Assembly: GCA_937929835.1 (NCBI GenBank)
Contig: CALFUU010000020.1
Span: forward strand, 1 to 64,000
From: an uncultured Saprospiraceae bacterium
GTDB taxonomy: Bacteria > Bacteroidota > Bacteroidia > Chitinophagales > Saprospiraceae
Direction of reading: 5' to 3'
DNA: 64,000 nt
Shown: piece after piece, positions 1 to 64,000 of the stretch
How positions within the stretch are numbered: position 1 is the first letter of the stretch
Layout: every line of letters starts with the position of its first letter
Notes under the pieces: generated by a model
Databases searched by the model: none
Seen by the model: the letters and a program-made list of their open reading frames with translations, nothing else
Told to the model about the DNA's origin: nothing
Translations under genes and position numbers: made by a program

Positions 1-2
1 TC

Positions 3-134
3 GCTGAAAGAGTTAACCTGAAAATCCAAGAGATAAAAAGACTAGCAAGAGGATATAGGAACATCACAAATTTCATAACCATGATTTATTTTCATTTAGG
101 TGGATTAAACCTGAAACCCACTAAATTTGGCTAA
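3..134 (+). pseudogene. C-terminal fragment of a transposase (possibly ISL3-like), 5' part outside the window
   Basis: Open frame from the window edge: AERVNLKIQEIKRLARGYRNITNFITMIYFHLGGLNLKPTKFG*. Resembles the C-terminal 'N-x-KI-x-x-IKR-x-A-x-GYRN-x-x-NF' region of DDE transposases. Confidence 0.45.
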
Positions 135-698
135 GAGCCACTTTTAAATAAACTGAATACAAATACGGAAGAGACGAAACAAGAGTTTATAACAAAATAT
201 AAGTCAAAATACATTCAACATATTCCTCCCTCTTGGAAGTCATTTGAACTCCTTACATTTAATTACCTATTATCAATAATTAAGAACATTGAAAATTACA
301 AAGATTTAATCCCTATCAGCAAAAGCATTGGATTAAATCATAAACTCTTGATTTCTTGGATTGAATCGTTCGTATATGTAAGAAATATTTGTGCTCACCA
401 CGGAAGGTTATGGAATATCAAATTAACAATCAGCCCAACTTGGATTAAATCTCCGCGAAAACCATGGATTGACAGGTGGGAAAACGAAGAAAAAAATAAC
501 TTAACTGCCGATAAGGAATTAAAAATTTACGCTGTATTATGTTGTATAATATACTGCCTCAAAAGTATAAATCCGTACAATAGTTACGGTAAAAAATTAA
601 TTAAATTATTGGAAAACTACAACGAAATTGATGTTAAACATATGGGCTTTCCTGAAAACTGGATGCATCAACCACTATGGAGAAATGTCTTGGAATAG
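135..698 (+). pseudogene. 5'-truncated Abi_2/AbiD/AbiF-type abortive-infection family protein
   Basis: Continuous frame from the stop at 132-134: EPLLNKLNTNTEETKQEFITKYKSKYIQHIPPSWKSFELLTFNYLLSIIKN...ISWIESFVYVRNICAHHGRLWN. The RN-x-CAHH-x-RLWN motif is typical of Abi_2. The N-terminal part is absent and replaced by the transposase tail. Confidence 0.7.
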
Positions 699-900
699 AG
701 AAAGTCTAGTGCATAACAATAGATGACACAGCATATCTCTCCTTTCATAGAGAAACGTAGGGTATCTTCATACGTTGAACAAACTCCCTTCCAATATCCG
801 CAAATAATCGCAAATAGTTTGTAGCATACTTTAGAAAGTCTCTTTTGCTTGTAGAGAATTTTTGTCACAAAAAACTATTTACAATGCATCCGACAATTAG

Positions 901-1116
901 CAGATAGAATGGCTCATCAAAAAGAGAAAAGACAGAACTTCACCCCAGACACTTTCTACTCAAGACATCATCAAGCTTATCAATAATGCTGCCTGCTTCA
1001 AGCATCAAGTATTTATTGCCTTTGTTTATATCACAGGATTGCGTTTGAGTGAAGCGACTAATGTAACATTTGACGATATTGAAAGCAATCGACATCAGTC
1101 TTACTACCCCTCATAA
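901..1116 (+). pseudogene. Tyrosine recombinase/integrase fragment
   Basis: Frame reads ...RTSPQTLSTQDIIKLINNAACFKHQVFIAFVYITGLRLSEATNVTFDDIESNRHQSYYPS*, matching the start of the integrase catalytic domain (GLR-x-SE). The remainder of the catalytic domain is missing. Confidence 0.55.
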
Positions 1117-1164
1117 CCCAGATCAAAGCCGCATTACAAGTAGGAAGAGCGCAGAAAAGAAAAA

Positions 1165-1230
1165 ACATATTACAAATATTCATAATGTGTACATAATTGA
1201 ATTACACATATTTATGAAATAATAATGTGT
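1165..1230. repeat. Cluster of alternating ACATATTA / TAATGTGT half-sites (dyads)
   Basis: ACATATTA(1165-1172)-N10-TAATGTGT(1183-1190), then ACATATTT(1206-1213)-N9-TAATGTGT(1223-1230). Confidence 0.5.
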
Positions 1231-1379
1231 AAAATACCAATTAAGTTATTTCATTATATGTCTGACGTATGTACTTTTGAATTCTCTAGGGAAAACATAG
1301 ATATAAACAGATATATCTTACAAAAACTAAGCAACAAACTTGAGTCCCTATATCGTGTCATAAAAGGCACACACTAAGC

Positions 1380-1494
1380 AAGAAAACCGTACATCGGCAA
1401 GCAAAGCCGAAGGTCATTCCAAAAGCCGAGAAGATTATCTTCTCTTATTATCCCATGACTCTTTTTAGATGTATGGTTTTCTTTTTTCTTTTTT
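1380..1494 (+). ncRNA. Candidate structured RNA or 5' leader ending in a T-rich tract
   Basis: Outer stem AAGAAAACCGTACATC (1380-1395)/GATGTATGGTTTTCTT (1468-1483), 15/16 plus a G-T pair. Inner stems: CGGC/GCCG (1395-1398/1406-1409), GTCAT/ATGAC (1413-1417/1455-1459), GAGAAGAT-T-ATCTTCTC (1428-1444). Followed by a T-rich run. Confidence 0.4.
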
Positions 1495-1512
1495 ACGACT
1501 TTTACTGCCAAG

Positions 1513-2439
1513 ATGGCTTCACAACGTTCGGCAAAGCAGCAACAATTCAGCCCTTTTAGAGAGCATCTCTATGAGATTATATTTGAGGCAGATACCAAAA
1601 TAGGTAGGCTCTTTGATATAGTCCTTCTGATTTGCATACTCGGGAGTGTCATTGCCGTGATGCTAGAGACGGTACCCTCGTTTGCCAAGTACGTTAAGAT
1701 ATTCTTAGTCATAGAGTGGGCTTTTACCATTTTCTTTACGATAGAATACTTCCTACGTATATACACAGTTCATAGTCCTAAGAAGTACATCACATCATTT
1801 TTTGGACTCGTTGACTTGGCGTCCATTATCCCCTCTTATCTCAGCCTATTTATTGTCGGCACTCCACAAGGCTTAATGATCTTGAGAGCCCTGAGACTAT
1901 TGAGAGTCTTTAGGATATTCAATCTGGGTAATCTCCTCTTTGAGGGGCAAGTGATCATCAAAGCTCTAAAGGAGTCGAGAGATAAGATTCTTGTCTTTAT
2001 GTACTTCATAGTGGTCATAGTGACCATATTTGGCAGTGTCATCTACTTTATCGAGAAGAGTAGCCCTATCGGCCACCCTGGATTTACAAGTATACCCAAG
2101 TCTGTGTACTGGGCTGTTGTAACCCTCTCTACTGTCGGCTATGGTGATATCTCCCCCAATACGCCTCTCGGTCAGTTTCTGTCCTCTCTTCTTATGATAT
2201 TAGCCTATGCCGTGATAGCCGTGCCTACTGGTATCGTCACCGCAGAATTCTCAAAGGGAAAAAAGAGAAAAGCTAGAGAAAAATTCTCATCTCAAGTCTG
2301 CTCTTTCTGTCTGAAAGGTGGTCACGAGAACGATGCAGACTATTGTAAGTTCTGTGGAGAACATCTGCATATGAGTCATATAGACGATGAGTATGCTACA
2401 CTGCGGGAAAAAAAATCAGATTCAGAAAAGGGGCAATAA
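1513..2439 (+). CDS. Voltage-gated potassium channel family (6TM) with C-terminal zinc-ribbon-like tail
   Basis: Selectivity filter TLSTVGYGDISP; S4-like RALRLLRVFRIFNL; C-terminal CSFC...CKFC cysteine pairs. Confidence 0.93.
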   Translation: MASQRSAKQQQFSPFREHLYEIIFEADTKIGRLFDIVLLICILGSVIAVMLETVPSFAKYVKIFLVIEWAFTIFFTIEYFLRIYTVHSPKKYITSFFGLVDLASIIPSYLSLFIVGTPQGLMILRALRLLRVFRIFNLGNLLFEGQVIIKALKESRDKILVFMYFIVVIVTIFGSVIYFIEKSSPIGHPGFTSIPKSVYWAVVTLSTVGYGDISPNTPLGQFLSSLLMILAYAVIAVPTGIVTAEFSKGKKRKAREKFSSQVCSFCLKGGHENDADYCKFCGEHLHMSHIDDEYATLREKKSDSEKGQ

Positions 2440-2449
2440 ATAAAGACAC

Positions 2450-3127
2450 CTACCTTAACAACAGACGCCTAAGTTCCTGTATCTCTTTGACTACGTAAGT
2501 CGGCCTGTAAGTCGTTTCATTCTCACCTTTGTAATAGTTGTACCAGCAAGTGTCTGTACCATACTCGATACCACCCCTGATATCAGAGGTCAGTGTATCC
2601 CCGATCACCAATACGTCCTCACGCATAGGTCTTCCGATCAGCTCAAAGGTATGATCAAAGAAAGCCTCCTCAGGCTTGGCTACACCGATCGTATCTGAGA
2701 TAACAATATGCTCGATAAGGCTATTGATGCCTGACAGTTCTAGCCTAGACGTCTGTACCTCAGATAAGCCATTGGTGATGATGCATAAGCGGTAAGTCTC
2801 CAAGAGATCCTTGATCAGCTGATAGGCCCCTTCTATATAAAGCGGATGCATTTTGATATGCTCAAAGTATTGGTCATTGACCTGACGGGGATCGGCATCC
2901 ATTCCCTTGGCCTCAAAGAAGTCCGACCATCTCTTGAGCTTGAGGACCTCCTTGGTGATATGTCCATTTTCAAAGGCGACCCATACAGCGTGATTGAATT
3001 CTCTGTACAGCACATAGTCTGCATCAACCAACTCTGGAAAGATAGAAAAGAAGGCCACCCGCGAGCTGGCATTGAAATCTAGAAGGGTATTATCGAGGTC
3101 AAAGAGTAACCAGTCGTAGCGTTTCAT
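2450..3127 (-). CDS. yjjG: HAD family hydrolase, YjjG-like pyrimidine nucleotidase
   Basis: LLFDLDNTLLDF; IITNGLSEVQTSRLELSGI; VISDTIGVAKPEEAFFDHTFE; VIGDTLTSDIRGG. Confidence 0.85.
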   Translation of the reverse strand: MKRYDWLLFDLDNTLLDFNASSRVAFFSIFPELVDADYVLYREFNHAVWVAFENGHITKEVLKLKRWSDFFEAKGMDADPRQVNDQYFEHIKMHPLYIEGAYQLIKDLLETYRLCIITNGLSEVQTSRLELSGINSLIEHIVISDTIGVAKPEEAFFDHTFELIGRPMREDVLVIGDTLTSDIRGGIEYGTDTCWYNYYKGENETTYRPTYVVKEIQELRRLLLR

Positions 3128-3546
3128 TTAGGGAGTCTTAGGGTATGGAGTATTCGCTTGACTGACCAGCCTGTGGCGCCATTGGCTATGAGGATGAGCA
3201 ATCCGCCACACAAAGCCATATTCCTACTGAAATACTTGATGGATAAGGTCTTATCGCCTACATCTTCCATCCAAAAAGGATACACTGTTAGCGTAAACAC
3301 AAACCAATAGACAAACAACATCGCAGCGCCTACACTGGCATAATACCCTATTATAACCATCACGGAGCCTAAGACTAGTAAGATAATAGAAGATACTATC
3401 AAAAACTCCTGTGCCCAGTCGACACCATACGCTGACAGCGTCTGCTTCATATCCTTGAAGTATACAATAGAATCCACAGCCTCAAAAAAAAAGAATAGGC
3501 CAATGATAAGTCTCCCTGCTAAGTCCGCTACCTTCTTGATCATCAA
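3124..3546 (-). CDS. DoxX-like integral membrane protein
   Basis: Four hydrophobic segments; N-terminal GRLIIGLFFFFEAVDSI; 4-bp overlap with the downstream yjjG-like gene. Confidence 0.55.
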   Translation of the reverse strand: MMIKKVADLAGRLIIGLFFFFEAVDSIVYFKDMKQTLSAYGVDWAQEFLIVSSIILLVLGSVMVIIGYYASVGAAMLFVYWFVFTLTVYPFWMEDVGDKTLSIKYFSRNMALCGGLLILIANGATGWSVKRILHTLRLPK

Positions 3547-3617
3547 TTGTCTAGGTTAAAATTACAAGGGCAAAGAAAGTTAAATTATATATAGTCCCTT
3601 GAATGGAAACCTGACAA

Positions 3618-4499
3618 TCACTGTAAGTCTCCTGATAGTGAGGCTAAAAAGAAAAGGAGCATCGGGATCGAATTATTGAGCATATGCACATAAATGCTGT
3701 ATAAGATATTATTCCGCACCCTGACATAACCTAAAAAGAGGGCAAGGACAAACTGTGGCATCACCAAGAGCGGTATAAAATACCAAGGCGTAGTACCCAG
3801 CTCAAAATTGAAAATGTGCACTAGAGCAAAAATCACCGCAGTCAAGTAAAACACAAAAGCAAACTCGCTGACGATCATCCTATCTATCAACTTTCTCAAC
3901 TGCGCAATCCCAAGATAGAGCAGGTACAACAAACCCATAATCCCCACATAGGGCAGATAACGGGTCACAGAGTCCAAAACGATCCATGGATCATGCATTG
4001 CTGCGTGGGCATCTATATCTAGGGTATCTCCTACTACGAGGTAATTAAATCCAGTGAGGCAGATAATCAGAAACAAAAAAATGAGCGGTTTATAGCGCAA
4101 GTGAAATCGAAACATAAACTCTTCCAGTATAGGTGCTATGATGACTGCCAGCATAAATACCTGCCATCCACTGTACTGCTCCATAACTGTCTCCATTGCA
4201 TGCGGTAAATTCTCTACACCGACCAATGAGGACATAGGGATGAACATCAACAGTTCTAAAGCAAAGACCATAAAATAGAGCTTGGTCACATCCACGAGAT
4301 CTAAAGGCTGATCTCTCTTATATGCATACGTTGGACTTTTGAGATAACGCAAGTACTCCTTAAAAAGTGAAATGACTCCCATATAATCCAATGATAGCGA
4401 GAAATAACATATTAAACTTATAAACCATACAGAATCACCAAGATTTTTATCAAAAAAACTAGACCTTCGCTCTATGCAGGAAATGGAACTGAGCACCAA
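3618..4499 (-). CDS. CPBP family intramembrane metalloprotease (N-terminus uncertain, overlaps the divergent helicase ORF)
   Basis: APILEEFMFRFHLRY (EExxxR) motif and a later FALVHIFNF in a polytopic protein. Confidence 0.75.
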   Translation of the reverse strand: MVLSSISCIERRSSFFDKNLGDSVWFISLICYFSLSLDYMGVISLFKEYLRYLKSPTYAYKRDQPLDLVDVTKLYFMVFALELLMFIPMSSLVGVENLPHAMETVMEQYSGWQVFMLAVIIAPILEEFMFRFHLRYKPLIFLFLIICLTGFNYLVVGDTLDIDAHAAMHDPWIVLDSVTRYLPYVGIMGLLYLLYLGIAQLRKLIDRMIVSEFAFVFYLTAVIFALVHIFNFELGTTPWYFIPLLVMPQFVLALFLGYVRVRNNILYSIYVHMLNNSIPMLLFFLASLSGDLQ

Positions 4500-6750
4500 C
4501 TATCTCGATGGATTAAATGATATCCAAAGACAGGCCGTCACGACGCTTGATGGCCCTGTAATGGTTATCGCGGGCCCGGGGTCAGGCAAGACGCGGGTAT
4601 TGACCTTTAGGATAGCCCATCTCCTCAAGTCGGGTGTGCCCCCCTATCAGATTCTAGCCCTGACCTTTACCAATAAGGCAGCAAGGGAAATGAAAGAGCG
4701 TATCGAGAAGGTGGCAGGTAGCGATGCTTACAAAGTGTGGGCCGGAACCTTCCACTCCATCTTTGCACGGATACTAAGGCGAGAAGCCCATAGGATAGGC
4801 TACCCCAATGACTTTAGTATCTATGATACGGCTGACTCTAAGAGTCTGATCAAGGGTATCCTCAAATCCCTAAGCCTCAATGTCAAGGAATACAATGTAG
4901 GTGCAGTACTTTCAAGAATATCTAGTTCTAAGAGTAATCTCATCACGCCAAAATTGTATGCAGCCAATGAAGAGTTTCTAGAGCACGACAAGATGAATCG
5001 GAGACCTATGCTCTATAAGATCTACGAGATGTACGTGCAGAAATGTAAGCGTGCTGGAGCTATGGATTTTGATGATCTACTGCTCCAGACCTTCAAGTTA
5101 CTCTACACCAATCCAGAAGGTGTCAGAGACAGATACCAGCGACAGTTTCAGTATCTCCTTGTCGACGAGTTCCAGGATACCAATTTCTTGCAGTATGAAA
5201 TACTTAAGCTATTTACCATCTATCAAGATAGTCCTAGAAACTTATGTATAGTGGGTGATGATGCGCAGAGTATCTATTCATTTAGAGGAGCGACGATCGA
5301 GAATATTCTACAATTCGAGCACGACTTCCCTACCCTACAAACTTTTAAGCTAGAGCAAAATTATCGCTCTACAAGTCATATCGTCCAGGCCGCAAATGAA
5401 GTCATCAGCTACAACAAGAGACAAATCCAAAAGAAAATATGGACCTCTCGCGAAGATGGCAATAAGATCAAACTGATCAAGACGATGACAGATAATGAGG
5501 AAGGCAAACGCGTAGCTGACCTCATCATAGAACAGAAGAATCGATACAGCCTCAGCAATAATCAGATCGCAATATTATACAGGACCAATGCGCAATCGAG
5601 AGTATTTGAGGAGCATCTGCGTCGTTATAATATTCCTTATAGAATCTATGGGGGCCTCTCATTCTACCAGAGGAAGGAAGTCAAAGATGTTATAGCCTAT
5701 CTAAGGATGGCCGTCAACTCCAAAGATGATGAAGCCCTTAAGAGAATTATCAACTATCCCAAGAGAGGCATCGGCCAGACCACTGTCAATAAAATCACTG
5801 AAGTCGCTGATGCTAATGAGTTGTCGATCTGGCAGTGTCTATCCCAAATAGAATTTAGCAGTGCAGCCAAGAAAAAACTGGTAGACTTCGTCTCTATAAT
5901 CCGAGCCTGCCAGGACAAGGCTGCAAAGGAAGATGCCTACAAAGCAGCCGTATATATCGTCAAGCGATCGGGAATAACAGAATTGCTCAAAGCAGAAAAC
6001 TCTATAGAAGCTGACAACAGAATGGACAACATCAATGCTTTACTTGATGGCATCCAACAGTTTACCGAAGATGATGTTCTCGACGATGGAGAAGATATCG
6101 ACAATCAAGAAAGAACCCTATCTAATTTTCTACAGACGATATCTCTGATGACAGATGCGGATCAAGATGAAGAAAATCCAGATACGGTAACCTTACTATC
6201 TGTACACTCTGCCAAAGGACTAGAATATAAATCTGTCTTTGTCGTCGGCTGTGAAGAGAATCTATTTCCATCCTATATGTCTCTGTCTTCTCCTGACCAG
6301 CTAGACGAAGAGCGCAGACTCTTCTATGTAGCCATCACACGAGCAGAAGAAATACTGACACTAACCTACGCCAATAGTCGGTATCAATATGGCAATATGC
6401 GCTTCAATGATCCGAGTCGATTCTTGGAAGAAATTAATGACGAGAATATAGAAGCCACAATAACTGGTGGAAGGAAGTCCTTCGCTGAGCCTAAGATTCT
6501 AGGGAACTTCAAGAAGATGACCCCAAGCAAGATGAAACAATTGGCTGTCGACCCGAAAGACTTTAAACCCAGTAAAAAATCGGATATCAAAGTTGGCCAA
6601 CGCATTTTACATATGAAGTTTGGAGAGGGCTTGGTCAAGAGTATCGATGAGCGCAGTGTCGCTACCATTAGTTTTGATGCTCTAAAGGGCTCTCCTGATA
6701 AGCGCATAATGTTGGACTATGCTCGACTCCAGATCTTGGACGAAGAATAG
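4474..6750 (+). CDS. pcrA: UvrD/PcrA-type ATP-dependent DNA helicase
   Basis: GPGSGKTRVLTFRIAHLL, ALTFTNKAAREMKER, LVDEFQDTN, VGDDAQSIYSFRGA, VHSAKGLEYKSVFVVG, LFYVAITRAEE. Confidence 0.97.
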   Translation: MQEMELSTNYLDGLNDIQRQAVTTLDGPVMVIAGPGSGKTRVLTFRIAHLLKSGVPPYQILALTFTNKAAREMKERIEKVAGSDAYKVWAGTFHSIFARILRREAHRIGYPNDFSIYDTADSKSLIKGILKSLSLNVKEYNVGAVLSRISSSKSNLITPKLYAANEEFLEHDKMNRRPMLYKIYEMYVQKCKRAGAMDFDDLLLQTFKLLYTNPEGVRDRYQRQFQYLLVDEFQDTNFLQYEILKLFTIYQDSPRNLCIVGDDAQSIYSFRGATIENILQFEHDFPTLQTFKLEQNYRSTSHIVQAANEVISYNKRQIQKKIWTSREDGNKIKLIKTMTDNEEGKRVADLIIEQKNRYSLSNNQIAILYRTNAQSRVFEEHLRRYNIPYRIYGGLSFYQRKEVKDVIAYLRMAVNSKDDEALKRIINYPKRGIGQTTVNKITEVADANELSIWQCLSQIEFSSAAKKKLVDFVSIIRACQDKAAKEDAYKAAVYIVKRSGITELLKAENSIEADNRMDNINALLDGIQQFTEDDVLDDGEDIDNQERTLSNFLQTISLMTDADQDEENPDTVTLLSVHSAKGLEYKSVFVVGCEENLFPSYMSLSSPDQLDEERRLFYVAITRAEEILTLTYANSRYQYGNMRFNDPSRFLEEINDENIEATITGGRKSFAEPKILGNFKKMTPSKMKQLAVDPKDFKPSKKSDIKVGQRILHMKFGEGLVKSIDERSVATISFDALKGSPDKRIMLDYARLQILDEE

Positions 6751-6780
6751 TCTCAATTGCTTAGGATGGCGTATAGCCGT

Positions 6781-9573
6781 TTAGATAAATTTCTTGATCA
6801 AAAATCCTAGCGCCAAGAAACCAATAAATAATAAGATAAGTCCAAAATGGCTCTGCTGATGGCCAGACTCTAGCGCTCCTGGATTGCCTATAATGATGAG
6901 AGGTGCCCAGTAGTACGGAGATTTATAAGGGTTGGCTTGCATATACTTTAGCTTGGCACTTCTTAGAGCTTCAGGCTTACTCATACCGTCCTTGAGCCCT
7001 TTGTAGAAATTTCCTAAGACCTCTAAACCCGCAGATTCATTGAGATCCCAATTAGAACCTATAACTGCAGAAGCATCTACAAAGAGAAAGGCTCTTGCCA
7101 AGCTATTAAGTCCTTCACCGGCAAAACTCTCCCCATCCGTGCTCCTGCAAGAACTGAGTGTCACTAAGCTGGCATCAAGATTTAATTTATATATCTCCTT
7201 CAGAGGTACTTTAGTATCATGGAAGGCTATCCACGGATTATTAAGCGAATCTAGTCCACTATGAGAAGAAAAGTGGATGACATCAAAATCCGAGCTGGCG
7301 GCTACAAAATTTGCAAACGTTGCCTCTTCTGCGCGCAGTGTTTTGGTATTGGATAGTGTGGACAACATTTCTATCTCCTCAGTACTCTGGACCATAGCAG
7401 ACAGATGCATATCCTGAAACCGCTCTGGACTAACTAAGAGCAAATTATCAAAGTCTTTTTTATCCTTAAGCTTCATCAAGACGGAAAGAGAGGGTGCTAT
7501 AGAAATGACATGCTCTTCGATTAGGTACAGAGGGTCACCATTTTGCTTTCGGCCTTTTACCAGAGAATCAAACGAAAGATTGTTAAGGGGACCATCACCG
7601 AGGATGATTAGTTGCTTGGCATTGTGACTAAGACTATCTAGTAAGACGCCATATAGATTAGACGCTATTTCTAAAAACTCATTGTAACTATCCTTGTACT
7701 CTAAGCTATCCTTGTTACCTAGAAGTATATTCATTCTTTTGATCTGACTTCTGAGTTGTCTTGGTCTCCGTGTATGAAATAGCTCAGTCCCTTGTCTAGT
7801 GATGCTGTGTATAAACAGAGAATCTCTAGTCAAATGATACTGTACAATCTGAGAAGAATCAGAAACAAGATTTTCTTGAATCTCCTTTATACTTGGTGTC
7901 TCTACTTGAAACTTATACTCATAATAATGTGGGTAGGCATCTCGAAGCGAATCCAAGAAACTGGTATACTTCTCGTATGAAGAATGGTCTTTTCTCTCTG
8001 TATTAGAAGAAAATATCTTTCGCAAGTCGCGCTCCCGCTCAGCTAATTCTGCGGGTATAAGACCTAAGGCATCTTGATGATTCAGCTCATCCAATAAAAG
8101 CAAGGATCGGCTCTTCTCCATATACCTATGTACCTTCTCGTCATCCCCTAACCAGTTGCTTATCTCTATGATGTCATTATAATAAGATCGGGTCTTGCGC
8201 CGCCAGAAGACCTTAGCATCGTCGGTAGACAATTCCGCCCGCATAACATCTATAAGTTCTAGGGCATTGCACATATGCCGCTCTGCATTGACAGCATCTT
8301 CAATATTCTTGTGATCCAGATAGAGTCTTGCATAACACAAGGCCTTATCTTTTATGGAGGTCAAGAGATCCCACTTTAGAGATACCCCATAAAAATCTTC
8401 CTTGGGGATGACTTGTCGTACATCTGAAAATTCTGGATTGTCTAGTTTGCACTTAATGGCATTTTGTAATTGACGTATACCAGATTCTAGGTCGTTATTT
8501 CTTATATATCTGACCGCTAGGTTGTGATAATGGATAGCGGTTCCGGGCTTATAATCTTGTCCATAAAATTTATTACTCTCTGAAACAGCTAGCTTAGCAT
8601 ACTGTATCGAAAAATCTGGAAGACCAATCTTTTCATATTGTATACCCATTCCAGAATAGCAGTAGGATATTCTATCGTGCCGCTTATCATTGTCACTTTT
8701 CAGAAAAAAAGAAATGGCTTTATCGTAGTATTTTATCGCCTCAGAAGAAATCTGGAGATCTTGACGTTCGCTATTGATGATTGCTTTCTTATCAATGATT
8801 TGCTGCTCAGACAGTGTCTTATCATTATTAACAGCTCTGATCTGACTCTTAAAAGCATATCGTGAAGACCTCGCCTGTTCTGCTTTCTGCCAGGCCAAAC
8901 AAAAGTAGGCCGCTCCCCTATGGTATGCTAGACCATAAGTTTTGGACAGTTGTAGTTGTTTGTCGATACTTTGATCACAAGCGCTCTTATTGTCTAACCA
9001 GATGTTACCTCTGAAGATCTCATAATAGGCTTCACATTTTTCTTGTGGTGTGTCAGCAACATCGAGTGCATAGGTGGCGTAGTTGACTTGTAGATTATAA
9101 TTGCCTTGACTATAAAATATCTTCGCTAGAAGCATATAATTCTTGTAATCCTTACCATTCTCTAAGTCTTTATTTATGTCTATTGACTTATTGATGGCTT
9201 TCTCTGCATCTTTTAATCGGATCAGATGAAAAAGACAATCGGACTTATCTGTCAATGTATGAGCGAGTAGAGCTGGCTTATCAGCTTGCGTAAGGATCGC
9301 TTCTGCCTCATCATAGTAATCGAGTGCGGCAGCATAATCTCTTCCATCAAGGTGCCATTGTCCGAGGGCATTATAGACCTTAGCGAGAGTCGTATCAGAG
9401 GAGGTCAAGGTCTTGGTACTCTTTTCGAGCAGACCTTCTAACAGGACCAGTTGTGGATTTCTATCTAGCGACTCATACTGAAGTAACCCTTGCTCTACTG
9501 TTTCTCTTACAGACTCCTGTGCTGGGAGCAAGCTAGAATAAAAACAAAGCGCTATCAGAAGGACTAATCTCAA
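6781..9573 (-). CDS. TPR repeat plus CHAT (caspase-like) protease, predicted signal peptide and C-terminal TM anchor
   Basis: N-terminal MRLVLLIALCFYSSLLPAQ; TPR-like helices; CHAT core DVIHFSSHSGLD (His codon 7261-7263) and VTLSSCRS (Cys codon 7147-7149); LARAFLFVDASAVIGSNWDLNE; C-terminal FGLILLFIGFLALGFLIKKFI. Confidence 0.94.
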   Translation of the reverse strand: MRLVLLIALCFYSSLLPAQESVRETVEQGLLQYESLDRNPQLVLLEGLLEKSTKTLTSSDTTLAKVYNALGQWHLDGRDYAAALDYYDEAEAILTQADKPALLAHTLTDKSDCLFHLIRLKDAEKAINKSIDINKDLENGKDYKNYMLLAKIFYSQGNYNLQVNYATYALDVADTPQEKCEAYYEIFRGNIWLDNKSACDQSIDKQLQLSKTYGLAYHRGAAYFCLAWQKAEQARSSRYAFKSQIRAVNNDKTLSEQQIIDKKAIINSERQDLQISSEAIKYYDKAISFFLKSDNDKRHDRISYCYSGMGIQYEKIGLPDFSIQYAKLAVSESNKFYGQDYKPGTAIHYHNLAVRYIRNNDLESGIRQLQNAIKCKLDNPEFSDVRQVIPKEDFYGVSLKWDLLTSIKDKALCYARLYLDHKNIEDAVNAERHMCNALELIDVMRAELSTDDAKVFWRRKTRSYYNDIIEISNWLGDDEKVHRYMEKSRSLLLLDELNHQDALGLIPAELAERERDLRKIFSSNTERKDHSSYEKYTSFLDSLRDAYPHYYEYKFQVETPSIKEIQENLVSDSSQIVQYHLTRDSLFIHSITRQGTELFHTRRPRQLRSQIKRMNILLGNKDSLEYKDSYNEFLEIASNLYGVLLDSLSHNAKQLIILGDGPLNNLSFDSLVKGRKQNGDPLYLIEEHVISIAPSLSVLMKLKDKKDFDNLLLVSPERFQDMHLSAMVQSTEEIEMLSTLSNTKTLRAEEATFANFVAASSDFDVIHFSSHSGLDSLNNPWIAFHDTKVPLKEIYKLNLDASLVTLSSCRSTDGESFAGEGLNSLARAFLFVDASAVIGSNWDLNESAGLEVLGNFYKGLKDGMSKPEALRSAKLKYMQANPYKSPYYWAPLIIIGNPGALESGHQQSHFGLILLFIGFLALGFLIKKFI

Positions 9574-9588
9574 GAAGTTAAGTTTGGC

Positions 9589-10371
9589 TTACTCAAATGT
9601 AGCCAATAACTCCTGAGCTTGTTTGTGATTATAAGCTTTAGATGCGACAAGGTCTTTAAGTAAAGATTGAGCTTCAGGAAGCTTGCCTTGCTTGAGATAA
9701 CACTGTGCATCAAACCATTGGTATTTTTTTACTCTTGGATTGAGCGATTTGATATAGTCAAATGCTGCGTGCGCCTCATCAAATCTGTTAAGCTCCATTA
9801 GGGTTATGCCTTTAGCCAACAGGACATCCATATCCTTAGGTGCTACGGCTAGGTATGCTTCTATCTGAGGAAGGGCTTGGTCATAGTCCTGTGCATTATA
9901 GGCTTCTTGTAATGCCTTAGTTAAGGTCAGTTCTGTAACTGTACCCTTAGTGGTCAGATTAAGAGGCTCTATCATCGCATATTGCGCATAAGAATCACCT
10001 GAGTCTAACATATTGGGGAGAAAAACACCTACTAAAAGGAGCAACGAAGCTGCCATAGCTATAGATGTATATAAGAATCTTCTGCTTGAGGTCTTAGATA
10101 TAGGTGTCGGATTAGGATTATGAGATACGGCAACCTGGGGAGACGTCGCCGATGGTGCACCTCCCTTAATGGAGGCTAGGGTCGCTCTTATATCTGCTTC
10201 TAGAGGTGCGAACTCCTTAGCTTCTTTAAGTTCTGTAACTATTTGATAATCCATTGCGAGATCAGCATCACTTTGTAAGAAAGCTCTGAACTTGTCCAAA
10301 TCGTCAGCTGACATACCTCCGGAGAGGTAATCATCTAGAATTTCGTATTTATTATTCTCGTTGAGGTTCAT
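9589..10371 (-). CDS. Anti-sigma-factor-like membrane protein with C-terminal TPR-like domain
   Basis: Short N-terminal helical region (YEILDDYLSGGMSADDLDKFRAFL), single TM (FLYTSIAMAASLLLLVGVFL), TPR-like C-terminus; overlaps the sigma gene by 4 bp. Confidence 0.75.
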   Translation of the reverse strand: MNLNENNKYEILDDYLSGGMSADDLDKFRAFLQSDADLAMDYQIVTELKEAKEFAPLEADIRATLASIKGGAPSATSPQVAVSHNPNPTPISKTSSRRFLYTSIAMAASLLLLVGVFLPNMLDSGDSYAQYAMIEPLNLTTKGTVTELTLTKALQEAYNAQDYDQALPQIEAYLAVAPKDMDVLLAKGITLMELNRFDEAHAAFDYIKSLNPRVKKYQWFDAQCYLKQGKLPEAQSLLKDLVASKAYNHKQAQELLATFE

Positions 10372-10925
10372 AACAACTGTTTGAAAATAACGTCTCTTTT
10401 AATTTTGTCGATCAATTTTTTCTGGCATTTATACTTCTTTTGCTTTGCAGCATTTTCAGTATTGAGTCCCAATTCTACAGCTATATCTCTCAAAGACATC
10501 TTCTCGAAAAATAGCTCGAACAACTTTTGACATACTGGATCTAACTCTTTCAGCTTTTGTTGATACAACTGAAATCGTTCCAATTTCATAATTGACTCCA
10601 ATATGTCGTCTTTATCACTTAATGTACCTATCTCATCAATGGTTACGTTTTTGTTATGCTTTTTTTTCGATTCGTTGAACCACTTGAACTTGGCAATACT
10701 CACGAGGAAGGTATAAAATGAGCTACTTAGCTGAAAATCAGGCGATTGTGCTTTTTTTAGTATCACAATAAGGCTTTCTTGAAAAACTTCCCAAGCCTCG
10801 TCTTTATTACACCCCATCTTACCCAGTATCGCCTCTAACCTAGGCAGATACGTATCATAAATCTCCTTAACACCACGCTGGTCGTTGGTCAGAAGGGCAT
10901 TAATATAGGGATCTGAGTGCTTCAA
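10368..10925 (-). CDS. RNA polymerase sigma-70 family (ECF-like) factor, apparent TTG start
   Basis: DEAWEVFQESLIVILKK (region 2), FYTFLVSIAKFKWFNESKKK, LDPVCQKLFELFFEKMSLRDIAVELGLNTENAAKQKKYKCQKKL (region 4 HTH). Confidence 0.9.
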   Translation of the reverse strand: MKHSDPYINALLTNDQRGVKEIYDTYLPRLEAILGKMGCNKDEAWEVFQESLIVILKKAQSPDFQLSSSFYTFLVSIAKFKWFNESKKKHNKNVTIDEIGTLSDKDDILESIMKLERFQLYQQKLKELDPVCQKLFELFFEKMSLRDIAVELGLNTENAAKQKKYKCQKKLIDKIKRDVIFKQLL

Positions 10926-10968
10926 GCCACTAATGTATTAAGTTGACATAGGATTGTAGGCAAAAATT

Positions 10969-10993
10969 AAATATATAAACAATTGAGAATATG
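10969..10993 (-). promoter_or_regulatory. Candidate promoter region of the sigma/anti-sigma/CHAT operon
   Basis: AAATATATAAACAATTGAGAATATG. Shares an exact 16-mer with 58453-58468 upstream of the giant T9SS gene. Confidence 0.3.
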
Positions 10994-11140
10994 ACCACTA
11001 TAGAGTTGAAACGGCAATTCTTAACCAAATGCAGCAACCTCAGGCTCTCTAAACAGTTAGTAACAGACGTAGCCAAGACACCTACTAGAAGTCAAGTTAT
11101 CTCGCAACCGCCTATATTTAGGCTGCTAAAGAATAAGTAG
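10991..11140 (+). CDS. Hypothetical small protein (49 aa)
   Basis: ATG..TAG open frame MTTIELKRQFLTKCSNLRLSKQLVTDVAKTPTRSQVISQPPIFRLLKNK ten bases upstream of the AraC gene. No recognised family. Confidence 0.2.
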   Translation: MTTIELKRQFLTKCSNLRLSKQLVTDVAKTPTRSQVISQPPIFRLLKNK

Positions 11141-11150
11141 ATTTAGATAT

Positions 11151-11975
11151 ATGAAATACGTAGGGAGTACTGATGAGTATTTTGAAATACTGGAGGCAAA
11201 CAGGGAGCATACTAGTGGACTGGATAAACCCATAGATGGCCAACTTTCCGTCGTATGGTTTCAAGAAAATGGTAATAAACTGACCATTGATAGTGTACCC
11301 AATACCTTTGACAAAGATGAAATTCTATGTCTCACGAGCTTGCACAAAGTGGAAATCAACACACTTGGAAAGACAAAGATTCTAAGATTTAACTCTCCTT
11401 TCTATTGTATTCTTAATCAAGATAGCGAAGTCGGGTGTAAGGGCATCCTATTCTTTGGATCCAAAAGCCTGCCGGTACTCAAGCCCAATAAGGAAGACCT
11501 CAAAAGTATATGCAGCCTGACTCAGATGGTACAACTAGAAATGGAGTCTAGGGATGATCTTCAACAAGAGATGCTACAAATGCTGCTTAAGAGACTGCTC
11601 ATCTTGTGTACCAGAATCTATAAGTCCTCAGAGAGCCTGGACAAGCTCCCAGCTCAGGAGACTGACTTGATTCGAGAATTCAACTTTCTAGTAGAACAAC
11701 ACTTCAAAACTGCTCATACGGTATCTGAATATGCCCAGATGCTCAATAAATCACCAAAGACCTTATCCAATCTCTTTGGCAAGTCCAATTCTAAATCTCC
11801 GCTGAAGATTATCCAAAACCGCATAATGCTAGAAGCACGGAGGAAGTTGCGCTATACAGAAATACCCATTTCTGAAATTGGCTATGAAGTAGGATTCCAG
11901 GACATCCAATCTTTTAGTAGGTTTTTTAAGAAAAACGAAGGCACCTCACCCTCTGATTTTAGAGCTGTAAAGTAG
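11151..11975 (+). CDS. AraC family transcriptional regulator
   Basis: C-terminal double HTH: TVSEYAQMLNKSPKTLSNLF...ARRKLRYTEIPISEIGYEVGFQDIQSFSRFFKKNEGTSPSDFR. Confidence 0.93.
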   Translation: MKYVGSTDEYFEILEANREHTSGLDKPIDGQLSVVWFQENGNKLTIDSVPNTFDKDEILCLTSLHKVEINTLGKTKILRFNSPFYCILNQDSEVGCKGILFFGSKSLPVLKPNKEDLKSICSLTQMVQLEMESRDDLQQEMLQMLLKRLLILCTRIYKSSESLDKLPAQETDLIREFNFLVEQHFKTAHTVSEYAQMLNKSPKTLSNLFGKSNSKSPLKIIQNRIMLEARRKLRYTEIPISEIGYEVGFQDIQSFSRFFKKNEGTSPSDFRAVK

Positions 11976-12123
11976 CCAAAGGAATTATTGCCAACTCCCT
12001 GTGTCTTATTGATAATAGGCATGGGAACTTTGGAATATCTCTAGGGAAATCTAGATGAATGTGCAAGACACTTTATACTGCATTTTTGTAGTGTAAATAA
12101 TTTATCAACGAAAAAGTATAAAG

Positions 12124-12672
12124 ATGTCTAAGTTTAAAATTCCTACAAAAGCAGAAGTTTCAGAAAAGAATCAAAAGATATTTGATCAATTAGAAAAAGG
12201 GTTGGGTTTTGTACCAAATCTATACGCTTACTATGCCAAGAGTGAAAATGCGCTCGGTGATTACCTAGAATTTTCGAATAGAAAAAGTACACTTTCAAAA
12301 AAGGAAAAAGAGGTTATCAATCTTGTCGTGAGTGAATACAATGGCTGCTATTACTGCCAGTCTGCACATACGGTAATTGCTGGACTCAATGGTTTCTCAT
12401 CAGATGAAATCCTTAAGGTGAGACAAGGTGAGGCACCATTTGACAATAGATTAAATGCATTGGCAAAATTTACACTCGATACCGTATCAAGTAAAGGAAA
12501 AGTAAATGAGCAACAAAGAGATGCATTCTTAGCTGCGGGCTTTAACGAAGCGAACCTCATAGATGTAGCAATGGCTATCGGCGAAAAAACGATAAGCAAT
12601 TTGGTTCACAATCTAATTGATTTTGAGATAGATTTTCCAGCTGCTCCAAAACTAGAAGAAGCTATTGCATAA
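12124..12672 (+). CDS. Carboxymuconolactone decarboxylase / AhpD-like peroxidase-related protein
   Basis: KEKEVINLVVSEYNGCYYCQSAHTVIA (CxxC...H motif). Confidence 0.9.
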   Translation: MSKFKIPTKAEVSEKNQKIFDQLEKGLGFVPNLYAYYAKSENALGDYLEFSNRKSTLSKKEKEVINLVVSEYNGCYYCQSAHTVIAGLNGFSSDEILKVRQGEAPFDNRLNALAKFTLDTVSSKGKVNEQQRDAFLAAGFNEANLIDVAMAIGEKTISNLVHNLIDFEIDFPAAPKLEEAIA

Positions 12673-12760
12673 TAACTCCCCAGCTCCAAAACAGTATTGC
12701 AAATTATAATCCAAGGGCAAAATAGTCAACAAGTTTATTGACTTACATATATAATTCTAA

Positions 12761-12793
12761 AAAAATACAGCACAAGGAGGGTGCTGTATTTTT
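12761..12793. terminator. Strong intrinsic (bidirectional-looking) terminator hairpin
   Basis: AAAAATACAGCAC (12761-12773) - AAGGAGG - GTGCTGTATTTTT (12781-12793): 13-bp perfect stem with U-tract. Confidence 0.85.
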
Positions 12794-12804
12794 TGTAAAA
12801 CTTT

Positions 12805-13485
12805 ATGAAAATGAAAAATTTTATTTTTTTTAGCACACTTCTATTTATTCTATTTACTGGCTGTATAGAAGATGACTTTATTGAAGACTTTGTAGAGCCA
12901 GAAATTTCGATTACCAATGCGATAGACACCTTGGGATTAGATACTGAATATCAATTTAATACGCGATTTCTCAACAATACAGGACAACAAGAAAGCGTAG
13001 AAGTTGTATGGGAAAGTTCAGACCCTACAGTGATTTCAATTACACAAAGCGGATTAGCAACAGCCCATAGTGCAGGTACAGTTGTTATTGCTGTCAACAC
13101 TGTAGACCAATCAATATCAGATGCTATCGAGGTTACTGTCGGAGAAGAAACCGTAGAAGTGGAAGAGCCAGCCTCCATCACTGGTTCGATTATGACGACT
13201 ACATTTTATGATCTAGAAGGAACATTTACACTATCAGAGACAGATACAGGCCTCTTTCTAGATATAGCCGACGATTATGTCACCACCTCAGCCTTACCAG
13301 GCTTTTACGTCTACTTATCCAATAACAGAAATTCGATATCGGGTGCCTTTGAGATTGGTGAAGTAACTGTATTTAGAGGAGCTCATAGCTACGAAATAGA
13401 CGGAGTAAGTCTCAATGATTACAACTTTATCGTCTACTACTGCAAGCCATTTAATGTAAAAGTGGGGGAAGCCGTACTAAACTAA
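12805..13485 (+). CDS. Lipoprotein with BIG2-like domain and C-terminal DM13-like domain
   Basis: Lipobox LFTGC; Ig-like VVWESSDPTVISITQSGLATAHSAGTVVI; DM13-like GTFTLSETDTGLFLDIADDYVTTSALPGFYVYLSN...YNFIVYYCKPFNVKVGEAVL. Confidence 0.8.
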   Translation: MKMKNFIFFSTLLFILFTGCIEDDFIEDFVEPEISITNAIDTLGLDTEYQFNTRFLNNTGQQESVEVVWESSDPTVISITQSGLATAHSAGTVVIAVNTVDQSISDAIEVTVGEETVEVEEPASITGSIMTTTFYDLEGTFTLSETDTGLFLDIADDYVTTSALPGFYVYLSNNRNSISGAFEIGEVTVFRGAHSYEIDGVSLNDYNFIVYYCKPFNVKVGEAVLN

Positions 13486-13486
13486 T

Positions 13487-14362
13487 ATGAAAATGAAACA
13501 TAAACTAATATTATCAATAGCACTTGCATTGGTCCTACAGGGTTCATTGCAAGCAGGTGGGCCTTGGGCAAAGGGAAAAGGAAAAACATATATCAAACTT
13601 TCTGAGTGGTGGACTGTATTTGATACACACTACAACGACATAGGTCTTCTAGATCCAAATGTTACAACAGGCATCTACAATACCTCACTCTACGCAGAGC
13701 TAGGTCTCAGTAATAAGTTTACAGCTACTTTTAATGGTGCACTTTTTAGCAGAAATTTTATGAACAACATAAGATCAGGAACGACAAATGACATTCTGAT
13801 CCAAGGAGAAGCGTTAAATAGTCTGGGTGATATAGATATAGGATTGAAGTATACATTTAACCAAGAAGCAAGAATTCCTGTAGCACTCTCTGTTGTCTTA
13901 GGCTTACCAACAGGTATAGCAGGAGGTGGCACCCAAGGAAACCTACAAACAGGCGATGGCGAGTTTAACCAAATCGTTCAACTAGATTTTGGTTCGGGAT
14001 TTAAGGTGGGCAACTCGGACGCCTACTTCGCAGGATATGTGGGCATCAACAATAGGACTCAGGGATTCTCTGAAGAATTTAGATATGGACTTGAGTATGG
14101 TGTGGGCTTAGCCAATAGCAAGTTGTGGTTGACTGGAAAACTGACAGCTGTAGAATCATTTAAAAATGGAGATACAGGTTCCTCGGTAACCAGTACCAGT
14201 ATTTTTGCTAACAACTCAGAATTTCTTGCACTAGGACTCGAAGCAAATTATTATGTCACAAAAACAGTAGGTATATCTGCAGGCTTTGCCTCCGCTGTGA
14301 GAGGAGAAATTATCGCAGCTGCCCCATCCTATTCAGTGGGTGTATTTCTGGACATAAAATAA
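13487..14362 (+). CDS. Predicted outer-membrane beta-barrel protein
   Basis: Signal peptide LILSIALALVLQGSLQA; alternating amphipathic strands; C-terminal SVGVFLDIK. Starts 2 bp after the preceding CDS. Confidence 0.65.
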   Translation: MKMKHKLILSIALALVLQGSLQAGGPWAKGKGKTYIKLSEWWTVFDTHYNDIGLLDPNVTTGIYNTSLYAELGLSNKFTATFNGALFSRNFMNNIRSGTTNDILIQGEALNSLGDIDIGLKYTFNQEARIPVALSVVLGLPTGIAGGGTQGNLQTGDGEFNQIVQLDFGSGFKVGNSDAYFAGYVGINNRTQGFSEEFRYGLEYGVGLANSKLWLTGKLTAVESFKNGDTGSSVTSTSIFANNSEFLALGLEANYYVTKTVGISAGFASAVRGEIIAAAPSYSVGVFLDIK

Positions 14363-14399
14363 ATGTCCAAACTAAGGTCTCAGATACCAAAAACAGTAG

Positions 14400-14436
14400 A
14401 AGTAAGTAGACTTGATTGTCTGCTTACTTTATTTTT
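14400..14436 (+). terminator. Intrinsic terminator, overlapping the 3' end of the convergent FAD oxidoreductase gene
   Basis: AAGTAAGTAGAC - TTGATT - GTCTGCTTACTT (11/12 plus G-T) followed by TATTTTTT. Confidence 0.75.
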
Positions 14437-15992
14437 TCATAGACAGCTTTGGCCACCCGCTGCCCATCCATTGCAGCAGACAAGATACCGCCCGCATAAC
14501 CAGCTCCTTCTCCACAAGGATATAATCCATTGATTTCAGTATGGACACAGGTTTCTCTATCTCGAGGTATTCTTACAGGAGAACTTGTTCTACTTTCTAC
14601 GGCTACCACCTTGGCTTCATCAGAATAGAATCCCTTCATCCTTCGTGAGAATGCCACCAAGCCCTCTCTTAATCGAGCATATATAAATGGTGGCAACATT
14701 TCGTGTAAGGGTGCTCTGTATATCCCTGGTATATATGAAGTATCTGGCAAGTCCAGCATATCGGCTCCATTGACAAAATCAACTAGATTCTGAGCAGGAG
14801 CTCTCTGGGAGCCATCTCCATTCTCGAAAAGCAATTGCTCTACATCCCTTTGAAAATCCAAACAAGAAAAGACACCGTCGTAACCTTCTTTCTCTAATTC
14901 TTCTACACTGACTGCGGTGACAATACCAGAGTTAGCATAGGCAGAATCTCGTCTCGATAAACTCATACCATTTACGACAATCTCTCCTGGTGCAGTCGCT
15001 GCTGGCACGATCAACCCACCAGGGCACATACAAAATGAAAAGACACCTACATCCTGCACTTGTGTAACCAAGGAGTAGGAGGAAGCAGGTAGGTTTTGCT
15101 CTCGAGGAGATTGCTTGTATTGGATTTCGTCTATAAGCTGTTGTGGATGCTCCACACGTACGCCTACAGCAAAAGGCTTAGCCTCTATATAGACACCTTT
15201 TTCATAAAGCAATTCAAATATATCTCTGGCCGAGTGCCCTGTTGCCAAGATAACGGCTGGCGCTTTCCAATGCTTGCCAGAGGCTGTCACGACACCCTCG
15301 CAGCTACCTGAAGCCATCAAGAAGTCTACGACCTTGGTTTCGAAGTGTACCTCGCCACCGTGTTTTTCTATAGTCTCTCTGATTCTAGAGATGATTTGTG
15401 GCAGCTTATTGGACCCTATATGTGGATGGGCATCAACAAGAATGTCCTCTTGGGCACCGTGGTCGACAAGTAGCCGTAGAGTCTTGAGTATATGTCCTCG
15501 CTTCTTAGATCGCGTATATAGTTTTCCATCAGAATAGGTGCCAGCTCCACCCTCTCCAAAACAATAGTTGCTATCAGGATTGACAACGCCATCTTGCTGA
15601 ATGGCCTTCAGGTCTCGTCGTCGAGCCCTGACATCTTTTCCTCTTTCTAGAACAATAGGGCACATCCCAAGCTCAAGACATTCTAACGCTGCAAAATAGC
15701 CTGCCGGCCCTGCACCTACTATGATAACCTGCTGCTTTTCCTTAACGTTCTGGAACGAAACCCTCAGCTTATCAGCATCTGTCTGAGGCTGATGACGCAA
15801 GCTCACAAGGTAGCGCATCACATACTTGGGTCGTCCCTTGCGGGCATCTATAGAGCGCTTGATCAACTTGTATCTCAACTGATCCGCAGTCTTTGCTTTG
15901 GCTTTGGCGCGGAGCTGTTTTTCTATATAGACCGTATCATGGAGCTTATCTGCGGTTATCTTAAGTTCTATTTCTTGCGTCTGGGCGCCCAT
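14424..15992 (-). CDS. NAD(P)/FAD-dependent oxidoreductase (COG2509-like)
   Basis: VIIVGAGPAGYFAALECLELG; NYCFGEGGAGTYSDGKLYTR; GLYPCGEGAGYAGGILSAAMDGQRVA. Confidence 0.9.
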   Translation of the reverse strand: MGAQTQEIELKITADKLHDTVYIEKQLRAKAKAKTADQLRYKLIKRSIDARKGRPKYVMRYLVSLRHQPQTDADKLRVSFQNVKEKQQVIIVGAGPAGYFAALECLELGMCPIVLERGKDVRARRRDLKAIQQDGVVNPDSNYCFGEGGAGTYSDGKLYTRSKKRGHILKTLRLLVDHGAQEDILVDAHPHIGSNKLPQIISRIRETIEKHGGEVHFETKVVDFLMASGSCEGVVTASGKHWKAPAVILATGHSARDIFELLYEKGVYIEAKPFAVGVRVEHPQQLIDEIQYKQSPREQNLPASSYSLVTQVQDVGVFSFCMCPGGLIVPAATAPGEIVVNGMSLSRRDSAYANSGIVTAVSVEELEKEGYDGVFSCLDFQRDVEQLLFENGDGSQRAPAQNLVDFVNGADMLDLPDTSYIPGIYRAPLHEMLPPFIYARLREGLVAFSRRMKGFYSDEAKVVAVESRTSSPVRIPRDRETCVHTEINGLYPCGEGAGYAGGILSAAMDGQRVAKAVYEKIK

Positions 15993-16102
15993 TTTCTATA
16001 TATAATCAACTGTTAATCAATATTTTACAAGCCAACACTTTCATTAGTCCTATTAAGACTACGCTTCATCCGATATCTATGAAGAGCTTGCATGTAAAAG
16101 TG

Positions 16103-16110
16103 TACCTTTG
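16103..16110 (+). promoter_or_regulatory. Candidate Bacteroidota -7 element upstream of yidC
   Basis: TACCTTTG matches TAnnTTTG, 59 bp before the yidC ATG; -33 element unclear. Confidence 0.4.
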
Positions 16111-16168
16111 CGAACCAAAAATCAGTATCAACTATTGATGATACTGTGACCAAACCTAACGAAACTTA

Positions 16169-18049
16169 ATGGATAAGACCCAAGGCATAGGCGTACTATT
16201 ATTGTTCATTGTATTTGCTGGATACTTCTACCTTACCGCTCCTTCGGAAGCTGAGGTCGCAGAAGCCCAAAGAGTACAAGACTCAATAGCACTTGTCAAA
16301 GCTCAAGAAACTGGTGTAACGACAGCACCTATCCAAGCCGCAACTCCTCCAGCTATACTGCCCTCGGATTCTACAAAAGTAGCCGCACTTCAGAACAAGT
16401 ATGGGGATTTTGGGAGTGCTATGGTTGGAGAAAATCAGAATGTCGTCATAGAAAATAATAAGGTAAAACTTACCCTTTCTAGCAAAGGCGGTGTCATTTC
16501 TGAAGCGCTCATAAAGGATCATTACAAAATCACTGAAGACGCTGAGCATAATCAGACCAAGTCCACCTTGGCGCTGATGGAAGATGATAAAAACAAATTC
16601 GAATACCTCATTCCGACGCAGTCTAACGGAATTATCAATACAGCAGATCTCAACTTCGTACCACAAGTTAATGGCAATCAGGTGACTATGACCGCTTCTC
16701 TCGGTAGTGGCAAATCATTGGTACAGAAGTATACACTGAGTGACAGCAGTTATATCGTAGACCACGCTTTACAATTCAATGGTGTCAACCAGATGCTAGA
16801 CCCTAGCAACAACAGAATCAAATTCAGATGGCACCACTATCTAGACAGACTAGAGCTGAATACCAATTTCGAAAAATATTACTCTTCCATATATTTCAAG
16901 GAAGTAGATGAGTCTTCTGATTATTGTAATTGCAGATCTGACGACACCGAAGAGTTGGATGACGAAAAGTTAGAGTGGATATCACACGTCAATCAGTTCT
17001 TCAATACCTCTATCATAGGGGTCAATAAGAAGTTTGAGAAAGGCAAATTCGAAACTGTCCTTATGGATAGCGAATCAGCAGATATGAAGCTGCTAAAGTC
17101 TGAGTATGAGATTCCTCTAGATCTGGTAGCCAATGAATCCATCGAAACGAAGATGTATATCGGCCCTAATGAGTTTGAAGAACTCAGAAAATTTGACAAT
17201 AAGCTCGAAGAGATAATTCCATTTGGAAGATCTCTCTTTGGTAGTATCAATAGATGGATCATCAGACCAGCATTTAACTTCCTCTCAGGCCTTATAGGGA
17301 GCAAGGGTGTAGTTATCATCGTCCTGATATTTATACTAAAAATGTTGTTGTATCCTCTGATGTACAAGATGTTGCACAGTCAGGCTAAGATGGGTTTGCT
17401 CAAGCCTGAGATCGCTGGTCTCAAGGAAAAGTTTGGCGACGACTCTCAGAAGATCCAGATGGAAACTATGAAGATGTATAGAGAATATGGTGTGAGCCCC
17501 CTTGGTGGTTGTATGCCTATGCTCCTACAGATGCCGATTTGGTATGCCTTATTTAGGTTCTTTCCAGCCTCGATTACATTTAGGCAAGAGTCTTTTCTAT
17601 GGGCCAATGATTTATCATCCTTTGATGTCTTTGCTAGGTTGCCGTTTGAGATACCAGCCTATGGCGCACACATCAGTCTCTTTACGCTGTTGTGGGCATT
17701 GACTACGATTATCTATGCCTATTATAATATGCGCCATATGGATACATCTGCCAATCCGGCCATAAAATATGTGCAATACTTTATGCCTATAACCTTCCTA
17801 TTTTTCTTTAACAGTTATGCATCTGGTCTTACAGTATATATGTTCTTCAGTAATGTCTTCAATATCCTGCAGACAATCCTGACTAAGAAGTTTGTGTTCA
17901 AAGACGAAAAGCTTAGAGCTGAGTTGAACGCTAACAAGAGTAAACCGAAAAAGAAAGGTGGATTCCAAGAGCGGCTAGAAGAAGCGATGAAGCAACAAAA
18001 AGAATTGGCCAATAAGACCAATCAAACCAAAAAGAAAAAGAAGCGCTAA
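16169..18049 (+). CDS. yidC: Membrane protein insertase YidC
   Basis: GSKGVVIIVLIFILKMLLYPLMYKMLHSQAKMGLLKPEI; REYGVSPLGGCMPMLLQMPIWYALFRFFPASI; basic C-terminal tail. Confidence 0.97.
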   Translation: MDKTQGIGVLLLFIVFAGYFYLTAPSEAEVAEAQRVQDSIALVKAQETGVTTAPIQAATPPAILPSDSTKVAALQNKYGDFGSAMVGENQNVVIENNKVKLTLSSKGGVISEALIKDHYKITEDAEHNQTKSTLALMEDDKNKFEYLIPTQSNGIINTADLNFVPQVNGNQVTMTASLGSGKSLVQKYTLSDSSYIVDHALQFNGVNQMLDPSNNRIKFRWHHYLDRLELNTNFEKYYSSIYFKEVDESSDYCNCRSDDTEELDDEKLEWISHVNQFFNTSIIGVNKKFEKGKFETVLMDSESADMKLLKSEYEIPLDLVANESIETKMYIGPNEFEELRKFDNKLEEIIPFGRSLFGSINRWIIRPAFNFLSGLIGSKGVVIIVLIFILKMLLYPLMYKMLHSQAKMGLLKPEIAGLKEKFGDDSQKIQMETMKMYREYGVSPLGGCMPMLLQMPIWYALFRFFPASITFRQESFLWANDLSSFDVFARLPFEIPAYGAHISLFTLLWALTTIIYAYYNMRHMDTSANPAIKYVQYFMPITFLFFFNSYASGLTVYMFFSNVFNILQTILTKKFVFKDEKLRAELNANKSKPKKKGGFQERLEEAMKQQKELANKTNQTKKKKKR

Positions 18050-18097
18050 ATAGAATTATCTCTAGCCCTTCTAATTTCTAAATAATGTAAGTCACTT

Positions 18098-19123
18098 ATG
18101 AAAATCGGTGTTCTCGGAGCTGGTTCTTTTGGTACAGCTATCACACAGTTGATTGCACAAAATTGTGATGTACTTGTCTATGCTAGAAATCCTGAGACCG
18201 TAAGACTTATCAATGAAGAGCACACCCTCAAGGGCATAGACCTTTCAGATAATATTAAGGGGACGACAAACCTTCAGGAATTAGGGGAAGAATGTCGTCT
18301 TATCTTTCCGGTGATTCCCTCAGAATTCTTCAGAAGAGTCATCAAAAAAATATCGCCTTATGTCGGCCCGGGCCACATTATGATACACGGCACAAAGGGG
18401 CTAGACGTCACAACTGATTTTGATACATCCGAGACCATTCTAGATATCAAAAGGTCTGTCTTTACGATGACCGAAGTTATCCGACAAGAGACGAGCATAC
18501 TGAGGACTGGAGCGCTGGCTGGCCCTAATCTGGCTAAGGAAATACTGGCAGGTCAACCCGCAGCAACGGTTATCGCATCTGAATTCAATGAGGTCATAGA
18601 AGCCGGGATAAAAGCACTCGCTAGCAAAAAATTTAGAGTTTACGGCTCTGAGCATACCAAGGGGATAGAATTAGCTGGTGCACTTAAGAACGTTATAGCC
18701 ATTGCCTCAGGGTTGATCAATGGTCTAGGATTTGGGTCTAATATGCAAGCCTTGTCAATAACACGAGGGCTCAGAGAAATGATACTTGTCGCTAAGGCAG
18801 TAGGGGCAGAAGTCAGGCCATTTCTGGGGACTGCTGGCATAGGTGATCTTATTGCGACCGCGACCAGTACGATGAGTCGTAACTACACCTTTGGCAGATA
18901 TCTAGCGGAAGGGAAATCCGTCGATGAGATTAAGGAAATAATGGAGGAAGTCGCTGAAGGATACAGGACCTTAAAGTTTGCCTACAAAATCGTCAATGCC
19001 GCCGACATCAATGCGCCAATGATGAAGACCCTCTATTCCGTTATCTATGAAGACCGCCCTATCAGAAAAGCAATGATAGACCTTATCCAAGACCCGATGA
19101 AGGTCGATGTAGATTTTATCTAA
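18098..19123 (+). CDS. gpsA: NAD(P)H-dependent glycerol-3-phosphate dehydrogenase
   Basis: IGVLGAGSFGTAI; GALAGPNLAKEI; ELAGALKNVIAIASGLINGLGFGSN; GTAGIGDLIATATSTMSRNYTFG. Confidence 0.95.
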   Translation: MKIGVLGAGSFGTAITQLIAQNCDVLVYARNPETVRLINEEHTLKGIDLSDNIKGTTNLQELGEECRLIFPVIPSEFFRRVIKKISPYVGPGHIMIHGTKGLDVTTDFDTSETILDIKRSVFTMTEVIRQETSILRTGALAGPNLAKEILAGQPAATVIASEFNEVIEAGIKALASKKFRVYGSEHTKGIELAGALKNVIAIASGLINGLGFGSNMQALSITRGLREMILVAKAVGAEVRPFLGTAGIGDLIATATSTMSRNYTFGRYLAEGKSVDEIKEIMEEVAEGYRTLKFAYKIVNAADINAPMMKTLYSVIYEDRPIRKAMIDLIQDPMKVDVDFI

Positions 19124-19190
19124 GTACAAAAAAAACATATTCTGTAAGAATAGTGCAGCCACCTTGCACTCAAGGCTTAACTTAGCCTTT

Positions 19191-20399
19191 ATGAAAATTC
19201 TTCACACTGCAGATTGGCATATCGGCAAGATTCTTCACAAGTACAGCCTCTCCACAGAGCTAGATCTGTTCTTTGATTGGATGATCAACTACATCGTAGA
19301 TGAGGATATCGACCTCTTGATTGTCTCAGGAGACATCTTTGACTTAGCCAATCCCACTATCAGAGATAAAGAACAATACTATGACATAGTCCTGCGCTTA
19401 TACAACACTGGATGCAAGGTCATCTTTACGGGAGGCAATCACGATTCGGTAGGAGAATTGAATGCCCCCAAAGAAATACTATCAGCCATCAACATTACTG
19501 TAGTGGGTGGCGCTACAGAGACTATTGCCGATGAACTTATACCTGTCAAGAATGAAAAAGGAGATATAGAACTTATCGTCGCCGCCGTTCCATTTCTTAG
19601 AGATAGAGACCTCAGAACGCAAGAAGATGGCATCAAGTACGACTCAAGAGTAGAGGCCATTAGAGAAGGGATAAAGGCGCACTATGCAAGTCTAGGGGAC
19701 ATCTGCTCTAAAGAGTATCCTCATACTATGGCTCTAGCGATGGGTCACCTCTATGCATCAGGTGTTACTGTCAGCGAAAGCGAAAGAGAAATACACGTAG
19801 GCAACCAAGCAGCTGTAAGGTCTAATATATTTCCAGAACAGTTCAAGTATGTAGCTCTAGGTCATATACACAAACCTCAGATCGTAGACAGTAATCCGCG
19901 GATACGCTATTCTGGCTCACCTATTGCGCTGAGCTTTTCAGAGAAAGCAGATACAAAACAGGTTATACTTATAGAAACTCATCAAGGAGAAGTCACAGAG
20001 GTAACAGATATCGCCGTACCACAGTCTAGAGAGCTCAAGAAAATAACTGGGACACTGGAAGAGATAGAAAAAGAATTGAAGCTCTATGAACCCGACTACA
20101 CACTGCCAAGCTTTGTGGAAGTAGAGGTTACAGAAAAAGAATTTAGTTCTATCACCTTGGCTGCTGTAGAAGAACTTGTGTTGTCTTATAGCGATAGTGA
20201 TAAATTTAAGATCCTTAAGCATAAGACCGTATTCGAAAACAAACAATTGGATACTGCCCATCTATTTACCGAAGGCACAAGCATCGAAGAGCTCAAGCCT
20301 ATTGATGTGTTCCAAAAAAGGTTAGATAGCGAAGACATAGATGAAGCATCGAGAAAAGTAGTGGAAGAAGCATTTTTAGAATTACTAGAAAGCTTATAA
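19191..20399 (+). CDS. sbcD: Exonuclease SbcCD subunit D
   Basis: MKILHTADWHIGKILHKYSL; VSGDIFDLANP; GGNHDSVGELNA; ALGHIHKPQIV. The ORF track start at 19164 is nine codons upstream. Confidence 0.94.
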   Translation: MKILHTADWHIGKILHKYSLSTELDLFFDWMINYIVDEDIDLLIVSGDIFDLANPTIRDKEQYYDIVLRLYNTGCKVIFTGGNHDSVGELNAPKEILSAINITVVGGATETIADELIPVKNEKGDIELIVAAVPFLRDRDLRTQEDGIKYDSRVEAIREGIKAHYASLGDICSKEYPHTMALAMGHLYASGVTVSESEREIHVGNQAAVRSNIFPEQFKYVALGHIHKPQIVDSNPRIRYSGSPIALSFSEKADTKQVILIETHQGEVTEVTDIAVPQSRELKKITGTLEEIEKELKLYEPDYTLPSFVEVEVTEKEFSSITLAAVEELVLSYSDSDKFKILKHKTVFENKQLDTAHLFTEGTSIEELKPIDVFQKRLDSEDIDEASRKVVEEAFLELLESL

Positions 20400-23300
20400 A
20401 TGCAAATCAACAAGATATCATTCAAGAACATCAACAACCTTAAAGGGGAACACAGTATTGACTTCTCCACAGGACCCCTTTCTGAGGCGGGAATGTTTGC
20501 TATTGTAGGACCTACTGGTTCTGGTAAGTCGACACTTCTCGACGTGATCACTCTAGCCTTATTTAACAAAATACCAAGATTCAAAAAAGCCTTGACCAAA
20601 ACAGAAATGGAAGGTTCTGGATCTGTAATGACAAGGCACACGACCTCATCTTATGCGACCGTTGACTTCACTGTCAAGCAGCAATTATATACATCTAAGT
20701 GGGAAGTCTCCAGATCTAGAACTGGCACACTCAAAGATTACCATATGGATATCTTTGACCACTCTATTGGGGAGTATCTAGACCTAAAAAAGAGTAAGGT
20801 TCCTGAGAAAAACGAAAGTATCATAGGACTGGATTACGATCAATTTATCAAGTCGATCATCCTGTCGCAAGGACAATTTGCCAAGTTCCTTAAAGCCAAC
20901 AATAACGAGCGCGGCCTACTGCTCGAAAATATAACAGGGACCAGTATCTATAGGAAGCTAGGTCAGAAAGCTTTTGAAAAAAACAAGAAGCTAAAAGAGG
21001 AAATAGATACTTTCAAGCTGAGGCAAGCAGATGTAGAACTCATTGGAGAAGAAGAGCTAGAGGAAATCAAACAAAATATCGAGCAATCCAATAATCTAGT
21101 AGAAAATCTTAATCTCAAAATAAAAACCAAGGCTGAATACAAGCAACTTAAAACAGAAGCTACTGAAATAAAGGCAACTCTTGCTCAGCTCAATTACAAA
21201 CAGGAAGTCATCAAGAAACAACTTCAAGATTTCCATAGAGAAGAGCAAAAGCTGAAAACCCACGAAATTGTAGCTCCGTTTAGAAAAGAAATTACTGTCT
21301 ATGATATGGCTGTATATCAGCTCAATGAAATAGAAGGCAACAACCTCAAGACTGTCCAAAAAATAGAAGAGGGCAAAAAAATGCTGCTCAAAGTGATTTC
21401 TGATATGGCTGCTCTTACAAAGTCTAATATCAACGAAGGCAACTTCTTCCAAGAGATGAGCGCCTTCGAGTCGAAGATTAACAACCTAGACAATGACCTG
21501 AAAAACATCAAAAGTAGAGGCAGTGAGCTTAGAAACAAAATCAATAATCAGGTTTCCTCTTCTAGCTCAGAGCTACGAGCCAAGCTAAAGTCAGACATCA
21601 GCCCTATAGAAGCAGTTGGAATATTAGAAAAAGTCATCCATACAGGTGACAGTGTTGACAGCCAAGGTGATCCAGATAGATATATCCTAGAGACGTCAAA
21701 GGAAATCACGCATCTCAAAGACAAGCTCAATAACTTAAGCAAGATTGCAGAAAGGAAAATTGTCCTTACAGAAATAGCCCAAAATCTAGAGTCCAATTCA
21801 AAAGACTGTGAAGCGCTTTCGCAAAGTCTCCAAACACTTCAAGAGCATAACACAGCAGATGTATCTTTACTCCATCAGTTTCAAACCCAAAAGAAAAGCC
21901 TACAAGAACAAAAGGAAGCTTCTATAAAACTCTTTAGCCTTGCGGACTATAGAAAGGAACTCGTAGATGGAGAGGCCTGCCCACTTTGCGGAGCCTTATC
22001 CCACCCATACGCCGAAGGCCTAGACATAACCTCGGATGGTTATGATATAGAACTCGACAAAGTCAACAAAGTATTGACGGAGTTAGAGTCCAAAAACATA
22101 GAAACGACCAAAAAAATTGCAGCAAGCAAAGCCAACCTAGAACAACTGACCAGTAGAGCTATAAGAGACAAAGAAATACAGAAATCAAAAATTCTAGAAC
22201 TCGATGAGCTACTCGTCTCAGCCCAGATGCAGGATGCCACTCTAGAAGTCCTGCACTCTCGTATCCAAAAGACAACAACAGAGCTTGATGGCAAACAAAA
22301 AATGCTCAACTCCGTAGCAGAAAAGAAAGAAGCCTCACTCCTGCTCGGAAACTACAAAGAACTATCAGAGATAGGCCGTAAGTTCTCTACGACCAACAAA
22401 GAGAGAAAAGGTCTCTTTACAGGTCCTAGTGCCTCAGCCGTCTGCAATGACCTGCAAACTAAATACAATGACTGCACTACAAGTATCGTCACCCATCAGC
22501 AGACCATTACAAATCTTAAAATAGAAAAGCAAAGTCAGAACAAGATCATCAATATCGTCAAGAAAAAACTGACTCCACTTATTAGCCAGTTCAATGTCAA
22601 CTCCCTACCCCAACTCAAGAGTCTTATTCTTGAAAAAAATGAGATGGAAGCCATACAACAGAAGAAAGAAAATCTCCTAACAGAAAGTACCAAGGTAGAG
22701 ACCGAGATAAAGAGCCTGACCCAAAAGCTAGAATTGAATACAGAAGCTGACAAAAGCACCGAATCTCTAGAGTCCATCAGTATAGAATTAGCGCAACAAG
22801 AAAAGCAACGCGAAGAAATACTCACCCTTCTAGGTACACTAAACGAAAAAATAAACCAAGATCAAAAAAACAGGGATAGAGTTAAAGACTTTCAGAGCGA
22901 GTTAGAAAAGCTGGCTAAAGAACAAGAAAAATGGGCACTACTCAATAAACTGATTGGAGATGCCACGGGAAACAAATTTGCCAATTTTGCTCAGGGACTC
23001 ACTTTACAAAACTTAGTTGTACTGGCTAACAAACGCTTGGATAAGCTATCCGACAGATACCTCCTCACCAAGCCAGAATCGGAAGGACCACTACAGATCG
23101 TGGATAGATATCAAGGAGAAACCAAAAGATCAGTCACGACCTTGTCTGGTGGAGAATCCTTTATGGTGAGTCTAGCCCTAGCCTTAAGTCTATCCGATAT
23201 GGCCTCTAAGAATGTTGCACTAGATAGCTTGTTTATAGATGAAGGGTTTGGCACCTTAGATCCAGCCACCTTAGATATCGCAATGAATACACTTGAGAAA

Positions 23301-23429
23301 CTTCAGACGGAGAGTCAAAAAACCGTAGGTATTATCTCTCACGTAGAAGCACTAAAAGAGCGCATCCACACACAAATAAAACTCATAAAAAATGCCCACG
23401 GCTATGCAAAGATTGAGCTCGTGGGCTGA
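20400..23429 (+). CDS. sbcC: SbcC-type AAA ATPase with Zn-hook
   Basis: FAIVGPTGSGKSTLLD; coiled coil with CPLC hook (GEACPLCGALSHPYA); VTTLSGGESFMVSLALALSLSD; LFIDEGFGTLD. Confidence 0.96.
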   Translation: MQINKISFKNINNLKGEHSIDFSTGPLSEAGMFAIVGPTGSGKSTLLDVITLALFNKIPRFKKALTKTEMEGSGSVMTRHTTSSYATVDFTVKQQLYTSKWEVSRSRTGTLKDYHMDIFDHSIGEYLDLKKSKVPEKNESIIGLDYDQFIKSIILSQGQFAKFLKANNNERGLLLENITGTSIYRKLGQKAFEKNKKLKEEIDTFKLRQADVELIGEEELEEIKQNIEQSNNLVENLNLKIKTKAEYKQLKTEATEIKATLAQLNYKQEVIKKQLQDFHREEQKLKTHEIVAPFRKEITVYDMAVYQLNEIEGNNLKTVQKIEEGKKMLLKVISDMAALTKSNINEGNFFQEMSAFESKINNLDNDLKNIKSRGSELRNKINNQVSSSSSELRAKLKSDISPIEAVGILEKVIHTGDSVDSQGDPDRYILETSKEITHLKDKLNNLSKIAERKIVLTEIAQNLESNSKDCEALSQSLQTLQEHNTADVSLLHQFQTQKKSLQEQKEASIKLFSLADYRKELVDGEACPLCGALSHPYAEGLDITSDGYDIELDKVNKVLTELESKNIETTKKIAASKANLEQLTSRAIRDKEIQKSKILELDELLVSAQMQDATLEVLHSRIQKTTTELDGKQKMLNSVAEKKEASLLLGNYKELSEIGRKFSTTNKERKGLFTGPSASAVCNDLQTKYNDCTTSIVTHQQTITNLKIEKQSQNKIINIVKKKLTPLISQFNVNSLPQLKSLILEKNEMEAIQQKKENLLTESTKVETEIKSLTQKLELNTEADKSTESLESISIELAQQEKQREEILTLLGTLNEKINQDQKNRDRVKDFQSELEKLAKEQEKWALLNKLIGDATGNKFANFAQGLTLQNLVVLANKRLDKLSDRYLLTKPESEGPLQIVDRYQGETKRSVTTLSGGESFMVSLALALSLSDMASKNVALDSLFIDEGFGTLDPATLDIAMNTLEKLQTESQKTVGIISHVEALKERIHTQIKLIKNAHGYAKIELVG

Positions 23430-23436
23430 TTATTTT
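23394..23436 (+). terminator. Intrinsic terminator embedded in the last codons of sbcC
   Basis: GCCCACG (23394-23400)/CGTGGGC (23420-23426), 19-nt loop, followed by TGATTATTTTTTT. Confidence 0.6.
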
Positions 23437-23457
23437 TTTAATTAGCTAGCTGTGATA

Positions 23458-26400
23458 TTAGTTTGTCAAGAATACTCTTTTTGTTAAATCTACACCTCCG
23501 ACAGTCACTTGTACAGAGTAGAGGCCTTCATTATAGCTAGACATATCCATTCTGTATGCATTGGTCATATCAGAGGAAGACACAGTTTCTTTCTTAATAA
23601 TTCTGCCTAGATAATCGAGAACTTTAACTTCGCAAGTATCTTGAATGATTTCTGAAGTGAGGGAAAGATATAACCATCCATTAGTCGGATTGGGAAATAC
23701 GCTCAGTAAACTTTCTGGTCTATCATCATCACCATTGGTCACTGCCGCTACTTCAGAGTAGGAATATCGACCATCGATATCTATTTGCTTAATTCGATAG
23801 TAGTTCACACCATTCTGATAGTCCGCGTGATCCCAATTATAGGTCAAAACTTCTTGGCTATTTGTGTACAAAGATGCGACTTCACCTATAGGATTGAAAT
23901 CAAAAGTATTTTTTGTAGAGTGCTCTACTTCATACTTCAGCACATTGGTCTCTGAGGCAACTTGCCACACTATACTGTTATAGCCAGCTGCCGCTTTTGC
24001 TTCTATGCTCAGCCACTCTACAGGTAAAGGGCTCAAAGCAACACCGATATCCACACCTTCTATAACATCCCCAGGATTGACCATATAGAGTCTTGTGGTA
24101 TTGTTACCAAAAGTACCATCAAGGTCACTATCTCTAGAATCATCTTCACCAGCATTCGGTAATGTAGCTGTATAGTCTCTGCTAAACATTGCTTCTAGAT
24201 AGTAATGATCCTTGGGCAAGCCAGACAACCTATATTGGCCATTAGCATCAGAGACTGACGACGAGATGACATTACCTTCTTCCGTTAGTGCCAATACTGT
24301 AAGACCCTCCATCGGCAACTCCTCATCATCTCTAAGACCATCTAAGTTATCATCGTGCCAACAAAAACTGGCGATAGTCCCTTCGAGATAGAATCCAGCA
24401 TCGATCTCACACATATCCATTCCAGAAGTCAGGGTAAATTGATCCGTTGTGTTTCTACCAAAACGATCCGTCACATCTGAATCTACCGCTTCATTAAATC
24501 CTATGTTGGGGACAGCTCTTACAAAAGCACTTGCAACAGCATCGTATTTGATATAATAGACTCCCGGTGGCACACAGAACTTATAATAGCCATCATCGGA
24601 TACAGTCTCTGGGTGATTGCTTGTAAATACAAAGTCCTCCAAAAAGAAATCACCATTGACAATTCTAAATATTTCTACTTTAACGCCATTGATTCCAGAC
24701 TCCCCTTGATCAAATATATCATTCTCATTGAAGTCATACCAAACCAACTCCCCCACTGATACACACTCATAGAGACCTAGGTCTATGCTCAAGTTTATCT
24801 CGTTAGCTGATAGTGAAAAAATAGGCGTCGTATTCGGTCCATTTGAGTTATCGACATCACTATCACTTTCAGTATTGGCAGTATTAAATGCATCTGTCAA
24901 CTCATAGATATCAGGATAAGAAAACTCTATGTAATAATCGCCCTCAGGTACTCTTTCAAAAAGATAGTTGCCATTGTCATCCGTCATTGTCCTAGATATA
25001 ATGACGCCATTACGATTGATAAGATCTACTGTAACATCTGCTATCCCAGGTTCATTAAAGTCGCGGGCACCATTTCCATTACTATCTTCAAATACCAAAT
25101 CACCTATGGTTCCAAAACAAGCAGGCATATCCAGTTGCACCACTTCCATCATAGCACACCCCTGAGCATCTTCTACCGTAATTGTATACATACCCCCCGT
25201 GAGGTCTACAAAATTGTCAGAGCTGGAAAATGTAGCTCCTCCATTTATACTATAAGCGTAAGGTTCTGTCCCTCCACTCGCAGCAATAGATATTATTCCA
25301 TTAGGGAAATCACAGTTGGTCTGGTCATCCGCAATGATCACCAATGAAAGCGTGCCTGGCCCCTCTATAGTCTCCGTAGCGGAGTACAGACAGCCAAAGT
25401 CATCAGTAACTTGTATCATATAGCTCCCCGCCATAAGATTATCAAACTGACCAGAACCTTGGACATTTAATCCGCCATCAATACTGTACTCAAAAGGAGG
25501 AATACCTCCCGTTGTCGTAATCGTTATGCTACCGTTATCCATATCACAAGAAGTGCCATCCTGAGATGACACAGCAACTGTTAATGCATTGGCTACCGCT
25601 ACATCAATAGAAAAGACATCCGTACAGCCTGATCCTGAAACACTTACTTGATAAGCACTCGATGCAAGCGGGGATACATCAATACAAGCCGTAGTAGAAC
25701 CCTCTGACCATAAGTAACTTGGCGTCGGATTATCTGTAGACACACAGAGTGTGGTTATATCTCCTGGACACAATTCCTCTTCTGAGGCTGTCACTTCTCC
25801 GTCAAAACTTATGCAAGAGCACGGGCAACATCCAGAAACGATATCTATGTCCCCATAAAATCCCTTTTGTTGGGAGTCTGGCGCTCTAGCCAGATCTAAT
25901 AGAACTGAATTGGTAGGATTAGCACCCTCTATAGGCATATATTGTACGCCATATAGACATCCACCTAGAGCACAGTCTACACCTGTAAGCGCATCTGCAA
26001 TACTGGCTATAAAAGTACCTTTACCATTCGTACAACCGCTACTGCCTATATCGGCATAGGCAAAGTCAACGCCACCTAATGAATTGGTACCGTCGTTCTG
26101 TGTTCCGATTTGGAATCTATAATCTTGGTTACCAGTAGGTACCGTATTATTCAAGACCCATCCTCCTGTACTTCCTTCAAAGAGTAAGACCCTTGACTGA
26201 TGCGAGAACGAAATAGGAATTGTAGAGTCAAAACCCGACTCTCCTATCAGCATAGCCTGTTCATTTTGATCAAATTCTATATCCAGCACTGGGTGACTGA
26301 AGTCTCTAGTCGTACTTTCTGTGCCAGATAAGAAAGGCATATTTATTTCCAATCTATCAGAGCCTGGCACAAAATCACACGTCGATGGATCAAGACTTAC

Positions 26401-27852
26401 AGACCTAATTTGGTTTCTATTGCCATTGTCGATTCTATCATTGGCCCAGATAGAATAATACAATCTCATTTCTCTTGTATTGTATGATAAAGCTAGTACT
26501 CGCTCTCCCAGTGGTGCTAGGCCTGACCCCCCATCATCTGGCAATAGTGGGTCAAAGGTCGAAAGCAAATTGCCTGTGCCGTCATATCTATATATGGTCC
26601 CGTCTTCTAAGTTGGCCGCCATGACTTGATCACAGGTCGAGACATACTCTACTTGTGCTATGCCTGCATTTCCTGGCAGTGTAGCTAAGATTGTTGGGGT
26701 GCCAGTGACGGCATCTATTTTTATGAGGTCTGCTGAGTTAACAGGTGTAACTATCTCGAATAGACTTGTAACGCCTGTATATATGTTGTAGGCCTCATCG
26801 ATCGCCACACCAAACACCGGGCCGCCTAGATCTGTCGTCGTCCAAGAACTCGATTTCTTTTGGATGAGTGGCGATACATCCATAAAAAATAGGCCTTGAT
26901 TATAAAAATCATTGAGGGGTTGGATTCTATCTATGGCCAATGTCGTCTGGTCAAAGATTGTAGGCTGGCAAGTATAGATCGCATCTCCCACCTGCAATAG
27001 ATTACCTTCATTGCAACCCACGTAATAATTGCCCAATATACTTGTACAACTCGAGTCATCATTTCTGACAGCTACATCATAGTTGCCCGTCTGTAATCCA
27101 GGGAATGTATTACTCAGCTGCCAAGTCTGACCTCCATCTATAGAGTATTCGTAAGTACCAGAACCACCAGTAGCGTTGATTGTAATCACACCAATACCGC
27201 CTCCTGGGCAGAGATCATCTACAGTCTCATTGATGGTCGTCTCTATAGTTGCATATGCTGTTCCATTGACAGTATAGCAGACTTGCATCGAAATAGCATC
27301 AATTTCAGGTCTACCCTCTGCAGTAGCGGACATATTCTGTACTGTAAAGATGGCACCAAAAAGAGGGTCATTAATAATCTCAGGTGTGAGGGTAATGCCC
27401 CAATCTCCAGGCGCATAGGTCACTGTCTCAAAGCCTGTAGTTTGGTTAGACCAAGACGATGAAGTGTTGGCACCATTAACAGGACTAAGAGAAAAATCAG
27501 GGAATCTCAGGAAAAAAGTCTCATCTCTTACATCTCCTGTAGCAGCATTATTCCGTCTGATGAGATCAAATGTTACAGATGTGACCATAGCATTGCAGGG
27601 TATGTCAAAGCCAAAATCCCAAGCCCCTACCCTAGAACTACTGTCTCCTGGATCTAAAGGTGTAAATGGTACTATACTAACGACATTGCCATCAGGAGCA
27701 TTTCTTACACCTTCTGGATTGGTCCATGCAGAAGCCCCAGACACACCCGATAGGGAAGAATTACCGGCAAATGCATCTGTGCATATCTGTGCCTTAATCG
27801 TCACAGTTGAGGCCAAGAATAGTATACCCGATATTGCTGAAATAAATCTCAT
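23458..27852 (-). CDS. Large T9SS-secreted surface protein with SprB-like repeats, SdrD B-like repeats and C-terminal sorting domain
   Basis: Signal peptide; IGDLVFEDSNGNGARDFNEPGIADVTVDLINRNG and two further SdrD B-like units; FEYSIDGGLNVQGSGQFDNLMAGSYMIQVTDDFGC SprB-like repeats; C-terminal VFPNPTNGWLYLSL...YSVQVTVGGVDLTKRVFL. Confidence 0.9.
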   Translation of the reverse strand: MRFISAISGILFLASTVTIKAQICTDAFAGNSSLSGVSGASAWTNPEGVRNAPDGNVVSIVPFTPLDPGDSSSRVGAWDFGFDIPCNAMVTSVTFDLIRRNNAATGDVRDETFFLRFPDFSLSPVNGANTSSSWSNQTTGFETVTYAPGDWGITLTPEIINDPLFGAIFTVQNMSATAEGRPEIDAISMQVCYTVNGTAYATIETTINETVDDLCPGGGIGVITINATGGSGTYEYSIDGGQTWQLSNTFPGLQTGNYDVAVRNDDSSCTSILGNYYVGCNEGNLLQVGDAIYTCQPTIFDQTTLAIDRIQPLNDFYNQGLFFMDVSPLIQKKSSSWTTTDLGGPVFGVAIDEAYNIYTGVTSLFEIVTPVNSADLIKIDAVTGTPTILATLPGNAGIAQVEYVSTCDQVMAANLEDGTIYRYDGTGNLLSTFDPLLPDDGGSGLAPLGERVLALSYNTREMRLYYSIWANDRIDNGNRNQIRSVSLDPSTCDFVPGSDRLEINMPFLSGTESTTRDFSHPVLDIEFDQNEQAMLIGESGFDSTIPISFSHQSRVLLFEGSTGGWVLNNTVPTGNQDYRFQIGTQNDGTNSLGGVDFAYADIGSSGCTNGKGTFIASIADALTGVDCALGGCLYGVQYMPIEGANPTNSVLLDLARAPDSQQKGFYGDIDIVSGCCPCSCISFDGEVTASEEELCPGDITTLCVSTDNPTPSYLWSEGSTTACIDVSPLASSAYQVSVSGSGCTDVFSIDVAVANALTVAVSSQDGTSCDMDNGSITITTTGGIPPFEYSIDGGLNVQGSGQFDNLMAGSYMIQVTDDFGCLYSATETIEGPGTLSLVIIADDQTNCDFPNGIISIAASGGTEPYAYSINGGATFSSSDNFVDLTGGMYTITVEDAQGCAMMEVVQLDMPACFGTIGDLVFEDSNGNGARDFNEPGIADVTVDLINRNGVIISRTMTDDNGNYLFERVPEGDYYIEFSYPDIYELTDAFNTANTESDSDVDNSNGPNTTPIFSLSANEINLSIDLGLYECVSVGELVWYDFNENDIFDQGESGINGVKVEIFRIVNGDFFLEDFVFTSNHPETVSDDGYYKFCVPPGVYYIKYDAVASAFVRAVPNIGFNEAVDSDVTDRFGRNTTDQFTLTSGMDMCEIDAGFYLEGTIASFCWHDDNLDGLRDDEELPMEGLTVLALTEEGNVISSSVSDANGQYRLSGLPKDHYYLEAMFSRDYTATLPNAGEDDSRDSDLDGTFGNNTTRLYMVNPGDVIEGVDIGVALSPLPVEWLSIEAKAAAGYNSIVWQVASETNVLKYEVEHSTKNTFDFNPIGEVASLYTNSQEVLTYNWDHADYQNGVNYYRIKQIDIDGRYSYSEVAAVTNGDDDRPESLLSVFPNPTNGWLYLSLTSEIIQDTCEVKVLDYLGRIIKKETVSSSDMTNAYRMDMSSYNEGLYSVQVTVGGVDLTKRVFLTN

Positions 27853-27926
27853 AACTATAAAGCTGAATTATTAATGTAATAGGATGGACTTCCATAGGAA
27901 ATCAAAAAAATTGCCGTCTGTAACGA

Positions 27927-27979
27927 CTAGTAGGGATAGGTCTACAAATATAAACATATTAAATTATTATTTAATGTGT
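27927..27979 (-). promoter_or_regulatory. Candidate promoter/operator of the 23458-27852 gene
   Basis: CTAGTAGGGATAG (27927-27939), CAAATATA (27945-27952; TATATTTG on minus, TAnnTTTG), dyad ACATATTA-N10-TAATGTGT (27954-27979). Confidence 0.5.
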
Positions 27980-28114
27980 TTATGCCTCAAAACAAGCCAG
28001 TTATTGCAAAATATTGTTAAAGTCCGGCCCCCTTAATAATTCACTTATGTAGCTAGAGCCTATCAAAAGGTCGAAATCTTAGCCATTTGTTCATATCTTG
28101 ACCCAAATTTGCTA

Positions 28115-28669
28115 ATGACCACAGACCTCCAAGCTTTATTTCCAGGCATTAAGGACCTAGATGAAAAATCTGTCTATGCCCTACTGAGAGCACTTAAGAA
28201 CAATTTTGAGGGTCAAAAATTTGATTATATACACTATAAGCAGTCTGTAAAATCTCTAAAAGAGATGCAGATGGATGAGGCTACCTCCCACAAATCAGCC
28301 TTTATGACAGCTGCTACAATGGGATTGACCAAGGAGTCCTTATTAGCTTCTGCACAGAATTACGCGAGAGTTCTTGACAATGAGAGAGAATCATTTGCCA
28401 AGGCGCTCTTAAACCAACAAAGTCAAAAAGTCGAAGGTCGAAAGGCTGAAGTATCTCAGTACGAACAAAAAATAGAGTCGCACAAGCTTAAGATAAAGGA
28501 GCTAGAGAGAGAAATTGAGATATTTACAGAGAAGGTCAACTCAGTCGATCAAGATGTAGAATTGGCTGCAAAGAAAATTGCGGGAACAAAAGAGAAGTTT
28601 TTAAGCGTTTATAAGGTATTGTCAAAAGAAATAGCCGAAGACATCAAAACGATAAATACCATCTTATAA
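28115..28669 (+). CDS. Hypothetical coiled-coil protein
   Basis: Long charged helical region (KVEGRKAEVSQYEQKIESHKLKIKELEREIEIFTEKV); 7-bp gap to the next CDS. In-frame ATG at 28115. Confidence 0.65.
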   Translation: MTTDLQALFPGIKDLDEKSVYALLRALKNNFEGQKFDYIHYKQSVKSLKEMQMDEATSHKSAFMTAATMGLTKESLLASAQNYARVLDNERESFAKALLNQQSQKVEGRKAEVSQYEQKIESHKLKIKELEREIEIFTEKVNSVDQDVELAAKKIAGTKEKFLSVYKVLSKEIAEDIKTINTIL

Positions 28670-28676
28670 TTACAAT

Positions 28677-29678
28677 ATGCCAGATCAACAAAACCCTAAA
28701 TCATTTTGGAGCAAACCGGAGGGAAAGGCCGGTGCCATATTTCTCATCGCTATCACTGCTCTTATAGGGTGGATGGCCGTCTCATTTGGCGGATTAATCT
28801 TAGCTACACTCGGCCAGACACTGAGTATGGCCGTAGGACTAGGTGTACTAGGTCTTATAGTGTTTATGGCGTTAGATGGGCGGACAAGGAACCTGATTGG
28901 TTATATGTACCAAAGTCTGATGCGTAAGATCACGAGCCTTTTTGTGACTATAGACCCAATGGGTATACTTAAGAATTATATCTCGGACCTAGAGAAGAAT
29001 CTTAAGAAAATGGGTAAGCAGATAGGCAATCTGAAGGGACAGATGCGTAATCTCAAAACACAACTGGCCAATAACAATCAAGAGATAGAGCAGAACCTAG
29101 CTATCGCCAGAAAGGCTAAGCAGTTAGGGAATGAAAAACAACTCGTGCTCTCTACTCGAAAAGCCGCTAGACTTAAGGAGACCAATAAAAAGTATGTCGC
29201 CCTCCACAGCAAACTCGCTGTCCTCTACAGAGTATTGACCAAGATGTATTCTAACTCAGAGATCTTACTCGAAGACACCAAGGATCAAGTCAAGGTAAAG
29301 GAACAAGAAAGAAAAGCTATAAGAGCTTCTCACTCTGCAATGAAATCTGCGATGAGCATCATCAAAGGAGATCCGGATAAGAGAGCGATGTTTGATCAAG
29401 CGATGCAAAATGTTGCCGATGACGTTGCCAATAAGGTAGGTGAGATGGAAAGGTTTATGGAGCTATCCTCTGACTTTATGCAATCTATAGACCTTCAAGA
29501 AGGTATATTCGAAGAGAAAGGATTGGCTATGCTCGAGGAATATGAAAAGAAAAGCACACTTCTACTCCTCGGTGGTGAGGAAGAAATGGGCGAAACGCTA
29601 GATCTTAATGAGCCTAGAAAAGAAGTGCAGTACAGAACAAAAAAAGGAGACTCAGATTATGGCAACTTTTTTGAGTAA
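28677..29678 (+). CDS. Two-TM N-terminus plus long coiled-coil protein (PspA-like in appearance)
   Basis: Hydrophobic AGAIFLIAITALIGWMAVSFGGLILATLGQTLSMAVGLGVLGLIVFMAL followed by DLEKNLKKMGKQIGNLKGQMRNLKTQLANNNQEI. Confidence 0.65.
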   Translation: MPDQQNPKSFWSKPEGKAGAIFLIAITALIGWMAVSFGGLILATLGQTLSMAVGLGVLGLIVFMALDGRTRNLIGYMYQSLMRKITSLFVTIDPMGILKNYISDLEKNLKKMGKQIGNLKGQMRNLKTQLANNNQEIEQNLAIARKAKQLGNEKQLVLSTRKAARLKETNKKYVALHSKLAVLYRVLTKMYSNSEILLEDTKDQVKVKEQERKAIRASHSAMKSAMSIIKGDPDKRAMFDQAMQNVADDVANKVGEMERFMELSSDFMQSIDLQEGIFEEKGLAMLEEYEKKSTLLLLGGEEEMGETLDLNEPRKEVQYRTKKGDSDYGNFFE

Positions 29679-30837
29679 TCTACAGAAGCCTATAAGAACA
29701 ATAAAACAGCCGACCTCTAGTCGGCTGTTGCTGTTTATAGCGCTTGCCAGCCTTATGCTATCCAGCTGCAAAGGTGATATCACCAAGCCGAGGCAAGTAG
29801 ATCAGGAAAGCTATAATAAGATCAGGGGTAAGACGATGGGCACCACGTATACCATTGTGTATGCACCCTACTCTAAGTCCATATCTCAAGCTACCATAGA
29901 CTCCATACTCATCAGTATCAACCAATCTGTATCAACCTATATCGACACATCCACCATTTCGAAAATCAATCATAGTAACGTATACGGTAAATCAACTGAG
30001 ATACTTGTTAATGGAGAAAGTAGGACACAAGACAAAATAGAACTGTCTAGCGATATGCACTTCGAACACAACTATAAGGTTGCCAATCGCATCTACTTAG
30101 ATACCGACGGATATTTTGATCCTACAGTGATGCCGTTGGTTAATTATTGGGGATTTGGCTATACACCAAAGAAACCAGTAACCAAAATCGATAGTCAAAA
30201 AATAAACAGCATTCTTAAAACTATAGGGATGGAAAAAATTACTGCAGAATCGGTAGCGGGCAGCCTTATCTGCGTAAAACCCACAGAGACAGAGCTAGAC
30301 TTCAGTGCAATAGCAAAAGGCTATGCCGTAGATTATATTTCAACTTATCTTAAGGAGCAAGGCGTGGAAAATCTTATGGTAGAAATTGGCGGTGAAACCT
30401 ATGCTGAAGGCCTGAGTCCCAGATCAAAAAAATGGATCATCGGTCTCAATACGCCGACAATAGACAGCGGGCTTACAGATTTCTCTAGCTATCTAGAATT
30501 AAAAGGAATGGCTGTCGCCTCCTCTGGCAACTACCGTATCTACTATGAGGTTGAGGGAAGAAGATATGGTCACGAAATCAACCCGAAAACAGGCTATCCA
30601 GAAAGAAATGCACTGCTCGGCGTCTCAGTGATAGCACCAACTTGTATGGAGGCGGATGCTATTGCTACAGCACTTATGGTGATGGGTCAGGAAAGGGCTA
30701 AAGCCTATGTAGAATCTAAACCACATATAGAAGCGGTACTCTTTGTAGGCCATAAAGAAGGCGGTATAGGATTGATTAGAAGCGAGGGATTTGCTAATTA
30801 TGAAGCTAAATTAACAGCACTAGTAGAGGCTAACTAG
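29659..30837 (+). CDS. apbE: FAD:protein FMN transferase, lipoprotein
   Basis: Lipobox SLMLSSC; GKTMGTTYTIVY; DFSAIAKGYAVDYIS; MVEIGGETYAEG; GMAVASSGNYRIYYE; HEINPKTGYP. The ORF track start at 29608 is probably too early. Confidence 0.9.
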   Translation: MATFLSNLQKPIRTIKQPTSSRLLLFIALASLMLSSCKGDITKPRQVDQESYNKIRGKTMGTTYTIVYAPYSKSISQATIDSILISINQSVSTYIDTSTISKINHSNVYGKSTEILVNGESRTQDKIELSSDMHFEHNYKVANRIYLDTDGYFDPTVMPLVNYWGFGYTPKKPVTKIDSQKINSILKTIGMEKITAESVAGSLICVKPTETELDFSAIAKGYAVDYISTYLKEQGVENLMVEIGGETYAEGLSPRSKKWIIGLNTPTIDSGLTDFSSYLELKGMAVASSGNYRIYYEVEGRRYGHEINPKTGYPERNALLGVSVIAPTCMEADAIATALMVMGQERAKAYVESKPHIEAVLFVGHKEGGIGLIRSEGFANYEAKLTALVEAN

Positions 30838-30978
30838 GTATCCGTAGATTAAAAGAAATGAAGTGTCCATAATGGTGGTCAACCCCCTGACATAGCGTAC
30901 ATTTGGCGCGGAAAACATAACATTTCTGACTGTAATTCAGTTAATATTGGGTCCGAGTCAATTGAAAAGACAATCATA

Positions 30979-33564
30979 TTGGAAAAGTCAAAGCTTTATA
31001 ATTTATCTAAGATATTCAGCCTCTTTATCCTCCTCACCATTGGTTCTGGAGATCTCCTAGCCCAAGAGAAAACTATAGTCAGAGGAAAAGTCTTTGACGC
31101 TAAGACAAAAGAGCCCCTACCCTTTGTAGATGTCACATTTAAAGATACTTATGTCGGTGCCTCTACAGATCTAGATGGGCAATATCTGCTCAATACCAAA
31201 ATACCCTCAGATAGTCTGATGGCATCATTTCTAGGGTATAAGACATCTACCCAAGCCATTGAGAAAGGTATACGTCAGGTAATCAACTTTTACTTGGAAG
31301 AGGAAGGTGTCATCGCCGATGCTGTCACCATCACAAGCAAAAAGGGTCGATACAAGAAAAAGAACAATCCAGCAGTAGACCTCATAAAGAAGGTCATTGA
31401 AAATAAAGACAAGAATAGAATAGCCAATGCAGAATTCTATAACTATAAGAAGCACGAGAAAATTGAACTCGATATTAATAATATTACTGAAGAGTTTACA
31501 AAGAAAAAGCAATTCAGAAATTTTCAATTTCTATGGAATTATCTTGACACCTCAGAAGTAAACGGTAGAGCCTACCTGCCTCTATATATGAGAGAGGTGA
31601 TATCCAATATACATTTTAGAAAAGATCCTAATTCTAAAAAAGAAATCAGGGAGGCCATCAAGATGACAAAATTTGATGAAGCCATAGATGTAGAATCTAT
31701 CAACAGTGGTATCGACATTATCTATGACGAAATAGATATCTATCAGAATAGTATTAAACTGTTGGACAATGACTTCTTAAGCCCACTAGCACCTTGGGGT
31801 ATCAATTACTATAGATATTATATACTAGACACTGTCATCGTTAATAATCAAAGCGCCATACAGATGGCCTTTATTCCTAGAAATAAAACTTTTATAGGAT
31901 TTACAGGAGATCTATATATATCTAATGACGATAACTACACTGTCCTAAAAGCAGAACTCGGTATAACAAAAGATATCAGTCTCAATTTTGTAAGAGACTT
32001 AAAAGTGACACAAGAATTTGAAGAAGTAGATGGCATCTATGTATTGAAGAAAGATAAGATGACCTTAGATCTTGCGCCATCAGAAAGTGGGCTAGGTGCC
32101 TACGCGAGTAGGATGAACCTATACGATGACTATAGCTTCATAGAGCATCCAAACGAAAATGTCTATAAAGGCGCAGAAGACATCAAGCAAGCAGATGATG
32201 TTTATAACAAGCAAGATGCTTACTGGACAGAAAATCGTATTGCCGCACTTACAGAAAAAGAGCAGGGCATCTACAATATGGTAGATACACTGGTCACTGT
32301 GCCTACTTACAAACGACTAGTATTCTTGACCAAGGTTGTTGCTACTGGCTACATCGAAGGAGATTACTGGGATGTAGGTGACTTGGGCACCTTCTTAGCA
32401 TTTAACGATGTAGAAGGATGGCGACCTAGATTTGGTGGTGAGACCTCACATAACCTGAGTAAAAAATGGCAAGCAGAAGCTTATGTCGCGTATGGTATCC
32501 GAGACAAAGCTTGGAAATATGAAGGCGTCTTTACTTATACGTTGAATGACGACTGGAAAGAAAATCCGAAAAATTTTCTTCGAGCCTCTTACACACACGA
32601 TGTCATCTTTCCTGGGTTACAACTAGAGTTTATAGAAGCAGATAATTTTCTAACCTCTATAAGAAGAGGAGAAGCCAATCAGATGCTATTTCTAGACAAG
32701 TACAGTCTTGAGTATTTTCTAGATAGAGATGTGGGATTCTTTAAGTTAGGTCTAGATAGAATGGGCAGAAGACCGTATGGTACTATGCGCTTCTTAGCAG
32801 AGAGAGATGGCTCTATAATTAATATTCCTACTGTCAATACATTTGAGTTTCACTTTGCAGGTGAATACTCTCCTAATGCTTCTTTTCTCCAAGGTAGAAA
32901 AAGCAGAGTACCTGTAATTGACAATGTTCCTAGATTTCAACTGAGTTATACTGGTGCATTTAAAGGTATAGCGGGTGGAGAATATGCTTATCATAAGGTC
33001 GCCTTAATTGCTAAAAAAAGAGTCCCTCTTTCTGTGGTCGGTCGGTCCCTCCTCGAAGCTGAGGTGGGCGGTGTGATCGCCAACAATGATCTGCCATATA
33101 TATTACTATACATACCTAGAGCCAATCAAGCCTTTTCTTTTCAGAGAAATTCTTTCAATACGATGAATTTCTTAGAGTTTGCTGCTGATAGATATGTACG
33201 ATTTTCTTGGCAACACTTCTTTGATGGTTATGTCCTCAATAGGATTCCACTTATCAGGAAACTTAACTTGAAGGAGGTACTTACCGCCAAGGTGATCTGG
33301 GGTGCCTTGAGTGACAAACATAATCCAGCTCTCCATCCTGACCTAATACAATTCAATATCAATCCGCTAAACGGAGAATCATTTACTTATCCATTAGAAT
33401 CCGATAGACCTTATATCGAGTATGGCATTGGTCTGTATAATATATTCAAGTTTATACGAGTAGATCTTATTAAGAGAGCCAACTATCTTGACCACCAAAA
33501 TGTAGAGAATCTCTTCAATGTAAAAGGTCTAGGACTAAGAGTAAAATTGAAAGTAGAATTCTAG
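30979..33564 (+). CDS. DUF5686-like outer-membrane protein with CarboxypepD_reg-like N-terminus, apparent TTG start
   Basis: Signal peptide; VRGKVFDAKTKEPLPFVDVTFKDTYVGASTDLDGQYLL; C-terminal barrel-like strands. No in-frame ATG before the signal peptide. Confidence 0.8.
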   Translation: MEKSKLYNLSKIFSLFILLTIGSGDLLAQEKTIVRGKVFDAKTKEPLPFVDVTFKDTYVGASTDLDGQYLLNTKIPSDSLMASFLGYKTSTQAIEKGIRQVINFYLEEEGVIADAVTITSKKGRYKKKNNPAVDLIKKVIENKDKNRIANAEFYNYKKHEKIELDINNITEEFTKKKQFRNFQFLWNYLDTSEVNGRAYLPLYMREVISNIHFRKDPNSKKEIREAIKMTKFDEAIDVESINSGIDIIYDEIDIYQNSIKLLDNDFLSPLAPWGINYYRYYILDTVIVNNQSAIQMAFIPRNKTFIGFTGDLYISNDDNYTVLKAELGITKDISLNFVRDLKVTQEFEEVDGIYVLKKDKMTLDLAPSESGLGAYASRMNLYDDYSFIEHPNENVYKGAEDIKQADDVYNKQDAYWTENRIAALTEKEQGIYNMVDTLVTVPTYKRLVFLTKVVATGYIEGDYWDVGDLGTFLAFNDVEGWRPRFGGETSHNLSKKWQAEAYVAYGIRDKAWKYEGVFTYTLNDDWKENPKNFLRASYTHDVIFPGLQLEFIEADNFLTSIRRGEANQMLFLDKYSLEYFLDRDVGFFKLGLDRMGRRPYGTMRFLAERDGSIINIPTVNTFEFHFAGEYSPNASFLQGRKSRVPVIDNVPRFQLSYTGAFKGIAGGEYAYHKVALIAKKRVPLSVVGRSLLEAEVGGVIANNDLPYILLYIPRANQAFSFQRNSFNTMNFLEFAADRYVRFSWQHFFDGYVLNRIPLIRKLNLKEVLTAKVIWGALSDKHNPALHPDLIQFNINPLNGESFTYPLESDRPYIEYGIGLYNIFKFIRVDLIKRANYLDHQNVENLFNVKGLGLRVKLKVEF

Positions 33565-33570
33565 CGGGAT

Positions 33571-34998
33571 CTACTTTGATTTTTCTACAGCTTGTAAGCC
33601 TAGCTTTGAAGCCTCCACGAGCATAAAGTCAAAGGCGGCATCATAATCATTTGTAATCAATCCATCGAGTATGGCCTCTCGGATGCTATCCTTAATGATC
33701 CCTACCTCGCGTGAGGGGTTGAGTTGGAATGTATCCATAATTATCTGACCAGTAATCGGTGGTTGCCAGTTTCGTATTTGATCTTTCTCCTCTACTTCGC
33801 GAAGTTTGATTTTTACTTTCTCGTAATTTTCTTTTATGCGCTTGACCTTAGCATCATTCTTAGAGGTGATGTCTGCCTTACACAACATCATCAAGTCATC
33901 AATATCATCACCAGCATCAAAGAGTAATCGACGTATAGCCGAATCGGTTATTTCTTCTTTAGTCAGAGAGATAGGTCTGAGGTGCAATCTTACCAGCTTT
34001 TGCACATAACGCATCTTGTTGTCGAGGGGCAATTTCAGTCGTTTAAAAATCTTAGGCACCCATCGAGCACCGACAACCTCGTGTCCGTGAAAAGTCCACC
34101 CCCGCTCTTTGTCAAAACGCTTGGTAGGTGGCTTAGCGATATCGTGTAAGATAGCTGCCCACCTTAGCCATAAATCCTCCGTCTCCATCGCCAAGTTGTC
34201 AAGCACTTGGAGAGTGTGATAGTAATTATCCTTGTGTCCTATATTATTGATGATCTCTACACCGCGGAGTTTCTCAAACTCTGGCAAGAAATGCTGAAGC
34301 AAGCCCGTCTCAGATAGGATATCGATGCCCTTACTCGGGGTAGCGGAAACGATAATTTTATTGAGCTCGGTCATTATACGTTCCATCGAGATAATCTCTA
34401 GACGGTGGCTATTTTCCTTTATGCCTGTGAGTGTTACCTCATCAATGTCGTAATCCAATTGCGCAGCAAAGCGTACCGCCCGCATCATCCTTAATGGATC
34501 ATCAGAAAACGTTTTGCCTGGAGCCAACGGGGTCTTTATCAATCTGCGCCCGATATCACCGACTCCATCAAAGGGGTCTATGAGTGTGCCGAAATCTTTA
34601 TCATTCAGAGAGATGGCCATCGCATTGATAGTAAAGTCTCTTCTGTTCTGGTCATCTTCTATTGTACCTGGTTCTACTTCTGGCTTGCGAGAATTACGAG
34701 AATAAGATTCTTTCCGAGCACCAACAAATTCCAGTTCTATCTCATCTAGCTTAAGCATAGCCGTACCAAATCGTTTAAAGACCACGACCTGCCGAGACGC
34801 TTTTAGTATTTCGCCTACTCTTTTTGCTAACTTAATCCCATCACCGACGCAGACGACATCTAGATCTTTGGTAGGTCTATTAATCAATCTATCTCGTACA
34901 AATCCACCAACCACAAAGGCTGGATATCCCAACTCTTGGGCTGCCTGGCTTATAGCATTGACTATAGGCAATTCCTCTTCATAAAAAGTAAATTCCAT
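33571..34998 (-). CDS. CCA tRNA nucleotidyltransferase / poly(A) polymerase family with HD domain
   Basis: AFVVGGFVRDRLINRPTKDLDVVCVG; RRDFTINAMAISLN; DPLRMMRAVRFAAQLDY; WAAILHDIAKPPTKRF. Confidence 0.93.
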   Translation of the reverse strand: MEFTFYEEELPIVNAISQAAQELGYPAFVVGGFVRDRLINRPTKDLDVVCVGDGIKLAKRVGEILKASRQVVVFKRFGTAMLKLDEIELEFVGARKESYSRNSRKPEVEPGTIEDDQNRRDFTINAMAISLNDKDFGTLIDPFDGVGDIGRRLIKTPLAPGKTFSDDPLRMMRAVRFAAQLDYDIDEVTLTGIKENSHRLEIISMERIMTELNKIIVSATPSKGIDILSETGLLQHFLPEFEKLRGVEIINNIGHKDNYYHTLQVLDNLAMETEDLWLRWAAILHDIAKPPTKRFDKERGWTFHGHEVVGARWVPKIFKRLKLPLDNKMRYVQKLVRLHLRPISLTKEEITDSAIRRLLFDAGDDIDDLMMLCKADITSKNDAKVKRIKENYEKVKIKLREVEEKDQIRNWQPPITGQIIMDTFQLNPSREVGIIKDSIREAILDGLITNDYDAAFDFMLVEASKLGLQAVEKSK

Positions 34999-35997
34999 TT
35001 ATACTTCCTGTGGTTGGGGCTTAGAGTAGACGTCGAGAATCTCATCGAGTATTTCGTACAAGACTTCTGGGTTGTATTCCGTCACCAGCTTACTGCGGTA
35101 GTGCTTGATATTGCGTAGACCTCTGAAGTAATTGGTATAATGCCTGCGCATCTCTACTACGCCTAAGCGCTCACCTTTCCACTCTAGGGATCTTTCGAGA
35201 TGTTCTTTTGCCGCAGCTACTCTCTCCGCGATTGTGGGTGGTGGCAGTATCGTTCCGTCTTTGACATAAGCCTTGATCTCTCTGAATATCCAAGGATATC
35301 CTATGCTGGCTCGACCTATCATAATGGCATCTACACCGAAACGCTTTTTATACTCTACTGCTTTCTGTGGCGAATCTATATCTCCATTACCTATTATGGG
35401 TATGTGGATACGTGGATTAGCTTTAATCTTACCTATCTCGGTCCAGTCGGCCTCCCCCTTATACATCTGCTTACGTGTACGGCCGTGTATAGCCAAGGCG
35501 TGGATGCCTACGTCCTGCAGCCGCTCTGCCACTTCTTGTATCTTGATGGTATTGTCATCCCAGCCTAATCGCGTCTTGACAGTAACTGGCAACTTGGTTG
35601 ACTTAACGATGTGATCTGTTAACTTGACCATCCTATCTATATCTTGGAGAATACCAGCTCCTGCCATTTTGCAAACAACTTTCTTTACTGGACATCCAAA
35701 ATTGATGTCCAATACTTCTGGTTGTGCCTCTTCTACGATCTCAGCGGCACGTGACATAGAATCTAATTCCGCACCAAATATTTGTATACCGATAGGTCGC
35801 TCCTCTGGATAGATATCTAATTTTTGGACACTTTTAGACGCATCTCGTATGAGCCCTTCTACACTGATAAACTCTGTGTACATCATATCACAACCCTGCT
35901 TCTTGCAGAGTGCTCTAAAGGGTGGATCGCTGACATCCTCCATTGGTGCTAACATCAACGGAAAATCACCTAACTCTACATTACCTATCTTAACCAT
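34999..35997 (-). CDS. dusB: tRNA dihydrouridine synthase DusB
   Basis: LAPMEDVSDPPFRALCKKQGCDMMYTEFIS; DINFGCPVKKVVCKMAGAGIL; VTVKTRLGWDD; IHGRTRKQMYKGEADW. Confidence 0.95.
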   Translation of the reverse strand: MVKIGNVELGDFPLMLAPMEDVSDPPFRALCKKQGCDMMYTEFISVEGLIRDASKSVQKLDIYPEERPIGIQIFGAELDSMSRAAEIVEEAQPEVLDINFGCPVKKVVCKMAGAGILQDIDRMVKLTDHIVKSTKLPVTVKTRLGWDDNTIKIQEVAERLQDVGIHALAIHGRTRKQMYKGEADWTEIGKIKANPRIHIPIIGNGDIDSPQKAVEYKKRFGVDAIMIGRASIGYPWIFREIKAYVKDGTILPPPTIAERVAAAKEHLERSLEWKGERLGVVEMRRHYTNYFRGLRNIKHYRSKLVTEYNPEVLYEILDEILDVYSKPQPQEV

Positions 35998-36001
35998 ATC
36001 G

Positions 36002-36009
36002 CAAAGTTA
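36002..36009 (-). promoter_or_regulatory. Candidate -7 element immediately upstream of dusB
   Basis: TAACTTTG on the minus strand (TAnnTTTG), 4 bp before the ATG. Confidence 0.5.
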
Positions 36010-36056
36010 AGGCCTATTTAGCTTGTTTGATTGATTTGGTATTCAACTCGATCAAT

Positions 36057-37529
36057 CTAGTTCAACATATACATTATCCCTAGTAATCCGACACCGCCCA
36101 ATACAATGGTATAAGGGAAGGCCATCTTGACCATCTTTCCGTAAGAGAGATTAATCAATGGCGCAATCGCCGAGGTCAATAAGAATAGGAACGCCGCCTG
36201 TCCATTAGGTGTTGCTACACTCGGCAAGTTGGTTCCTGTGTTGATGGCTATTGCCAGTTTCTCATAGTGCTCTCTATCTATAAGACCATTTTTAAAAAGG
36301 TCTTGGACTTCACCGATATAAACCGTGGCGACGAATACATTGTCACTAATCATAGATAAAAACCCATTGGCCAGATAAAAGAGAGATGCTTGGCTGCCGA
36401 TAGGCCTCTGTGTCAACCACTCAATGACGGGTGTAAAGAGATGCTGATCGTGTATCATTGCTACAATAACAAAGAAGACGACAAGAAGACCAGTAAATGG
36501 TAGAGCCTCCTCAAAGGCTTTTCCCAGCGAATGCTCATCAATGATACCCATAAAGGCCGTCTGCAAGATAATAAGCGCTAAGCCTATTAATCCAACTGGA
36601 GCCAAGTGGAGGGCTAATCCGATGACCAACAGAATACCACAAACTGCCTGTACAATCAACTGATACTTTTGTTTCTGAGTTCTGTTGCGATCTTCTTCGT
36701 CCGTATAATTTTCTATGATTCCTCTGGCTACCTCTGGCAATTTGGTACCGTAGCCAAATAAGCCTGTTAACTCCAATATCGCTGTAGTTATGAGTCCACA
36801 GAAGAATACTGGAATCGTAATAGGTGCCATCTTGAGAAAGAAAGTGATGAAGTCCCATCCCATCCGATCGGCAATCAACAAATTCTGGGGTTCTCCTACT
36901 TGTGTCATAACGCCTCCAAGAGCTGTACCCACAACGCCGTGCATAACAAGACTTCTAAGGAAAGATCTAAATTGTTCTAGGGTCTCCCCGCTCAGCTCCT
37001 TCCTATCCAATACACCACTGCCATCATAATCGGCTGAGCTACTATGGATCTTATGGTAAACGCCATAAAACCCAACAGAGACGGATATCAATACCGCAGT
37101 AACTGTCAAAGCATCCAAGAAAGCCGATAGTATAGCCCCTAGGAATACAAAGAGTAAGGACAGGAATAGCTTAGATTTTATTTTAGTGAATACCTTACTG
37201 AAGATGTACATCAACAAGGGCTTCATAAAGTAGATACCCGCTACCATAAAGACCAAAAGGAGTATAACCTCTAGGTTGGCTTCTATCTCGTGATAAGCGT
37301 GCTTAGGTGTTGTAAGCCCTAGCGCCAAGGCTTGTATAGCGAGCAATCCACCAGATTGTAGTGGGTAGCATTTCAGGGCCATCGCCAAAGTGAATATAAA
37401 TTCAAATATGAATAGCCAAGCCAATGCTGCGTGGGGGATAACAAAATAGAGGACTACATTCATGACTAAAAAGCCAATCATCGTCAACTTGAACCAACTG
37501 GGACTGTTTCCTAAAAAGTACTTAAACAT
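36057..37529 (-). CDS. nhaB: Na+/H+ antiporter NhaB
   Basis: [96 protein letters not shown]. Confidence 0.93.
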
Positions 37530-37634
37530 TGATTATCAGTAGTTTATGTTCAGAGTGAATTCACTTACAAAACCTTAAAAATACCTCAATTCTATACTTT
37601 AAAAGGAGTTTGGCCTAGATTATTCATTATATAG

Positions 37635-37669
37635 AAAAAGGCAGAACCTGTTACAGACTCTGCCTTTTT
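37635..37669 (-). terminator. Intrinsic terminator downstream of the 37690-42303 gene
   Basis: AAAAAGGCAGA (37635-37645)/TCTGCCTTTTT (37659-37669), perfect 11-bp stem. Confidence 0.85.
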
Positions 37670-37689
37670 CCACCAAAAGAATATCCTAG

Positions 37690-40600
37690 TTAATCTAATA
37701 AGATCATTTTGTGTGTCTGCTGTGCCTTGTCTGTAAGGAGTTCGTAATACAAAACGCCTTTAGACTGCAAATTTTCTTTGGATAACAACACTGTATTCAT
37801 ACCCTTCTGACCAATTTTTTCTTCCATATAGACGAGTCTTCCGCTCACATCAAATATACTCAGTACCGTAGGGCTAGCCTCAGGCAAATAGTAGGTAATC
37901 TCGGTAAAATCAGTCCAAGGGTTCGGATTGTTATTGAACAATATCACTTCGCTACCCTCCTCACCAGAGAATCGATCTACTGTCAACTCCACTTCTCTCA
38001 CCTCTATATCACTATAAGCTTCCGAAGGAATGCGACTATGACTCAATGAAACTAAGTCACTGAGAAAAGCATCCTCATATGGTAAGATCAAAATTTCAAC
38101 CAAGTTATTCGAAAGTGAGACTGGATCTAAATTATACCAGACAAAAGATGCTCTTTCTTCCCTTACGTATGCCTGCCCTTGAGCCAACTGAGTAGCGAGA
38201 GGTGTCATATCTAGTATCACAGCTTTTTCAGTATTAATAGCTAAGTCAAATTGCAAACCACTTATATCAATGACCTCATTAGCGCTCAGAATTATAGACT
38301 GTTCTACACCTGCTTCTAGTTTGACATCTGGTGTATAGAGTTCTAACTTCTCTGATCTATTAGCTAATTCTGTATTGGTAAAATGCGTGTAAGATTGATC
38401 TACATCACCAATTTTTACACCTATAAAATCTATTTGCATATCGGATTCTAATCGAGGTATCAAATAGTCCTCTCTGATCGAAGCGTCAAATGGATTATCA
38501 CCCAAGTCTTGAGTAGCGTCAATGATTCTCCAAGAGTTATTCTGTGGAAAATCTGTGTAAACACCTAAAATCAATTTACGTAATTCTATCAAATCGATAC
38601 CATTAATTGCACCTGACTTATCAATATCAGCCGCTACCAGTTTATATGGCGAAGTAATTTTATCTACTCCAAGTATATGTCTTTGAATTTTTATCAAATC
38701 AATAGTCGACACACCATTCAGGTGATTGATATCTTTTTTAGCGTTCAACTGGTACGATCCTCCCGAAGGCATTTCGCCAAAGGCATAAGTACCTTGCGGA
38801 TCACTAAATTCTGGCGAAAGTGTAGACCCTGAAAGAACCAACTCCACATCCTCTACTTGTTGAGCAGACTCTGTCATTATATTACCTGCTATGACATTGG
38901 ATACCATATCCACACATTCTACCTCTATCTGTCGAGTACAGGTTTGTTGTAAACCGTTACAGCCTGTTGCCGTAATAGTGAAATTTGTCGTGCCTTGCTC
39001 AGAGACTTCTATCTCTAATGTGTTACTACCAAAGTAAGAGATAATATCTTCTCCATTGGCCCCGAAGTCAGCATCTACTCTCAGTGTGAAATCGCTAGGA
39101 TTACAAACTCCCAAAACATCAGTTACAGAAAAAGGTACGGTTAAGTTTTCCTCTGCACAAACGAAATAAAGCACGTCGGTATCTGGAAAGGTACAGTCTG
39201 AAATTGCCAAACTATTACTTTGCGACCCACTACACAAGTCAAGCTGCGTCACAGTTATCTGAGCCTCGCAACTCGTGTCCAATCCGAAATCATCCTCGAC
39301 ATATACAGTGACAGATACAGGGTTAGTACCCAACTCATTGCAAAGTAACGTTCGCTCCACTACAGAATCATCTGAGGCAAAAGAAAATCGAGGTGTGTAG
39401 ACACTACAACCATATTGCACCTCTGCTAGTGTATTGGCATTCAATACGACCATCGGTACATTATTCCATATCTGAACTGGAATTGACAGCGCATTACAAG
39501 TAACAACCGGCTGAGCCCCATCTGCTATACGTATGGTTTTTTCACAAGTAGTTTCATTTCCACAATCATCTCTTACCGATATAATAAATCTGTGATCGCC
39601 CACTGGATATCCATCAGGTCTTGCTGTAAGACTAGAGAAAGTCCCACCATTAGAAACATTAGAAGCAACTACTACAGGTAGTCCTGAAAAGAATAATCTT
39701 TCAGTAATTGTAGCCGTCGGCGAAGAGCAATTGTCTTGAGTGAATATTCCGAAATTAAAGTTGGCAGTCCCTGTACCATTAAGACAATTAGTCGCGGGAA
39801 AGGTTTCCATCTGACAAGTAGGATCCAATACCAGTGGTGCCTCATTTTCAGTGATATTTATCACTTGTTGCCACTCATATGTTGGTGGAGTGCCATTCAC
39901 GAGATCACCACACCAATCAACAACTGTCCAAGTTCTAATTATCTGAGAACAAGTACCAGCTACCAACTGGACTTGAGAAACAAGAGGCCAATCCTTGGTT
40001 AATGATACGCCTACGCTATTGCATCCGTTCTGTGTAAAACTAGGAGTTACTCTAGAAAATAATCCTAGAGCCTCTAATGTCTCTGGACTATAATCATCAT
40101 CTGCGCATCCTGTTACTGTCAGGTCATCTGGCCATACAATACTAGATGCATCAAACGGTTGAGAATTGGATGCAGTTAGAGTTTGTGTACAAGTAACGTC
40201 GTTGCCTGTATCAGAAATAATAAAAGTCCTTATAACAGTTCCAGAATTACATGGAGCATTAAAATTATTGAGATCAACTATAGGACCTGACACGGTAGGC
40301 ATAGAACAATTATCCGTAGATGTACAATCACCAAAGGCGGTCTTATCTGTAAAGTCAAGCCCAGCGCTACAATCAAAAGTCATATCTACAGGACAAGTCA
40401 CAACTGGCTCTATTTTGTCTTGTACAACAACGTTGGCAATACAGGCTCCAAAATTACCGTCACCATCCAGCACTCTGAGTTCTACAGTAAGGGGCTCAGT
40501 TGATTCTGCATCTTCACAGCAAAAAGCCACAGTGCTAGAAAAACCACAAGGATCATTCATTTCTAGGATATACGGAAACTGCTGACTACCAAAGACTAGT

Positions 40601-42303
40601 TCCCATTCTCTATTTTCATTAAGTATAACATGATTTCCAGGTACAATTGGTGCACCATTAGCATCCACTTGTTCTGGTGCCCAGTTGGCCATTCCTGTTA
40701 ATAAAGAATGATCAGACCAAACAAAAGTTCCATTGTCTAATAATGAAAGTCCTATATAAATAGAGTCGGCTAGACCCGCTAGTTCTGTTTCTAAAAAATC
40801 AACTGACACAGTCTCATTGAGGATTACAAGTCTACCCTCTAGGGACTGTGCAAAATTATTTGCCGTACTAATATTTGCCCCAGATTGAGATAAGTAGTAA
40901 TATCTTCCTGACTGCTCTCCCAAGAAATCAAACCCCTCTAGATTAGCAGGATTACAAGGACAGTTAGAATTGTTTCGTTTGATAACCGTCATAGACATAT
41001 CACAATTATCAAATGAACCATCATCAAAAGTCTGCGTTCTAGCAACCGCTGTCCCATCAGCTCTTAGAGATACCACAGAATTCTGATCGCAAATAGCGAC
41101 TGGTTGTGTATTGTCATTGACTGTGACTTGCTGCACACAAGTAGCAGAATTTCCACAATCATCATAGACAACGTAAGTAACAAGAGAAGTTCCAGATAAC
41201 TCAATAGTAAACCCAGCTGTAGTATTGTTAGAAAAACCTCCAGGATATTGGATGTCAACCTCTAGCTCTTCAGAGTTATTGAAAAAAGCTGAGCAATCGT
41301 CGGAAACGATTGGTAGATTAACCTCAAAGAAACCGGTACATGTCTGGTTAGCACCAACTGGTACTTCGACGAATGGGTCTCCACAATTAATTGTAGGCGG
41401 CTCAGAATCAGCTATCTCTATCTTCTGTACAGGATTACCTGATCCAGATTGAGGACAGTTCCATCCATTGAGCATCCAAGTCCTCATTATAACTTTCTTA
41501 CAGCCAAAATTTTCAGTTATAATATCACGATAATCAACGGATAGACTGCAATCTTGACTCGAAAAAGGATACAAACTTAGTAACTCACCATTCGACATTA
41601 GAACTGAAGGAGTTCCTGTTAATGATACATCAGGAATGCCATTGCTAGTTGCCAAATCCGAACAGACCAGATTAGTATCATCACTTAACTTAAAATCTTC
41701 TGGCCAAATAATTTGATCTATATCGATGCGATTTAGAGAAATTGTCTGAGTACAGGTAGACGTATTACCAAAACCATCTGTCGCTAGATACTCTATAGTA
41801 AATATCTTTAGATAATCGGCATTACAATCCAAGTCTTCAAACTCACGAGATGTAATGACGATTGAGGCTTCAGTCGAACAAACATCCGAAACTGAAGGCA
41901 TATAGCTTTCTAATTCAAAGCAATTTAAGTCGATATCATCACAAGCAATCTGTGGACCTAACTTATCCTCGACATTTATTATACCCCAACAGCTATTGTC
42001 ATTTTGACTAACCTTAGCAGTTACAGCCGTCCACAAGTGAATATCTCGAAGTGTATTATCACTAATAGTATCGCCATCTGCTTCTATTAGCGTTAAAGTA
42101 TAATCGCCACCATTAGCTAAGGACAAGATATCAGAAGGAAAAACTACTGCCGTGCAGTTGTTATCTAAAGAAATATTGACACTAGAATGACAACTTATTG
42201 CCTGAGCAGACAATTTACTATGACCTACGATACTAACAGAAATACAAATAATATATCCGCATAGCACTCTTAGAATAGAAGTAGGAAACTTCATACAAAT
42301 CAA
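37690..42303 (-). CDS. Large T9SS protein: HYR-like Cys-rich repeats, C-type-lectin-like domain (about 40555-40945), dockerin-like repeats, sorting domain
   Basis: Repeated 'xPVxxCxxxxxxxLxxxG...DNC' units; GRYYYLSQSGANISTANNFAQSLEGRLVILNE...YIGLSLLDNGTFVWSD; dockerin-like GVSTIDLIKIQRHILGV/AADIDKSGAINGIDLIELRKLILG; C-terminal NPWTDFTEITYYLPEASPTVLSIFDVSGRLV. Confidence 0.9.
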   Translation of the reverse strand: MICMKFPTSILRVLCGYIICISVSIVGHSKLSAQAISCHSSVNISLDNNCTAVVFPSDILSLANGGDYTLTLIEADGDTISDNTLRDIHLWTAVTAKVSQNDNSCWGIINVEDKLGPQIACDDIDLNCFELESYMPSVSDVCSTEASIVITSREFEDLDCNADYLKIFTIEYLATDGFGNTSTCTQTISLNRIDIDQIIWPEDFKLSDDTNLVCSDLATSNGIPDVSLTGTPSVLMSNGELLSLYPFSSQDCSLSVDYRDIITENFGCKKVIMRTWMLNGWNCPQSGSGNPVQKIEIADSEPPTINCGDPFVEVPVGANQTCTGFFEVNLPIVSDDCSAFFNNSEELEVDIQYPGGFSNNTTAGFTIELSGTSLVTYVVYDDCGNSATCVQQVTVNDNTQPVAICDQNSVVSLRADGTAVARTQTFDDGSFDNCDMSMTVIKRNNSNCPCNPANLEGFDFLGEQSGRYYYLSQSGANISTANNFAQSLEGRLVILNETVSVDFLETELAGLADSIYIGLSLLDNGTFVWSDHSLLTGMANWAPEQVDANGAPIVPGNHVILNENREWELVFGSQQFPYILEMNDPCGFSSTVAFCCEDAESTEPLTVELRVLDGDGNFGACIANVVVQDKIEPVVTCPVDMTFDCSAGLDFTDKTAFGDCTSTDNCSMPTVSGPIVDLNNFNAPCNSGTVIRTFIISDTGNDVTCTQTLTASNSQPFDASSIVWPDDLTVTGCADDDYSPETLEALGLFSRVTPSFTQNGCNSVGVSLTKDWPLVSQVQLVAGTCSQIIRTWTVVDWCGDLVNGTPPTYEWQQVINITENEAPLVLDPTCQMETFPATNCLNGTGTANFNFGIFTQDNCSSPTATITERLFFSGLPVVVASNVSNGGTFSSLTARPDGYPVGDHRFIISVRDDCGNETTCEKTIRIADGAQPVVTCNALSIPVQIWNNVPMVVLNANTLAEVQYGCSVYTPRFSFASDDSVVERTLLCNELGTNPVSVTVYVEDDFGLDTSCEAQITVTQLDLCSGSQSNSLAISDCTFPDTDVLYFVCAEENLTVPFSVTDVLGVCNPSDFTLRVDADFGANGEDIISYFGSNTLEIEVSEQGTTNFTITATGCNGLQQTCTRQIEVECVDMVSNVIAGNIMTESAQQVEDVELVLSGSTLSPEFSDPQGTYAFGEMPSGGSYQLNAKKDINHLNGVSTIDLIKIQRHILGVDKITSPYKLVAADIDKSGAINGIDLIELRKLILGVYTDFPQNNSWRIIDATQDLGDNPFDASIREDYLIPRLESDMQIDFIGVKIGDVDQSYTHFTNTELANRSEKLELYTPDVKLEAGVEQSIILSANEVIDISGLQFDLAINTEKAVILDMTPLATQLAQGQAYVREERASFVWYNLDPVSLSNNLVEILILPYEDAFLSDLVSLSHSRIPSEAYSDIEVREVELTVDRFSGEEGSEVILFNNNPNPWTDFTEITYYLPEASPTVLSIFDVSGRLVYMEEKIGQKGMNTVLLSKENLQSKGVLYYELLTDKAQQTHKMILLD

Positions 42304-42362
42304 TTTTTGGTAATAAATATCGAAGGCTAATCACCGCAGACAAGGCTGCGCATAATGAAGGC

Positions 42363-42408
42363 CTAATAGGGATAGAGAACAAACATATTACAAATATATA
42401 TAATATGT
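42363..42408 (-). promoter_or_regulatory. Candidate promoter/operator of the 37690-42303 gene
   Basis: CTAATAGGGATAG (42363-42375); dyad ACATATTA (42383-42390)-N10-TAATATGT (42401-42408), perfect 8-bp arms; CAAATATA (TATATTTG on minus) inside the spacer. Confidence 0.5.
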
Positions 42409-42444
42409 AATACGCTGGCAACAAAAATTTAAAAATGCAGTGCC

Positions 42445-43845
42445 TTACTTTCTCATAGGGACACTATTTAATGCTGGTGTTTCGAATAGAGACATATCAT
42501 AGATGACAGTTTCTAAATAAATGTTAACTGTAGTGAAGGCATGAATACGATCAGTATCTATAACAAACTTATCTATAATCAACCGTCTCAAATCCGCGTT
42601 TAGTCTTAACTTATCCTTTACAGCATACTTAGAGAGTTGAGTATCAATCTGCTCTTGTATTGACTCTATATTATCTTCGATAGAGAAATACATCAGCTTT
42701 TTTAATTGGTTCTTAATTTTGCTTTTTAGTAGCCAAGCACCAGCTCTGTGCAGGATATTCTTAGTCTGCACCTTAACATCGAGGTCATCTACATAGAATG
42801 CTTGTTTAGAATTATCAAAAATAGGTTTGCCAGTAAGGCGCAATACACCTGTAAATGAACCCTTTACATCAACTAGACTAACTAGATTTTCACCTTCTGA
42901 GAAGATCTTAACATCTTTGACTGTAATGGTTTTTCCATCATTTGAGAAAGTCTTATTCACGAAGTTCTCTTCCACGTATTGATTCATCTTATCAAAGCCA
43001 AAATCTATCACCATATTAATGTGAGAAGTATCATCTAAATCTTTTTCCCATGAGAAAACTGGCAGACTCAAACCAGTCACCTTATCAGTAGGCTCATAAG
43101 AGGTGACCTTAGTTCTACCCTGAACCGTCACATTACCAGTAGTCCATTGTTCATTATTATTGATTTCTGATAAGTAGATTTTTTCGGGTACAACTTGTGC
43201 CCAAGAATTAAGAACTGTATCCAGAGCTATTGGCTTTTCGACATATTTCATGAGATCAAGAACTTTACCCTTTATATCTAATTGCTCATTGACAGATTTA
43301 TCAATTTGTAACTCAAACTGACTCTTACTTTTGTCAATTATTGAGTTGGCTAGGCTTCCTACAGGGATATTAAAGGCACCAAGAGACAGCTTTGGCTTGT
43401 CAATCCATTCATAATGTTCTAACAGTGTATTGGTAACTAGAGTCCATTGTGCAGTCATATCCAATTCAGTCACAAAACTTAGTTCCAACGATCCCTGTGC
43501 ATTGATGTTGCTAAAAATTGTTGCTTTGTCCAAGCCTATACTGAGTGGTAAAGTCGTCAAAACAGTCCTCCCTGCAAATTCCACAGTAGCATCCTCTATC
43601 TTATCGATAGTCACGTGGACGCCTTTATATGATAACTCCATATCACTGGCTAGATAGGTATCAATTAGTGTATTAAATGTATCACGGATAGCTTGTTTAT
43701 CTATTTTATAATGGACATTAAGCGTAGACTTTAGCTCTGGCATAACAAACCTAGTTTTTGGTGCTTCGACAATAGATAAATCCTTAGTCGATTTGCAAGA
43801 CAAGAAAAGAAAGACAACTAATAAAAATGAGAACGCAGTCTTCAT
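42445..43845 (-). CDS. DUF4403-like lipoprotein
   Basis: Lipobox LFLSCKST; DUF4403-like architecture (LNVHYKIDKQAIRDTFNTLID..., LTGKPIFDNSKQAFYVDDLDVKVQTKN). Confidence 0.6.
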   Translation of the reverse strand: MKTAFSFLLVVFLFLSCKSTKDLSIVEAPKTRFVMPELKSTLNVHYKIDKQAIRDTFNTLIDTYLASDMELSYKGVHVTIDKIEDATVEFAGRTVLTTLPLSIGLDKATIFSNINAQGSLELSFVTELDMTAQWTLVTNTLLEHYEWIDKPKLSLGAFNIPVGSLANSIIDKSKSQFELQIDKSVNEQLDIKGKVLDLMKYVEKPIALDTVLNSWAQVVPEKIYLSEINNNEQWTTGNVTVQGRTKVTSYEPTDKVTGLSLPVFSWEKDLDDTSHINMVIDFGFDKMNQYVEENFVNKTFSNDGKTITVKDVKIFSEGENLVSLVDVKGSFTGVLRLTGKPIFDNSKQAFYVDDLDVKVQTKNILHRAGAWLLKSKIKNQLKKLMYFSIEDNIESIQEQIDTQLSKYAVKDKLRLNADLRRLIIDKFVIDTDRIHAFTTVNIYLETVIYDMSLFETPALNSVPMRK

Positions 43846-43877
43846 ATCTGAATATTTAAATTAGAAAGTATACTAAA

Positions 43878-43908
43878 AAAAGCCAAAATGATAGTCACTT
43901 TGGCTTTT
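43878..43908. terminator. Hairpin between the DUF4403-like gene and the giant gene
   Basis: AAAAGCCAAA (43878-43887)/TTTGGCTTTT (43899-43908), perfect 10-bp stem flanked by A and T runs. Confidence 0.6.
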
Positions 43909-44079
43909 CTAAGAATTAATATTTCTCAAAAATTAAAATCGATAAATAGTATTTGGTGGGATGGCCTCTATCTAAGTGTATACTGAGAAATTATTAAAAT
44001 ACGATTTTGAGTTTTCAAAAAGTTTGAGACTTTTAACATGTAAATCATTAGTAGTTAAGTAATAGGGTATTATTAATAA

Positions 44080-44106
44080 GAGAGGAGCCCATTACAGACT
44101 CCTCTC
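44080..44106 (-). terminator. Intrinsic terminator of the giant T9SS gene
   Basis: GAGAGGAG (44080-44087)/CTCCTCTC (44099-44106); minus-strand downstream sequence TTATTAATAATA. Confidence 0.65.
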
Positions 44107-44112
44107 AATTTC

Positions 44113-47100
44113 TTATCTTACAAATAACATCTTCTGTGTTTTCCTTGCATTATTGCTGCTAACTACATAGTAGTAGACACCACCAGAAGAAAGATCAGAT
44201 TTAGTCAATTCTATCGTATTCAAGCCTGATGTACCGACTCCATTTCTAGAGCATACTAACTTACCGTCAGTATTTAATACTTCAAGACTGTAGCTTCCAC
44301 CTATTGGTAGGTTGAATGAGATAACCGTTGCCGTAGTCCACGGGTTAGGCGTATTCTGGTAAACCTCAAATTCTTGACTTAGCTCAGAATTAAGATCTAA
44401 GCGTAACTCTGCAATATCTCCATCAGTATAAGCTTCTGGGTTAAGTCCATCAGCAGAAATAGAAATGTAGTCACTCAGTCGGCCAGAAGTATGGCTAACA
44501 AATCTCATAGAAAAGACATCACTTAGATCAACTTGTTTAGCACCAAAAACTGAATGCCAAGAGAAGTTGATTGTACCTGGCTTAACGACGTGGTAGTTAG
44601 CATCAAGTAAAACGCGTGACCTAGAATGTACACCAACAAGTGTAAGCTTATCAGTATCATAACCTAAAGTAAACTGGAATCCATCAACGCTTTCTTCAAT
44701 TGAGAAATCCACGTCTACAAGCGCATTCTCGTTTATGAGAACTTCATTTGCGCTTATCTTAACTGCATCAGCTCTTCGAGTATCTAATACTACATCATTT
44801 AGATTAGCTATTACATCTCCATTAACATCTCCAATTTTGACTCCGATAAAGTCAATATCCATATCGCTAGTTAAATCTCTGACAACATACTGCTCAGGGA
44901 AATATGCCCCAAAAGGATTTGTCTCATCGGCAAATTGATAAGCAGCATCAACCATTCTCCAACTTGTATTCTCAGCAAAGTCAGTAGAAATTCCCAAAAT
45001 GAGCTTCCTTAACTCCACCAAGTCTATTCCGTCAATTTTGTTAGATTTATTGATGTCTGCCGCAATCAACTTGTATGGAGAATCTAAGTGCTCAATAGAC
45101 AGAATATGTCGTTGTATCAACACTAAATCCAAAGTTGAAATTCCATTCATAGGGTCAACATCCTTCGATGGTACAATTTGATACGGATTTCCAAAAGGCA
45201 CTTCCGAGAAGGCATATAGGCCATCGATATCCGTCTCATCTATAATGTCCATAGAGTTTAACCTGACCTCAACAGCAGATACCATTCTAGAATCTTCTGT
45301 CTGTATACGACCTGCTATAGTACCATTTGTAAATGGCTGAGGACAGACACTAAATGGATCTAAAACTTGCAAAATATTTGAACAAGAATCTAACAGCTCA
45401 TTACCAGAGTACAGATAAAGTGTATACATAGATGATATGCCTACTGTCTGATCTGCACAGTCAAAATCCATTTCAATTACATTAGGATCTACTAGAGACC
45501 AAGAAACTGTGAAGCTTGTATCAGGACAAATACTCGTTATTTCTGGGCAGGCCGCAATGGAATTGACTGTTACCATACCAGTAGTACCGAGATTGACAAT
45601 TAATTTCTTACAGGAATCAAAAGTTGCAGAAGTGTCAACAACCATAACCTCGTACTCACAAGTACTTACATTTCCACAATTATCTTCTCCTGTTACCGTA
45701 ACAATTGTTGTTCCAGCTGGATATAGACCAGTAGCATCTGAAGAGTTAGGGTCATTTGCAAATGGAGAGTTATTGCTCCCTGCAATGACGCCAGTACAGT
45801 CAGAAATCGTTGCTGGCAAATTAACTAGAACTTCACAATCTGTTGAATTGACTGGAAGAAAAACCAAGGTATCATTAGGACACGTAATATCAGGTCCTTG
45901 TAGATCATTCAAGATTATCGTCTGGGTAAAGGTAAATATACCCGCTCCAGTTCCAGTATTCAGCTGACAAGAATCTATGACAGTAAATGTTCTTTCTAGC
46001 TCGTTCACACATGTCATACCCGAATTAGGGGTCGGATCTACAGTGACAGAAGAAATAGAAATCAAAGAACAATCAATATTTGATGTGTCAACTATAGGCA
46101 TTCCGGAATCTACATTATTAGGATCAACTATACAGCTGTCTAAAACAAAAGGTGACTCAGGGAAAGTAATATTAGCCGCCGTCAAAGGATTGACTGGAGG
46201 ATCTATTGTTACTATTTGTGTACAACTAGCTTGGTTACCATCAACATCGCTAGCAATAAAAGTTCTTGTCATAACACCTACATTACAAGCATTGACATTC
46301 AATACTGGAGTTAATGAGGTGATAGATGGAACCTGAGCATTACAGCCATCTTCTGCTGTAGGTGTTCCAAATAGATTTGGATTAAACAATGACGTATTAC
46401 ATATTACTGATGTATCAGCTGGACAAGTTATTGTCGGCAATGCATTATCAACTATAGTTACTGTAGCGGTACAACTTGCACTCTGTATCGTACCTGGTGG
46501 CGTTGTAGATACTGTAAGCGTTACAACATTAGCACCCAAGTTGCTACAATCAAACTTATTGGGCGATACATCTAAAGTCACAGGTGCACCACACCCTGCA
46601 TTAGAACCTGCATCTACTACTGATGGATCCAAGCAAAGAGAAGAACCGTCAAGCGGCACAGTGACATCTTGAACTAAGCAAGTAGGCGCACTGTTCTCTA
46701 CAATAGTTACTGAACCTTCACACGTACTCGTCAAGCCACATTGATCCTCAACCGTTATCGTGACAATCTCTGTATTATTGACATTCGTACAGTCAAAAGT
46801 TGCGGGCATCACTGTTGCATTAAAGTTGACATCATCACAATTATCATCATAATCAGCAATTAATGTAAGTGGATCTATAGTCACACTTAACATTCCATTA
46901 CCCGACATAATGAGCGGCGTGATTACATTTTGTAGTGCTTCACAAACTGGAGCAACAGCATCAACAACGGTCACTGTAGATACGCAGATACTAGAATTAC
47001 CACTGACATCAGTTACCGTAATATTTACATCTATATCATTAGCACATCCTGCCACACCTGACATTAAATCAACACAATCAAATACTGATTGGCTTAAATT

Positions 47101-50100
47101 AATAGACAAAGTATCGCAGTCAAATATGGTGAGATTTAGATCATCCGCGGTGATTGTCTGAGCGATATTACTCAAGTTACCACCTACGCTAGTTGATTCA
47201 TCTAAGTTTATTGTCAGATCATCACAAGTCAGTACTGGTGCTGTCTGATCTACTATAGTCACATTAGTCTTACAAGTCAAAGCCATACCAGACTGAGGTG
47301 TAACAGTTATAGTCACACAATTATCTAGTCCTATATTATTACAAGCAAAGAACGTAGGACTTATTGTAATATCTCCATCACAACCTGCAGAGCTACCTGC
47401 ATCTACATCAGCTAATGTCACATTGAAGTTTCCATTAGCGTCTAGATTAAATGTGACATCAGGTATCGCTAGACATTGTGGGGCACTATCGACAACTTCA
47501 ACTTGAGCAATACAAGTCGATTGCTGCTGACACTCATCCGTAACGACTGCTGTAACAGAATTGACACCTATATCTAGACAATCAAAACTAAAGTCACTTG
47601 GTGAAAAGGTGAATGCATTAGAACAATTGTCAGTTGGTGACCATATTTCATTGGCAGCAATCGTTCCTGTTGCTGTCATACCAGCTCCTAGCAAATTAAC
47701 TTGCTGAATGACTGCTGGTGTAGGACACGTAGGGGCTTCAACATCTCTAACATTTACAATACTAGTACAAGTTGCAGAATTGCCTTGGGCATCTGTAACT
47801 GTCACGACGATAGAAATATCATCACTCATACATCCCATACCAGTATCTTCTAGATCTGCACAATTAAATTCTGATCTAGATATCATCTGCATTAAGCCTG
47901 GACAATTATCAGAAGTGTTATTATTATCAATTAGGAAATCAGCATCTATTGTTGCTAAACCATCTTCATCCAATGATACTGTCCTGTCAAGACAAGTAAC
48001 CACAGGATCAATATCATCTGTTATAGTAACATTTGTACTACAAGTAGATACGACGCCTGACAAAGGCGTTACTGTAATCACTACAGATGTAGTTGTTCCT
48101 ACGTCTTCACAATCAAAATCTGTCGGGCCAAAAGTAATGCTGCCATCACAACCTGCAGAACTTCCATCATCAATGTCACTGAACTCTACTACTCTATTAC
48201 CAGTCTCATCCACGCTCAACGTAATATCGGAAATAGCTTCGCACTGAGGTGCACCATCAAGTATCTCAATTATTGTGTTACATACTGTTGTATGACCACA
48301 ACCATCTCCTACTGTAACTGTCAATGGATTATCTCCAATATCATCACAGTCAAAAGTAAAGCTTGAAGGCTCAAAGGTTGATTGTGTATTACAGTTATTA
48401 ACTACAGTAAATAGTGTCGAAGCATCTACGGTGACGCTAGCGGTAGCTCCCGCACCTAATAACATTATGTCAACATCAACTATTCCTGTACACTCAGCTA
48501 TGGTATTATCCTGTACAGACACTGTCTGCGTACATTCTGCCGTATTACCGGCGGCATCTGTAGCAACTAGAGTTACATCAAATAATCCTGGACACCCTGG
48601 CACATTCGTTACAGTGGTATCTAGATCGTCACAATTAAATGTAGTTCTACCTATAAAGGCCGTTGTAATTCCACACTCATCACTGTTATCACTTACACTA
48701 ACCAATATCATTGACTCTTCAAGTGTAACTGACTCTGGATCTAAGAATATTGTCGCATCCTGACAAACGATGACAGGTGCTTCTTTATCAGTAACTGTTA
48801 CAGAACAAGAAGTAGTTGTGGATGAATTAACACCATCAGAAACAGTAAGTGTCACTGGTATTGGTGAATTAGCTAAATCATCACAAGTAAAGTTAGTTTG
48901 ATCTAATGAAAACTGAAGGTTACTCGGACAGTTATCAGTACTGTTACTATTTATAGCTAAAGGATCTAAGATAGCTAGACCGTTAGCATCCAAGCATACC
49001 GTCCCATTCTGACATATAGCTACAGGAGGTGTAACATCGCCAACAGTCACAGAACATTCTGCAGTTGAGGTTGAGCCGCTAATATCCGTGATTGTCAAAA
49101 CCGTAGTTAGGCCTGAAACACCAACCTGCGTACAATCAAAGCTTGTAGGAGATGCCTCTACCGTATCGATACCACAATCATCAGTTGATCCATTATTGAG
49201 TAGATCAGCCATCACGACTGCCATACCATTAGCATCTATATTAATTGTTACATCTTGACAAATAGCGACGGGTGGATCATTTTCTAAGAATACATTGAAC
49301 GTACAGGTAGTCGATAATCCACATTGATCAGTTAGCGTATATGTTGTTGGATTTGCAACGCAAGGCATAGAACCAACCGCTCCAAAACTAGGGATTGCAC
49401 CTATACAATTATCTTGAATACTAAATCCTTCAACGTTACTCACCACTTCATTAAAATCAATATTCGGTGTACCATCCATATTAAGTGGAACGGTTACATC
49501 AGAGCACTCAAAGAATGGTGCTATATTATCTTCGACTGTAACTGTAGAGCTACAAGAAGAAGTATTGCCTAACTGGTCTGTCACAAGAATAGACACCACC
49601 TGTGTAGCATTTGTCACACAAAATAAATCTCCACATCCGAAGGTAGAATCAGTAATTATTTCTACTGATGGTGGTAAGTTATCACAGACAGAAAGTGAAC
49701 CATTATCTAGATCACTGACCATTACTGAAGCCATACCAAATGTATCAAGACTCACTGTAATCTGAGGCACAATATTACAAACTGGAGGTATATCACATAC
49801 AACATTTATCACTTCTGGATCTTGGTCATCACCACCATTTGTATCTGTAATATCATCATTATCATTAGTATCATCGGGAGTCTCATCATTACCTGGGGTA
49901 CTATCCACGTCAGGCAGATTTAAGGCATTATCCGCAGCAATTATCTCAGCATCATTAAGTATGGAAGAACCAACAAAGGTTGGACTTATCTCCAAGTTAA
50001 CTGAGACAACAACCGGCGTGTCAGTTCCAGCAGGAACAGAGGCTACATTGAATGTTGCATTGGCATTCCATCCAGAATTATTTGCCACTACGAAGATCAA

Positions 50101-53100
50101 GTCATCTGGCACGTAATCTTGAACAATAACATTAGTCGCATCCAAAGTACCTTGATTGAATATCTCAATATTGTAGGTTACGATATCCCCAGGACTATAA
50201 CTTGCTGGGCCACCAGGAGCTACTACTTTTCTAAGGGCTAAATCAAATACTTGACCCACAGCTACCTTAGCAGAATCCTCATCATCTTCACTTTGATCTC
50301 CGTCATCATTTCCTGGTGTAGAATCATTATCTGTAAGCATCTCGCCTTGGCCAGAAATCTCAGCAACATTGATAAGGCATTGACCCATAAATCCATCTTG
50401 AATTATGAAACAAATCTGCGTTGTAACTGCTCCACCATTTGCTGCTACAAACGGAATAGTAGCTTGTGCTAAACTTCCACTGAGCGTCCAAGGACTTCCT
50501 GAATTAAAAGTCAATCCTGCTGGAATATTGTCATCAATGGTCACATTTGTAGCATCAAGCGTTCCTTGATTAATTACAGACACATCGAAACAGACCTCTT
50601 CACCAGGTACAAACGTATCAGGTTGATCAGCGCTTAATATCTTGGTCAAAGCGAGATCATAATTTTGCTTGATAACCACTGTTTCAAAATCGTGGTCATC
50701 TTCATCTCCACCATTAGTTCCATCTTCACTAACTACATTATCAGAATCATTTCTGAAGTTATCATTAGTTTGACTTGTATCAGCGACACTATCTTCATCT
50801 GGTAGATTCATTGGATTAGTCGATCCAATTATTTCTGCAAAATTGGTAATGCTCTCAACCATTGTATTAGGATCTATTGTAACTGTTATCTCAACAGACT
50901 TATTCCATCCAGCACTTATAGAATCGATAGGTGTGTTAAGTATAGCTGTATTAGTACCTGGGAAAAGTGCCCAGTCAGGATCATTAAGAATAAAGCCTTG
51001 AGGCAAGTATTCTGCTATCTGAACATTAAAAGCATCCACAGTACCTTGATTAAGAACTGCTAGTCTAAATGTCACATCCTCACCTGGATTAAAGCAAGCT
51101 GGGCTACCTGGAGTCAACTCTTTTATCAAAGCTAGATCAAATACTGGACAAGCATTTATATTGTTGTTGTCTTGTACGTTTATCCTAACATTACAAGTAG
51201 ACTGTTGTCCAAATTCATCTATAATGCATAAGGCTATGGTCCTTGTACTATCCCTATCCCTACAGTCAAAGCAAATCTCATTTGGATCTGAACTCTCACA
51301 AAATGAAAGACTATAGGCAATCGTATCTAATTGCTGAGCAGCTGGTAACAAGGCATTCTGCTGTCGGATTAAATCATTACATAAATGAGTAGAACCGTTG
51401 TCTAATAAGGCTGGTGTGATACAAGCCAATTCATTATCGGCCACACCATCACCGTCTGTATCCCAAGGCTCCAAAGCAACAGAAAGACTCTCTATACAAT
51501 AAGCAGTCGGTGCTTTTTCACTTACAACTCTAACGGGCTTAGCACAAGTAGAAACATTGCCACATAGATCTTCAAATGAAATTAATACTATATGATTTCC
51601 AAGTGACAATTTATTCTGGAAGAATACTGTTCCTCCTACTTCACAATTATTTTGTACTTCAAAAGCTCCATCGCTATTCAAGTCTATACTCACACATTGC
51701 TTTAGTGAGCTGGCATCGGTACAATCATCTGTAGCAGAAACTTGGAAAGTTACATCTGCCTCTAAACATTCTAGAGTAACAACTTCCAATTGTTCTGTAC
51801 AAGTCGCATCAATATCAGGTCCTGCTGTATTTTCAACCTTTATTGTTTGATCATAGGTATCTGACATCGGCACGCCATCAGCATCTAGTTGACACCAATC
51901 AATTACCGTCCACTGACGCAATATCTTTAGACAAGCAGTAGACCCTGGACCTGCAAAAGAGAAAGTCTGATCTCTAAACGTTGCATCTAATAGATCACAT
52001 CTATCCGTACCTGGGAATTGCGGGTAGGCAAACTCAAAATCTAAGTTATCAGGGTGTAGACTAGCAAAGTTGCATCCCTGATCTGTATCGAAATCTAGTG
52101 GCCAAATAATATTGGCAAAATCAAAAGGTTCGTTGTTTTCAAATCTTAATGTCTGTTCACAACTAGCACCACCATTAGCATCTACTGCCGTAAATGTTCT
52201 CACGATAGTTCCGACACCACAAATAGTTCTATCCTCTGTTGCAACCACGGTTATTTCATCATCTACACAACTATCTGTCGCCGTAGCAAATCCGAAAGAA
52301 GTTAAATTATTTACATCAACTATATCAGTACAAGAAAGGATCTGATCATCTGGACAGAAAATCTGTGGTGGCACTTTATCCTGTACCTCTACAGTAACCA
52401 TACAATCATTGTATCCTCCAAAGTTATCGATGGCTCTCAATACAACCATTTGCTCTTGGCCAGCATCAGCACAGCAGAAAGGAATCTCCTCGCTAAAGCC
52501 ACAATTGTTGCTAACCTCTAGGACAAAAGCATACGGCTCATTATCTACTACTCTCCATTCTCCATTAACATCAACTATGACATAGTCACCATCATCAGCA
52601 ATAGGACTTCCATCTGCCCAAACTTCAAACATTGGTGCAATATGATTCTCCCAAATAAATGTTCCATTCTCTACTTTGTCTTGAAGACCTATCAAGTATT
52701 GAGCACCAGGTGCATAAGCATTTACTTGGTCAAAAACCCACTGATGCTCAGCTTCTGATTCTAGTGTCAATAGTGTACCGCCATATGCCGCCGCTAGACC
52801 TGAAGCAATAAATCCAGGTCTTTGGAATCTTGACAAGTAATAATGTCTTTGAGATGCTGGATTAGAACCTCTAGCACCCAAATATTGTAAATCCTTGAAT
52901 TGTGGACGATCACAATCGCAATCGTTATTCATTCTTCTTATTAGTGTATTGAACAAACCACAATCATCAAAACTACCATCATCAAAAGTCTGCGGGAATG
53001 CCTTAGCCGTTCCATCTAATCTAAGGGACACTACAGAATTCTGATCACAGATAGCTGTAGGTGTCACTTCATCCATTACGAATACATCAAATGAACAAGA

Positions 53101-56100
53101 GGCGAGATTACCACACTCATCATAGACGAGATAAGTCACTTCCGTACTGTCTGTAGCAGCAAACGTTAGCGTCTGTGCAGAAGTAATATTTTGTAAAAAT
53201 CCATTCGCATACTTTAAGTCAATTTCAAAGTTGTCCGTCGTACAATCATCAGAAATTGTAGGTAAAGGCAGTGTAAAGTCAGCTTGACACCCAGGACCAC
53301 CATCTGTACCAATAGTAATGTCCATTGGACACTCTACCCAAGGCGCTCTTGAGTCAGATATCTCTATAGTCTGCGTTCTTCTAAATGGTTGATCACAACC
53401 ATCATAGATCGTCCACGTTCTCATTATCTTTTTCGTACATCCTAATTCTGATACAAGAATATCTCTGTAGTCTATCCCTGCATTACAGTACAAGTCTGTA
53501 ATTGGGAATAAAGGGAATCCATTTATAGTCGGTATTCCTGTGATAGATGGATGTGGGAATCCGTTATCATCTAACTCAAGCCCTACACAAGATAATGCTG
53601 TACCCTCATTTTCGAGGAAGCCATCAGGAATAACAATTGCATCATAATCTAAGGGAAGTACATTAATGTTCTGCGTACATGGAGCAGAAACATTTCCAAA
53701 GCCATCTACAGCTGTAAATGTTCGGTGTACTACTTTTAGATAAGGGTCATCACAAGTTAATGGTGTCGTAGTTTCTTGAACTAAAGTAAACTCCGAAGTA
53801 GAACAAGCATCCAAAACTATAGGCTCATAACTATTCACCAAGTAACAAGGCAATTCTATATCATCACACTGTATCTGTGGCGCTCTCTTATCTTCGACAT
53901 TGATTGTTGCCCAACAAGAATTTCCAGAACAAGGATTAATTACCTTGGCTGTCAATTGAGACCATAAGTGTGCTTCTGTAACTCTATTATTATTAATCAA
54001 TTCTCCATTGGCATCCGTCAACATCAATTGATAGACAACATTAGGTTCTGGATCACTTACAAGTAACTGATCGGCTGATAGTATTGACTGACAACCATCT
54101 CCTAAGGAAATGTTTAACTCGTTAACACAAGCCATAGCTAGACCTTCTCCAGATCCAACTTCTACAGCCAAACTAACTGGTGCTACACAGATATCTGGGC
54201 AAGACGGTATAAAGGTTAAATTTCTCGGTCCAGGATTATTACCCCATTCGATAGTGACAGATGTCAATCCAAATCCTGAGCCTACAGTACCTGTACCAGA
54301 ACCTGTTATCATAACACCTGGTGGCACATCAACGAACTCTCCATCGCCTTCTAGGAACCAAATATAATTTTCACAATTTTCATATTTTTCTTGCCATACC
54401 TCAGCTTCGTAGGTATGCGTACTTCCACTACATACAGCACCAAGTCCAGCACTATTTACAACGGGTTGACAATAAGTACAAGCTTCTCCTCCTCCTGATA
54501 TTTGAAGAAATGCACCATTTCCATTTGTAGCTCGTAAGGAGTACCCTCCTCCAGAGACAACCTTTATTCTTAAGGTATAGTTACTAGTACCGTCTCCATT
54601 AGGAACTTCTGCAAACTGCACCCCTGTCGGTCCTGTTGGATAAGGAATAGTAACCCCTGGAGCCGATGTAATGTTGAATACATCAAAAGCAGAGTCTAGA
54701 AACCAGTCTTCTCCAGAAACTGAAGTTATGGCAACTACATCTCTAAACTGGCCATCTTGACCATTAGTAGCATTATTAAGACAAGTACATTCTTCTTGTA
54801 GCACGATAGACGGCACAAAAATAAGTGCAGGGTCAGAATCATCTTCGTCATCTAGTCCTGTCCCATCTAAGTAATCGTCCATAGCCGTTACAGGCATTCC
54901 ACCTGAATCATTTCCATTTATTGCATCTGCATTAGAATCAATATCCGCAGAGCTTATATCATTATTTCTTATGTCATAAACTTTGCTAATTTCCGCAACA
55001 TTCACATAAGCTCCCGCATGTCCTCCCGAATTAATCAGCACAGAAATCTGATCTGTGTATACCTGACCAGGTTGTAGACCAGAGATAAATACAATCTCCT
55101 TTGTAGCTGTATGTGTAGAAGCGTCTAATGTCCAAGAGTTGTCAACAAGGATCATATCTTCTGGCAAATAATCTACTACGGATAACTTACCTATTGCAGC
55201 TGTTCCTTGATTATGAATCTCAATAGTAAAGATTACTATATCTCCTAAATTGAAAGTTCTTTGCTTAGTTGTTTTGATTAGAGCAAGGTCAATCAACCTT
55301 ACAGATACACTTGCAGGGTCTTGATCATCTTCATCATCTGTTCCGTGATCAAATATTTCACCGTCTGTAGTAGAATTAGGTACTCCACCTGTATCATTAA
55401 ACATATCTGCATCTGGTACAGAATCAAAATCTTCTCTAACCACATTGTCTGTAGACGTTGCTGATGAGATCTCTGCATAGTTCATTAACTGTCTATCACC
55501 TGTCACGTCTCCGACCGTGAAAGAAACAGAAACGACAACAGATTCTCCTGCGGCCAATACTTGATTGTATGTATACTCTACAAGACCATTACCGACTACA
55601 GTCCATCCTTGGTTACCAGCGTTTGTAAATATCAGCTCTGTCGGAAAATTATCTGTAATTGTAAACTCTTGAGCATCAACATTACCTTGATTATAAACTG
55701 TTATATCAAAGGTGACAACTTCTCCCTCATCATAAGCACGATTATCTCTATTCACTTTAGTTAAAGCTAAGTCGAATATATTGACCACTTCTGAATCATG
55801 ATCATCTTCATCTATGGCTCCATCATCACTAACTAGATTATCGGTATTGGAACCAGCTACACCACCGTTATCATTATTCCTAATATTGTCAGCAGTAGAG
55901 TCGCTATCTGAATTTTCTTGACCATTGCTATCTAGCGTGGCACTTATCTCTGCCGCATTCACAAAGTCTTGAATATTGTTTGAACCCATTAGCCTCAAGA
56001 AAATAGATTTCTTATAAACTTGGTTCGGTTGTAGTGGCGTATTAACATCCAAGGTGGCATCTGAACCATCATAATTCCAATCAGGATTAGAAGTTGCCAC

Positions 56101-58314
56101 AAACTCGTAAGCTTGTGTCAGATAATCAGTTACTGTAAAGCTAGCCGCTGGAACTGTTCCTTGATTAAACACTGTTATTTCGAACTCTACTATATCGCCA
56201 AATTTTGGATTAGGATCACTCAACAAAACTTTGCTTAGCGCTAAGTCAAAATCCGTAGATGGCTTTAAGCCGAGATCAAAACCAGTATCATTTCCTGATC
56301 CTGCTACAACTGATACATTTGGCAAATAATCCAAAGCACTACAAGCACCTCCGATAGTAAAATTAGAATTGATATTATTATTTCCAACTGTAAGTGTCGG
56401 CACAAAAAAGCTACCGTTAAAATCATACAATCCAGTGGCCACATCAAAACTTGAAGCATCTAATACAACATAGTATTGTTCTCCTACATAGATACCATCA
56501 GTTGATGTAAATGAATAGAACCCCCTACTATCTGTAGTCGTAGAAGATACAACAGAACAGTTTTCATCATATAGTGTAAGTGCAGCATTGGCCATTCCTG
56601 GCTCATCTGCATCTTGTACACCATTGCAATTATTGTCAAACCATACATAGTTTCCTATTTGTGCTGACAATGGTCCACAGCCTGCTGTTATATCTCCAAA
56701 ACCTGTCGCCTTACCAAAGTAGGTCGATATATTCTGGTTATACAGTTCTATAGAACTAACCTTTGTACCATTATTAGTATCATATCTGTGTAGCCCCCCT
56801 GAATATGCTGAAATAGCAGGGTCAAAAACTGCCGCCACAACTACATCAGAGTTAGGTAATATATATACTGAGCCAATTGTTATCTCTGGGTGATCACTAG
56901 GGTTACCTGGGAAATAGTCCTCTCCAAAAAACTCACCTCCATCTGGTCCCTGACCGTTATTAACACCAGAACCTACAGCACCAGGTATTGCACCGTTACT
57001 CTCAAGCACCCAACCATTGTTGGTTTTTGCTGCTATGAGAAGATCTCCGTTCTGATCATCTACTCTAGAAGTAAGGTCATCACAAAAAGCGTGTCCTATC
57101 CGATCGGATAGTGCCAATATCATATTTCCATTACTTGTAAATTCCATATCGGTCAACCAGTGCATCGTTCTTTTTTGTGCTAAGTTATCTGCACTCCATA
57201 CACCTTGAGAATAATCATCACTAAATACCAAAGTGAAGTTTCCAGAATTAGGATTCAGTTCATACACGTGGATACTGGTATCATTTTCATCTAAAGATGT
57301 CTCTCCCGTACAAGTGACACCTACATAGATAGAGCCGTTATATTCCTTAAGGCCAAAAACAAGGAAATCATTATAACTGCATCCTGGACTTGGAACAGAA
57401 TAAGCTTGTGTTGTTGATGTAGTAGGATTATTTGCATCAATTCTAACTACAGAATTGTTGAAAAGATTGACGACATATAAGTTGTCACCTGAAGCATCAA
57501 GTACAAGTCCACCTAGTCCGACTTTTCCAACATTGCTACCATAAGTGCAATCGAGATGATTGGTCGTTGATAGAGTGCCTACATTCTGACCTAGAGCAGA
57601 CAACTTGGTAAAGACCGTCGTCGTCGGATTTGTCCCAGAAAGATCTGTCTTATATATAGCATCGTGGCCACCTGCGGCCAACCCTGAATGCTGTTTGACA
57701 AAGGCTGAAGAGAAAATTTCTTGAGTTGCTTCCTTGTAAGTCATTCCCCATACTGAGCCAGTCTCACCTTGTGTCGCATATACCTGGACACTGGAGCTAG
57801 AGTTGAAGGAATTGACTAAACCTATTATTGTTTCTTGGTCAGGGTTGTTGCCCGCTTGACCGTTAACAAAACAAGACAGGAATATCTCCGTGCCATTGTT
57901 ACAGGTTGTATTTCCTTCAGTAACTCCAAGATCAACAGCGCATTGAGGCACAGTAACAAACTGTACATCGCCATCGTTGTCGGAACCAAAATTGGAAACA
58001 AGCACATCACCAGTAATGGCGAACTCCACTCTGTACGATTGTCCATCGACTAGATTAGATATGCTGTAGGCACCACTATTGTTACTTAGTGCCTGACCTC
58101 TCTGGACACCTTCTGCATCGAAAACTCTGACCTGCAAGTTTGCATAGCCAGACTCTGCAGGATCGTTGTCACCATCTAAGTCATTATCAATAAACACGGT
58201 ACCTGATACCGTAGTGGAAGGGCATTGCGCTACCATCTCCTGGGGGGAAATGAATAGAAACAATGATAAGAATAAGGATATTAACCCTACTCGAGCATTA
58301 AAAGAATTTCTCAT
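44113..58314 (-). CDS. Giant (4733 aa) T9SS surface protein: SdrD B-like units, DUF11-like x6, HYR-like/CTLD block, about 15 HYR-like units, dockerin-like region, sorting domain
   Basis: Six DUF11-like starts (FDLALSKVLL, FDLALTKVNR, IDLALIKTTK, FDLALIKELT, YDLALTKILS, FDLALRKVVA); CTLD-like RHYYLSRF...GGTLLTLESEAEHQWVFDQV...YLIGLQDKVENGTFIWE (about 52520-52890); dockerin-like GISTLDLVLIQRHILS/AADINKSNKIDGIDLVELRKLILG; C-terminal NTPNPWTTATVISFNLP...GVYYYVVSSNNARKTQKMLFV. Confidence 0.95.
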   Translation of the reverse strand: MRNSFNARVGLISLFLSLFLFISPQEMVAQCPSTTVSGTVFIDNDLDGDNDPAESGYANLQVRVFDAEGVQRGQALSNNSGAYSISNLVDGQSYRVEFAITGDVLVSNFGSDNDGDVQFVTVPQCAVDLGVTEGNTTCNNGTEIFLSCFVNGQAGNNPDQETIIGLVNSFNSSSSVQVYATQGETGSVWGMTYKEATQEIFSSAFVKQHSGLAAGGHDAIYKTDLSGTNPTTTVFTKLSALGQNVGTLSTTNHLDCTYGSNVGKVGLGGLVLDASGDNLYVVNLFNNSVVRIDANNPTTSTTQAYSVPSPGCSYNDFLVFGLKEYNGSIYVGVTCTGETSLDENDTSIHVYELNPNSGNFTLVFSDDYSQGVWSADNLAQKRTMHWLTDMEFTSNGNMILALSDRIGHAFCDDLTSRVDDQNGDLLIAAKTNNGWVLESNGAIPGAVGSGVNNGQGPDGGEFFGEDYFPGNPSDHPEITIGSVYILPNSDVVVAAVFDPAISAYSGGLHRYDTNNGTKVSSIELYNQNISTYFGKATGFGDITAGCGPLSAQIGNYVWFDNNCNGVQDADEPGMANAALTLYDENCSVVSSTTTDSRGFYSFTSTDGIYVGEQYYVVLDASSFDVATGLYDFNGSFFVPTLTVGNNNINSNFTIGGACSALDYLPNVSVVAGSGNDTGFDLGLKPSTDFDLALSKVLLSDPNPKFGDIVEFEITVFNQGTVPAASFTVTDYLTQAYEFVATSNPDWNYDGSDATLDVNTPLQPNQVYKKSIFLRLMGSNNIQDFVNAAEISATLDSNGQENSDSDSTADNIRNNDNGGVAGSNTDNLVSDDGAIDEDDHDSEVVNIFDLALTKVNRDNRAYDEGEVVTFDITVYNQGNVDAQEFTITDNFPTELIFTNAGNQGWTVVGNGLVEYTYNQVLAAGESVVVSVSFTVGDVTGDRQLMNYAEISSATSTDNVVREDFDSVPDADMFNDTGGVPNSTTDGEIFDHGTDDEDDQDPASVSVRLIDLALIKTTKQRTFNLGDIVIFTIEIHNQGTAAIGKLSVVDYLPEDMILVDNSWTLDASTHTATKEIVFISGLQPGQVYTDQISVLINSGGHAGAYVNVAEISKVYDIRNNDISSADIDSNADAINGNDSGGMPVTAMDDYLDGTGLDDEDDSDPALIFVPSIVLQEECTCLNNATNGQDGQFRDVVAITSVSGEDWFLDSAFDVFNITSAPGVTIPYPTGPTGVQFAEVPNGDGTSNYTLRIKVVSGGGYSLRATNGNGAFLQISGGGEACTYCQPVVNSAGLGAVCSGSTHTYEAEVWQEKYENCENYIWFLEGDGEFVDVPPGVMITGSGTGTVGSGFGLTSVTIEWGNNPGPRNLTFIPSCPDICVAPVSLAVEVGSGEGLAMACVNELNISLGDGCQSILSADQLLVSDPEPNVVYQLMLTDANGELINNNRVTEAHLWSQLTAKVINPCSGNSCWATINVEDKRAPQIQCDDIELPCYLVNSYEPIVLDACSTSEFTLVQETTTPLTCDDPYLKVVHRTFTAVDGFGNVSAPCTQNINVLPLDYDAIVIPDGFLENEGTALSCVGLELDDNGFPHPSITGIPTINGFPLFPITDLYCNAGIDYRDILVSELGCTKKIMRTWTIYDGCDQPFRRTQTIEISDSRAPWVECPMDITIGTDGGPGCQADFTLPLPTISDDCTTDNFEIDLKYANGFLQNITSAQTLTFAATDSTEVTYLVYDECGNLASCSFDVFVMDEVTPTAICDQNSVVSLRLDGTAKAFPQTFDDGSFDDCGLFNTLIRRMNNDCDCDRPQFKDLQYLGARGSNPASQRHYYLSRFQRPGFIASGLAAAYGGTLLTLESEAEHQWVFDQVNAYAPGAQYLIGLQDKVENGTFIWENHIAPMFEVWADGSPIADDGDYVIVDVNGEWRVVDNEPYAFVLEVSNNCGFSEEIPFCCADAGQEQMVVLRAIDNFGGYNDCMVTVEVQDKVPPQIFCPDDQILSCTDIVDVNNLTSFGFATATDSCVDDEITVVATEDRTICGVGTIVRTFTAVDANGGASCEQTLRFENNEPFDFANIIWPLDFDTDQGCNFASLHPDNLDFEFAYPQFPGTDRCDLLDATFRDQTFSFAGPGSTACLKILRQWTVIDWCQLDADGVPMSDTYDQTIKVENTAGPDIDATCTEQLEVVTLECLEADVTFQVSATDDCTDASSLKQCVSIDLNSDGAFEVQNNCEVGGTVFFQNKLSLGNHIVLISFEDLCGNVSTCAKPVRVVSEKAPTAYCIESLSVALEPWDTDGDGVADNELACITPALLDNGSTHLCNDLIRQQNALLPAAQQLDTIAYSLSFCESSDPNEICFDCRDRDSTRTIALCIIDEFGQQSTCNVRINVQDNNNINACPVFDLALIKELTPGSPACFNPGEDVTFRLAVLNQGTVDAFNVQIAEYLPQGFILNDPDWALFPGTNTAILNTPIDSISAGWNKSVEITVTIDPNTMVESITNFAEIIGSTNPMNLPDEDSVADTSQTNDNFRNDSDNVVSEDGTNGGDEDDHDFETVVIKQNYDLALTKILSADQPDTFVPGEEVCFDVSVINQGTLDATNVTIDDNIPAGLTFNSGSPWTLSGSLAQATIPFVAANGGAVTTQICFIIQDGFMGQCLINVAEISGQGEMLTDNDSTPGNDDGDQSEDDEDSAKVAVGQVFDLALRKVVAPGGPASYSPGDIVTYNIEIFNQGTLDATNVIVQDYVPDDLIFVVANNSGWNANATFNVASVPAGTDTPVVVSVNLEISPTFVGSSILNDAEIIAADNALNLPDVDSTPGNDETPDDTNDNDDITDTNGGDDQDPEVINVVCDIPPVCNIVPQITVSLDTFGMASVMVSDLDNGSLSVCDNLPPSVEIITDSTFGCGDLFCVTNATQVVSILVTDQLGNTSSCSSTVTVEDNIAPFFECSDVTVPLNMDGTPNIDFNEVVSNVEGFSIQDNCIGAIPSFGAVGSMPCVANPTTYTLTDQCGLSTTCTFNVFLENDPPVAICQDVTINIDANGMAVVMADLLNNGSTDDCGIDTVEASPTSFDCTQVGVSGLTTVLTITDISGSTSTAECSVTVGDVTPPVAICQNGTVCLDANGLAILDPLAINSNSTDNCPSNLQFSLDQTNFTCDDLANSPIPVTLTVSDGVNSSTTTSCSVTVTDKEAPVIVCQDATIFLDPESVTLEESMILVSVSDNSDECGITTAFIGRTTFNCDDLDTTVTNVPGCPGLFDVTLVATDAAGNTAECTQTVSVQDNTIAECTGIVDVDIMLLGAGATASVTVDASTLFTVVNNCNTQSTFEPSSFTFDCDDIGDNPLTVTVGDGCGHTTVCNTIIEILDGAPQCEAISDITLSVDETGNRVVEFSDIDDGSSAGCDGSITFGPTDFDCEDVGTTTSVVITVTPLSGVVSTCSTNVTITDDIDPVVTCLDRTVSLDEDGLATIDADFLIDNNNTSDNCPGLMQMISRSEFNCADLEDTGMGCMSDDISIVVTVTDAQGNSATCTSIVNVRDVEAPTCPTPAVIQQVNLLGAGMTATGTIAANEIWSPTDNCSNAFTFSPSDFSFDCLDIGVNSVTAVVTDECQQQSTCIAQVEVVDSAPQCLAIPDVTFNLDANGNFNVTLADVDAGSSAGCDGDITISPTFFACNNIGLDNCVTITVTPQSGMALTCKTNVTIVDQTAPVLTCDDLTINLDESTSVGGNLSNIAQTITADDLNLTIFDCDTLSINLSQSVFDCVDLMSGVAGCANDIDVNITVTDVSGNSSICVSTVTVVDAVAPVCEALQNVITPLIMSGNGMLSVTIDPLTLIADYDDNCDDVNFNATVMPATFDCTNVNNTEIVTITVEDQCGLTSTCEGSVTIVENSAPTCLVQDVTVPLDGSSLCLDPSVVDAGSNAGCGAPVTLDVSPNKFDCSNLGANVVTLTVSTTPPGTIQSASCTATVTIVDNALPTITCPADTSVICNTSLFNPNLFGTPTAEDGCNAQVPSITSLTPVLNVNACNVGVMTRTFIASDVDGNQASCTQIVTIDPPVNPLTAANITFPESPFVLDSCIVDPNNVDSGMPIVDTSNIDCSLISISSVTVDPTPNSGMTCVNELERTFTVIDSCQLNTGTGAGIFTFTQTIILNDLQGPDITCPNDTLVFLPVNSTDCEVLVNLPATISDCTGVIAGSNNSPFANDPNSSDATGLYPAGTTIVTVTGEDNCGNVSTCEYEVMVVDTSATFDSCKKLIVNLGTTGMVTVNSIAACPEITSICPDTSFTVSWSLVDPNVIEMDFDCADQTVGISSMYTLYLYSGNELLDSCSNILQVLDPFSVCPQPFTNGTIAGRIQTEDSRMVSAVEVRLNSMDIIDETDIDGLYAFSEVPFGNPYQIVPSKDVDPMNGISTLDLVLIQRHILSIEHLDSPYKLIAADINKSNKIDGIDLVELRKLILGISTDFAENTSWRMVDAAYQFADETNPFGAYFPEQYVVRDLTSDMDIDFIGVKIGDVNGDVIANLNDVVLDTRRADAVKISANEVLINENALVDVDFSIEESVDGFQFTLGYDTDKLTLVGVHSRSRVLLDANYHVVKPGTINFSWHSVFGAKQVDLSDVFSMRFVSHTSGRLSDYISISADGLNPEAYTDGDIAELRLDLNSELSQEFEVYQNTPNPWTTATVISFNLPIGGSYSLEVLNTDGKLVCSRNGVGTSGLNTIELTKSDLSSGGVYYYVVSSNNARKTQKMLFVR
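46440..48780 (-). repeat. Three-unit higher-order repeat (about 770 nt) within the giant gene
   Basis: Recurring order [LLGAG...NC] - [AP-x-C...G(S/N)xAGC(D/G)] - [PVxxC...D]. Anchors SAGCDG/SNAGCG near 48155, 47385, 46603; LLGAG/MSGNG near 48455, 47690, 46900. Confidence 0.6.
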
Positions 58315-58339
58315 TTGACCTTTTATTAGTAAAATTCAA

Positions 58340-58386
58340 AACAGTACGAGACTCTGATACGAGCACATGCTCGTTCAGTTACTGTT
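58340..58386 (-). promoter_or_regulatory. Nested inverted repeats in the 5' leader of the giant gene
   Basis: AACAGTA (58340-58346)/TACTGTT (58380-58386) enclosing ACGAGCA (58359-58365)/TGCTCGT (58368-58374). Confidence 0.45.
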
Positions 58387-58426
58387 TAGGGGGTGGGTGG
58401 GTAAATTCGGTTTCTGGTCAAACAAC

Positions 58427-58492
58427 GGTGTAAAACATATTACACCAGATGCAAATATATAAACAATTAGATAATATGGTAATACATATTAC
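58427..58492 (-). promoter_or_regulatory. Candidate operator/promoter region of the giant gene
   Basis: GGTGTAA-N6-TTACACC (58427-58446) perfect IR; CAAATATA (58452-58459; TATATTTG on minus); GTAATA-CA-TATTAC (58479-58492). Confidence 0.5.
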
Positions 58493-58565
58493 AATTTTTT
58501 CTAATTTGTTTTGAGCCGTGATTTATATAGATACGGCTATATTTACCCTCAAGACAACCAGATAT

Positions 58566-59750
58566 ATGATAAAAGAGAGCTTACAACAAGAAATAGAGGC
58601 CATAAAAGACCAAGGACTCTATAAGAAAGAAAGAATCATTACGTCTAGACAATCTGCTGAGATAAAGACTTCCCAAGGTATGGAGGTTCTTAACTTTTGT
58701 GCCAACAACTATCTAGGGCTCTCCTCGCATCCCGATGTCATCCAAGCGGCCAAAGACACTATAGATTCGCACGGGTTTGGAATGTCCTCAGTACGATTTA
58801 TCTGTGGGACCCAGGATATCCATAAAGACCTAGAGGCCAAGATTGCTGCCTTTGTAGGTACTGAAGATGCCATTCTTTATGCTGCAGCATTTGATGCCAA
58901 CGGGGGATTGTTTGAGCCCCTACTTACTGCAGAAGATGCCATTATCTCCGATCAGCTCAATCACGCCTCTATCATAGACGGCATCAGGCTCTGCAAAGCC
59001 AAGCGCTATAGATACCTTAATAATGATATGGCCGATCTAGAAGTCAAGCTCAAAGAAGCCAAGGCTGCTGGAGCTCGTCGTATCCTCATCGCCACAGATG
59101 GGGTATTCTCTATGGATGGCATCATCGCACAAGTCGACAAGATCTGTGATCTAGCGGACCAATATGGTGCCCTTACAATGGTAGATGATTGCCACGCAAC
59201 AGGCTTTACTGGAAAAACAGGCAAAGGAAGCGCAGAGCACTGTGGGGCCTATGGCAGAGTAGATATCATTACTGGCACTTTTGGGAAAGCGCTAGGCGGG
59301 GCTTCTGGGGGTTTTACTGCCGCTAGCAATGAGATCGTCGATATCCTCAGACAAAGATCTAGACCTTATCTCTTCTCCAATACCCTAGCCCCTTCTATTG
59401 TAGGTGCCTCGCTCAAGGTCTTGGATGTCCTCAATGCGAGCACAGCATTGAGGGATAAACTAGAGGCCAACACAACGCTATTCAGAACTGGAATGGCTGC
59501 AGCAGGTTTTGACCTGGTACCAGGAGAACATCCTATAGTACCAGTGATGTTGTACGATGCCAAGCTCTCACAAACTTTTGCTGATGCCCTACTCGAAGAA
59601 GGTATCTATGTCATAGGATTTTTCTATCCCGTTGTACCTAAAGAAAAAGCGAGAATACGTGTACAAATTTCTGCAGGCCACGAACCACATCATATAGAGA
59701 AAGCCATAGCAGCCTTTACTAAAGTAGGAAAGGAGCTTAAAGTAATATGA
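58566..59750 (+). CDS. kbl: Glycine C-acetyltransferase (2-amino-3-ketobutyrate CoA ligase)
   Basis: [72 protein letters not shown]. In-frame ATG at 58566 gives the expected N-terminus. Confidence 0.95.
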
Positions 59751-59754
59751 TAAG

Positions 59755-60090
59755 ATGCAGCTGCCCCAACTAACCAAATCACAATTCAAAACCTTTTTTC
59801 TGCTTTATGCTGCACACATAGATTATGACTATTCATCTCCTGAAGAAGAGTTTATAAGAAAAAGATCTAGCCTAGCAGATTACAATTCTATGTATACCCT
59901 ACTAAATAATCACTCAGAATACAACAGCCTCAAAATAATATTAAATAATAAGTGCCACTACCTTGAAAACACCAAGGAAAAAGATGACCTATATAGGGAA
60001 GTCACTGACTTGTTTAAAATTGACGGCCAGTATTCAAGACCAGAAAAAGTGTTCTTAGATTTTCTCGACAAAATGATGTTAACCACTTGA
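59755..60090 (+). CDS. Hypothetical protein (111 aa)
   Basis: ORF closely spaced between kbl and the SDR gene. No recognised family. Confidence 0.55.
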   Translation: MQLPQLTKSQFKTFFLLYAAHIDYDYSSPEEEFIRKRSSLADYNSMYTLLNNHSEYNSLKIILNNKCHYLENTKEKDDLYREVTDLFKIDGQYSRPEKVFLDFLDKMMLTT

Positions 60091-60091
60091 T

Positions 60092-60868
60092 ATGAATTTA
60101 GATATCACAAAAAAACTCTTTCTCGTTACGGGAGCGACTAGTGGATTTGGGAAGGCAATCACGGAAGCTCTCATAAAAGAAGGAGCACATATTATTATCA
60201 ATGCACGCGGAGAAGAAAAACTAACAGCACTTGCCGAGCAACATCCTCATCAAATAGAGACAGTTGCAGGTGACATCACAACTGACGAAACCATAAGTCG
60301 TGTCACAAGATGTATAGGCGAAAGAGCTCTGTCCGGTATGGTTATTAATGCTGGTGGTCCACCCGCTATGTCCTTTCAAGAATCTGATCTAACAGATTGG
60401 GATAAAGCCTACGCCTCAGTGCTCCGATGGAAAGTCAAACTGACTCAAGAACTCCTCCCCCTCCTCAAACGAGAAAACTATGGCCGCATCGTCTACATAG
60501 AAAGTGTCTCCGTTAAGCAACCCGTCACCAATCTTGTCCTCTCTAACTCCCTTCGACTAGCTGTTGTCGGATTTGTCAAAACACTATCCCAAGAAATAGC
60601 TAGTAGTGGCATCACGACAAACATCTTAGCGCCAGGCTATCACGCCACTCCAGCTATGGATAGACTCTTTGAGAAGCAGAGCCAAACCAAAGGCATCACC
60701 AAACAAGAAGCCAGAAATGCTTTTGAAAAAGAACCACCTGTACAAAGAATGGGTAAAGCAGAAGAGTTGGCATCTTTGGCTGTATGGCTACTCTCACCAA
60801 GCTCTGGCTATCTCACGGGACAGACCATTTCTGTAGACGGAGGGCTAGTGCAAGGGGCCTTTGGATAA
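60092..60868 (+). CDS. SDR family oxidoreductase with non-canonical active site
   Basis: LVTGATSGFGKAIT; NAGGPPAMSF; IVYIESVSVKQPVTNLVLSNSLRLAVVGFVKTLSQEI; LTGQTISVDGG. Confidence 0.9.
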   Translation: MNLDITKKLFLVTGATSGFGKAITEALIKEGAHIIINARGEEKLTALAEQHPHQIETVAGDITTDETISRVTRCIGERALSGMVINAGGPPAMSFQESDLTDWDKAYASVLRWKVKLTQELLPLLKRENYGRIVYIESVSVKQPVTNLVLSNSLRLAVVGFVKTLSQEIASSGITTNILAPGYHATPAMDRLFEKQSQTKGITKQEARNAFEKEPPVQRMGKAEELASLAVWLLSPSSGYLTGQTISVDGGLVQGAFG

Positions 60869-60990
60869 TGATTTCACTGCAGTTTAGAAAGGGTTAGTTG
60901 ATTTACAGCTTTACATACAAAGGCACTTAATGGAGAGAATAAGACTAGCCAAAATGACATTTAAATTTTATAGCAAAAAAAAAACAGATC

Positions 60991-61370
60991 CTAATTCAAA
61001 CTATAACTTTTCGAAACATACCATTTGAAGGTCGATCTTTTCAGTTGATACTCCATAACATTTGCTTCACTTGTAATTAAACTTTCACCTCTAGGATAAT
61101 CACAAGAAACAAATACTCTGGCACTATCAGATTCGATTGAAATTGATACTGACAAAGCACCAGTATCCTTAGTCAAGTAGGGCTTATAATGTCCTTTGAA
61201 AAATTCCACTTCATCTATAGGGCGATAATATGTTGAATCCGCATGCGTCACTTTGATTGGTCGCATATAGGTACTACAGTATCATCATACGCCTCTATAG
61301 CCATAAGTATCTGTGAATGCTCAACTCTGGCACAAGAACTAAAGAGCAGAAGTAATAAAATGAACCGCAT
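60991..61370 (-). pseudogene. Small lipoprotein, apparently frameshifted
   Basis: MRFILLLLLFSSCARVEHSQILMAIEAYDDTVVPICDQSK* (61370-61248) overlaps the 61266-60991 ORF MRPIKVTHADSTYYRPIDE... in another frame. Confidence 0.5.
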
Positions 61371-61607
61371 TTCTACCTATGAATTAACAAATCAACAAAC
61401 TGATCATCATCAACAATATAGACTTCTAATAGGCATAAGAACTAGATTCTGATAAGATATTGTTCTAGATCCATTTAGACTCAACTAAAAGTGCATCGAA
61501 GTAAACTAATCAAAGAAATATTCGATTTCTATCGGAATCAAATTTACTTTCATTCGTCAACATCAGTCGTTCCTAAGCTACACACATTATTAAGCGTACA
61601 CACTCTA

Positions 61608-62897
61608 TCAGCCCTCCTTAAATTCTAGCGACGCCTTCAACACCATCGTGACAGTATCATCTAGAGTCTCCTCAAACAAGATCACCTTATCTTGAATCAA
61701 CTTATGCAATAGACTTTCTTGAAAGTGTCGGATAGTCATCATCTGCAAGCCTCGGGTGATATCCACTGTGAGTAAGACACTTATATCCTTAATAAAAGTC
61801 TTGAGCAAACTCTCTTTGACTGGAAGGATCACTAGCGTAAAACTAATTGCAGAGTTACGCATCACACCGAGTTTGATTTTATGCTTACGCATTTTTTCAA
61901 AAATAAAACTCAAATGATCTTCCGAGATAAAAGAAAAATCCTTGCTGGAAATCTGTAAAAGAATAACATCATCTTGTATAACAACAATTGGTGGATACTT
62001 TAATTGTCCCTGAGTGGAAATGACCGTTCCTTTATTTTCTGGATGTATAAATGATTTGACTTTGAGTCTTATCCCTTTATTTTGGATGGGCTGTATCGTT
62101 TTAGGGTGTATGACCTTGGCACCATAATACGTCATCTCGATTGCCTCTCTATAAGTTAATCTTTCAAGCAACTCGACATTGTCAAAACGTCTAGGATCCG
62201 CTGTCAATATGCCGGGCACATCTTTCCAGACAGTCAACTCTTCTACTCCTAGGGCATACGCTAGAATGGCTGCTGTGTAATCTGACCCTTCCCTACCCAA
62301 AGTAGTCGTAGCACCATCTGCAGTGCCACCTAAAAAGCCTTGTGTAATGATGACGTCTGCTTCCTTGGTCAAAGCCTTTATTTTCTTAGAGACCAGCTTC
62401 ACCGTTTTCTTGAAGTCGACCTTCCCTTCTCTGTAAGTCCTATCCGTTTTCAAGACGCCTCTTATGTCCAACCACGCTACGGACAGTCCTATTGATGACA
62501 AATAGTTATGGACGAGCACAGTAGAATACAACTCACCTAAGGAGACAATCTGATCATAGATATAGGCTTCGTCAAGTTTCTTTTGGGATGCTAATAGTGC
62601 CTGACAAGCCTTGGCCAACTTTGTATATTTCTTTTTGAGGTCTTTAGGATTAACATCAAGCGCTTGGGCTACTGCATAGTGCTGATCAGCAAACGCCTCT
62701 AAGTTGCTCCCCAGGGATTTCTTAGACTTGAGATAATCCGTAACATATCCCTCTAGTTGATTTGTATTCTTACCCATAGCTGATAAGACGACAACCAACT
62801 TTTTTCGTTTTTGCTGCTGGATAATACCCGCTACATTCTTGATCCTTTTGGGGTCTCGTACTGAAGCACCTCCAAACTTAAAAACAGTACACTTCAT
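61608..62897 (-). CDS. Aspartate kinase
   Basis: VFKFGGASVRDPKRIKNVAGII; VITQGFLGGTADGATTTLGREGSDYTAAILAYALG; VWKDVPGILTADPR. Confidence 0.95.
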   Translation of the reverse strand: MKCTVFKFGGASVRDPKRIKNVAGIIQQQKRKKLVVVLSAMGKNTNQLEGYVTDYLKSKKSLGSNLEAFADQHYAVAQALDVNPKDLKKKYTKLAKACQALLASQKKLDEAYIYDQIVSLGELYSTVLVHNYLSSIGLSVAWLDIRGVLKTDRTYREGKVDFKKTVKLVSKKIKALTKEADVIITQGFLGGTADGATTTLGREGSDYTAAILAYALGVEELTVWKDVPGILTADPRRFDNVELLERLTYREAIEMTYYGAKVIHPKTIQPIQNKGIRLKVKSFIHPENKGTVISTQGQLKYPPIVVIQDDVILLQISSKDFSFISEDHLSFIFEKMRKHKIKLGVMRNSAISFTLVILPVKESLLKTFIKDISVLLTVDITRGLQMMTIRHFQESLLHKLIQDKVILFEETLDDTVTMVLKASLEFKEG

Positions 62898-63055
62898 TCA
62901 CCAAAGATGAGGGAATTTTAGAAATTGTAAGGTCAGCTACCTTGCGATGGCGAAATATTAATTCACATTTCTTCCCTTATAAAAACATATATTTCGAACA
63001 ATTGGACTAAACGACAAATTAGTTGTGTAAATCAGTCGATGACAATTAATTACTT

Positions 63056-63063
63056 TACTTTTG
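63056..63063 (+). promoter_or_regulatory. Candidate -7 element upstream of oadG
   Basis: TACTTTTG matches TAnnTTTG, 28 bp before the ATG. Confidence 0.35.
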
Positions 63064-63090
63064 TCGACCTTGAAAACGAAGTCCATTTAA

Positions 63091-63348
63091 ATGACTGAAG
63101 AACTAAATCTAGCACTCCAACTCCTCGTCGTAGGTATGGTATCCGTATTCACTATATTAGGTATAGTGGTGGGCCTAGGGAAGCTGCTGATAGGTGTAGT
63201 TAACAAGTATAGTCCTGAAGTTGTAGAAACCAAACAGGTCAGAAGACAAAAGAACGTTTTCAGCCCTAAAAAACTAGCCGCTATTGCGGCTGTCGTAGAC
63301 CATATCACACTGCAACAAGGTGTGATTAAGTCCGTAAAAAAATTGTAA
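63091..63348 (+). CDS. oadG: OadG family protein (sodium-pump decarboxylase gamma subunit)
   Basis: Single TM ALQLLVVGMVSVFTILGIVVGLGKLLIGVVNKY; adjacent to the OadA-like gene. Confidence 0.85.
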   Translation: MTEELNLALQLLVVGMVSVFTILGIVVGLGKLLIGVVNKYSPEVVETKQVRRQKNVFSPKKLAAIAAVVDHITLQQGVIKSVKKL

Positions 63349-63367
63349 GAAGCACAAATTCTTAACT

Positions 63368-64000
63368 ATGAGTAAAGAAATTCAGTTAGGCCTGGTATAC
63401 AGGGATATGTGGCAATCATCAGGTAAGTATATGCCGACGGTAGATGAGTTATGTCAAGTTGCAGAACCTATAGTGGCGATGGGCTGCTTTGATAGAGTCG
63501 AGACTAACGGAGGTGGCTTTGAGCAAATTAACTTGCTAAGAGGAGAAAATCCCAATATCAGTGTAAGGAAGTGGACAGAACCATTTAACAAAGCAGGGAT
63601 CAAAACCCATATGCTCGAAAGAGGCCTCAATGGTATCCGGATGAGTCCTGTATCACGGGATGTGCGGAAGCTGATGTTCAAGCTCAAAAAGATACAAGGG
63701 ACAGACATCTCCAGATCTTTTGATGGACTTAATAATCCACAGAATCTAGAATTGTCGTTTCAGTATGCCAAGGAAGGGGGTATGATCGCCCAAGGCGCTA
63801 TGAGTATTACCTACTCCCCTGTCCATACCGTAGAATACTACATCAAGCTTGCCGATCAGTACATAGACAAAGGTGCTGAGGAAATCTGTGTCAAGGATAT
63901 GGCTGGCATAGGCCGTCCTGTCTCCATAGGAAAGATGATCAAGGGTATCAAAGAAAGACATCCTAATGTTATCGTCTCATATCACGGGCACTCTACGACT
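63368..64000 (+). CDS. oadA: Oxaloacetate decarboxylase alpha-type (biotin-dependent carboxyltransferase) subunit, 3' partial
   Basis: MSKEIQLGLVYRDMWQSSGKYMPTVDELCQVAEPIVAMGCFDRVETNGGGFEQINLLRGENPN...EEICVKDMAGIGRPVSIGKMIKGIKERHPNVIVSYHGHSTT, open to the window end. Not in the ORF track. Confidence 0.88.
   Translation, partial: MSKEIQLGLVYRDMWQSSGKYMPTVDELCQVAEPIVAMGCFDRVETNGGGFEQINLLRGENPNISVRKWTEPFNKAGIKTHMLERGLNGIRMSPVSRDVRKLMFKLKKIQGTDISRSFDGLNNPQNLELSFQYAKEGGMIAQGAMSITYSPVHTVEYYIKLADQYIDKGAEEICVKDMAGIGRPVSIGKMIKGIKERHPNVIVSYHGHSTT

What the first reader, a model, noticed from the sequence alone, without database searches (positions are those of the whole stretch)
6781..10925. Sigma factor / TM anti-sigma-like / exported TPR-CHAT protease operon
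Seen: three same-strand genes, the first two overlapping by 4 bp and the third 15 bp downstream. The CHAT protein keeps both catalytic-dyad motifs (SSHSG His, LSSCRS Cys). It also has an N-terminal signal-peptide-like segment and a C-terminal TM helix followed by KKFI, implying a periplasmic protease. The anti-sigma-like protein has a short cytoplasmic N-terminus, one TM, and a TPR-like domain on the same predicted side. Known: CHAT is a caspase-like clan CD peptidase fold, and many anti-sigma factors are released by regulated proteolysis. Inference: the periplasmic TPR-CHAT could sense a signal and cleave or sequester the TPR anti-sigma, releasing the sigma factor. This would differ from cytoplasmic CHAT defence systems.
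Basis: partly seen in the sequence, partly recalled or inferred. Interest (0 to 1): 0.72.

Follow-up and report, generated by a model that had tools for sequence, protein, structure and literature searches.

The report
Exported caspase-like protease with anti-sigma operon
An uncultured Saprospiraceae bacterium has a three-gene operon for a gene-switch protein (sigma factor), its membrane-bound inhibitor and an exported caspase-like protease, and the same trio recurs across the phylum Bacteroidota, so a protease outside the inner membrane may control transcription inside the cell.

Summary
On the minus strand are an ECF-type sigma factor, a one-TM protein with an anti-sigma-like N-terminus and periplasmic TPRs, and a TPR-CHAT protein with an intact His771/Cys809 dyad, an N-terminal signal peptide and a C-terminal TM anchor. 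All seven same-genus orthologs keep the operon. In a sample of 55 other CHAT loci, 27 have a sigma/TPR-anti-sigma pair within four genes, in four orientations. The linkage also occurs in other families, the class and other classes of Bacteroidota. The dyad is present in 110 of 110 CHAT domains. AlphaFold (pLDDT 89) plus Foldseek give Csx29 (Craspase), separase and, unexpectedly, DdvA, the Myxococcus transmembrane anti-sigma factor, among the nearest solved folds. DdvA carries TPR and CHAT domains in the same chain as the anti-sigma domain, so it is a natural fusion of two proteins that are separate genes here. This argues for direct partnership, most likely the CHAT protein acting on the anti-sigma factor in the periplasm. 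Cleavage itself is untested; non-proteolytic co-sensing or an effector role remain open. Some CHAT genes neighbour T9SS-secreted proteins and subtilases. New variant of a known kind: a split, trans-acting relative of the DdvA arrangement, reminiscent of Craspase.

The parts
10368..10925 (-). ECF-type sigma-70 family sigma factor, 185 aa, TTG start (region 2 at 10662-10862, region 4-like at 10452-10568)
   Evidence: TIGR02937 50.6 bits over cut-off 42.9; Sigma70_r2 over cut-off, Sigma70_r4_2 below cut-off
9589..10371 (-). Transmembrane anti-sigma-like protein, 260 aa: N-terminal helical anti-sigma-type domain, one TM, periplasmic TPRs
   Evidence: TPR_16 over cut-off; N-terminal profile's top PDB matches include anti-sigma RslA 3hug (E 0.022) and DdvA ASD 8rlz (E 0.21); 3 of 33 relatives match zf-HC2; model pLDDT 86.7
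10165..10350 (-). Predicted cytoplasmic anti-sigma domain (residues 8-69), motif IDxYLxGxLxxxExxxFExxLxxD
   Evidence: alignment A1, helices in model
10018..10074 (-). Transmembrane segment LYTSIAMAASLLLLVGVFL (residues 100-118), positive flank on the N side
   Evidence: hydropathy and positive-inside rule
9946..9990 (-). Periplasmic juxtamembrane motif YAQYAMIEPLNLTTK (residues 128-142), family form LYAxYFEPYxxxxxxR
   Evidence: conserved in orthologs but also in anti-sigma relatives without CHAT
9637..9909 (-). TPR domain of the anti-sigma-like protein (residues 155-245), predicted periplasmic
   Evidence: Pfam TPRs; Foldseek matches SycD, MamA and designed TPRs
6781..9573 (-). Exported, membrane-anchored TPR-CHAT caspase-like protein, 930 aa, TTG start
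   Evidence: PF12770 140.6 bits, TPR_12; model pLDDT 89.4, pTM 0.84; Foldseek Csx29, separase, DdvA
9517..9573 (-). Signal peptide MRLVLLIALCFYSSLLPAQ (hydropathy prediction)
   Evidence: hydrophobic N-terminus, kept in orthologs and most homologs
6883..7668 (-). CHAT domain (residues 636-897) with His771 (7261-7263) and Cys809 (7147-7149)
   Evidence: dyad invariant 110/110, acidic residue at the E846 position in 109/110
6787..6846 (-). C-terminal TM anchor (residues 910-929), including most of the basic tail KKFI
   Evidence: helix 910-929 in the model, hydropathy

Best explanation
The operon encodes a membrane signalling unit. The ECF sigma factor is held inactive by the cytoplasmic domain of the one-TM anti-sigma protein (inferred from architecture and family; not shown). 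The TPR-CHAT protein is exported, anchored to the inner membrane by its C-terminal helix and faces the periplasm beside the anti-sigma TPR domain (supported by sequence). When its TPR superhelix senses an envelope or surface signal, it acts directly on the anti-sigma protein, most probably as a site-1 protease with the conserved Cys/His dyad. The general site-2 protease (M50/RseP, present in the genome) would then release the sigma factor (inferred). It is a two-gene, trans-acting version of the single-chain DdvA anti-sigma/TPR/CHAT arrangement and works somewhat like Craspase (Csx29 cutting Csx30), but in the periplasm. Split of the confidence: direct partner of the anti-sigma factor about 0.65, of which cleavage of it about 0.4.
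For: Operon confirmed and kept in all seven same-genus orthologs, one of them cut by a contig end. 27 of 55 non-orthologous CHAT loci have a sigma plus TPR-anti-sigma pair within 4 genes, in four orientations, so repeated arrangement rather than one inherited operon; also in other families, the same class and other classes of the phylum. In reverse, at least 34 of 63 strong anti-sigma hits lie within 8 kb of a listed CHAT, and 4 more proved linked on inspection; my rough estimate for chance is about 4. Catalytic dyad invariant 110/110, which argues for a working protease. C-terminal TM anchor is commoner in sigma-linked than unlinked CHATs (41/52 vs 26/52, Fisher p 0.004). CHAT profile's best PDB match is DdvA, a transmembrane anti-sigma factor annotated as a CHAT domain protein, E 8.5e-8, with His and Cys aligned; Foldseek finds DdvA E 5.5e-13 and Csx29 E 9e-15. 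Csx29 is shown to cut a sigma inhibitor (PMC10028731). CHAT and anti-sigma distances covary (rho 0.33, 1 of 500 permutations; 0.30, 11 of 1000 within the family). Site-2 protease present.
Against: No cleavage evidence of any kind. Linkage is facultative: about 16 of 20 fetched anti-sigma loci without a listed CHAT really had none nearby. The juxtamembrane motif is not CHAT-specific. Anti-sigma activity of the second gene is inferred; its PDB matches to anti-sigma domains are weak. CHAT often sits in a divergent transcription unit (16 of 27), which fits a target gene as well as a regulator. The covariation test does not fully remove species relatedness.
Confidence: 0.42

Rival explanations
1. 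Non-proteolytic co-sensor: the exported TPR-CHAT protein binds the periplasmic TPR domain of the anti-sigma factor and changes its conformation or oligomeric state, as the TPR-CHAT part of DdvA may do in cis; the dyad is used for self-processing or for another substrate.
For: DdvA carries TPR-CHAT in the same chain as its anti-sigma domain, so the partnership need not involve cutting the anti-sigma factor; both proteins here carry TPRs, typical binding modules; the candidate motif is not CHAT-specific.
Against: His and Cys invariant in 110 of 110 CHAT domains suggests catalysis is needed; Csx29 precedent is proteolytic.
Confidence: 0.23
2. Effector or regulon member: the sigma/anti-sigma pair simply controls expression of the exported CHAT protease, which acts on other periplasmic or surface proteins such as T9SS cargo or subtilase zymogens.
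For: Divergent arrangement in 16 of 27 linked loci; genes within 2 of CHAT are enriched for T9SS-sorted proteins (31/340 vs 4/305 farther away) and subtilases (16 vs 0); orthologs L033 and L034 continue with a T9SS-CTD protein and collagen-like adhesins; unlinked CHATs also are exported.
Against: DdvA fusion and Craspase imply regulatory use of CHAT; membrane anchor associated with linkage; in the window the CHAT gene lies in the sigma operon itself. T9SS cargo is abundant in these genomes (at least 150 in this one), so that part of the enrichment is weaker than it looks.
Confidence: 0.25
3. Cytoplasmic immunity module like Craspase or caspase-type abortive infection.
For: Fold similarity to Csx29; DdvS, the sigma partner of DdvA, controls a CBASS-CRISPR island in Myxococcus (PMC12288465).
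Against: Signal peptide and C-terminal anchor in most homologs; no PADLOC match; no CRISPR gene recognised among the neighbours scanned.
Confidence: 0.05
4. Chance neighbourhood of unrelated genes.
For: Some anti-sigma pairs have no CHAT nearby.
Against: Seven orthologous operons and 27 of 55 further loci in four orientations; recurrence across the phylum.
Confidence: 0.02

Closest known systems
DdvA/DdvS of Myxococcus xanthus (transmembrane anti-sigma factor, PDB 8ROT, 8RW5, 8RLZ)
   Same: ECF sigma with a transmembrane anti-sigma factor that carries TPR and CHAT domains; best PDB sequence match of the CHAT profile (E 8.5e-8) and a Foldseek match; its anti-sigma domain is also among the weak top matches of the N-terminal profile.
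   Different: One polypeptide there, two genes here; here the anti-sigma keeps its own short TPR domain and the CHAT protein has its own signal peptide and C-terminal anchor. The DdvA papers could not be opened here.
Craspase: Csx29 (TPR-CHAT) / Csx30 / CASP-sigma, type III-E CRISPR
   Same: TPR-CHAT protease, sigma inhibitor and ECF-like sigma in one locus; top Foldseek match (8EEY, E 9e-15); cleavage of the inhibitor is shown there (PMC10028731).
   Different: Cytoplasmic and RNA-guided through Cas7-11; here exported, membrane-bound and without CRISPR parts.
CalpL/CalpT/CalpS (type III CRISPR Lon protease with sigma and anti-sigma)
   Same: Protease-controlled sigma release (from memory; CalpL paper PMC11417357 only listed, not read).
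   Different: SAVED-Lon protease, cytoplasmic, second-messenger driven.
ECF54 sigma factors
   Same: Reported conserved context of CHAT, subtilase and carboxypeptidase genes and proposed proteolytic control (PMC8999054).
   Different: Actinobacterial model example and explicitly without an anti-sigma factor; here a transmembrane anti-sigma is present.
RseA/DegS/RseP and RsiW regulated intramembrane proteolysis
   Same: Proposed logic: periplasmic site-1 cut of a one-TM anti-sigma, then site-2 protease.
   Different: Site-1 protease here would be a caspase-like CHAT enzyme of the same operon instead of a PDZ serine protease or PrsW.

Membership tests
CHAT (PF12770) clan CD peptidases | CHAT domain over the curated cut-off | tested here: met
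   140.6 bits vs 24
CHAT (PF12770) clan CD peptidases | His/Cys catalytic dyad | tested here: met
   H771 and C809; 110/110 relatives
CHAT (PF12770) clan CD peptidases | Peptidase activity | not testable with these tools
   needs purified protein
ECF sigma factors | Sigma regions 2 and 4 only, family model over cut-off | tested here: met
   TIGR02937 50.6 vs 42.9, 185 aa, region 2 over cut-off; region 4 Pfam match below cut-off
Transmembrane anti-sigma factors | Gene directly downstream of sigma, cytoplasmic N-terminal domain, one TM | tested here: met
   4-bp overlap, TM at 100-118, N side positive; 69 sigma-adjacent relatives recovered, 68 with a single TM
Transmembrane anti-sigma factors | Anti-sigma domain fold or homology | tested here: inconclusive
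   weak PDB matches to RslA (E 0.022) and DdvA ASD (E 0.21), zf-HC2 in 3 of 33 relatives
Transmembrane anti-sigma factors | Binding and inhibition of the sigma factor | not testable with these tools
   needs experiment or complex prediction
DdvA-type anti-sigma factor | Anti-sigma domain, TM, TPR and CHAT in one chain | tested here: not met
   separate genes here; no fused form seen among 104 CHAT ORFs over 800 aa inspected
Craspase (type III-E) | Cas7-11 and CRISPR parts at the locus | tested here: not met
   neighbours are a UvrD-like helicase, an AraC-type regulator and other non-Cas genes; no PADLOC match of the three proteins
Craspase (type III-E) | Cytoplasmic TPR-CHAT protease | tested here: not met
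   signal peptide and C-terminal TM
ECF54 | CHAT/subtilase context without anti-sigma factor | tested here: not met
   anti-sigma-like gene present; the ECF classification itself could not be run

The most novel reading that the evidence does not exclude
A phylum-wide family of exported, membrane-anchored caspase-like (CHAT) proteases that sense an outside signal and activate dedicated ECF sigma factors by cutting their transmembrane TPR anti-sigma partners, present in many paralogous copies per genome in Saprospiraceae and tied to surface proteins and secreted subtilases: an 'outside-in caspase' transcription switch.
Probability: 0.35. Interest if true: 0.85.

Novelty: new variant of a known kind. 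Interest (0 to 1): 0.63.

Why it matters
Bacterial CHAT proteases are known mainly from cytoplasmic CRISPR and cell-death settings, and many exported TPR-CHAT proteins in Bacteroidota have no assigned role. Showing that they are recurrent neighbours of ECF sigma/TPR-anti-sigma pairs, and that DdvA is a natural fusion of the two parts, gives this large set of unexplained proteins a concrete, testable function. It would also add a caspase-type enzyme to the short list of proteases known to trigger sigma-factor release across a membrane.

Tried and rejected
(1) Stop-codon read-through joining anti-sigma and CHAT: same frame in the window and closest ortholog, but spacing in other orthologs is not a multiple of three. 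(2) CHAT-specific cleavage motif: the juxtamembrane LYAxYFEPYxxxxxxR motif is in linked and unlinked anti-sigma proteins. (3) Defence island: no PADLOC match. (4) Sequence-only PDB search with the single CHAT protein: nothing useful; with the full-length profile: only TPR proteins on top; the CHAT-only profile was needed. (5) Conserved promoter upstream of sigma: no obvious shared element by eye in seven orthologs. (6) Plasmid search: only distant, partial CHAT matches. (7) Co-folding of anti-sigma with CHAT was considered, but no multimer mode or coordinates were available. (8) DdvA papers PMC11506125 and PMC6061681 and the ECF classification PMC7826278 are not held. (9) Fused DdvA-like proteins in the sampled Bacteroidota loci: none seen.
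Full report
OBSERVATION. The three minus-strand ORFs are present at the stated coordinates with the stated 4-bp overlap and 15-bp gap. The CHAT domain, the TPRs of both proteins and the ECF sigma signature are recognised by curated models. Sigma and CHAT genes both start at TTG; the CHAT TTG is kept in some orthologs. His771 and Cys809 are in the expected motifs and invariant in all relatives examined: 63/63 in the first set and 110/110 in the enlarged set. An acidic residue at the E846 position, 37 residues after the Cys, is kept in 109/110; separase has acidic residues at the same spacing, from memory, so a basic P1 residue is only a guess.

ORGANISM AND COPY NUMBER. The window lies on a 75-kb contig of a 193-contig assembly of about 3.5 Mb with a single CHAT gene over the cut-off. 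The closest named record is an uncultured Saprospiraceae MAG with an 87% identical CHAT protein. Other genomes of the same family carry up to 18 CHAT-like matches each.

LINKAGE. I fetched neighbourhoods of CHAT homologs from 60 relatives searched. All seven same-genus orthologs (40-87% identity for the six full-length ones) have sigma, TPR-anti-sigma and CHAT in that order (one at a contig end). Of 55 other CHAT loci, several truncated by contig ends, 27 have a sigma/anti-sigma pair within four genes: 16 divergent, 6 convergent, 3 with CHAT upstream and 2 with CHAT downstream on the same strand. A phylum-wide sample shows the same in the same family, order and class, and outside the class (L118, L123, L130, L131). 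In reverse, of 63 strong anti-sigma hits in 41 genomes searched, 34 lie within 8 kb of a CHAT already listed and 4 of 20 'unlinked' ones proved linked when fetched. With at most about 20 CHAT genes in a 6-Mb genome I estimate about 4 by chance; this is an estimate, and the profile was built largely from linked cases. Unlinked sigma/anti-sigma pairs are real, so the partnership in cis is facultative.

TOPOLOGY. By hydropathy, 47 of 52 linked and 49 of 52 unlinked CHAT proteins have a signal-peptide-like N-terminus. A C-terminal TM is present in 41 of 52 linked against 26 of 52 unlinked (Fisher p 0.004, not corrected for relatedness). The anti-sigma family has one TM near residue 84 with the more positive flank on the N side in 61 of 68. 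Both TPR domains are therefore predicted to face the periplasm.

STRUCTURE AND THE DdvA LINK. The CHAT protein was modelled with high confidence (pLDDT 89.4, pTM 0.84): an all-helical TPR superhelix, a caspase-like alpha/beta domain and a terminal helix. Foldseek against the PDB gives Csx29 in Craspase first, then human separase, and the Myxococcus transmembrane anti-sigma factor DdvA (8ROT, E 5.5e-13). A CHAT-only profile finds DdvA as the best PDB sequence match (E 8.5e-8), ahead of the Csx29 proteins, with His and Cys aligned. The N-terminal profile of the anti-sigma-like family has as weak best matches a Nif11 protein (E 0.0066), the anti-sigma factor RslA (named from memory; 3hug, E 0.022) and the DdvA anti-sigma domain (E 0.21). 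DdvA is therefore a single-chain fusion of the parts encoded here by two genes. DdvS, its sigma partner, controls a CBASS/CRISPR island (PMC12288465).

MECHANISM. Shown by sequence: operon, linkage, export signals, dyad, predicted fold. Inferred: sigma inhibition by the second protein, sensing by the TPR superhelix, action of CHAT on the anti-sigma factor, and later release by the site-2 protease, which the genome has. Direct partnership is favoured by DdvA, by linkage in all orientations, by the membrane anchor and by covariation of CHAT and anti-sigma distances. Whether the act is cleavage is undecided: the invariant dyad and Craspase argue for it, while the conserved juxtamembrane motif does not discriminate.

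OTHER CONTEXT. Genes within two of a CHAT gene are enriched for T9SS-sorted proteins (31/340 vs 4/305) and subtilases (16 vs 0), several of them LRR-subtilases. In orthologs L033 and L034 the operon is followed by a small T9SS-sorted protein and collagen-like adhesins. T9SS cargo is very common in this genome (at least 150 genes), so the first enrichment should be read cautiously. It raises the possibility that surface proteins are sensors, targets or substrates of the module. The window copy has no such neighbour directly beside it.

PRIOR WORK. I found no paper in the open library that describes sigma/TPR-anti-sigma/exported CHAT linkage in Bacteroidota. Related ideas exist: Craspase (PMC10028731), ECF54 (PMC8999054) and DdvA. 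Subscription papers and the DdvA papers could not be read, so novelty is limited to 'new variant'.

LIMITS. ORFs were called mechanically; CHAT lists were truncated and limited to 14 scored candidates per genome; related loci are not independent; topology rests on hydropathy rather than trained predictors; no complex prediction was possible.

Noticed in passing
L033:8886-12000 and L034:133-1610: In two same-genus orthologs the sigma/anti-sigma/CHAT operon is followed by a 157-aa T9SS-CTD protein and collagen-like adhesin genes, possible regulon or sensors.
   Followed up: partly
L039, L044, L061, L065, L073, L083, L089: Exported CHAT genes sit beside secreted subtilases, several with long leucine-rich repeat regions; subtilases were found within 2 genes of CHAT in 16 cases and never 4 or more genes away in the same stretches.
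   Followed up: partly
window 44113-58314 (-): A 4733-aa ORF with DUF11-type repeats and a T9SS sorting tail; two more large T9SS-type surface proteins at 37690-42303 and 23458-27852 (the latter with SprB and SdrD_B repeats).
   Followed up: no
window 30979-33564 (+): ORF matching DUF5686 with a carboxypeptidase-regulatory-like domain, an uncharacterised protein.
   Followed up: no
L162, L163, L165, L168-L171, L173-L177, L179, L181: Sigma plus TPR-anti-sigma pairs without any CHAT nearby; most share a similar periplasmic juxtamembrane motif; what controls them is open.
   Followed up: partly
window 12805-13485 (+): Putative lipoprotein with Big_2-like and DM13 domains next to a carboxymuconolactone decarboxylase-like gene and an AraC regulator, divergent from the sigma operon; kept in ortholog L032.
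   Followed up: no
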